From Gemmatimonadota bacterium (GTDB lineage Bacteria; Gemmatimonadota; Gemmatimonadetes; Gemmatimonadales; GWC2-71-9), in the NCBI GenBank assembly GCA_016794825.1, contig JAEUJH010000048.1, forward strand, positions 1 to 34,402: a stretch of DNA of 34,402 bases, given 5' to 3'. The translations under genes were made by a program, and so were the position numbers. This document shows positions 1 to 34,402 of this stretch, piece by piece. Positions within the stretch are counted from its first letter, which is position 1. Each line of letters starts with the position of its first letter. The notes beneath the pieces are model-generated. The model saw only the letters and a list, made by a program, of their open reading frames with translations, did not search any database and was not told the origin of the DNA.

Positions 1-7
1 TTCGAGA

Positions 8-1738
8 ATGCGTTTGCGTGTTGCTCCGGTCGTCCTCGGCATCCTGACTCTCGGTGCGGTCGCTCCTCTCAGCGCGCAGCTGCGCGCCAGCCGCCCGCCG
101 ACTCAGCCGCGCAATCTTCCCCGCCTGCTCGTCGCCAATCCCCACACCTTCAGCGCGGCCGATTCGGCCGCGGCGGTGCGGGTCGGGACGGGGATGCGCG
201 AGAAGATGGAGTCGATCGCGGACAAGTGGTACAACGTGATCCTCCGGAACCAGATGAACGACGCGCTCCTCCAGTACGGGTATCCGGCCGACGCCGTGCT
301 CCCGCCGCTGGTGGCCCGTCAGCTCGGGTCGCAGCTCCAGGCCCGCGCCATCGTCGTCGGGTCGCTGTCACGCGGCGAGGGCGGGCGTCTGACCGTCGAA
401 GCCCGGCTCCTGGCCGGCAACGACCAGACCGGCCACATCGTCTCGATGACGCAGGTGGCGGGGCAAAGCCCCGAGGACTTCGGCGGCAAGCTGGCCGAGT
501 CGCTCCGCGGCGCGTTCGCCGCGCTGCCCGACGCCAAGAACTGCGAGAACTTCTCCGCCACCCAGCCCGCCAAGGCCGTGGAGGCCGCGGCCAAGGCGAT
601 CAAGGCCCAGCCGAACCACGGCCCCGCCGAGTTCTGCCTGGCCCAGCTCGCCACCACTCAGAAGCTGCCGCCCGATTCGATCATCGCGCACTACAAGGCC
701 GCGACGGTCGGCGATCGGCTCAGCCTCGAGGCCTGGGGCGGCCTGCTCGGCCAGTATCAGGCCAAGCACGACACCACCAACATCATCGACACCTACCGTC
801 AGCTGATCCTGGTGGCGCCGAACAACCAGAAGGTCGTCGAGGAAGCCGTCCGGTTCTTCATTTCCGCCGGCAAGCCGGGTCTCGGCGAGGAAATCGCCAA
901 CGACGCGATTTCGCGCGACCCGTCGAACCCCGACATGCAGAACATGCTCGCCACCGCGTGTCTGGTGCAGAGCAAGTGGAAGTGCGCCATTGCCGCCATG
1001 GAGCAGGTCTTCGCGATCGACACCTCGAAGGCCGACACGCTGAATCTCCAGAAGACGGTCTACATCGCCTCGCAGGACACCACCGCGCCGGCGACGCTGA
1101 TCAAGTGGGCCTCGACGGCCAGCAGGAAGTTCCCGACCAACGGGTACTTCCTCGGCGAGTTGATCCGCGGGTATGAGATGGCGGGTCCGGTCGACAGCGT
1201 GCTCGCGGTCACCCGGCGGCTGATCGAAGTCGACAAATCAGACCTCCAGCCGGTCATCCGGGCGGTGCGGGCGCTCATCAAGGAGAAGCGGTACAAGGAG
1301 GCGATCGAGTTCGGGGTCGTCGTCGAGGAGGGCGGGCAGGACAGCGACAAGACCAATCTCGGTATCATCCTGGCTCAGGAGGGCGGGTTGCCGGTCCTCC
1401 AGACCCAGCCGATCGATTTCCCCCTCGCGATGGAACTCGGCAAGCGCGCGTCGGCGTTGCTCAAGCCCGGCAGCCGGGGCCACGTTCTGGCCAACTACGT
1501 GCTCGGGTTCGGCATGATGGGCCAGATTACCGACAAGGACGCCGCGGTCGTCGCCGGCAAGAGCTGCGATCTGGTCGGCGCCCTCGAGACCTGGGTCAAC
1601 GAGACGCTGGCCGCCATGAACGCCGGCAAGGGCGTGTCGGCGGCCACCGAGGCCGACATGGGCCCCCGGATCCAGAGTATCGAGTCGTCGTACCGGCCCC
1701 GGATCGCGCAGATGAAGAAGGCCTATTGTAAGCCGTAG
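8..1738 (+). CDS. Exported TPR-repeat protein with a TolB-like N-terminal region
   Basis: This 576-residue protein starts with a clear Sec signal peptide: two early Arg, a hydrophobic stretch at about residues 5-22, then a probable cleavage near LSAQ. Residues about 110-175 contain VVGSLSRGEGGRLTVEARLL, the style of the TolB/FlgO-like domains that precede TPRs in many exported proteins. From about residue 190 onward the protein is helical and TPR-like, with repeated Ala/Leu-rich helix pairs (for example around APNNQKVVEEAVRFF and RDPSNPDMQNMLATACLVQ). It is probably periplasmic or envelope-attached, acting as a protein-interaction scaffold, but I recognise no specific function. The start at 8 is the first ATG and gives the complete signal peptide. 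The upstream promoter lies outside the window. The 3' end overlaps the -35 box of the following tRNA gene. Confidence 0.8.
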   Translation: MRLRVAPVVLGILTLGAVAPLSAQLRASRPPTQPRNLPRLLVANPHTFSAADSAAAVRVGTGMREKMESIADKWYNVILRNQMNDALLQYGYPADAVLPPLVARQLGSQLQARAIVVGSLSRGEGGRLTVEARLLAGNDQTGHIVSMTQVAGQSPEDFGGKLAESLRGAFAALPDAKNCENFSATQPAKAVEAAAKAIKAQPNHGPAEFCLAQLATTQKLPPDSIIAHYKAATVGDRLSLEAWGGLLGQYQAKHDTTNIIDTYRQLILVAPNNQKVVEEAVRFFISAGKPGLGEEIANDAISRDPSNPDMQNMLATACLVQSKWKCAIAAMEQVFAIDTSKADTLNLQKTVYIASQDTTAPATLIKWASTASRKFPTNGYFLGELIRGYEMAGPVDSVLAVTRRLIEVDKSDLQPVIRAVRALIKEKRYKEAIEFGVVVEEGGQDSDKTNLGIILAQEGGLPVLQTQPIDFPLAMELGKRASALLKPGSRGHVLANYVLGFGMMGQITDKDAAVVAGKSCDLVGALETWVNETLAAMNAGKGVSAATEADMGPRIQSIESSYRPRIAQMKKAYCKP

Positions 1739-1754
1739 GGGCCTCGTCTATATT
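1726..1754 (+). promoter_or_regulatory. Promoter of the tRNA-Asp gene
   Basis: TTGTAA (1726-1731) and TATATT (1749-1754) are separated by exactly 17 bp and lie 18 bp before the mature tRNA 5' end. The -35 hexamer sits inside the last codons of the upstream TPR gene. The -10 region reads TATATTTG, which also fits the TAnnTTTG element known from Bacteroidota promoters. AT-rich hexamers are rare in this GC-rich DNA, which supports the call. Confidence 0.6.
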
Positions 1755-1772
1755 TGCGGGCTCGAAGGACCA

Positions 1773-1847
1773 GGGGCTGTAGCTCAGCTTGGTTAGAGTG
1801 CCGCACTGTCACTGCGGAGGTCGCGGGTTCGAGCCCCGTCAGCCCCG
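1773..1847 (+). tRNA. tRNA-Asp (anticodon GTC)
   Basis: The sequence folds as a complete cloverleaf. The acceptor stem is GGGGCTG (1773-1779) paired with CAGCCCC (1840-1846), with discriminator G1847 as expected for tRNA-Asp. The D arm carries AGCTCAGCTTGGTTAGAGT. The anticodon stem CCGCA/TGCGG encloses the loop CTGTCAC, placing anticodon GTC at 1808-1810. The T arm has the canonical GGTTCGAGCCC. No CCA is encoded, so it must be added after transcription. The gene stands alone between its own promoter and terminator. Confidence 0.97.
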
Positions 1848-1852
1848 TCCCG

Positions 1853-1890
1853 ATCACCCCGCCTCTTTTCGAGGCGGGGTGATTTTCTTT
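1853..1890 (+). terminator. Intrinsic terminator of tRNA-Asp
   Basis: A perfect 13-bp stem pairs 1853-1865 (ATCACCCCGCCTC) with 1871-1883. It has a 5-nt loop TTTTC and is followed by the T-rich tract TTTTCTTT ending at 1890. It starts 5 nt after the tRNA. It is the only strong rho-independent terminator I see in the window, and it ends 5 nt before the rsmH start codon. Confidence 0.92.
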
Positions 1891-1895
1891 CGCCC

Positions 1896-2816
1896 ATGAC
1901 CACCGAGCCGTTCCATCAACCCGTCCTGGCGGACGCCCTCTTTGCCCTCGTGCCCGGCCCGCGGCGGGTCGTCGACTGCACCCTGGGCGACGGTGGTCAC
2001 GCCGCCCTCTTCCTGGCCCGCGGCGCCGAGGTGCTCGGGATCGACCAGGACCCGGAGGCCATCCGCCGGACCCGGGAACGGCTGGGTGGCGATGCCCTTC
2101 GGATCCGGCAGGGGAACGCCTACGACGACGACACCCTCGCCGCCATCGCCGACTTCGGGCCCGATCTGATCCTGCTCGATCTGGGCGTGTCCTCGCGTCA
2201 GCTCGACGATGATCGGCTCGGGTTCAGCTTCCGACCCGGGGTGCCCCTCGACATGCGGATGACCGGAACCGGACCGACCGGCGCCGAGCTCCTCAACGAA
2301 AGTGCCGAGCGGGACCTGGCCACCTGGCTGGCCGACTATGGCGATGAGCCCCGGGCCCGCCGGCTGGCGGCCGAAATCGTCCGCCGGCGGGCCACCCGGC
2401 CGTTCCAGACGGCCGACGACCTGGTCAACGCCATCCGCTCGGCGTTAGGCCCCCGCAGCGGGCCGGCGGATTTCGCCCGGATCTTCCAGGCCATTCGGAT
2501 CGTGGTCAACGACGAACTGGCGGGACTCGAGCGGGCCCTGCCGTCGTTCCGGGACGCGCTGGTGCCGGGCGGGGCCCTTGCGGCGATCAGTTATCATTCG
2601 GGCGAGGATCGTCTCGTCAAGAACGCCTTCCGGGATTGGAGCGCCGCCTGCGTCTGTCCGCCGACTCAACCGATCTGCACCTGTCGCGGTCGTCCGCTCG
2701 GCCGGACCCTGACCCGGCGGCCCGTGGTGGCCTCCGAGGCGGAGGTCGCCGCCAACCCGCGGGCCCGGAGCGCCAAGCTCCGGGTGTTCGAGGTCGCTGA
2801 TGGCGCGGCGTCGTAA
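1896..2816 (+). CDS. rsmH: 16S rRNA m4C1402 methyltransferase RsmH (MraW)
   Basis: RsmH is the SAM-dependent enzyme that N4-methylates C1402 of 16S rRNA and is usually near the head of dcw clusters. The 306-residue length is typical. The N-terminal HQPVL (from H7) is the family start signature and fixes the start codon. The SAM-binding motif DCTLGDGGH lies at residues 27-35. Further family motifs are LLDLGVSSRQLDD, GFSFRPGVPLDMRM, QAIRIVVNDEL and ISYHSGEDRLVK, the last usually SFHSLEDRIVK. The C-terminal CTCRGRP is also typical. There is no Shine-Dalgarno sequence: the ATG follows the tRNA terminator T-tract by 5 nt. No mraZ precedes it. The 3' end overlaps ftsL by 17 nt. Confidence 0.96.
   Translation: MTTEPFHQPVLADALFALVPGPRRVVDCTLGDGGHAALFLARGAEVLGIDQDPEAIRRTRERLGGDALRIRQGNAYDDDTLAAIADFGPDLILLDLGVSSRQLDDDRLGFSFRPGVPLDMRMTGTGPTGAELLNESAERDLATWLADYGDEPRARRLAAEIVRRRATRPFQTADDLVNAIRSALGPRSGPADFARIFQAIRIVVNDELAGLERALPSFRDALVPGGALAAISYHSGEDRLVKNAFRDWSAACVCPPTQPICTCRGRPLGRTLTRRPVVASEAEVAANPRARSAKLRVFEVADGAAS
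2443..2450 (+). repeat. CGTTAGGC motif, copy 1 (in rsmH)
   Basis: A perfect CGTTAGGC lies in rsmH, read Ala-Leu(TTA)-Gly. It belongs to a dispersed set. Other perfect plus-strand copies are at 5026-5033, 9201-9208, 17354-17361, 29650-29657 and 33334-33341. Perfect minus-strand copies are at 12202-12209 and 27520-27527. One-base variants are at 11839-11846 (TGTTAGGC) and 12502-12509 (CGTTAGGT). Confidence 0.8.
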
Positions 2817-3108
2817 GGGCACCGGGCGCTATTGGGTCGCCTTCTGGCTCGGCACCTTCCTCCTGGTGGCGACCGCCGTCGTGGCCCGCCAGAAGGCCGC
2901 GTTCGACACCTCGGGCCGGCTCAACCGGCTCCGGGCCGAGCGCCGGAGCCTCGAATCGCGCCGCCTCGAACTCGAACAGCAGATCCAGGTGGCCTCGAGC
3001 GCCCAGGCTCTCTTGCCCAAGGTGGCCCGGCTCGGGCTCTCCCTCCCGTCGGACACCTCCTCCACCATCCTGGTCGTGGGCGCTGACGGGCGCCCGGAGG
3101 GTCGCTGA
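2800..3108 (+). CDS. ftsL: FtsL-like division protein
   Basis: This 102-residue bitopic membrane protein has a basic cytoplasmic start (ARRRKGTGR), one transmembrane helix at about residues 11-29, and a predicted coiled coil at about 36-65 (LNRLRAERRSLESRRLELEQ). That architecture, plus its position between rsmH and ftsI, identifies FtsL. FtsL forms a complex with FtsB and FtsQ that activates FtsW/FtsI at the septum. FtsL sequences diverge strongly, so the call rests on architecture and synteny. The start ATG lies inside rsmH (17-nt overlap) with GAGG at 2790-2793, six nucleotides upstream, which supports this start. The stop is 2 nt before ftsI. Confidence 0.85.
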   Translation: MARRRKGTGRYWVAFWLGTFLLVATAVVARQKAAFDTSGRLNRLRAERRSLESRRLELEQQIQVASSAQALLPKVARLGLSLPSDTSSTILVVGADGRPEGR

Positions 3109-3110
3109 GG

Positions 3111-5081
3111 ATGGCCAAGCCGGAAGCCCGGATCGGGGCGCTCGAACTGGGGTTTCTCCTCGGCGCCCTCCTGGTCGCCGGCCGAGCCGGGTACCTCCAG
3201 CTGGTCGAAGGGAAGAACTACGCCAAGCAGGCCACGGCGGAGCGTACCGTCCGCCGAGTGCTCGACGCACCCCGGGGTGCGATTTTCGATCGGGGCGGCA
3301 CCCTGCTGGCCGCCTCGCTGGAGCGGTACCGGATCGACATCTCCGGCGAACAGGTCAAGGCCCGCGACTCACTGCTCCGGGTCTACCGCGCCGATGTCGG
3401 ATTCAAGGTCGCCAAGCTGCGCGACGCGCTCCGGGCCAAGGACGACTTCTACGCCCACGGCCCGTTCACGGCGGGGCAGGTTCGCCGCCTTCGCGGGTTT
3501 CGAGGGGTTCACCTGACGCCCGTCTATCGTCGCGAGTATCCCTCCGGGCCGTTGGCCCGGCCGCTGATCGGCGCGTTGTCGCCCGACAGTTCCCGGGGCG
3601 CCTCGGGGCTGGAGCGGTTCCTCGACTCGCTGCTGTCCGGGGTTCCCGGAACCGCCGTCTTCATCAAGGACGGGCAGGGTCGGATCTACGAATCGCCGGG
3701 ACGGGTCGGCAAGGTGCCGGTCAAGGGACACGACGTCGTGCTCACCATCGACGGCGAACTCCAGGAGATCGCCGAAGGGGCGCTCACCGAGGTGTTCCGG
3801 CAATGGTCGCCCCGAAGCGGCGACATCGTGTTCCTCGACCCTCGCACCGGCGAGGTCCTGGCGGCGGCCTCGCGCCAGGTAACCGAGACCGGGACGCAGC
3901 TCGCCAGCGCGTCCTACTTCAACAGTTCGTTCGAACCCGGGTCCACCGCCAAGCCGCTCACGGCGGCCGCGCTCCTGGCGCTCGACCGGGTCAAGCCGCA
4001 GGAAACCGTGGCGCCCGAAAACGGCGTCTGGGCCGTCAAAGGCCGGCCCAGGCCGGTGCGCGACGATCACCCCCAGAAGCATCCGATCAGCCTGGCCCGG
4101 ACCATTCAGGTGTCGAGCAACGTGGGGATCGGGAAGTTCTCGCTCCGGCTCGATCCGGTCGAGCACTACGAAATGCTGCGGGCCTTCGGTCTCGGGACGC
4201 CAACCGGGGTCGAGTTCCCGGGCGAGGATCCCGGCCGGCTGCCCCGGCCGGACCGCTGGAACCCGGTCATCGAGGGGCTCAGCGCGGCCATGGGCTACGC
4301 CATCATGGTGACGCCGGTCCAACTGGCGGCCGCCTACGGCGCGATTGCGAACGACGGCATCCTGATGGCGCCCACGTTGATCAAGGAGGTCCGGGCGCCG
4401 GACGGGTCGATCATCCATCAGCACGAACCGCTCGCCATTCGGCGGGTCATCTCGAGCGAGGTGGCGGCGACGCTGCGCCAGTACCTCGCGCTGTCCGCCG
4501 CCGATTCCGGCACCGGCGGTCAGGCCCAGGTCAAAGGCACCGTGCTCGGCAAGACGGGCACGGCCCGGCTGGTCAAGAACCGCCGGTACACCGACGAGCA
4601 CGCGGCGTCGTTCGCGGGGATGTACCCGGCCCGGGATCCGCAACTCGTGTTCGTGGTCCGGATCGAACGGCCCCAAGGCGACTACTACGGCGGCCTGGTG
4701 GCGGCGCCGGTGGTGCAGTCGATGCTCCGTCAGGCGCTGTCAGCCCGGCGGACGTCGCTCGACCGGGTCCGCCTGGCGGAGGATCGGGTTCCCGGGGCGC
4801 CGAAGCAGGCAGACCGGCCGGCCGGGAAGACGCCGCCGGCGCCACGCAGTTGGGTCGCGCTCCCGGTGGCCGCCCGGACCGCGCGACCGAGTCAGATTCG
4901 CGAGGTGCCCGACGTGGTGGGGCAGCCGGTCCGGACCGCCGCGGCCTCGCTCCATCGGCGCGGCTTCCAGGTCCGACTCGAGGGCGCCGGGGTGGTGCAG
5001 CGAACCGTCCCCGCCGCCGGCGATTCGTTAGGCACCGGCAAGGCGGTCACCCTGGTCGCCAGCCGGGGGAGGTCCTCATGA
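3111..5081 (+). CDS. ftsI: Septal peptidoglycan transpeptidase FtsI (PBP3 type) with a C-terminal PASTA domain
   Basis: FtsI cross-links septal peptidoglycan in the periplasm as the partner of FtsW. The 656-residue protein has an N-terminal membrane anchor (about residues 10-28), a pedestal domain including APRGAIFDRGG, and a transpeptidase domain. The three active-site motifs are intact: S278-T-A-K281 (nucleophile Ser278), S335-S-N337 and K481-T-G. A Pro/Ala-rich linker leads to one PASTA domain from about residue 597 (VPDVVGQPV) to the end. PASTA domains are typical of Gram-positive PBPs and of some deep-branching diderms, and are absent from E. coli FtsI. GGAGG at 3096-3100 serves as the ribosome binding site. 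The stop overlaps the murE start by 4 nt (ATGA). The PASTA region carries one copy of the CGTTAGGC motif (5026-5033). Confidence 0.95.
   Translation: MAKPEARIGALELGFLLGALLVAGRAGYLQLVEGKNYAKQATAERTVRRVLDAPRGAIFDRGGTLLAASLERYRIDISGEQVKARDSLLRVYRADVGFKVAKLRDALRAKDDFYAHGPFTAGQVRRLRGFRGVHLTPVYRREYPSGPLARPLIGALSPDSSRGASGLERFLDSLLSGVPGTAVFIKDGQGRIYESPGRVGKVPVKGHDVVLTIDGELQEIAEGALTEVFRQWSPRSGDIVFLDPRTGEVLAAASRQVTETGTQLASASYFNSSFEPGSTAKPLTAAALLALDRVKPQETVAPENGVWAVKGRPRPVRDDHPQKHPISLARTIQVSSNVGIGKFSLRLDPVEHYEMLRAFGLGTPTGVEFPGEDPGRLPRPDRWNPVIEGLSAAMGYAIMVTPVQLAAAYGAIANDGILMAPTLIKEVRAPDGSIIHQHEPLAIRRVISSEVAATLRQYLALSAADSGTGGQAQVKGTVLGKTGTARLVKNRRYTDEHAASFAGMYPARDPQLVFVVRIERPQGDYYGGLVAAPVVQSMLRQALSARRTSLDRVRLAEDRVPGAPKQADRPAGKTPPAPRSWVALPVAARTARPSQIREVPDVVGQPVRTAAASLHRRGFQVRLEGAGVVQRTVPAAGDSLGTGKAVTLVASRGRSS
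5026..5033 (+). repeat. CGTTAGGC motif, copy 2 (in ftsI)
   Basis: A perfect copy in the PASTA region of ftsI, read Ser-Leu(TTA)-Gly. Confidence 0.8.
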
Positions 5082-6547
5082 GCCGACCCACGGGGGCCGA
5101 CCTGCTCCAGGCGCTCGGCCGCGACGACCTTCTGGTCTCCGGCCCCGCCACGCTGCCGCTCATCCTCGGCGTGACGACCGACAGCCGGGAAGTGGCCCCC
5201 GGCTCGCTCTTCGTGGCCGTCCGCGGCTCCCAGGTCGACGGCCACCGCTACCTGACCGACGCGGTCCGGGCCGGGGCCGCCGCGGTGGTGGTCGAGGCCG
5301 CCCAGCCGGACCTCGGCGTTCCAGTCGTCGTGGTTCGCGACGGACGCCGGGCGGCCATCGCCCTCGCGCGCGCCTGGTACGGCGATCCGGCCCGGCACCT
5401 CTCCCTGATCGGCGTGACCGGCACCAGCGGCAAGACGACCACGACGCTGCTGATCCGCCATCTCCTGAACGAGCAGGGCACCGCCGGCAGCATCGGGACC
5501 CTGGGCGCGTTCGACGGCGCCGGCCGCGCCATTCCGTCGACCGCCGGCTCGTTGACGACGCCGGGCCCGGTGGACCTTCAGGCCACGCTGGCCGGGCTGG
5601 TGTCGGCGGGCGTCGAACGGGTGGCGATGGAGACCTCGTCCCATTCGCTCGACCAGGGACGGCTCGACGGGCTCGCGTTCGACGGCGCCATCTTCACCAA
5701 CCTGAGCCGCGAACATCTCGACTACCACCCGACGATGGACGACTATCGCCGGGCCAAGCTCGGCCTGCTCGACCTGCTGGCGCCCGGGGGCGTCGTGGCG
5801 GTCAACCGCGACGATCCGGCCTGGCACGACCTGGCCGCGCGGCCGGACGCGATCACCTTCGGCGTCGACCCGACCGCCAAGGTCCGGGCCGAGGGCGTGG
5901 TCCTGCTCCCGGCGGAGAGCCGGTTCACCCTGACCGGCCCCTACGGAACGGCCGAGGTGACGATTCCGCTCCCCGGCGAATTCAACGTCGCCAATGCTCT
6001 CGGCGCCGCGGCCTGCGCTCTCGGTCTCGGCCTCCCGTTCGACCACGTGGTCGCCCGACTGGGCACGGCGCCCCAGGTGCCGGGCCGGATGGAACGGCTG
6101 GCCGAGCGACCCTGTCTGGTCATTCGCGACTACGCCCACAAACCGGACGCGCTCGAGCGGGTGCTCGACACCCTCCGCCCGATCACGTCGGGACGCCTCA
6201 TCGTCCTGTTCGGGTGCGGCGGTGATCGCGACAAGGGCAAGCGGCCGATCATGGGGCAGCTTGCCGCGGAGCGAGCCGACCTCGTCGTCGTCACCTCGGA
6301 CAACCCGCGAACCGAGGATCCCGAACGGATCATCGACGACATCGTGGCCGGCATCCCGCCGGGCACCGCCTTTCAACGGATCCCGGACCGGCGCGAGGCC
6401 ATCCGCCGGACACTGGCCGACGTCGTCAGTGGCGACACCGTGGTCCTGGCGGGCAAGGGTCACGAGACCTACCAGATCATCGGCAAGCAGTACCTCCCGT
6501 TCGACGAACGCGAGATCGTCGCTGACGTGCTTGGCGGCCGGTCCTGA
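5078..6547 (+). CDS. murE: UDP-MurNAc-L-Ala-D-Glu:meso-diaminopimelate ligase MurE
   Basis: MurE adds the third stem-peptide residue in the cytoplasm, consuming ATP. The product is 489 residues. The ATP-binding motif is G115-T-S-G-K119-T. Other Mur ligase signatures are METSSHSLDQGR, FTNLSREHLDYH with the conserved YRRAK(L) Lys that is normally carbamylated, and RDYAHKPDALE. D408-N-P-R411 is the motif that selects meso-DAP rather than lysine, so the peptidoglycan should be of the A1-gamma type. KGHETYQ closes the C-terminal domain. The same frame stays open far upstream, but the start is set at 5078 by GGGGGAGG at 5066-5072, by the 4-nt overlap with ftsI, and by the family N-terminus. The stop overlaps the murF ATG by one base (TGATG). 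Confidence 0.96.
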   Translation: MSRPTGADLLQALGRDDLLVSGPATLPLILGVTTDSREVAPGSLFVAVRGSQVDGHRYLTDAVRAGAAAVVVEAAQPDLGVPVVVVRDGRRAAIALARAWYGDPARHLSLIGVTGTSGKTTTTLLIRHLLNEQGTAGSIGTLGAFDGAGRAIPSTAGSLTTPGPVDLQATLAGLVSAGVERVAMETSSHSLDQGRLDGLAFDGAIFTNLSREHLDYHPTMDDYRRAKLGLLDLLAPGGVVAVNRDDPAWHDLAARPDAITFGVDPTAKVRAEGVVLLPAESRFTLTGPYGTAEVTIPLPGEFNVANALGAAACALGLGLPFDHVVARLGTAPQVPGRMERLAERPCLVIRDYAHKPDALERVLDTLRPITSGRLIVLFGCGGDRDKGKRPIMGQLAAERADLVVVTSDNPRTEDPERIIDDIVAGIPPGTAFQRIPDRREAIRRTLADVVSGDTVVLAGKGHETYQIIGKQYLPFDEREIVADVLGGRS

Positions 6548-7890
6548 TGCGGTGGACCGACCGGGCGGTCCGTTCCGCCCTCGATCTTGGCGCTGGCTCG
6601 GATGACCTGGTCTACTCCGGCATCGTCACCGATACCCGAACACTCGGCCCCGGCGCCCTGTTCGTGGCGCTCTCCGGTGAGCGGTTCGATGGCCACACGT
6701 TCCTCGACCAGGCCCGGGCAGCCGGCGCCTCCGGCGCGGTGGTTCGAACCGGCACGCCGAAGGTGGCGGGCATGGTGTGGTACGAAGTGGCGGATCCCCT
6801 TCGCGCCTACGGCCTGTTGGCGCGCCACCGACGGCGGATGCTGACCGGGCCGGTCGTGGCGGTGACCGGCACCAACGGCAAGACGTCGACCAAGGAGATG
6901 CTGGCCGCCGCGCTCAGCACCCGGTTCCGGGTGCACGCCACCCGGAAGAACCTCAACAACCTGGTCGGCGTGCCGCAGACCATTCTCGAGGCTCCGGACG
7001 ACATCGAGGCCCTGGTCGTGGAGGCGGGCGCCAATCTGCCCGGCGAGATCGCCCGGTATCGGGAGATCATCGAGCCGTCGATCGCCGTCGTCACCAACGT
7101 CGCCGCCGGCCATCTCGAGGGCTTCGGCTCGCTCGAGGGGGTCCGCCGGGAAAAGCTATCGCTGGTGGCCGGGGTTCCGGTCGCGATCATCGGCGGGACC
7201 GACCCGGCGGTGGCGGCTGATGCGCGGGCCTTGGCCGGGCGGGTGGTGACGGCGGGCCTGCCGCCGGCCGACGTGGCCCCGAGCCGAGCCGTCCTCGACA
7301 GCAGCGGCCGGCCGGAGGTGACGTTCGACGGCATCACGTTCGTGGTGGGGCAACTGGGTCTTCACCAGGCGGCCAACGCCGCGCTGGTCTGGGCCGTGGG
7401 TCGCGAACTCGGGCTCGACCCGGAGGCGGTGGCGCGGGCGCTCGAGGCGGTTACCATTCCGGACGGACGGGGCCAGCTGACCCAGTACGGTGGCCTCACC
7501 GTTCTCAACGACAGCTATAACGCCAACCCCGCCTCGTTCCGGGCGCTGATCGATCTGGTCGGGCGGATCCGGGGTGGCCGCCGTCTGGTGTTCGTGGCCG
7601 GGACCATGCGGGAACTGGGCCCGGACGCGGCGCGGTTGCACCAGGACATCGCCGAGCGGCTGGCGGCGCTCGAACCGGACGTCCTCGGCGCCGTGGGCGA
7701 GTTCGGCGCCGCCCTGGCGCCGTACGCGGGCCATCTGGGTGCCCGACTGATCACGGCTCCGGACGCGCCCGCCATGGCGGACGCGCTGATGGGCCAACTG
7801 AAGGGCGACGAACTCGTGGTCCTCAAGGGCTCGCGAGGGGTCGCGTTGGAGCGGATCATCCCGGCATTGACTTCACGAATCGCGCACTAG
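6547..7890 (+). CDS. murF: UDP-MurNAc-tripeptide:D-Ala-D-Ala ligase MurF
   Basis: MurF attaches D-Ala-D-Ala to complete the UDP-MurNAc pentapeptide. The 447-residue length is typical. The P-loop is G108-T-N-G-K112-T-S. LNNLVGVPQTIL, VEAGAN and VVTNVAAGHLEGFGS are family signatures, and LNDSYNANPASF with FVAGTMRELG marks the C-terminal domain. The ATG overlaps the murE stop by one base, so translation is probably coupled. No ddl gene for making D-Ala-D-Ala lies in this cluster, so it must be elsewhere. alr, the source of D-Ala, is at 28863. Confidence 0.96.
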   Translation: MRWTDRAVRSALDLGAGSDDLVYSGIVTDTRTLGPGALFVALSGERFDGHTFLDQARAAGASGAVVRTGTPKVAGMVWYEVADPLRAYGLLARHRRRMLTGPVVAVTGTNGKTSTKEMLAAALSTRFRVHATRKNLNNLVGVPQTILEAPDDIEALVVEAGANLPGEIARYREIIEPSIAVVTNVAAGHLEGFGSLEGVRREKLSLVAGVPVAIIGGTDPAVAADARALAGRVVTAGLPPADVAPSRAVLDSSGRPEVTFDGITFVVGQLGLHQAANAALVWAVGRELGLDPEAVARALEAVTIPDGRGQLTQYGGLTVLNDSYNANPASFRALIDLVGRIRGGRRLVFVAGTMRELGPDAARLHQDIAERLAALEPDVLGAVGEFGAALAPYAGHLGARLITAPDAPAMADALMGQLKGDELVVLKGSRGVALERIIPALTSRIAH

Positions 7891-7902
7891 AGTCGAGACC
7901 CG

Positions 7903-9030
7903 ATGCTCTATCATCTGCTGGCTCCGCTGGGCCGCGACTACATCATCTTCAATCTGTTCAACTACATCAGCTTTCGGGCGGCCGGCGCGGTGGTGACGGC
8001 GCTCCTGATCGCGTTCGCGGCCGGGCCGGCGATCATCGCCAAGCTCCAGGCGCTCAAGGTCGGGCAGGTGGTCCGCACTGGACTGCTCGCCAACCACGAG
8101 GTCAAGCGGGGCACGCCAACGATGGGCGGGTTCATCATCCTGCTCGCGACCGTGGTCCCGACGCTGCTGTGGGCCCCGTTGACCAATCGATTCGTGCTGG
8201 TGGCCATCCTGGCCACGCTCTGGACCGGCGCCATCGGGTTCCTGGACGACTACCTCAAGGTGGTGCAGGGCAAGCCGCGCGGCCTGGTGGCTCGCTGGAA
8301 GCTGATCGGGCAGATGACGTTCGGGATCGCGCTCGGACTCTACCTCTGGCTCCAGCCGGTGGTGCCCGAAACGACCCTGCCGGCCACCGCGACCGTGCTG
8401 CCGTTCCTCAAGTACACCGTGGTCCTCTTCCTGCCGGTGGCGTACATCGGGTTCGTCACCTTCGTGGTGACCGGCAGCAGCAACGCGGTCAACATGACCG
8501 ACGGGCTCGACGGCCTGGCGACGGGTCTGACCGCGATCGCCGCCGCGACCTTCGCGTTCTTCGCGTACCTGTTCGGCCGGATCGACACCACCACCTACCT
8601 CAACTTCTACTACCTCCCCGGGGCGGGCGAGCTGACCGTGTTCTGCGCGGCCCTGATGGGCGGCGCCCTCGGCTTCCTGTGGTTCAACGCCCACCCGGCC
8701 CAGGTCTTCATGGGCGACACCGGCAGCCTGGCGATCGGCGGCGCCCTCGGCACCGTGGCCATCCTGCTCCGGGCCGAGTTCCTCCTCCTGCTCATCGGTG
8801 GAGTGTTCGTGGCGGAGCAGGTCTCGGTCATCCTCCAGATGGGCGTCTACAAGTGGTTCAAGCGGACCCGCGGCCGGGAATACGCCGACGCCCATCGGGT
8901 CTTCCGGATGGCGCCGCTCCATCATCACTTCGAGAAGAAGGGCTGGCCGGAGACCCAGGTCGTGGTCCGGTTCTGGATTCTCGGCCTGCTCTGCGCCCTG
9001 GTGGCGCTGGCGACGCTCAAGGTCCGGTAG
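7903..9030 (+). CDS. mraY: Phospho-MurNAc-pentapeptide transferase MraY
   Basis: MraY is a polytopic inner-membrane enzyme that transfers phospho-MurNAc-pentapeptide to undecaprenyl phosphate, forming lipid I. The 375-residue protein has about ten hydrophobic segments. Catalytic and Mg2+-binding motifs are visible: D115-D116 in GFLDDYLKV, NMTDGLDGLATG with D200 and D203, FMGDTGS with D272, and the HHH loop H340-H342 in APLHHHFEKKGWPE. KRGTPTMGG near the N-terminus is also diagnostic. It begins 12 nt after the murF stop with only a weak purine-rich stretch upstream. murD follows after 4 nt. Confidence 0.97.
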   Translation: MLYHLLAPLGRDYIIFNLFNYISFRAAGAVVTALLIAFAAGPAIIAKLQALKVGQVVRTGLLANHEVKRGTPTMGGFIILLATVVPTLLWAPLTNRFVLVAILATLWTGAIGFLDDYLKVVQGKPRGLVARWKLIGQMTFGIALGLYLWLQPVVPETTLPATATVLPFLKYTVVLFLPVAYIGFVTFVVTGSSNAVNMTDGLDGLATGLTAIAAATFAFFAYLFGRIDTTTYLNFYYLPGAGELTVFCAALMGGALGFLWFNAHPAQVFMGDTGSLAIGGALGTVAILLRAEFLLLLIGGVFVAEQVSVILQMGVYKWFKRTRGREYADAHRVFRMAPLHHHFEKKGWPETQVVVRFWILGLLCALVALATLKVR

Positions 9031-9034
9031 CCGG

Positions 9035-10387
9035 ATGGGCCTGCTGGACGTTCCCGGGCGGACCGGTGAGGTCGCGGTGGTCGGACTGGGCCGGAGCGGC
9101 TCGGCCGCCACGCGCCTGATCCGGGCGGCCGGCGTCGAGGTCTATGCCTCCGACGGCGGGAACGGCGCGGGACTCGAGGCCACCGCCGCGGCGCTCCGGG
9201 CGTTAGGCGCTGACGTCCAGGTTGGCGGACACGACCTCGGCCGGATCGCGGCCGCCCGGCTGGTGGTGCTGTCGCCCGGGGTGCCGCCGAGCGCGCCACC
9301 GGTCCAGGCCGCCCGGGACGCGGGCGTCCCGATCTGGGCCGAGGCCGAACTCGGGCTCCGGGTGTTGGGCGACGACCTGCCGTACGTGGCGATCACCGGC
9401 ACCAACGGCAAGACCACGACCACGGCGCTGGTGGGCCAGCTGCTCGAGGCCGCCGGGCGGCGCGCCCGGACGGCGGGGAACATCGGCACGCCGCTCTGCG
9501 AGATCGCGCTCGCGGCGGAACGGCCGGACGTCCTGGCGGTCGAACTGTCGAGTTTCCAGCTGCACGACATGCCGACCGTTCGTCCCACCGTCGGCGTCCT
9601 CACCAACCTCGCGCCCGATCACCTCGACCGGTACCCGAGCCTCGAGGACTACTACGGCGACAAGCTCCGGATGTTCGCCAACGCCTCGGCCGATTCCTTC
9701 TGGATCACCAATGGCGACGATCCCGAATCGGAACGGTGGGTGCCGGCCACCCGAGGCCGTCGGCGCCGCTTCTCCACCAGCGGCCCGGCGGACGGTTGGT
9801 TCGACCGGACCACCACCGCGCTCCGGATCGGTGATGTCCCGGTCATCGATCGGGCCAAGTTCCCCCTCCTGGGCGACCACAACGTGGCCAACGCGCTGGC
9901 CGCCGCGCTGGCGGTTCACGCCATCGGCGTCCCGGTCGCGGCGATCACGGCGGGCCTTGGACGGGCGGCGGCGCTGAAGCACCGAATGGAGCCGATCCGG
10001 GAGGTCGGCGGGGTGCTGTGGCTCAACGACTCCAAGGCCACCAACATCTCGTCGACGGAAGTGGCGATCGCCGCGATGGACCGCCCCTTCGTGCTGCTCC
10101 TCGGCGGGCGCCACAAGGGCGAGCCATACACCCGGTTGGCCGATCGGCTGGGACGGTGCCGGGCGGTGATCGCCTATGGCGAGGCCAAGCCGCTCATCGT
10201 CGCGGATTTGCGCGGGTCGGTCGACGTGGTCGAGGGCGGCAGCTTCGACGACGTCATGGCCCGGGCCGCCGGGCTGGCCCGTCCGGGCGACGCGGTGCTG
10301 CTGTCGCCGGCGTGCTCGAGCTACGACATGTTCGCCAACTACGAGGAACGGGGGGCCCGCTTCCGGGCCATCGTGGAGGGGATGTGA
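9035..10387 (+). CDS. murD: UDP-MurNAc-L-Ala:D-glutamate ligase MurD
   Basis: MurD adds D-Glu as the second stem-peptide residue. The product is 450 residues. The N-terminal VAVVGLGRSGSAATRLI is the family's nucleotide-fold start and supports the ATG at 9035 over the longer open frame that begins inside mraY. The P-loop is G122-T-N-G-K126-T-T. Other signatures are GNIGTPL, VELSSFQLHDM, NLAPDHLDRYPSLEDYY, NDSKATN, LLGGRHKG and LSPACSSYDMF. It carries a CGTTAGGC motif at 9201-9208, read as Ala-Leu-Gly with a TTA codon. The stop TGA overlaps the GTG start of ftsW by 4 nt. Confidence 0.96.
   Translation: MGLLDVPGRTGEVAVVGLGRSGSAATRLIRAAGVEVYASDGGNGAGLEATAAALRALGADVQVGGHDLGRIAAARLVVLSPGVPPSAPPVQAARDAGVPIWAEAELGLRVLGDDLPYVAITGTNGKTTTTALVGQLLEAAGRRARTAGNIGTPLCEIALAAERPDVLAVELSSFQLHDMPTVRPTVGVLTNLAPDHLDRYPSLEDYYGDKLRMFANASADSFWITNGDDPESERWVPATRGRRRRFSTSGPADGWFDRTTTALRIGDVPVIDRAKFPLLGDHNVANALAAALAVHAIGVPVAAITAGLGRAAALKHRMEPIREVGGVLWLNDSKATNISSTEVAIAAMDRPFVLLLGGRHKGEPYTRLADRLGRCRAVIAYGEAKPLIVADLRGSVDVVEGGSFDDVMARAAGLARPGDAVLLSPACSSYDMFANYEERGARFRAIVEGM
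9201..9208 (+). repeat. CGTTAGGC motif, copy 3 (in murD)
   Basis: A perfect copy in murD, read Ala-Leu(TTA)-Gly. Confidence 0.8.
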
Positions 10388-11514
10388 GCGCTTCGACCAT
10401 CGAACATCCCGGCGAAGTCCGGTGGGAAACCCGGCTCTTGGCGGTCGTCGCCGCGACCCTCACCGTGTTCGGCATTGCCAGCGTCTACTCGGCGGCGAGC
10501 TTCCACAGCGCGGGCCTCCGCGAGGTCCTGAAGCAGCTGTCCGGCGCCGCGATCGGCGGGGTGGCGATGATGGTGGCGGCGCGGCTCGACTACCAGCGGT
10601 GGCGGGATGGGGCCTGGCTGCTCCTCGGGTTCACGGTGGCGCTGCTGGTGCTCCTGCTGATTCCGGGCCTCGGATCGATCGCGCCCGAGGTCAACGGCGC
10701 CCGGCGCTGGATCCGGTTTCCGGGCGGGACGTTCCAGCCCTCGGAACTGGCCCGGTTCGCGATCGTGGTGTGGGCGTCGATGATCGCGGCCAAGAAGGGC
10801 GAGCAGATCCGGGACTTCAAGAAGGGGGTTGCCCCGGTCCTGGTCATCACCGCCTCGGTGTCGCTGCTGGTGCTGGTGGAGCCGAACCTGTCGATGGCCA
10901 CGGTCATCGCGCTCCTGGGTGGGGTGGTGCTCTTCACGGCCGGGGCTCGAATCGGGCAGTTCATGCTGCTCGGCGTGGCCGGCCTGTTCGCCGCGGTGGC
11001 CGCCATCGTGGCGGAGCCGTACCGCTTCCAGCGGGTCCGCTGCTTCTTCGGCCTCGCGTCCGATTGCCAGGCGGGGACCTCGTGGCAGCTCACCGAGGCC
11101 ACCAAGGGCTTCGGCGCCGGCCGGCTCTTCGGGGTCGGGTTCGGCGAGGGGCAGCTCAAGCTCGACTATCTCCCGATCGCCTCGTCCGACTTCCTCTTCG
11201 CCACCGTCGGCGAGGAGTGGGGTTTCCTGGGCGTGCTGTTCGTCATCCTCCTGTTCGGGATCTTCTGCTGGCTCGGGTTCCGGATCGCCCGGACGGCGCC
11301 GGATCCGTTCGGGCGCTACCTGGCCACCGGGTTGACCGCCGCGGTCGGGCTGTCGGCGCTGATGCACATGGCGGTCAACATGGGCCTGATGCCGACGACC
11401 GGGCTGGCGTTGCCGTTCATGTCGTCGGGGCGGGCGAGCCTGCTGGTGACCCTCCTCACCGTCGGGGTGCTGATCAGCGTCGGTCGGATGCGGGGCCGAC
11501 CGGTGAGTCGATGA
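10384..11514 (+). CDS. ftsW: Septal peptidoglycan glycosyltransferase FtsW (SEDS family)
   Basis: FtsW polymerises lipid II into septal glycan strands with FtsI. The 376-residue protein has about ten hydrophobic segments. ARRWIRFPGGTFQPSELARF is the SEDS signature, and SDFLFATVGEEWGFLG holds the catalytic-type Asp (D269). The start is the GTG at 10384, giving VSASTIEHPG before the first helix and a 4-nt GTGA overlap with murD. One oddity is the C-terminal SEDS signature, usually LPF-x-S-Y-G-G-S-S. Here it reads LPFMSSGRAS, with Arg350 in place of the second conserved Gly. RodA is less likely because of the dcw position. The stop overlaps murG by 4 nt. Confidence 0.93.
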   Translation: MSASTIEHPGEVRWETRLLAVVAATLTVFGIASVYSAASFHSAGLREVLKQLSGAAIGGVAMMVAARLDYQRWRDGAWLLLGFTVALLVLLLIPGLGSIAPEVNGARRWIRFPGGTFQPSELARFAIVVWASMIAAKKGEQIRDFKKGVAPVLVITASVSLLVLVEPNLSMATVIALLGGVVLFTAGARIGQFMLLGVAGLFAAVAAIVAEPYRFQRVRCFFGLASDCQAGTSWQLTEATKGFGAGRLFGVGFGEGQLKLDYLPIASSDFLFATVGEEWGFLGVLFVILLFGIFCWLGFRIARTAPDPFGRYLATGLTAAVGLSALMHMAVNMGLMPTTGLALPFMSSGRASLLVTLLTVGVLISVGRMRGRPVSR

Positions 11515-12671
11515 CCGCTCCGCCCCCGAAGAACCGCGACTCGGCCGCCCGGCGGACGGTGCTGATCGCCGGGGGCGGCACCGGCGGGCACCTGATGCCG
11601 GCGCTCGCGATCGCCGCCGCGCTGCGGAGCCGCCACCCGGATTGGCGGATCGTGATGGTCGGGGCGGAGCGGGGGGTCGAGGCGCAGCTCCTCCCGACCC
11701 GGGACTTTCCGTTCCATCTGCTGCCGTTCGAACCGATCTACCGCCGGCAGTGGTGGCGGAACGCGCGGTGGCCGTGGCTGGCCCTGACGCTGCTGCGGCG
11801 GTGCGGCCGGCTCCTGACCGACGAGCGGCCCGACCTGGTGTTAGGCACGGGCGGCTACGCCTCCGGCCCGATCGTGTGGGCCGCGGCGCGCCGGGGCATC
11901 CCGACGGCCATCCTGGAGCAGGACGCGTTTCCGGGGCTGGTGACCCGGTGGCTCGCTCCGCGGGTCCGCGAGGTGTTCCTGGGCGCCCCCGAGGCCGCCC
12001 GCCACCTCCGGGGCGGGCCGCGGACCACCGTCACGGTCACCGGAAGCCCGATCGCGCCGCCGACGCCGGAGCGGGCCGCCGCGGCCCGGGCCCGGTTCGG
12101 GATCGAGGGTGGACCCGTGGTCCTGGTAATGGGCGGGAGCCAGGGGTCGGTGGCCATCAACGAGCGGATCGCGGGGTGGATCGACGGCGGGGGCGCGGAC
12201 CGCCTAACGGTCATCTGGGCCACCGGCCGGGCCAGCGCCGAGCGCTTCCGCCGCTACCACCGGCCGCCGCGGGTGACGGTGGTCGACTTCCTCGATCCGG
12301 CGGCCGACGGCTACGCGGTGGCGGATCTGGTGGTGGCGCGGGCCGGGATGATGACGATCGCCGAGATCTGCGCCTGGGGCCTGCCGAGCATCCTGATTCC
12401 GCTCCCGACCGCCGCGGCCGACCACCAGACCCGCAACGCCGAGGCGATGGCGGCGGCGGGGGCGGCGGTGATGCTGCGCCAGGCCGACGTCAGCGCCGAG
12501 TCGTTAGGTGCCGAGATCGCCCGGCTCCTCGCCGATCCGGCGGCGTTGGCGGCGCTCCGGAGGGGGGCCACCGGCCGGGGAAGGCCGAGGGCGGTGGACG
12601 AGATCGTCGACCGGCTCGACCGGCTGTCCGGAACCACCGAGGGGACCCCGGTCCGCCTTTCCCAAGCCTAG
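11511..12671 (+). CDS. murG: UDP-GlcNAc:lipid I GlcNAc transferase MurG
   Basis: MurG is a GT28 glycosyltransferase at the cytoplasmic face of the membrane that converts lipid I to lipid II. The 386-residue product has the N-terminal donor-independent motif GGGTGGHLMPALA, GTGGYASGPIVWAAA, EQDAFPGLVTRWLAP, VMGGSQGSVAIN, and the UDP-GlcNAc-binding ARAGMMTIAE and PTAAADHQTRNA. The last two usually read RSGA-T-E and P-A-DHQ. The ATG at 11511 overlaps the ftsW stop by 4 nt. The gene contains three TTAGG-type motifs within 670 bp: 11840-11846, a minus-orientation copy at 12202-12209, and the variant CGTTAGGT at 12502-12509. Confidence 0.95.
   Translation: MTAPPPKNRDSAARRTVLIAGGGTGGHLMPALAIAAALRSRHPDWRIVMVGAERGVEAQLLPTRDFPFHLLPFEPIYRRQWWRNARWPWLALTLLRRCGRLLTDERPDLVLGTGGYASGPIVWAAARRGIPTAILEQDAFPGLVTRWLAPRVREVFLGAPEAARHLRGGPRTTVTVTGSPIAPPTPERAAAARARFGIEGGPVVLVMGGSQGSVAINERIAGWIDGGGADRLTVIWATGRASAERFRRYHRPPRVTVVDFLDPAADGYAVADLVVARAGMMTIAEICAWGLPSILIPLPTAAADHQTRNAEAMAAAGAAVMLRQADVSAESLGAEIARLLADPAALAALRRGATGRGRPRAVDEIVDRLDRLSGTTEGTPVRLSQA
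12202..12209 (-). repeat. CGTTAGGC motif, copy 4 (inverted, in murG)
   Basis: A perfect copy on the minus strand. On the coding strand it is GCCTAACG, read Arg-Leu(CTA)-Thr, so the motif appears in a different coding phase and with another rare Leu codon. Confidence 0.8.
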
Positions 12672-12680
12672 GCGCCATTT

Positions 12681-12688
12681 TAGATTAG
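12681..12688 (+). promoter_or_regulatory. Possible internal promoter -10 element before murC
   Basis: TAGATT (12681-12686) lies in the 27-bp gap between murG and murC, the largest break since ftsI in an otherwise overlapping run. The local segment CATTTTAGATTAG is strikingly AT-rich for this DNA. A start about 7 nt after the hexamer would leave a leader of only about 6 nt before the murC ATG. I see no convincing -35 hexamer. Confidence 0.35.
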
Positions 12689-12698
12689 CCCATCAGGG

Positions 12699-14072
12699 AT
12701 GAACCTGTTTCTCCAGTCCGATTCCCGGCCACTCCACTTCGTGGGGGCCGGGGGAGCCGGGATGAGCGCGTTAGCATTGGTCGCGCTCCGCCGGGGGATG
12801 CGGGTTACCGGGTCGGACGCCGATCTGGCCGGCGTCGGCGACCTGATCGCCCGGGGCGCCCAGATCGCCAAGGGGAGCGCGCCGCGGCTGGCGGCCGAAG
12901 CGCGGGCGGTCATTGCCAGCGCCGCCATTCCGGCCGGGCATCCCGACCTGGTGGAAGCCGCCGCGCACGGGGTGCCGGTCGTGCCGCGGAAGGTGGCGTT
13001 GGCCGGATTGATCGGGTCGGCCACCTGCGTGGCGATTGCCGGCACCCACGGCAAGACCACCACCACCGTCATGACCACCGGGGCCCTGGTCGGCGCCGGG
13101 CTCGATCCGACGGGTTTGGCGGGCGGGCGGGTGCCGGAATGGGGTGGCAACGCGCGGCTTGGCGGCACCGATTTGTTCGTGGTCGAAGCGGACGAATACG
13201 ATCAGGCCTTCCTGACCCTGACGCCGACGGTGGCGGTCATCAACAACGTCGAGCCCGATCACCTCGAGTGCTACGGCTCGGTCGAGGCCATGGAAGCCGC
13301 CTACGTTCGGTTTGCCGGCTCCGCCCGGCGGATCCTGGTGGGCAATGATGGCGTCGGCTCGGATCGGGTGGCAGCCGGACTCGACCCGGCCCGCGTCTGG
13401 CGATTCGGCCCCGGGGCCGAAGGGGTCGGCCTGACCGACATCTTCCTGGGGGCGGAGGAGAGCCGGGCGGTGGTCCGCCTGGCGGATGGCCGGTCAGTGC
13501 CGCTCAGCCTGGCGGTGCCGGGCCTCCACAACCTCCGCAACGCCACCGCCGCGCTGGGCGCGGTGGTAGCCCTCGGGGCCGATCCGGTCAAGGCGGCCGC
13601 GGCGCTGGGGCAGTTCCGCGGCGTGGGCCGGCGGTTCGAGCGGGTTGGATCGGCCTGGGGCGTGACGGTGGTGGACGACTACGCCCATCACCCGACCGAA
13701 CTCGGCGCGACGTTGGCGGCGGCACGACAGGCGTTTCCGGGACGGCGTCTGGTGGCGGTGTTCCAACCCCACCTCTACAGCCGGACCGCGCTCCACGCCG
13801 AGGCCATGGGCGCGGCGCTGGCGGCGGCCGACTTGGTCATCGTGGCCGACGTCTACGGAGCCCGCGAGGCGCCACTCCCCGGGGTCACCGGCGATCTGGT
13901 CGCCGAGGCCGCCCGACAGAAGGGCGCCGCGGTCCGCTACCAGCCGGCCCGGACCGCCCTCGCGGCCGAAGTGCTGACCGAAGTCGAACCCGGCGACGTC
14001 GTCGTGACCCTCGGCGCCGGCGACGTGACCCGAGTGGGACCTGAGGTTCTCGGAGAGCTGGAGGCGCGGTGA
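12699..14072 (+). CDS. murC: UDP-MurNAc:L-alanine ligase MurC
   Basis: MurC starts the stem peptide by adding L-Ala to UDP-MurNAc. The 457-residue length is typical. HFVGAGGAGMSALA is the N-terminal dinucleotide-like fold. GTHGKTTTTVM is the P-loop with the His that distinguishes MurC and Mpl from the other ligases. VVEADEYDQAFL, INNVEPDHLECYG, VVDDYAHHPTE and FQPHLYSRT are all MurC signatures. It is separated from murG by 27 nt holding a possible promoter. The TTA codon at 12771 lies in GTTAGCA, the only in-frame TTA found outside a TTAGG motif. The stop overlaps the GTG start of ftsQ by 4 nt. Confidence 0.96.
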   Translation: MNLFLQSDSRPLHFVGAGGAGMSALALVALRRGMRVTGSDADLAGVGDLIARGAQIAKGSAPRLAAEARAVIASAAIPAGHPDLVEAAAHGVPVVPRKVALAGLIGSATCVAIAGTHGKTTTTVMTTGALVGAGLDPTGLAGGRVPEWGGNARLGGTDLFVVEADEYDQAFLTLTPTVAVINNVEPDHLECYGSVEAMEAAYVRFAGSARRILVGNDGVGSDRVAAGLDPARVWRFGPGAEGVGLTDIFLGAEESRAVVRLADGRSVPLSLAVPGLHNLRNATAALGAVVALGADPVKAAAALGQFRGVGRRFERVGSAWGVTVVDDYAHHPTELGATLAAARQAFPGRRLVAVFQPHLYSRTALHAEAMGAALAAADLVIVADVYGAREAPLPGVTGDLVAEAARQKGAAVRYQPARTALAAEVLTEVEPGDVVVTLGAGDVTRVGPEVLGELEAR

Positions 14073-14740
14073 AGCGGTGGCTCGTCCGGGCCGGCGTCGC
14101 GGCCGGCCTGGTGGCGTTGTGGTTCCTGACCCCGCTCCTCCTCCGCCGGATGAGCGTGTTCCGGATCCGACGGGTGGACGTCACGGGCTCGCGGTTCCTG
14201 ACCGCCGCCGAGGTGGCCAAGGTGGCCGACTTGCCGCCCGGCACCAGCCTCTTCGACGACGTCGAACCGGCGCGGCGACGGGTGCTCGGGATCCGCGGGG
14301 TAGCTCGGGTAACCGTCCACCGCCGGCTGCCGGGAGCGCTCGAGTTCGAGATCGAGGAGTTCGCGCCGGTGGCGCTGGCCCGGTCCGAGGGCAAACTGGT
14401 GTTGGTGGATCGACGGGGCAGGGTGTTACCGTTCGACCCGACCCGGGCACCGACCGACCTCCCGATCGGCGAGGCCGATTCCGCGGTGGCGGGGTTGCTC
14501 GAGCGGATCCAGGATGCCGAACCGGAATTTGCCCAGACCGTACTGAGTGCCGAACGGGATCGCAACGTCATCGTGCTGGAAACGTCGAAACACCGACTTC
14601 TTTTCAGGGTGGGGGCCACCACGAAGCACATTCAAGGGGCGGCGGCGGTGCTGACCGAGCTGACCCGACGCCAGCTGACCGTGTCCGAGGTGGACGCGCG
14701 GTTCGACGGACGGATCATCGTCCGGGGGCGGGGCGCGTGA
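14069..14740 (+). CDS. ftsQ: Division protein FtsQ/DivIB
   Basis: This 223-residue bitopic protein has a single transmembrane helix at about residues 7-24 after a short basic start. A POTRA-type domain follows (about 28-100): FRIRRVDVTGSRFLTAAEVAKV continues into LFDDVEPARRRVLGIRGVARVTVHRRLPG, the classical FtsQ pattern. A beta domain with LVDRRGRVLPF comes next. FtsQ links FtsL and FtsB and regulates FtsWI at the septum. Its position between murC and ftsA is standard, except that ddl and murB, often found here, are missing. It starts with GTG, overlapping murC by 4 nt, and its own stop overlaps the ftsA GTG by 4 nt. Confidence 0.9.
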   Translation: MKRWLVRAGVAAGLVALWFLTPLLLRRMSVFRIRRVDVTGSRFLTAAEVAKVADLPPGTSLFDDVEPARRRVLGIRGVARVTVHRRLPGALEFEIEEFAPVALARSEGKLVLVDRRGRVLPFDPTRAPTDLPIGEADSAVAGLLERIQDAEPEFAQTVLSAERDRNVIVLETSKHRLLFRVGATTKHIQGAAAVLTELTRRQLTVSEVDARFDGRIIVRGRGA

Positions 14741-15990
14741 GTACCTCGGGTCAACGCCTGGTCGCCGCGCTCGATCTCGGCTCCACCCGGATCGCCGCCG
14801 CCATCGGCGAGGTCACCGGCGATCCCCGGCATCCCGGGGTCCGGGTCCTCGGCGTGGGGTCGGAGCGGACCACCGGGATCCGCCGCGGTGTGGTCCGCGA
14901 CATCGAGGAAACCACACGGGCCATCGGACGCGCTCTCAAGGACGCCCAGCTCATGGCGGGCGTCGAGGTGGGCACGGTGTACGCCGGGATCGCCGGCGAG
15001 CACGTGGCGGGTCGGCTGTCGCATGGCGTGGTGTCGGTCACCGGCAACGAGATCCGCACCGCCGACGTGGCCCGAGTCAACGAGGTGGCGGCCAACGTGG
15101 CGTTCAGCCGCGACCACGAGCTGCTCCACGCGGTGCCGCAGGACTACCTGGTCGACGGCCAGGCGGGCATTTCCGACCCCATCGGGATGATCGGTTCGCG
15201 CCTCGAGGCCCAGGTCTACCTGGTCACGGTCCTGTCGAGCGCGGTGGTCAACCTCCAGAAGTGCATCGAGAAGGCCGGCTTCCGGGTCGGCGAATTCGTC
15301 CTCGAGCCGCTGGCGGGCTCGCTGGCCGCGCTCACGCCCGACGAGCGGGAACTGGGTTGCGCCCTGATCGAACTGGGCGGCGGCTCGACCAACGTGGCGG
15401 TGTTCCAGCAGGGCAAGATCTGCCACACCGCTTCGCTGATGTTCGCCGGCAACCACGTCACCAACGACCTCGTCCACGGCCTCCAGGTTCCGCAGCAGGA
15501 CGCGGAAAAGCTCAAGGAACGCCATGGGGCGGCCTACGAGCCGGCGGTGTCGAACGACGAAGTCATCGAGCTGCCGGCCGGTCCGGGCCAGCCGTCCCGA
15601 CCCGCCCACCGGCGGGTGCTCGCCCACATCATGCACATGCGGATGCAGGAGATCCTCGAACTCGCCCTCGACGAGCTCAACCGGACCGGGTTCCGGCAGC
15701 GGTTGGCGGCGGGTGTCGTGCTCTCCGGTGGCGGCGCCCAGATCCCGGGCATCGTCGAGCTGACCCGCGAAGTCTTTGCGCTCCCGGTGCGGATCGCCCA
15801 GCCGGGCACCGGACTGAGCGGCCTGGTCGATCGGATCGCGGCGCCCCGAATGACGGTGCCCGCCGGGCTGCTGCTGTACGGCGCCAAACAGGTTCTCCAG
15901 AGCGGCGGTTTCGGTGTTGCCGCTCGTCGTTCACCGGCCGTCGAAAAAGTGATCGGCCCCGTCAAACGTTGGCTCCAGGATTTCTTCTAA
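14737..15990 (+). CDS. ftsA: Divisome actin homologue FtsA
   Basis: FtsA tethers FtsZ filaments to the inner membrane and relays assembly to FtsWI. The 417-residue protein opens with the actin-fold phosphate loop ALDLGSTRIAAAIGEV, followed by a 1C domain (TVYAGIAGEHVAGR, then HAVPQDYLVDG). CALIELGGGSTNVAVF is phosphate loop 2, and VVLSGGGAQIPGI is the adenosine motif. The last residues (VIGPVKRWLQDFF) form the amphipathic membrane-targeting helix. The GTG at 14737 is chosen because it overlaps the ftsQ stop by 4 nt and places the actin motif close to the N-terminus; the upstream open frame is a shadow of ftsQ. ftsZ follows after 22 nt. Confidence 0.96.
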   Translation: MSTSGQRLVAALDLGSTRIAAAIGEVTGDPRHPGVRVLGVGSERTTGIRRGVVRDIEETTRAIGRALKDAQLMAGVEVGTVYAGIAGEHVAGRLSHGVVSVTGNEIRTADVARVNEVAANVAFSRDHELLHAVPQDYLVDGQAGISDPIGMIGSRLEAQVYLVTVLSSAVVNLQKCIEKAGFRVGEFVLEPLAGSLAALTPDERELGCALIELGGGSTNVAVFQQGKICHTASLMFAGNHVTNDLVHGLQVPQQDAEKLKERHGAAYEPAVSNDEVIELPAGPGQPSRPAHRRVLAHIMHMRMQEILELALDELNRTGFRQRLAAGVVLSGGGAQIPGIVELTREVFALPVRIAQPGTGLSGLVDRIAAPRMTVPAGLLLYGAKQVLQSGGFGVAARRSPAVEKVIGPVKRWLQDFF

Positions 15991-16012
15991 GCTCGAGAGG
16001 ATCGATTAGGCC

Positions 16013-17182
16013 ATGACCTTCCGGATCGAAGAGCCCCCGGCCCAGAACGCGCGGATGAAGGTGATCGGCGTGGGCGGCGGTGGCGGCAACGCCGTCAATC
16101 GGATGATCGAGGAGCAGCTGGTGGGCGTCGAGTTCGTGTCGGTCAACACCGATTCGCAGGCGCTCTCGAGCAACAAAGCCGATGTCAAGGTCCAGATCGG
16201 CAAGAAGCTGACCCGCGGCCTCGGCGCCGGCGCCCGCCCCGAAATCGGGCGGCAGGCCATCGAGGAAAACCGCGACGAGGTCCTCGAAGCCATGCAGGGA
16301 AGCGACCTGGTCTTCGTCACCTGCGGGATGGGCGGCGGCACCGGGACCGGTGCCGCTCCGGTCATTGCCCAGATGGCGCGCGACATCGGCGCCCTGACGG
16401 TCGGCATCGTCACCAAGCCCTTCCTGTTCGAGGGCAAGAAGCGGATGAAGCAGGCCGAAACCGGCATCATGGAGATGCGGACCCACGTCGACACCATGAT
16501 CGTGGTGCCGAACGAGCGGCTCCTGGCCGTGGTCGGAAAGGGCATCCTCTTCCAGGACGCGCTCAAGAAGGCCGACGAGGTCCTCCTCCAGGCCACCCAC
16601 GGCATCGCCGGCCTGATCACCGCCACGGGCATGATCAACGTCGACTTCGCCGACGTCCGGACCGTCATGCAGAACGGCGGCTCGGCCCTGATGGGCACCG
16701 GGATCGGCAAGGGCGACAACCGGGCCCTCGAGGCGGCCCAGCAGGCCATCACGAGCCCGCTCCTCGACAACATCTCGGTGGCCGGCGCGTCGGGCGCCCT
16801 GATCCACATCGTCGGCGGCGACCTCACCATGGACGAAGTCACCCACATGGCCGAGATCGTCCACGACGCGGTCGGCGACGACGCCGAGATCATCTTCGGC
16901 GCCACCATCGACCCCGTCATGCGGGGCGAAGTGCGGATCACCGTCATCGCCACCGGGTTCGATCGGGCCGTCACCGGCGACGTCCCGATGTCGACCATCG
17001 CCAGCCGGCCCAATCCGCAGGTGCTGCCGTTCCCGGCGCCGAAGCGGGTACCCGCCAATCCGCCGATGCCGCCCCAGGTGGCGCCGGTCAACCCCAAGCC
17101 GATCGTCCTGCCCCGGGCCGCCCAGCCGTCGGATGTCCCGGACATGGAGATCCCGACGTTCATCCGCCGCCAGATGGACTGA
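16013..17182 (+). CDS. ftsZ: Tubulin-like division GTPase FtsZ
   Basis: FtsZ polymerises into the Z ring at midcell. The 389-residue protein has the N-terminal nucleotide motif GVGGGGGNAVNRM, the tubulin signature G107-G-G-T-G-T-G113, and the T7-loop region DFADVRTVMQNGGSA. A Pro-rich linker of about 50 residues starts near 330. The conserved C-terminal peptide DVPDMEIPTFIRRQ binds FtsA and other partners. GAGAGG at 15995-16000 lies 12 nt before the ATG, a longer spacing than usual. The stop shares one base with the ATG of the next gene (TGATG), so the M23 peptidase is probably translated by coupling to ftsZ. Confidence 0.98.
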   Translation: MTFRIEEPPAQNARMKVIGVGGGGGNAVNRMIEEQLVGVEFVSVNTDSQALSSNKADVKVQIGKKLTRGLGAGARPEIGRQAIEENRDEVLEAMQGSDLVFVTCGMGGGTGTGAAPVIAQMARDIGALTVGIVTKPFLFEGKKRMKQAETGIMEMRTHVDTMIVVPNERLLAVVGKGILFQDALKKADEVLLQATHGIAGLITATGMINVDFADVRTVMQNGGSALMGTGIGKGDNRALEAAQQAITSPLLDNISVAGASGALIHIVGGDLTMDEVTHMAEIVHDAVGDDAEIIFGATIDPVMRGEVRITVIATGFDRAVTGDVPMSTIASRPNPQVLPFPAPKRVPANPPMPPQVAPVNPKPIVLPRAAQPSDVPDMEIPTFIRRQMD

Positions 17183-18456
17183 TGCGGCGGTTCGTCGCCA
17201 TCGGGCTGGCCCTCGCGGTCCTGGCCGCGGCGGCGATGTTCGCCGCCGCCGACGCGTGGCCCTGGCGACGCCTGGAGCCGGTGGCCACCGCCGCGGCCGC
17301 CCTCGAGCCGGCCCGGGCCTGGACCCGGAGCGACACCCTCCAGCCGGGCGAAACGTTAGGCGAACTCTTCGGCCGTCATGGGATCGGGGCGGTCGACCTC
17401 GAGGCGGTGGTCTCGCTCCTCGGGATCGATCCCCGGCGGGTCCGGGCCGGACAGGTCTTCGACTTCGGCCACCTCGACTCCGCCGCCGGGTCCACCGACG
17501 TGACCGTGCGGGTCCGGCCCGACCTCGAAACCCGGGTCGCCCGGTCGGACGATCGCTGGCTGGCGGAAGAACGACCGATCCGCTGGGACCGCCATCCGGT
17601 TCGGCTCGAGGGACGGATCGTCACCTCGCTCTACGACGCGATGACCGATGCCACCTGGTCGGAAGAGATCGAGGGCGGCGACCGGATCCGCCTCGCCTGG
17701 GACCTTGCCGACGTCTTCGCGTGGGCCGTCGACTTCACCCGCGACATCCAGCCCGACGACCGCTTCGTGGTGGTCTTCGAGCGCGAAGTGTCGGAGCGCG
17801 GCGAAACCCGACTCGGCCGGATTCTCGCCTCGCGCCTCGAGGTGGCGGGCCGCCAGATGGCCGCCTTCCGCTTCGAAACCCCGGATGGCCGAAGTCAGTA
17901 CTACGATGAAGAGGGCACCTCGCTCCGCCGGGCGTTCCTCCGCGCGCCGGTGGAGTTCCGGCGGATCGCCTCCGGGTTCAGTCGCTCCCGCAAGCACCCG
18001 ATCCTCGGCATCTGGCGCCGTCACCAGGGCATCGACTATTCCGCCGCGTCGGGCACCCCGGTGCTCGCGGCCGGCGAGGGCACCGTCGTCACCGCGGGGT
18101 GGTCGGGAGGGTACGGACGGATGGTGGAGATTCGACATCGGAGCGGGATCACGACCCGGTACGCGCACCTCCGCGGCTTCGCCAAGGGTGTGCGGGCCGG
18201 CGGGCGGGTCGGTCAGGGCGACGTGATCGGCTACGTTGGCGCCTCCGGTCTCGCGTCGGGCGCTCACCTCCACTACGAGTTCCGGCAGAACGGAGTAGCC
18301 CGCGATCCCAATCACGTCGATCTCGGCAGCGGCGAACCGGTGCCAGCCGACCTCCGTCAACCCTTCCAGGCCGAGCGCGATCGGCTCCGCGCGCTCCTCG
18401 ATCCGGCCCCGCCCTCGGCGCCCGTCGCGGTCGACGGTGTCGCCGGCGATCGCTGA
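17182..18456 (+). CDS. Membrane-anchored M23 (LytM-type) murein endopeptidase
   Basis: This 424-residue protein has an N-terminal signal anchor at about residues 4-24. Residues about 50-95 (SDTLQPGETLGELFGRHG, then RAGQVFDF) are LysM- or OapA-like. A mixed middle region follows, then a C-terminal peptidase M23 domain at about 265-390. Zinc and catalytic residues are intact: H281 and D285 in HQGIDYS, and the H362-L-H364 pair in GAHLHYEF. YAHL and GDVIGYVGASG are also typical. Such enzymes cut peptide cross-links in the periplasm or, if degenerate, activate amidases; the intact metal ligands argue for catalysis. One-base overlap with ftsZ suggests a role in septal wall splitting, which is inferred from context. 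A CGTTAGGC motif lies at 17354-17361. Confidence 0.9.
   Translation: MRRFVAIGLALAVLAAAAMFAAADAWPWRRLEPVATAAAALEPARAWTRSDTLQPGETLGELFGRHGIGAVDLEAVVSLLGIDPRRVRAGQVFDFGHLDSAAGSTDVTVRVRPDLETRVARSDDRWLAEERPIRWDRHPVRLEGRIVTSLYDAMTDATWSEEIEGGDRIRLAWDLADVFAWAVDFTRDIQPDDRFVVVFEREVSERGETRLGRILASRLEVAGRQMAAFRFETPDGRSQYYDEEGTSLRRAFLRAPVEFRRIASGFSRSRKHPILGIWRRHQGIDYSAASGTPVLAAGEGTVVTAGWSGGYGRMVEIRHRSGITTRYAHLRGFAKGVRAGGRVGQGDVIGYVGASGLASGAHLHYEFRQNGVARDPNHVDLGSGEPVPADLRQPFQAERDRLRALLDPAPPSAPVAVDGVAGDR
17354..17361 (+). repeat. CGTTAGGC motif, copy 5 (in the M23 peptidase gene)
   Basis: A perfect copy in the LysM-like region, read Thr-Leu(TTA)-Gly. Confidence 0.8.
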
Positions 18457-18468
18457 GCCAAGCCTCAC

Positions 18469-20259
18469 TTGTCGGTCGTAATCGTTCTGGTGGCAGCCGG
18501 GGTGCTGACCCTGGGAGCCTACCTGGGCCTCGAACGCCTCGGGAAGGCCGCGGCGCTTCCCGCCGCCCTCCGGTTCGTGGCCTGGTCGATCCTGGGCCTC
18601 CTCGTCCTCGATCTGTCCTGCGCCCGCCCGCCCGAAGCGGTCCGTCCGGTGGCGCTCCTCGACGCCTCGCTCAGCATGGGCGCCGCGGGCGGCCCGTGGG
18701 ACGCGGCACGCCGGGAGGCCGCCACCCTCGGCGAAGTCAGGCTGGTCGGCAGCCTCCACCCCGATTCGACCCCTGCCGGGGGCCGCTCCGCCATGGGGCC
18801 GGCCCTGGCCGCGGCCGCCGCGAGCGGTCGGCCCGTCTGGCTCGTCACCGACGGCGAACTCGAGGACGGCGCCGGATTGCCGGCCGAGTTGCTCCAGCAA
18901 GTCGGCGTCAAGGTCATCCGCCGCACCGCGCGACCCGACCTGGCCCTGACCCGCGTCGCCGGCCCCGATCGAATCGCGATCGGCGACACCCTGCGCCTCG
19001 ACGTCGACCTCTCGGGCTTCGATCTGGCCGATCGGAAGACGGCCACCGTCGACGTCAGCGCCGGCTCCACCCGGTGGTTGTCGCGGACGATCGCGCTGGA
19101 ACAGGGAAGCGGCACGGCCACGATCGAGGGACCGCTGCCCGCTGGCGTGGCGCCGGGGGCGCATCTGCTCACGGTCTCGGTTCGCGATCCGAACGACGCC
19201 GAGCCCCGGACCGATCAGCGCCTCCACGCGCTGGTGGTCCTGCCGACCCCCGGCATCGTGGTGGTCGCGGCCCCGGCCAGCTGGGAGAGTCGCTTTCTGT
19301 TCCGAGCCCTCGACGACGTCGCCGATCTGCCCGTCCGAGGGTACTTCTCGCTCGACGGTTCCCGATGGAGCCGCATGGGCGATCCGGCGCCCGTCTCCGC
19401 CGCGGAGGTCGAGCAGGCGGTGGGACGCGCCGACCTGTTGGTCCAATTCGGCGACCCACCCGACCGGGTCCGATCGAATCGCCCGCGCGCACGGTGGACC
19501 TGGCCGGCGACCTCGCGAACGAGCCCCGGCGTCGAAGGCGACTGGTACCTGGTCGCCGGCGGCGCTTCGCCGGTCGCTGGCGCGTTCATCGGCCTGCCGG
19601 TCGACAGTTTCCCGCCCGCCAGCGGACTCGTCGCCCTGAACCCGACCGGGCGCGACTGGGTGGGCCTCTCGGGTCAACTCAACCGCCGCGGAGTCGAGCG
19701 GCCCGCCATCCTGGGTCGCGACTCCGCCGGCCGGCGCGAGGTGATGGTCGGCGTAAGCGGACTGTGGCGGTGGGCATTCCGCGGCGGCGCCAGCGAGCAG
19801 GCGTATCGGGCCTGGGTGGCCGCCACCACCAGCTGGCTGCTGGCGGCCTCGGATTCGACCACCGGTCGGGCCCGGCCCGTTCACGCCGTGGTCCTGCAGG
19901 GCCGCCCGGTGGTGTTCGAGCGGCTTCGACCGGACCTGACGACCCTCCGGATCGAGCTGCGCGGCGGCGATTCCAGTCGCGTCGACACCCTTCGGTTCGA
20001 TGGCGCCGGCCGGGCGGCGTTGGCGCTTCCGCCGGGGCGGTGGAGTTACCGGCTGGAGGGCGGTGGCGCCGGCCTGCTCGGCGTCGAGGTCTACTCGGAC
20101 GAATGGCTGCCCCGCCCGGTCACGGTGGCCGACCGGAGTCCGGTGACGTCGGCCCCGGCCGGCCGAGCGCCGCTCCGGGATCGGCTCTGGCTGTTTGGCC
20201 TGGCCATCCTGGCGCTCTCCGGCGAGTGGTGGTGGCGACGCCGTTCCGGCCTCCGCTGA
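18469..20259 (+). CDS. Membrane protein with a VWA-like DxSxS motif (BatA-type architecture)
   Basis: The protein has 596 residues. Two hydrophobic segments occur at about 2-19 and 36-54, followed by a large extracytoplasmic part and a last transmembrane helix just before the basic C-terminus (LWLFGLAILALSGEWWWRRR). Residues near 64 read VALLDASLSMG, the D-x-S-x-S metal site of von Willebrand factor A domains. This two-helix, VWA-like, C-terminal-helix layout resembles BatA-like or glutamine-amidotransferase-like membrane proteins. I do not recognise a named family. The start is a TTG 12 nt after the M23 gene with no visible Shine-Dalgarno, so the exact N-terminus is uncertain; a GTG at the VAAG position would also preserve the first helix. 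It sits between the division genes and ftsY. Confidence 0.7.
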   Translation: MSVVIVLVAAGVLTLGAYLGLERLGKAAALPAALRFVAWSILGLLVLDLSCARPPEAVRPVALLDASLSMGAAGGPWDAARREAATLGEVRLVGSLHPDSTPAGGRSAMGPALAAAAASGRPVWLVTDGELEDGAGLPAELLQQVGVKVIRRTARPDLALTRVAGPDRIAIGDTLRLDVDLSGFDLADRKTATVDVSAGSTRWLSRTIALEQGSGTATIEGPLPAGVAPGAHLLTVSVRDPNDAEPRTDQRLHALVVLPTPGIVVVAAPASWESRFLFRALDDVADLPVRGYFSLDGSRWSRMGDPAPVSAAEVEQAVGRADLLVQFGDPPDRVRSNRPRARWTWPATSRTSPGVEGDWYLVAGGASPVAGAFIGLPVDSFPPASGLVALNPTGRDWVGLSGQLNRRGVERPAILGRDSAGRREVMVGVSGLWRWAFRGGASEQAYRAWVAATTSWLLAASDSTTGRARPVHAVVLQGRPVVFERLRPDLTTLRIELRGGDSSRVDTLRFDGAGRAALALPPGRWSYRLEGGGAGLLGVEVYSDEWLPRPVTVADRSPVTSAPAGRAPLRDRLWLFGLAILALSGEWWWRRRSGLR

Positions 20260-20293
20260 GTTCCCCCCGGGGCCGACGCCAGGCCGCCCCGAC

Positions 20294-20301
20294 TAGATTT
20301 G
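20294..20301 (+). promoter_or_regulatory. Probable -10 element of ftsY, positioned for a leaderless mRNA
   Basis: TAGATTTG ends 4 nt before the ftsY ATG (20306). With a normal distance of about 7 nt from the hexamer TAGATT, transcription would begin at the start codon itself. It matches the TAnnTTTG element of Bacteroidota promoters. I see no -35 hexamer at the expected distance, and there is no Shine-Dalgarno before ftsY. Confidence 0.45.
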
Positions 20302-20305
20302 CCTC

Positions 20306-21241
20306 ATGGCCAGTTCTCGCGTAACCCAAGGGAAAAAGCTCTCGCTCTGGGGCCGGATCAAACGGCTGGCGTTGACCGACGTCGGCGCGCTGGTCCGCGG
20401 CTTCAAGGCGGCCGACATCGAGGCGATCGAACGGACGCTGCTCGAGGCCGATTTCGGCGTTTCCGCCACGACCGATCTGGTCGACCTGCTCGAGGTCGAG
20501 GTCCGGAAGGGGCGCCTGAAGTCCGAGGACGACCTCAAGCGAGCCATCGTCGATCGAGTGGCCGACATGCTCAAGGCGCCATCCGATCCGGCGACGCTTG
20601 CCCGACCGGCGTCGGGCCCCACGGTCCTGCTGGTGATGGGCGTCAACGGAACCGGGAAGACCACCACGGTGGCCAAACTGGCCGCCCGCTACCGCCGCCA
20701 GGGCGATTCCGTCCTGCTGGTGGCCGCCGACACCTATCGGGCCGGCGCGATCGATCAGTTGAAGACCTGGGCCGACCGGATCGGAGTCCCCTGCGTCAGC
20801 GGCGCCTCCGGTGGTGACCCCGCGGCGGTGGCGTTCGACGGCCTCGAGGCCGCGACGGCCCGGGGGGCGAGCCTCGTCATCATCGACACGGCCGGGCGCC
20901 TCCACACCCAGGAGGGTCTGATGGACGAGCTTCGGAAGGTGGGGCGCGTCATCGGCCGGAAGATCCCCGGGGCACCGCACGAGTCCTTCCTGGTACTCGA
21001 CGGCACCGTGGGTCAGAACGCCATCCAGCAGGCCCGCCTCTTTACCCAGGCCATTGCCCCGACCGGTCTCGTCATCACCAAGCTCGACGGCACCGCCCGC
21101 GGGGGCGCGGTCGTGGCCCTTCGGCGCGAACTGGCCGTGCCGGTCCGGTTCATTGGCCTCGGCGAGGGGCTCGAGGATCTCGCCCCGTTCGATCCCCGCC
21201 GCTTCGCCGAGGAACTGGTCGAGGCGGGAGCGGAGGAGTAG
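20306..21241 (+). CDS. ftsY: Signal recognition particle receptor FtsY
   Basis: FtsY is the SRP-GTPase that docks ribosome-nascent-chain complexes at the membrane. The 311-residue protein has a short basic N-terminus and lacks the long acidic A domain of E. coli FtsY. An N domain follows (about 15-95, with LLEADFGVSATTDLV). In the G domain, G112-V-N-G-T-G-K118-T is the P-loop, AADTYRAGAIDQL is the insertion-box region, D194-T-A-G-R198 is G3, and T258-K-L-D261 is G4. The C-terminal GLGEGLEDLAPFDP is diagnostic for FtsY over Ffh. It starts 46 nt after the VWA-like gene, with a promoter-like TAGATTTG abutting the ATG. recG follows after 27 nt. Confidence 0.96.
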   Translation: MASSRVTQGKKLSLWGRIKRLALTDVGALVRGFKAADIEAIERTLLEADFGVSATTDLVDLLEVEVRKGRLKSEDDLKRAIVDRVADMLKAPSDPATLARPASGPTVLLVMGVNGTGKTTTVAKLAARYRRQGDSVLLVAADTYRAGAIDQLKTWADRIGVPCVSGASGGDPAAVAFDGLEAATARGASLVIIDTAGRLHTQEGLMDELRKVGRVIGRKIPGAPHESFLVLDGTVGQNAIQQARLFTQAIAPTGLVITKLDGTARGGAVVALRRELAVPVRFIGLGEGLEDLAPFDPRRFAEELVEAGAEE

Positions 21242-21268
21242 GGCCGGCCGGGCAGCGGATCGTCCCTC

Positions 21269-23341
<2,073 letters not shown>

Positions 23342-23362
23342 AAGAGCTGTTTCGTTCCGTAA

Positions 23363-23716
23363 ATGTCGAAAAGAGACTCTATGGTCGGCGCCCTCAAGCT
23401 GCTGTTCGGTTCCATCCTCGTGGCGATGCTGTACGTCACCGTCACCGCCAGCCTCCAGGAGGGCGTCTTCGCGGCCGGCGCCCGGTTGTGGCCTGACCTC
23501 TGGTTCCGGGCCACCCTGGCCGACGCCTACTTCGGGTTCGTCACCGTCTTCGTCTGGATTGCCTGGCGGGAGCGATCGCCGCTGGCCCGGGGGGTCTGGT
23601 TCGTCCTCCTGATGACCCTCGGCAACATCGCGATTGCCGGGTACGTCCTGGCGGCCCTCTTCCGGCTCCAGCCCGGCCAAGGGGTCGAGGCCCTCTTTGC
23701 GAGGCGTCCGGCGTGA
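23363..23716 (+). CDS. DUF1475-like small membrane protein
   Basis: This 117-residue protein has three hydrophobic segments (about 9-28, 48-68 and 78-100). The opening LKLLFGSILVAMLYVTVTASLQ and the DAYFGFVTVFVWIAWRE segment resemble the DUF1475 family, whose function is unknown. The start could be 23363 or the in-frame ATG at 23381 (MVGALKLLFG), which looks closer to the family's usual N-terminus. A 4-nt GTGA overlap joins it to the DUF1295 gene. DUF1475 and DUF1295 genes are often neighbours in clusters linked to lipid modification, but no fatty-acid enzyme is present here. Confidence 0.7.
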   Translation: MSKRDSMVGALKLLFGSILVAMLYVTVTASLQEGVFAAGARLWPDLWFRATLADAYFGFVTVFVWIAWRERSPLARGVWFVLLMTLGNIAIAGYVLAALFRLQPGQGVEALFARRPA

Positions 23717-24510
23717 ACACCATCGGATCGACCGGGGCGGCCGCCGCCTGGGGCTTTGGCCTGGCCATCGCCTCGTTGACCGTGGTCTGGCTCGGGAGCC
23801 TCTGGCGCCGGGATGCCAGCCTGGTCGATCGGTTCTGGGGGGCCGGATTCGTGGTCCTGGGAGCCTGGTATTGGGCGACGGCTCCCGAAGCCTCGAGCAG
23901 CTGGGGCTATCGGGCGGTGCTGTTCGGGCTGGTGGCGGTGTGGGGGATCCGTCTTTCGGCCTACCTGACCTGGCGGAACTGGGGCCACGGCGAGGACTAC
24001 CGCTACCGCGCCATGCGGGCTCGTGGGGGGCCCCGGTGGCCCTGGGTCAACCTGGTGACCGTGCACTGGCTCCAGGCGACGATCCTGTGGTTCGTCTCCC
24101 TCCCGCTCCTGGTCGGGCTTCGGTCGACTGGCCCCGTTTCCATGCCCCTGGTCTGGCTCGGCGTGGCGGTCTGGGCAGTCGGGTTCTACTTCGAAGCTCG
24201 GGGCGACTGGGACCTGGCCCGGTTCCGGGCCGACCCCGCCAACCGGGGCAAGGTCCTCGATACCGGCGTCTGGCGCTACACCCGCCACCCGAACTACTTC
24301 GGCGACGCGGCCGTCTGGTGGGGCCTCTACCTCGTGGCGACCGCCGCGGGGGCCGCCCTTACCCTGGCGAGCCCGGTGGTCATGACCCTGCTCCTGCTCA
24401 AGGTGTCGGGCGTGGCCTTGCTCGAGAAGAAGCTGGTCGACACCAAGCCGCAGTACCGGGAGTACGTCCGCCGGACCAGCGCCTTCCTCCCGCGCCCCCC
24501 GAAGCCATGA
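23713..24510 (+). CDS. DUF1295-family integral membrane protein
   Basis: This 265-residue protein has about six transmembrane helices. The motifs DASLVDRFWGAGFVVLGAWY, WGIRLSAYLTWRNW, GEDYRYRAMR and especially DTGVWRYTRHPNYFGDAAVWWG followed by LLEKKL and YREYVRRTSAFLP place it in DUF1295. That family shares a fold with steroid 5-alpha-reductase and isoprenylcysteine methyltransferase-type enzymes. The substrate is unknown. The start is a GTG overlapping the DUF1475 gene by 4 nt, and the stop overlaps the Nudix ATG by 4 nt. Confidence 0.88.
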   Translation: MNTIGSTGAAAAWGFGLAIASLTVVWLGSLWRRDASLVDRFWGAGFVVLGAWYWATAPEASSSWGYRAVLFGLVAVWGIRLSAYLTWRNWGHGEDYRYRAMRARGGPRWPWVNLVTVHWLQATILWFVSLPLLVGLRSTGPVSMPLVWLGVAVWAVGFYFEARGDWDLARFRADPANRGKVLDTGVWRYTRHPNYFGDAAVWWGLYLVATAAGAALTLASPVVMTLLLLKVSGVALLEKKLVDTKPQYREYVRRTSAFLPRPPKP

Positions 24511-25082
24511 TCGTCGACGATCGGGCTCGGAGTCTCCACGAGCTGTTGGACGGTTTCGAACGGGTCGCCGGAATGTTCCCGGACCCCGACGAGGCGGCCC
24601 ATGCCGGCGCCATCCTCGAGTTGATCCGCACCACGCCCGCGCCGTGCTCGAGCGCCCAGTACCACCCGGGGCATCTGACCGCCAGTGTGCTGCTCGTGGC
24701 GCCAGCGGCCGGCCAGGTACTCCTGATTCATCACCCGACGCTCGGGCGGTGGCTCCAGCCCGGCGGGCACATCGACCCGGACGACCCGACCATTTCGGCC
24801 GCCGCGGCTCGCGAGGTCCTCGAGGAAACCGGCCTGTCGGTCCAGCTCGATCCGGGGCCCTTCGATCTCGACGTCCATCCGATTCCAACCCGACCGGATC
24901 GGCCCGGGCACCTTCATTTCGACGTCCGGTTCCTGGCTCGGCTCGATGGGCTGCCAGCCCCGGGCGGGGGAGAGGGCATCGTGGCGCGCTGGTGCCCGCG
25001 CGCCGTCGCGTTCGAGTTGGTGGACGATTTGGGGTTGCGGCGGATGCTGGCCAAGGTGGTCGCCGCCGGGTGGCTTCGCTAG
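24507..25082 (+). CDS. Nudix hydrolase
   Basis: This 191-residue soluble protein has a Nudix box reading GGHIDPDDP, then seven residues, then REVLEETGL. The REVxEETG catalytic metal-binding segment is intact. The upstream Glu of the classical GX5E motif is replaced by Asp, with one extra residue in the spacer. Nudix enzymes hydrolyse nucleoside diphosphates linked to a second group; the substrate cannot be read here. The start at 24507 comes from a 4-nt ATGA overlap with the DUF1295 gene; the longer open frame upstream is a shadow of it. The stop codon interlocks with that of the convergent gene in CTAG at 25079-25082. Confidence 0.88.
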   Translation: MIVDDRARSLHELLDGFERVAGMFPDPDEAAHAGAILELIRTTPAPCSSAQYHPGHLTASVLLVAPAAGQVLLIHHPTLGRWLQPGGHIDPDDPTISAAAAREVLEETGLSVQLDPGPFDLDVHPIPTRPDRPGHLHFDVRFLARLDGLPAPGGGEGIVARWCPRAVAFELVDDLGLRRMLAKVVAAGWLR

Positions 25083-25666
25083 CTGGCGGTAGCGTCCCCT
25101 GGTTCCGCCGGTCCCGAACCGGCCACCGGCGCCGAATCGGGCGAGGGTCGCGCGTCACGGGCCGCGAGCCAACTCAGGAACGGCAGGACCGCCCCCCAGA
25201 CCACGGCCAGCGCCAGGTAGGTGGCCCAGCGGGCCGGGGCAAACTGAACCGCGCCGAGGCCTTCACCGGCCCGAAAGGCCAGCGGGCCGCCCACCGCGCC
25301 GACCAGCCCGCCCAGCAAGGGCCGGCCCTGCAGGCGGCTGAGCCCGCCCCGGAGCAGGGTGGCGAACTGGGCCCAGAGGGCCGCGATCCACGGGGGGCAG
25401 AGCCAGGGGACGGCTCGCCAGGGGCTGGCGTAGGTGAGGAGCCCGGCGGCCTGGAATCCGGATTCGAGGACGACTCCAAGGGCGCTGGCCACCAGGATGA
25501 GGCGGAGTTCGCGGGCGGGATCGAGAGCCGCCTGCAGGTGCAGCAGGATCAGCGCCGCCGCCACCCCAACCCCGAGCCACGGGTGACCGTTGGCCGCCCC
25601 GAGGACGCAGGCAAACCACCCGATCTGCTGCCCGACAAAATTGACGGCGGGGTGGTTCATGCCCAC
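25079..25666 (-). CDS. DUF2878-like integral membrane protein
   Basis: This 195-residue protein has five to six hydrophobic segments. The start NFVGQQIGWFACVLGAANGHPWLG, the central segment with LGVVLESGFQAAGLL, and PPWIAALWAQFATLL followed by GGLVGAVGGPLAFRAGEGLGAV resemble DUF2878, a family of unknown function often found near DUF1295 genes. Two ATGs (25666 and 25660) could serve as the start. It is convergent to the Nudix gene, sharing CTAG as overlapping stop codons. A Pro/Ala/Ser-rich tail ends the protein. Confidence 0.75.
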   Translation of the reverse strand: MGMNHPAVNFVGQQIGWFACVLGAANGHPWLGVGVAAALILLHLQAALDPARELRLILVASALGVVLESGFQAAGLLTYASPWRAVPWLCPPWIAALWAQFATLLRGGLSRLQGRPLLGGLVGAVGGPLAFRAGEGLGAVQFAPARWATYLALAVVWGAVLPFLSWLAARDARPSPDSAPVAGSGPAEPGDATAS

Positions 25667-25706
25667 CCCGCCGTCGCGGACGAGTCACCGGGTCGGACCG
25701 GGCTGG

Positions 25707-25958
25707 TTACATTGCCACGGCGGGCTGCCGGATCTCCTCTTCGACGGGCCGTTCGCGGAACTCGAAGTGCGCCGCCTGGACGGTCTCGTAGTCGCGGGCG
25801 GTCCGAATCCGGGTGATGCGCCGACCGAAGATGTCGACTCGGCGGGTGGTGACCCCGGGGAAGATCGGACTGACGTCGTACCACATGTTGGCGGAGAGGC
25901 GCGGGTAGCGGAGCGTGTGCTCGGGCTTCAGGCGGGCTTGCATCTGCGACGACATCAT
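25707..25958 (-). CDS. Unrecognised 83-residue protein
   Basis: On the minus strand an open frame begins MMSSQMQARLKPEHTLRY and ends RPVEEEIRQPAVAM. I prefer the ATG pair at 25958/25955, because GAGG at 25963-25966 sits 4-7 nt upstream. The frame remains open further upstream but without a ribosome binding site. The product has no signal peptide or transmembrane helix. It is rich in Arg and aromatic residues, with a beta-like central part (TTRRVDIFGRRITRIRTARD). I do not recognise a family. It lies 40 nt upstream of the DUF2878 gene on the same strand and may be co-transcribed with it. Confidence 0.55.
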   Translation of the reverse strand: MMSSQMQARLKPEHTLRYPRLSANMWYDVSPIFPGVTTRRVDIFGRRITRIRTARDYETVQAAHFEFRERPVEEEIRQPAVAM

Positions 25959-26165
25959 CTGACCTCGCGGGGCTCCAAGGGTTTTTCCGGGAGTCGCGCA
26001 CAACGGGGGAGATCGTTCCCGTCGCGGCAACCCTAAGATTGAACAGGCCGACCACGGCCGCAAGACGCAAAAAACCGTTCGGTGTATTGAAATCGAACGA
26101 ATCAGGTGTCGAGCCGGTGCAAATCATTGACGACTCAGGCGGGAGGCGTTGCACAGGGGGGCCAA

Positions 26166-26195
26166 TTGACCCCTGGTTGCCGGGTTCGGTACAAT
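26166..26195 (+). promoter_or_regulatory. asnS: Sigma-70-type promoter of asnS
   Basis: TTGACC (26166-26171) and TACAAT (26190-26195) are separated by 18 bp, with five of six consensus matches in each. The predicted start near 26202 leaves a leader of about 20 nt before the asnS ATG, with no obvious Shine-Dalgarno sequence in it. The 263-bp region 25959-26221, between the divergent 83-residue gene and asnS, is AT-richer than its surroundings. Apart from this promoter I see nothing convincing in it. Confidence 0.65.
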
Positions 26196-26221
26196 AGTCG
26201 CCGCCCTATCGGATTATCGGA

Positions 26222-27517
26222 ATGGAACATACGGACATTAAGGCCCTCGGGGGCCAGGTTGGGGCCTCGGTCACGGTCCTGGGGTGGGTCGTCACTACCC
26301 GGACCAGCGGGAAAATCGCGTTCGTCGTGGTCCGCGACGGCTCCGGGTACCTCCAGTGCGTGGTCTCCAAGCGGGACGTGACCGACGAGGTCTGGAGCCG
26401 GCTGGCCGAGTTGGCCCAGGAGACCTCGGTGCGCGTGGCGGGCGTCGTCCGCGCCGATCCCCGCCAGGCCGGGGGCGTGGAACTCACGGTCACCGACCTC
26501 GCGGTCATTGGCCCGTCGGTCGACTTCCCGATTTCGCCCAAGGAACACGGGACGTCGTTCCTCTTCGAGCACCGGCACCTCTGGCTCCGCAGCCGGAAGC
26601 AGGTGGCCATCGCCAAGGTCCGCCATCGGGTCTTTCAGGCCATCCACGATTTCTACGATCAGCGCGGATTCTCGCACGTCAGCACCCCGATCCTGACCGG
26701 GAGCATCGGCGAAGATGCCGGCAACCTGTTTGCCACCGAGTATTTCGACCTCGGTCAGGCCTACCTGGCGCAGACCGGCCAGCTCTACGTCGAGGCCGCC
26801 TGCGCGGCGCTCGGTCGGGTCTACTGCTTCGGGCCGACGTTCCGGGCCGAGAAGTCCAAGACCCGCCGCCACCTCACCGAGTTCTGGATGGTGGAGCCCG
26901 AGGTGGCCTTTGCCGATTCCGAAGACAACATGCGGCTCCAGGAGGACTTCGTGTCCTACCTGGTGGCCCGGGCGCTCGATCAGTGCGCCGAGGAACTCAA
27001 GGAACTGGAACGCGACCTGGCGCCGCTCGAGCGGGTGGTGCCGCCGTTCCCGCGGATCAGCTACACCGACGCCGTGGCCAAGCTGAACCAGCTCGGCTCC
27101 GACCTGGCCTGGGGCCAGGACCTCGGCGGCGACGACGAGACGCTGCTCTGCAAGGAGTACGACCGGCCGATCTTCGTGAAGAACTACCCGAAGGAGGTCA
27201 AGGCGTTCTACATGAAGGAGAATCCGGACGATCCGCGGACCGTGCTCAACAACGATTGTCTCGCGCCGGAAGGGTACGGCGAGATCATCGGCGGGTCGCA
27301 GCGTGAGGACGATCACGACCGTCTGCTGGCCCGGATCGAGGCCCAGGGTCTCGATCCCAAGGCCTACGGGTGGTATCTCGACCTCCGGAAGTACGGCACC
27401 TTCCCGCACTCCGGCTTCGGGCTGGGGGTGGAACGGACGGTCGCGTGGATCTGCGGGATTCCTCACATTCGGGAGACGATCGCGTTCCCGCGCCAGATCC
27501 ACCGTCTCTACCCGTAG
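26222..27517 (+). CDS. asnS: Asparaginyl-tRNA synthetase
   Basis: AsnRS is a class IIb enzyme that charges tRNA-Asn. The 431-residue protein has an N-terminal OB anticodon-binding domain (about 1-105; VLGWVVTTRTSGKIAFVVVR, with DGSGYLQCVV). The class II catalytic domain contains TPILTGSIGEDAGNLF, FGPTFRAEKSKTRRHLTEFW (motif 2 region), EYDRPIFVKNYP and GFGLGVERTV (motif 3). FRAEKSKTRRHLTEFWMVEP is characteristic of AsnRS rather than AspRS. It has its own promoter and appears monocistronic. A minus-orientation CGTTAGGC motif follows the stop at 27520-27527. Confidence 0.96.
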   Translation: MEHTDIKALGGQVGASVTVLGWVVTTRTSGKIAFVVVRDGSGYLQCVVSKRDVTDEVWSRLAELAQETSVRVAGVVRADPRQAGGVELTVTDLAVIGPSVDFPISPKEHGTSFLFEHRHLWLRSRKQVAIAKVRHRVFQAIHDFYDQRGFSHVSTPILTGSIGEDAGNLFATEYFDLGQAYLAQTGQLYVEAACAALGRVYCFGPTFRAEKSKTRRHLTEFWMVEPEVAFADSEDNMRLQEDFVSYLVARALDQCAEELKELERDLAPLERVVPPFPRISYTDAVAKLNQLGSDLAWGQDLGGDDETLLCKEYDRPIFVKNYPKEVKAFYMKENPDDPRTVLNNDCLAPEGYGEIIGGSQREDDHDRLLARIEAQGLDPKAYGWYLDLRKYGTFPHSGFGLGVERTVAWICGIPHIRETIAFPRQIHRLYP

Positions 27518-27519
27518 CC

Positions 27520-27527
27520 GCCTAACG
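27520..27527 (-). repeat. CGTTAGGC motif, copy 6 (intergenic)
   Basis: A perfect minus-strand copy in the 27-bp gap between the asnS stop and the convergent lipoprotein gene. It is the only non-coding copy. Confidence 0.8.
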
Positions 27528-27544
27528 TCCGACGTCCGCCGCCG

Positions 27545-27970
27545 TCACCGCCCGAGCCGCGAGGCCCGGGTGGTGATGAGGAAGGCCACGCCGCCGGGGC
27601 AGAGGCGGTAGGTCCGTTCCGCATCCTCGCCCCGGAGGAACTGGATCAGGTCGATCCGCTCCACCGGGAGCGCCTTCAGTTCCGCCGGATCGTCACCCTC
27701 GAGCGAATAGGTTTCCGGAAACGGCGCGTCGAGCCGGGCCCGTCGACCGCTGGCCACCTGCCGGCCGTCGATGAAGACGCTGGCGATCCGGACGCCCGCC
27801 GTGGTGTCGACGGCGGGGCACTCGGCCGGGCCGGGCGCCGCCGCGACCGGCCCACCGGTCGAGCCGGTGCAGGCCAGGGCCATGGCGCCGACGGCCAGGA
27901 CCATCAGCCAGCGGGCCGAGGCGGCAGGTTCCGGCGACGTCCCCATGGCGCGGGCCGGCGCGACGCTCAT
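27545..27970 (-). CDS. Small lipoprotein with a TonB-plug-like C-terminal segment
   Basis: This 141-residue protein has a signal sequence with lipobox ALAC (Cys34 from the first ATG). An internal Met at residue 9 would give a more typical signal length. The mature part reads VFIDGRQV near residue 65. Near the C-terminus, ERIDLIQFLRGEDAERTY is followed by GGVAFLITTR. That spacing of an I-D-x-I, G-x-x-A, Y and ITTR pattern resembles the plug domain of TonB-dependent receptors, but no barrel follows. The ATG overlaps the mazG stop by 4 nt. Its likely ribosome binding site (GGGAG) falls inside the last 30-bp repeat of mazG. The function is unknown. Confidence 0.65.
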   Translation of the reverse strand: MSVAPARAMGTSPEPAASARWLMVLAVGAMALACTGSTGGPVAAAPGPAECPAVDTTAGVRIASVFIDGRQVASGRRARLDAPFPETYSLEGDDPAELKALPVERIDLIQFLRGEDAERTYRLCPGGVAFLITTRASRLGR

Positions 27971-28779
27971 CGAGGATCTCCCACCGCCCTGACCTCGCTC
28001 CGAGAATCTCCCTCGGCCCTGACCTCGCTCCGAGGATCTCCCGCAGCCTTGACCTCGCTCCAGAGTTCATCGAGCCGCTCGAGTCCGGCTCCGTTCAGGT
28101 CGACCCCGCGCTCCGCCGCGAGCCGTTCGACCCCGCCAAACCGGCTGCGGAACCGGGCGTTGGCGCGCTCGAGCGCGGGTCCCGGCGCGATGCCGACCTT
28201 GCGGGCCACGTTGACCACCGAGAACAACAGGTCGCCGATTTCGTGATCGAGCGCGTCGCGATCGCCGCCCGCCAGCGCGCCCTCGACCTCGGCCAATTCC
28301 TCGCGAACCTTGGCGACCGGTCCGGTGGCGTCGGGCCAATCGAACCCGACCGCGGCGGCCCGCTCGCCGAGGCGATAGGCCAGCAGCAGCTCGGGCAGGT
28401 TGGGCGGCAGCCCATCGAGCACGCCGCGGACGCCCTCTTTCTTCTTGAGCGTTTCCCACGGTTCCTTGGGCCCCAGGTCGAACAGGTGGGGATGGCGGCG
28501 CTTCATCTTGTGCTCGAGGTCCGCCGCCACGTCGGCCGCCGAGAACTCGTTCCGCTCCTCGGCCAGCACGAGTTGCCAGGCCAGATGGAGGAGCAGATCG
28601 GCCACCTCGCGGCGGACTTCGGCGGGGTCGCCACCCGCGATCGCGTGGTCGAGTTCATGGACTTCTTCGATCAGGTAGGGGCGCAGGGTCTCCCGAGTCT
28701 GGACCCGATCCCAGGGGCATCGTTCCCGGAGATCGGCCACCATGGCCATCGCCCGCCCCAGCGCTGATTTTTCTTGCAT
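27967..28779 (-). CDS. mazG: Nucleoside triphosphate pyrophosphohydrolase MazG
   Basis: MazG hydrolyses (d)NTPs to NMP and pyrophosphate and helps remove aberrant nucleotides. The 270-residue protein holds the tandem MazG domains of the long form. RCPWDRVQTRETLRPYLIEE and later REVADLL form the first EExxE/ExxD metal site. LPELLLAYRLGERAAAVGFDW, EELAEVEGALAGGD and HEIGDLLFSVVNVARK form the second. GGAGG at 28784-28788 supports the start at 28779. The last 30 residues are an unusual tail of three 10-residue repeats (SEVRAxGDxR type) encoded by a 30-bp DNA tandem repeat. It is divergent from alr. Confidence 0.93.
   Translation of the reverse strand: MQEKSALGRAMAMVADLRERCPWDRVQTRETLRPYLIEEVHELDHAIAGGDPAEVRREVADLLLHLAWQLVLAEERNEFSAADVAADLEHKMKRRHPHLFDLGPKEPWETLKKKEGVRGVLDGLPPNLPELLLAYRLGERAAAVGFDWPDATGPVAKVREELAEVEGALAGGDRDALDHEIGDLLFSVVNVARKVGIAPGPALERANARFRSRFGGVERLAAERGVDLNGAGLERLDELWSEVKAAGDPRSEVRAEGDSRSEVRAVGDPR
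27971..28060 (-). repeat. Three 30-bp tandem repeats at the 3' end of mazG
   Basis: Units at 27971-28000, 28001-28030 and 28031-28060 are near-identical and in frame. Each encodes a variant of SEVRAxGDxR, and the last one ends directly at the mazG stop codon. Each unit, read on the minus strand, contains a GGGAGAT-like purine run. The unit nearest the next gene places this run about 8 nt before that gene's ATG. Confidence 0.9.
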
Positions 28780-28833
28780 TTAGCCTCCGCGGAGTCTTAT
28801 TGTACTCGGTTCGTTCCCGGGCGGGGAGCCCGG
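28774..28833. promoter_or_regulatory. Divergent mazG/alr promoter region
   Basis: On the minus strand TACAAT (28799-28804) is a good -10 for mazG, but no clear -35 is visible. On the plus strand TATTGT (28798-28803) with TTGCAT (28774-28779, 18-bp spacing) could serve alr. The two -10 elements occupy the same bases. A 6-bp GC inverted repeat (28817-28822 with 28828-28833, 5-nt loop) lies between this site and the alr ribosome binding site. Confidence 0.45.
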
Positions 28834-28862
28834 ATCAACCGCACTGACGGAGGAGCGGAAGC

Positions 28863-29927
28863 GTGAGTCGGCTCGGGCCGTGGCTGGACGTCGATCTGGG
28901 CGCCTTGGTCCGCAACGCGCGGGCGTACGCGAGGGCGGTCGGCGTGCCACTGCTGCCGATGGTCAAGGCCAACGGCTACGGGCTGGGCGCGGTGCCGGTG
29001 GCCCTGGCGCTCGACGAGGTGAACCCCTGGGGTTTCGGCGTGGCGACGCTGACCGAAGCGGAGACCCTTCGCCGAGCCGGGATCGACCGGCCGATCATCG
29101 CGTTCATTCCGATGCGCCCGGAGCAGGTCGACGAGTGTCTGGCGGTCGATGCCCGTCCGGTCCTTGGCAGCATCGCCGCGCTCGAGGCGTGGACCAGCCG
29201 CACCGATCGGCCCTTCCACGTCGAGATCGACACCGGCATGGGTCGAAGCGGCTTCCGGTGGCATGACGCCGACGCGCTGGGCGCGTTGCGGGCCCGCCTG
29301 CCGGCGCTGCCTGGCTGGGAGGGGATCTTCACCCACTTCTCCTCGTCCGACACCTCGGCGGAGGTCACCGCCACCCAGTGGACTCGGTTCGAATCCGTCC
29401 TGGGCGAATTGCCGCGCCGCCCCGCGCTGGTGCATGCCGCGAACAGCGCGGCCGGGCAGTGGGGGCCGCGATATGCCGGCAACCTGGCCCGGCCGGGCAT
29501 CTTCCTCTACGGGGGCCGCGCCGGCCAACTGACGCCCGAACCGGTGGCCTGGCTCCAGGCCGTGGTCCACGCGGTCCGGCCGATCCGTCGCGGCGATCCG
29601 GTCAGCTATGGCGAGACCTGGCGGGCCCCCGAGGACGGCGAGGTGATCACGTTAGGCATCGGCTACGCCGACGGCGTGCTCCGGAGTCTCTCCAACCGGG
29701 GGCTGATCGGCCTCGGCGTGGAGGCCTTCCGGATTTCGGGGCGGGTGACGATGGACATGGTGATGGTGGTGACGCCCCCGGGGCGCGCCCGGGTCGGCGA
29801 CGTCGCCACGGTGTTCGGGGGCCCGATCGGCCTCGATGATCAGGCCGATCGGGCAGAGACGATCAGCTACGAACTGCTCACCGCGGTCGGCCACCGGGTC
29901 GCCCGCCGCTACGGAGGAGAACCGTGA
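28863..29927 (+). CDS. alr: Alanine racemase
   Basis: Alr is a PLP enzyme that interconverts L- and D-alanine and so feeds D-Ala to peptidoglycan made by the dcw genes in this window. The 354-residue protein begins WLDVDLGALVRNA. VKANGYGLG contains the PLP Lys (K35), and EIDTGMGRSGF is a barrel signature. VSYGETW carries the second catalytic base (Y249), and LGIGYADGVLRSLSNRG is C-terminal. The start is a GTG with GGAGGAG at 28849-28855, seven nucleotides upstream. A CGTTAGGC motif lies at 29650-29657. The stop overlaps the next GTG by 4 nt. Confidence 0.95.
   Translation: MSRLGPWLDVDLGALVRNARAYARAVGVPLLPMVKANGYGLGAVPVALALDEVNPWGFGVATLTEAETLRRAGIDRPIIAFIPMRPEQVDECLAVDARPVLGSIAALEAWTSRTDRPFHVEIDTGMGRSGFRWHDADALGALRARLPALPGWEGIFTHFSSSDTSAEVTATQWTRFESVLGELPRRPALVHAANSAAGQWGPRYAGNLARPGIFLYGGRAGQLTPEPVAWLQAVVHAVRPIRRGDPVSYGETWRAPEDGEVITLGIGYADGVLRSLSNRGLIGLGVEAFRISGRVTMDMVMVVTPPGRARVGDVATVFGGPIGLDDQADRAETISYELLTAVGHRVARRYGGEP
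29650..29657 (+). repeat. CGTTAGGC motif, copy 7 (in alr)
   Basis: A perfect copy in alr just before the GYADG segment, read Thr-Leu(TTA)-Gly. Confidence 0.8.
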
Positions 29928-30181
29928 ATCCTCATTTCGCGTCGCTGGTGTTCGGCCTGGCTCAACAGGCCGAGAGCGCCCTCGGCGGCCAGTTGCCCCC
30001 GGGCGCCGAGAAGATGCCGGGTGCCACGGCTCGCCAGGTGGCGCAGACCCTGATCGACACGCTCGGGATGCTGGAGGAAAAGACCCGCGGCCGGCTCGAA
30101 GCGGACGAGAGCAAGCTGCTGGCCGACGCGTTGACCGCGCTGCGCTTCCGGTTCGTCCAGACCGGCGGACCGGTCCAGTGA
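29924..30181 (+). CDS. DUF1844-family small protein
   Basis: This 85-residue soluble helical protein reads FASLVFGLAQQAESALG, then ARQVAQTLIDTLGMLEEKTRG, then DESKLLADALTALRFRFVQ. This is the DUF1844 pattern, a widespread small family of unknown function. The start is a GTG with GGAGGAG at 29913-29919. It overlaps alr by 4 nt and deoB by 4 nt, so it is firmly embedded in the operon. Confidence 0.88.
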   Translation: MNPHFASLVFGLAQQAESALGGQLPPGAEKMPGATARQVAQTLIDTLGMLEEKTRGRLEADESKLLADALTALRFRFVQTGGPVQ

Positions 30182-31350
30182 GCCGTCGGGCGTTCCTGAT
30201 CGTACTCGACGGGCTCGGCATCGGCCGGACCGCCGATCAGGACGCCTATGGCGACGCCGGCAGCGACACGCTGGGCAACACGCTCGCCCAGGCCGAGACC
30301 GGGTACCGCCTTCCGAATCTCGAGGCCTGGGGTCTCGGCCGATGCGCGCCGCTCGCCCGGGTCGCGCCAGCCTCGGCGCCGCGAGCGGCGTGGGGCACCG
30401 CCCATCCGATCAGCGCCGGGAAGGACAGCACCACCGGCCACTGGGAACTCACCGGCCTGGTGCTGGACCGCCCGTTTCCGACCTTCCCGCGCGGGTTCCC
30501 GGCCGACCTGGTGGCGGCGTTCGAACGGCGCACCGGCCGGCCCGTCATCGGGAACCGCCCGGCCTCCGGCACCGCGATCCTCGACGAGCTGGCGCCCCGC
30601 CACGTGGCCGAGGGTGCGTGGATCGTGTACACCTCCGCGGACAGCGTCTTCCAGGTGGCGGCTCACGAGGAGGTCGTCCCGGTGGCCGAGTTGTACCATG
30701 CCTGCGAGGTGGCCCGGGAGCTGTGCGTCGGAGCGGTGGGGGTGTCCCGGGTCATTGCCCGGCCGTTCGTGGGGTCGGCGGGCGCGTGGGTGCGGACCCC
30801 TCGCCGGAAGGACTATTCGCTCGAGCCGACCGGCCCGACGCTGCTCGATCGGCTGGCCGAGGCCGGGATCCCGCGGGTCGGGATCGGGAAGGTCGACGAC
30901 CTTTTTGCCGGCCGGGGCATCCAGAGCACACATACCCCGACCAACGAGGCGGCTTTCGGGCTGATCCGGGAGGCCATGGCCGGGGTCGGGGCGGGGTTCG
31001 TCTTTGCCAACGTCATCGAGTTCGACCAGACCTGGGGCCACCGCAACGACGTCCCGGGGTTCCTGGCGGGACTCACGGAACTCGACCTGGCCCTGCCGGG
31101 CCTGGTGGCCGGGGCGCAAGCGGATGATCTGGTTATATTTACGGCCGACCATGGGAACGATCCGACGACTCCCTCGACCGATCACTCGCGGGAGCGGGTT
31201 CCGTTGTTGGCCTGGGGTCCCAAGGTGCGGCCCATCGACCTAGGCGAGCGACGGTCGTTTGCCGACATCGGGCAGACGCTGGCGGAGTTTTTTGGGGTCG
31301 GACCGCTGACCGCCGGGACGTCCTTCCTGAGCGAGGTTTGGGATGGCTGA
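30178..31350 (+). CDS. deoB: Phosphopentomutase
   Basis: DeoB interconverts (deoxy)ribose 1-phosphate and 5-phosphate in nucleoside catabolism, using two metal ions. The 390-residue length is typical. FLIVLDGLGIG carries the first metal Asp. GKDSTTGHWELTG contains the phosphorylated-type Thr (T85). NRPASGTAILDEL, YTSADSVFQVAAHEE, RKDYSLEPTGPTLLD, GKVDDLFAGRGI and TADHGNDPTTPSTDHSRE (metal His/Asp) follow in family order. The GTG at 30178 overlaps the DUF1844 stop. The longer frame upstream is a shadow of alr. The 3' end overlaps cdd by 8 nt, consistent with joint nucleoside salvage. Confidence 0.95.
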   Translation: MSRRAFLIVLDGLGIGRTADQDAYGDAGSDTLGNTLAQAETGYRLPNLEAWGLGRCAPLARVAPASAPRAAWGTAHPISAGKDSTTGHWELTGLVLDRPFPTFPRGFPADLVAAFERRTGRPVIGNRPASGTAILDELAPRHVAEGAWIVYTSADSVFQVAAHEEVVPVAELYHACEVARELCVGAVGVSRVIARPFVGSAGAWVRTPRRKDYSLEPTGPTLLDRLAEAGIPRVGIGKVDDLFAGRGIQSTHTPTNEAAFGLIREAMAGVGAGFVFANVIEFDQTWGHRNDVPGFLAGLTELDLALPGLVAGAQADDLVIFTADHGNDPTTPSTDHSRERVPLLAWGPKVRPIDLGERRSFADIGQTLAEFFGVGPLTAGTSFLSEVWDG

Positions 31351-31729
31351 CCGGCTCGAGTCGGAAGCCTGGGCGGTCCGCGACCGAGCGTACGCGCCTT
31401 ACTCGAAGTTCCGGGTCGGGGCCGCCATCGAGGCGGATGACGGGCGCGTCTTTACGGGCTGCAACGTCGAAAACGCGTCGTACGGGCTCACCATCTGCGC
31501 GGAACGAGCGGCGGTGGTGCAGGCGGTGGGTGCCGGGGTGCGACGGTTCCGGCGTGTCGTGGTCGTGACGGAGTCGGAACCGCCGGCGGCGCCGTGTGGC
31601 GCGTGTCGGCAAGTCCTGTGGGAATTCGGGCCCGACCTCGTGGTCGAGGCGGTTGGCCCCAGATCGAGGAAGCAGTGGCGGATGAGCGAACTATTGCCCG
31701 ACGGCTTCGGGCCGGAGTCCCTGTCGTGA
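31343..31729 (+). CDS. cdd: Cytidine deaminase
   Basis: This zinc enzyme deaminates cytidine and deoxycytidine. The 128-residue protein is of the short tetrameric type. YAPYSKFRVGAAI is N-terminal and CNVENASYGLTICAERAA contains C52-A-E54. PCGACRQ provides C85 and C88, completing the three-Cys zinc site. It starts 8 nt inside deoB, a functional pairing with phosphopentomutase. The stop overlaps the GTG of the next lipoprotein gene by 4 nt. Confidence 0.95.
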   Translation: MADRLESEAWAVRDRAYAPYSKFRVGAAIEADDGRVFTGCNVENASYGLTICAERAAVVQAVGAGVRRFRRVVVVTESEPPAAPCGACRQVLWEFGPDLVVEAVGPRSRKQWRMSELLPDGFGPESLS

Positions 31730-32967
31730 GGCGCCTCCGCGTCCTTGGCGGATTGGTGGCGGCGCTGGCGCTTGGCGCCTGCCAGGAAAACCTGTCCGCG
31801 CCGGGGGAGTGCCCGGCGCTCTGCCCGGGCGAGCAGATCATCGTGCGCGACACGACGATCCTGCCGATCCTCGGGGGCGACAGCACCTTCTTCGGGTACC
31901 TGGCCCGCTCGTCGCGCACGGTCCTGCTGGTATCGAACGGCCTTCCGGCTGGGGAGTACCGCTCGTTCGTGGTGTTCCCGGCCCAGCGAACCGATTCGGT
32001 GGCGGTCGACGGCGTGTCGCAGGCCTACACCGTCGACACGGTGTCGATCTCGTTCAATCTCCAGGCCCGCGACACCACCGCCAAGGGATTGACGGTTTAC
32101 CTCCATCGGATCCCGATCACCACCGACACGACGATCACCTATCCGGTGCTCGCGGCGCTTCTGGACACGGCGGAGGTACTCGACAGCATCCAGGTGGCCG
32201 ACACGGTCAAGTCGGGGCGGATCGAGGCCCTGTTCGTGGGCGACGAGCTGACCAAGTTCGCCGGTCCGGCGGCCGACAGCGGGAAGTTCGCGGTCGGACT
32301 CACGGTCCGGGCTGACAAGCCCACCGGAGTTCGCCTTTCGGTCGACGCGGCGGGCAGCACGTTGGCGCCCCTGTTCGAGAACCGAGGTCGGGCCCCCGCG
32401 GTCACCGACACCGCCAAGCGGCGGCAGGTCGTGCAGGTCCGACCGACCGACATCGCCAAGTATGGATACGTCGGCAACCGGGACCTCTCCCAGACCGCCA
32501 ATCCCGATCTCCTGTATCTCGGCGGACCGGGCGCGGCGCGGGCTCTCCTCCGGTTTGCGCTCCCGACCGACCTCAAGGACTCGGCGCAGATCCTCCGCGC
32601 CACGCTGGAACTGACGCCGGCCATTTCGCTCGATGGCCTGCCGTCGAGCCCCTCGGGCGACAGCGTCGCGGTCCGCGGCGTCGTGGTCGACCTCGGCGCC
32701 AAGTCGCCCCCGTTGCTGACGGGCGGACTCCAGTCGTGGGGGCTGCTCAGGCAGGGTACGACCGACCTCGTCACGATCGACCTCCTGCTCCTGGCCACGC
32801 AGTGGCAGATCAAGGATGGCCCGCCCGCCACCGTGTTCCTGGCCCTGACGGACGAGGTGATCGGTGGCGGCTTCATGCAGCCGGTGTTCTACTCGACCCG
32901 GTCGGCCACCGGACAACCACGGTTGCGGGTCACCTACGGCCTGCCCACCCGCCCGGGGAGACCCTGA
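31726..32967 (+). CDS. Large lipoprotein with a DNRLRE-like C-terminal region
   Basis: This 413-residue protein starts at a GTG overlapping the cdd stop by 4 nt. The signal ends in the lipobox LGAC with Cys19, so it should be a lipoprotein. The mature part is rich in Thr and Asp and beta-like. From about residue 255, NPDLLYLGGPGAARALLRF, then ILRATLELTP and a final QPRLRVTYG follow the pattern of DNRLRE-type beta-sandwich domains of surface proteins. I recognise no specific function. The stop shares one base with the ATG of the outer-membrane-like gene, suggesting the two are made together. Confidence 0.7.
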   Translation: MRRLRVLGGLVAALALGACQENLSAPGECPALCPGEQIIVRDTTILPILGGDSTFFGYLARSSRTVLLVSNGLPAGEYRSFVVFPAQRTDSVAVDGVSQAYTVDTVSISFNLQARDTTAKGLTVYLHRIPITTDTTITYPVLAALLDTAEVLDSIQVADTVKSGRIEALFVGDELTKFAGPAADSGKFAVGLTVRADKPTGVRLSVDAAGSTLAPLFENRGRAPAVTDTAKRRQVVQVRPTDIAKYGYVGNRDLSQTANPDLLYLGGPGAARALLRFALPTDLKDSAQILRATLELTPAISLDGLPSSPSGDSVAVRGVVVDLGAKSPPLLTGGLQSWGLLRQGTTDLVTIDLLLLATQWQIKDGPPATVFLALTDEVIGGGFMQPVFYSTRSATGQPRLRVTYGLPTRPGRP

Positions 32968-34106
32968 TGCGCCGAGTGTCGCTGTGGTTCCTGCTCGCGC
33001 TGCTGCCGGTCCCGGTGGCGGCCCAGTCGTCGCAGTTCGGCATCCGCGGCCTCGGGATTCCGGTCCGGCCGCTCTCGCCCCGCGCCACGGCGACGGGCGG
33101 GGCCTTCGGCGGGTTCGACATCGAGTCGAGCGTCAATCCCGCCTCGATCGCCGGGACGATCCAGTTCACCTCGCTGTTCACCAGCGCCCAGAACTTCCGG
33201 AGTTCCACCAACCCGTTCGGCAGTTCGTCGGGACGTGACAACCGGTTTCCGCAAATCCTGGTGGCCGGGCCGGTCGGGGGTACCCCTCTGGCCGTGGCGG
33301 TGAGCCTGTCCGGCTACACCGACCGCAACTTCTCGTTAGGCACCGCCGACTCGATCGATCTCCGGGGCGCCCGGGTCGGGGTGTTCGACACCCTGAGTTC
33401 GCGGGGCGGGCTGTCCGACCTTCGCTTTGCCACCGCCTGGCGGGCCTCGTCGTGGCTTCAGCTCGGGGTGGGCCTCCACGCGATCACCGGATCGAACCGG
33501 ATCGAGAACCGGCGGGTCTTCTCCGATTCGTCGTACGCGTTTGCCCTCGAGCGGTCGGAACTGTCCTACCTCGGACTCGGGGTGTCGGCGGGCGCGCTGA
33601 TCCGGCCGATCCCGCGGCTGACGTTGGCCGGCAGCTATCGGTCGGACGGCAACGTCAAGGTCGACCGCGACACCACCCGGATCGCGACCACCGATCTCCC
33701 GACCAGTTACTCGCTCGGGGTCCGGTGGCAGCCGTCGATGCGGGCGGCCGTCGCCGCGTCGTACCAGCAGGCCAACTGGTCCTCGGCCGACGCCGACATG
33801 AAGCAGCAGGGAGGCATCGGCGCCCTGAACGCGTATCAGGTCTCCGCGGGCTTCGAACTGCTCCGCGACCCCAAGGACCCCGGCCACCGCCCGATCCGGT
33901 TCGGGGGATCGTACGCGACCCTGCCGTTCCCGCTCCGGGCCGGCAAGCAGGCGCACGAGTACGGGATCTCGGTCGGCACCGGCATCCGGTTTACCGGAGG
34001 CCGCGGCGGCTTCGACTTCGCACTCCAGCAACTCTGGCGCTCCGACGGTGACGGCTACACCGAGCGCGCCACGATCCTGACGTTCGGTTTCTCGCTCCGG
34101 CCTTGA
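32967..34106 (+). CDS. Probable outer-membrane beta-barrel protein
   Basis: The 379-residue protein has a signal peptide (basic start, hydrophobic 5-17, cleavage near VAAQ). RPLSPRATATGGAFGGFDIESSVNPASIA resembles the N-terminus of FadL- and PorV-like outer-membrane proteins (early Gly-rich hatch and N-P-A motif). Many alternating strands follow (LQLGVGLHAITG, LTLAGSYRSDG, GISVGTGIRF), and the end is the strand-like TILTFGFSLRP. The exact transport or assembly function is unknown. The preceding lipoprotein is a likely partner. A CGTTAGGC motif lies at 33334-33341. The ATG overlaps the lipoprotein stop by one base. Confidence 0.75.
   Translation: MRRVSLWFLLALLPVPVAAQSSQFGIRGLGIPVRPLSPRATATGGAFGGFDIESSVNPASIAGTIQFTSLFTSAQNFRSSTNPFGSSSGRDNRFPQILVAGPVGGTPLAVAVSLSGYTDRNFSLGTADSIDLRGARVGVFDTLSSRGGLSDLRFATAWRASSWLQLGVGLHAITGSNRIENRRVFSDSSYAFALERSELSYLGLGVSAGALIRPIPRLTLAGSYRSDGNVKVDRDTTRIATTDLPTSYSLGVRWQPSMRAAVAASYQQANWSSADADMKQQGGIGALNAYQVSAGFELLRDPKDPGHRPIRFGGSYATLPFPLRAGKQAHEYGISVGTGIRFTGGRGGFDFALQQLWRSDGDGYTERATILTFGFSLRP
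33334..33341 (+). repeat. CGTTAGGC motif, copy 8 (in the outer-membrane protein gene)
   Basis: A perfect copy read Ser-Leu(TTA)-Gly. Confidence 0.8.
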
Positions 34107-34112
34107 TGGTCG

Positions 34113-34402
34113 ATGAAACGGGTCTACATCGAGACCTTCGGGTGTCAGATGAACGTGGCGGACACCGAACTCATGTTCGGCGTCCTCGGCGAGCACGGGT
34201 ATAGCCGGGTCGACGATCCCGCCGACGCGGACGTGATGCTGGTCAACACCTGCGCGGTGCGCGACAACGCCGAACAGCGGGTGGTGGGCCGGGTCGGCGA
34301 ACTCCAGCGCCACAAGGTGAACGGATCGGTGCTCGGGGTGGTGGGCTGCATGGCCCAGCGCCTGGGCACCGACCTGCTCGACCGAGTCCCGAAGCTCGAT
34401 CT
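34113..34402 (+). CDS. miaB: tRNA-2-methylthio-N6-isopentenyladenosine synthase MiaB (5' part)
   Basis: The window ends inside this gene. The visible 96 residues begin KRVYIETFGCQMNVADTE and contain NTCAVRDNAEQRV and VVGCMAQR. These supply the three N-terminal Cys (C11, C47, C79) that bind the auxiliary Fe-S cluster of methylthiotransferases. FGCQMN and CAVR point to MiaB rather than RimO or MtaB. MiaB methylthiolates i6A37 in tRNAs. It starts 6 nt after the outer-membrane gene. An ATG at 34106 is in another frame. Confidence 0.93.
   Translation, partial: MKRVYIETFGCQMNVADTELMFGVLGEHGYSRVDDPADADVMLVNTCAVRDNAEQRVVGRVGELQRHKVNGSVLGVVGCMAQRLGTDLLDRVPKLD

Follow-up and report, generated by a model that had tools for sequence, protein, structure and literature searches.

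The dcw genes of this Gemmatimonadota genome begin directly behind a tRNA-Asp gene and a terminator-like hairpin, and the adjacency of tRNA-Asp and rsmH is not due to chance but is a trait of the family. The dcw run probably forms the 3' portion of a transcription unit headed by the tRNA, being fed by readthrough from the tRNA promoter. The position of tRNA-Asp before rsmH is real and conserved, and comparison of sequences makes readthrough the likely mechanism. If this is true, cell division and wall synthesis would be tied to tRNA transcription across a whole bacterial family in which no mraZ was found, and relatives with and without tRNA-Asp offer a natural comparison. The window, meaning the whole stretch of DNA that was analysed (34,402 nucleotides), has the following features at this locus.

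8 to 1738, plus strand: TPR-repeat protein gene (576-aa open reading frame with TPR matches)
1726 to 1754, plus strand: predicted sigma-70-like promoter of tRNA-Asp, TTGTAA-17-TATATT (sequence scan; conserved over 80 relatives)
1773 to 1847, plus strand: tRNA-Asp (GTC) (ARAGORN; Rfam RF00005, 67.1 bits)
1852 to 1884, plus strand: terminator-like hairpin of 14 pairs, 9 of them G-C (fold of -27.8 kcal/mol)
1883 to 1890, plus strand: T-rich tail TTTTCTTT, its first two T paired within the hairpin
1896 to 2816, plus strand: rsmH (16S rRNA C1402 N4-methyltransferase), first gene of the dcw run (profile matches)
2800 to 3108, plus strand: ftsL-like gene (weak FtsL_Actino match, 24.1 bits, under the cut-off of 55)
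3111 to 5081, plus strand: ftsI-like transpeptidase gene (SpoVD/PBP2-type matches, all under equivalog cut-offs)
From 5078, 6547 and 7903: open reading frames read by eye as murE, murF and mraY

RsmH matches TIGR00006 at equivalog level (238.3 bits, cut-off 154.3) and PF01795 above cut-off (260.5 bits). Because the profile matches start at residue 5-6 and no in-frame ATG, GTG or TTG occurs 5' of the start up to the stop at -102, the ATG at 1896-1898 is the right start. A preliminary description of this DNA had placed the end of the T-run at 1890 and the ATG at 1896, in agreement with the sequence, where the five bases CGCCC separate the two. The TPR gene is co-directional with tRNA-Asp and ends 34 bases before it.

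The family search covered 102 genomes, of which 92 carried rsmH, and 88 rsmH loci were read; the relatives from the rsmH scan of the window's genome were mostly Gemmatimonadetes MAGs. tRNA-Asp, or its 3' end alone where the contig begins there or ARAGORN missed the tRNA, lies directly upstream of rsmH in 87 of the 88 loci, and at these loci a co-directional tRNA stands right before the first protein gene, as in a tRNA-led operon. In the remaining locus, L113, a group II intron match occupies the place of the tRNA, and the stretch of contig read contains no tRNA. This RF00029 match (42.8 bits; L113:1030-1096, minus strand, on the same contig as L047:99-165, plus strand) sits just before rsmH, where the tRNA terminator is expected. 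Class C group II introns prefer terminators.

The usual leader gene of dcw is mraZ, which encodes a regulator of the cluster. None of 121 genomes of the order and none of 61 of the family yielded it, whereas 41 of 101 did so at the level of the phylum (the samples overlap); by eye, it precedes rsmH in L061, L066 and L070. The dcw run here has neither mraZ nor a visible promoter of its own. From the two layouts, we infer that the tRNA may have taken the place of a dedicated dcw promoter.

Sigma-70-like promoters were scored against shuffled sequences at 80 loci, over the 70 bases just 5' of the tRNA and across the gap from the tRNA to rsmH. Left out of this set were L106, L113, L115, L128 and L134, where ARAGORN gave no tRNA-Asp; L116, L136 and L149 were left out of the start, promoter and -10 comparisons because the His motif was not found. 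The score before the tRNA had a mean z of 2.9 over the 80 loci, and this conserved sequence points to a promoter upstream of the tRNA, again as in a tRNA-led operon. Nothing sigma-70-like appeared in the 80 gaps, which scored like shuffled sequence (mean z 0.01; the window's best gap score has z -1.4). The tRNA side outscored the gap in 76 loci and the gap scored higher in 4. This comparison used the sigma-70 consensus, which is blind to promoters for other sigma factors, and covered the two flanks of the conserved tRNA body, within which a promoter would escape. The motif TANNNT occurs near the tRNA in 78/80 loci (22-base stretch, without a shuffle control) and near the rsmH start in 12/75 (13-base stretch), against 8.6 in shuffles (sd 2.5), so -10 boxes close to the start of rsmH are about as common as chance predicts. 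Eight of these 12 are all the loci of genus g28, where the motif falls within the T-rich tail. The discriminator of the tRNA promoter is 83% G+C over the 80 loci. G+C-rich discriminators accompany stringent control, which this one would suit.

Twenty Gemmatimonas-type loci, chosen for the absence of tRNA-Asp, served as a positive control. A strong promoter precedes rsmH in 14 of them (TTGACG-18 with TAACAT, TATCAT or TACTAT) and is absent from 6. Since the same scan detects these promoters in loci without the tRNA, a dedicated rsmH promoter would be seen. Among the Gemmatimonas-type loci, L042 and L055 have a long open reading frame in the TPR position, and in L042, L043, L049, L052, L056 and others ATCACATC and GGGTAATGCACAT-like blocks recur some 100-250 bases 5' of rsmH, ahead of the TTGACG promoter; these blocks are possibly regulator sites.

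A hairpin lies between tRNA and rsmH in all 87 tRNA-linked loci, with folding energies from -17 to -36 kcal/mol; the shuffle control for hairpins in such G+C-rich gaps covers the window, where the leader 1848-1945 folds more stably than all 200 shuffles (z -3.6) into the hairpin and a weakly paired region round the AUG. Among 75 loci with canonical starts, 28 have the rsmH start no more than 15 bases from the foot of the hairpin, and the tight spacing in the window (11 bases) is part of this family-wide range. The hairpin had been described as a strong terminator. Its stem is strong, and a G+C-rich hairpin with a T-run has the make-up of an intrinsic terminator, but the tail is imperfect, with 5 T among its first 8 bases, and its score of 2.91 falls inside the span of 0.93-3.1 for the genome's ten scored tRNA ends (tRNA-Asp and nine others; an eleventh tRNA end has no hairpin). 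A specially leaky tRNA-Asp terminator was considered and dropped, the tail being no weaker than those of the genome's other tRNAs. That the hairpin is not marked as leaky counts against readthrough.

Readthrough is nevertheless the probable feed of the run, because no dcw promoter of its own was seen and because the run sits directly behind a tRNA and a stop signal. RNA polymerase would start from the promoter at 1726-1754, near 1761 and about 12 bases before tRNA-Asp. Most polymerase would halt at the hairpin and yield tRNA, and a fraction would read through into rsmH, ftsL, ftsI and onward; the balance between tRNA and mRNA would be set by the hairpin. If the transcript is cut at the tRNA 3' end, the mRNA would keep some 48 bases of leader, most of it hairpin, and ribosomes would load without a Shine-Dalgarno (SD) sequence on the short U-rich stretch before the AUG. 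The dcw genes may in this way be coupled to growth rate.

The earlier statement that rsmH lacks an SD sequence is borne out, with an anti-SD pairing energy of +0.6 kcal/mol, i.e. none, at -16 to -4. The 18-base stretch from -20 to -3 pairs at -6.0 kcal/mol, which we take to be due to GGGG in the hairpin's own 3' arm. The oddity implied for such a start is not: by the wider measure, 6 of 11 other window starts (starts of open reading frames, putative genes) have weaker pairing than random 18-mers of the window show on average (-3.47). After this comparison the missing SD was dropped as an anomaly, and an SD-less start looks ordinary in the window's genome. Of the four genus mates read, L083 (-5.6 kcal/mol), L004 (-4.0) and L084 (-3.3) carry an SD, weak or better, 5' of rsmH, and L003 has none (+0.6 kcal/mol).

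The preliminary description had named two possible mechanisms, transcription past the tRNA terminator or a leaderless mRNA from a promoter that overlaps the hairpin. The comparison of relatives favors the former, as the conserved promoter is the tRNA's alone. Under the latter, a promoter overlapping the hairpin and T-run would start transcription at or near 1896. The ATG five bases past the T-run, the lack of an SD and the TANNNT 16 to 4 bases before the chosen start in 8/8 g28 loci would fit, though in g28 the motif lies in the T-rich tail. The gap, however, scores like shuffled sequence, and over 75 loci a -10 near the start, where a leaderless mRNA would need one about 7-12 bases before the start codon, is about as frequent as chance. 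An SD is useful only with a leader, so leaderless transcription misfits the genus as a whole, three of whose four other members read carry one, and we consider it very unlikely. No paper on leaderless mRNA in Gemmatimonas was found in the literature.

Somewhat less improbable, though still unlikely, is an rsmH promoter of an unrecognised kind, read by another sigma factor or placed inside the tRNA gene, with a leader running through the hairpin. The scans cover the sigma-70 consensus only, and the portion of PMC6511841 available describes a precedent, promoter P2 at the metY 3' side. Gemmatimonas-type promoters are of the sigma-70 kind, however, and the gap is very variable among relatives, which by eye have only the hairpin and an occasional SD in common. 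There is also little chance that transcripts from the TPR gene, or from still farther 5', are the main supply of rsmH, or that promoters within the run serve the later dcw genes. The TPR gene does point toward rsmH and ends close before the tRNA, but its transcripts must also cross the hairpin, and no plus-strand sigma-70-like site besides the tRNA promoter was found in 1700-21300 of the window, in a scan reaching no farther 5' than 1200. Readthrough from the tRNA promoter thus stays the preferred reading.

The start codon of rsmH takes an unusual form in part of the family. The RsmH tree (without L149 and L150, which are short) contains a well-supported clade of 28 rows from 9 genera (support 100/97) in which a canonical start codon is often absent. 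The tree was used for the clade only, its start labels being faulty (L116 is marked startless despite its ATG, and L133 and L094 are marked canonical for a far TTG). Starts were sought from the conserved His back over 45 bases, or as far as a stop codon, with slots hand-set in nine loci. ATG, GTG and TTG are absent from this stretch in 10 of the 28 members, and the start slot is ACG in nine of these and ACA in L141. Altogether, ACG fills the slot in 21 of 28 members, and its share of the Thr codons within the bodies of these RsmH genes is 44%; the accompanying binomial P (0.0036) takes no account of relatedness, and kinship inflates the counts. The median SD energy is -7.6 at the 21 ACG slots versus -2.2 at the 57 other rsmH starts of the family. 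A strong SD and an ACG slot with no canonical codon within 45 bases are found together in L024, L110, L113, L016, L105, L109, L136, L122 and L129.

Among these nine genomes only L024 and L113 are without any ATG, GTG or TTG in the open frame. In the remaining seven such a codon stands farther 5': a GTG within the tRNA, in frame, in L016, L105, L109, L110 and L122, an ATG in L129 (-90) and a TTG in L136 (-63). Against ACG as the start stand the ACA of L141 and the AGT of L144 in the slot, the ACC preceded by TTG one codon earlier in L017, L088, L090, L091 and L123, the GTG also offered by g28 and g31, the ATG of L130, and TTG at -33 in L094 and at -39 in L133. Outside the clade, L013 rsmH possibly has another odd start, a CTG that lies 12 bases 5' of the conserved His and has an SD energy of -6.1; the one canonical codon in frame is GTG, at -63.

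Two comparisons of open reading frames on six genomes, aimed at a more general use of ACG starts around rsmH, flagged 328/758 and 76/130 and were swamped by shadow reading frames and conserved overlaps, so that they carry no weight. In a small test of 19 ortholog groups, 14 share a canonical start column and 5 do not. rsmH is among the five, with 0/5 members canonical, and by eye we judged the other four to be alignment or tRNA-overlap cases. A start of rsmH at ACG behind a strong SD is plausible in the clade from these sequences. infC was read at 41 loci (L199-L239) from 57 genomes with infC: 33 have CTG only at the expected place, 6 have CTG and a nearby canonical codon, including L239 from the window's own genome, L218 has TTG only, and 1 is without the motif. 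By sequence, a conserved CTG thus seems to be the start codon of infC in the window's family.

C1402, the base that RsmH methylates, lies in the ribosomal P site. Loss of rsmH in E. coli is reported to impair GUG and UUG initiation and to raise AUU initiation (work cited in the preprint PMC13317604; review PMC7694415). Ribosomes without the C1402 mark might relax start-codon choice and so make more RsmH from ACG, a loop like that of IF3 on infC. That rsmH is doubly tied to the translation machinery, by leakage from the tRNA promoter and by an ACG start with such an autogenous loop in the clade, is a tentative idea that we hold to be possible though doubtful; the loop would not concern the window's own rsmH, which starts with ATG. 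If the ACG start is real, rsmH would join infC as a gene of initiation fidelity whose start codon is deliberately poor. The literature on ACG initiation codons held no natural bacterial ACG start by title, and for rsmH with an ACG start codon reviews alone were found.

Known non-canonical starts, in the text available of PMC5472188, are ATT for infC in E. coli, ATC for infC in Streptomyces and GTC for Streptomyces sigR. The clade rsmH resembles these in combining a strong SD with a codon other than ATG, GTG or TTG, and infC bears on start-codon choice. It differs in the codon (ACG), in the gene (rsmH) and in being a prediction from the sequences of one clade of relatives.

The order rsmH, ftsL, ftsI downstream is that of an mraZ-led dcw cluster, whereas the head is tRNA-Asp in an order without mraZ in the genomes sampled; among the matches listed for mraZ literature in Gemmatimonadetes, none treats dcw by title. 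The closest precedent, by analogy, is E. coli metY-nusA-infB, in which, as far as the available part of PMC6511841 goes, a tRNA gene and its promoters lead an mRNA operon with terminators between, a promoter lies at the tRNA 3' side and two terminators precede rimP. That case warns of a possible extra promoter at the tRNA 3' side. The locus described here differs from it in having a dcw operon, tRNA-Asp, a single hairpin and no promoter visible in the gap, and is like it in that a tRNA gene and its promoter are predicted to head an mRNA operon.
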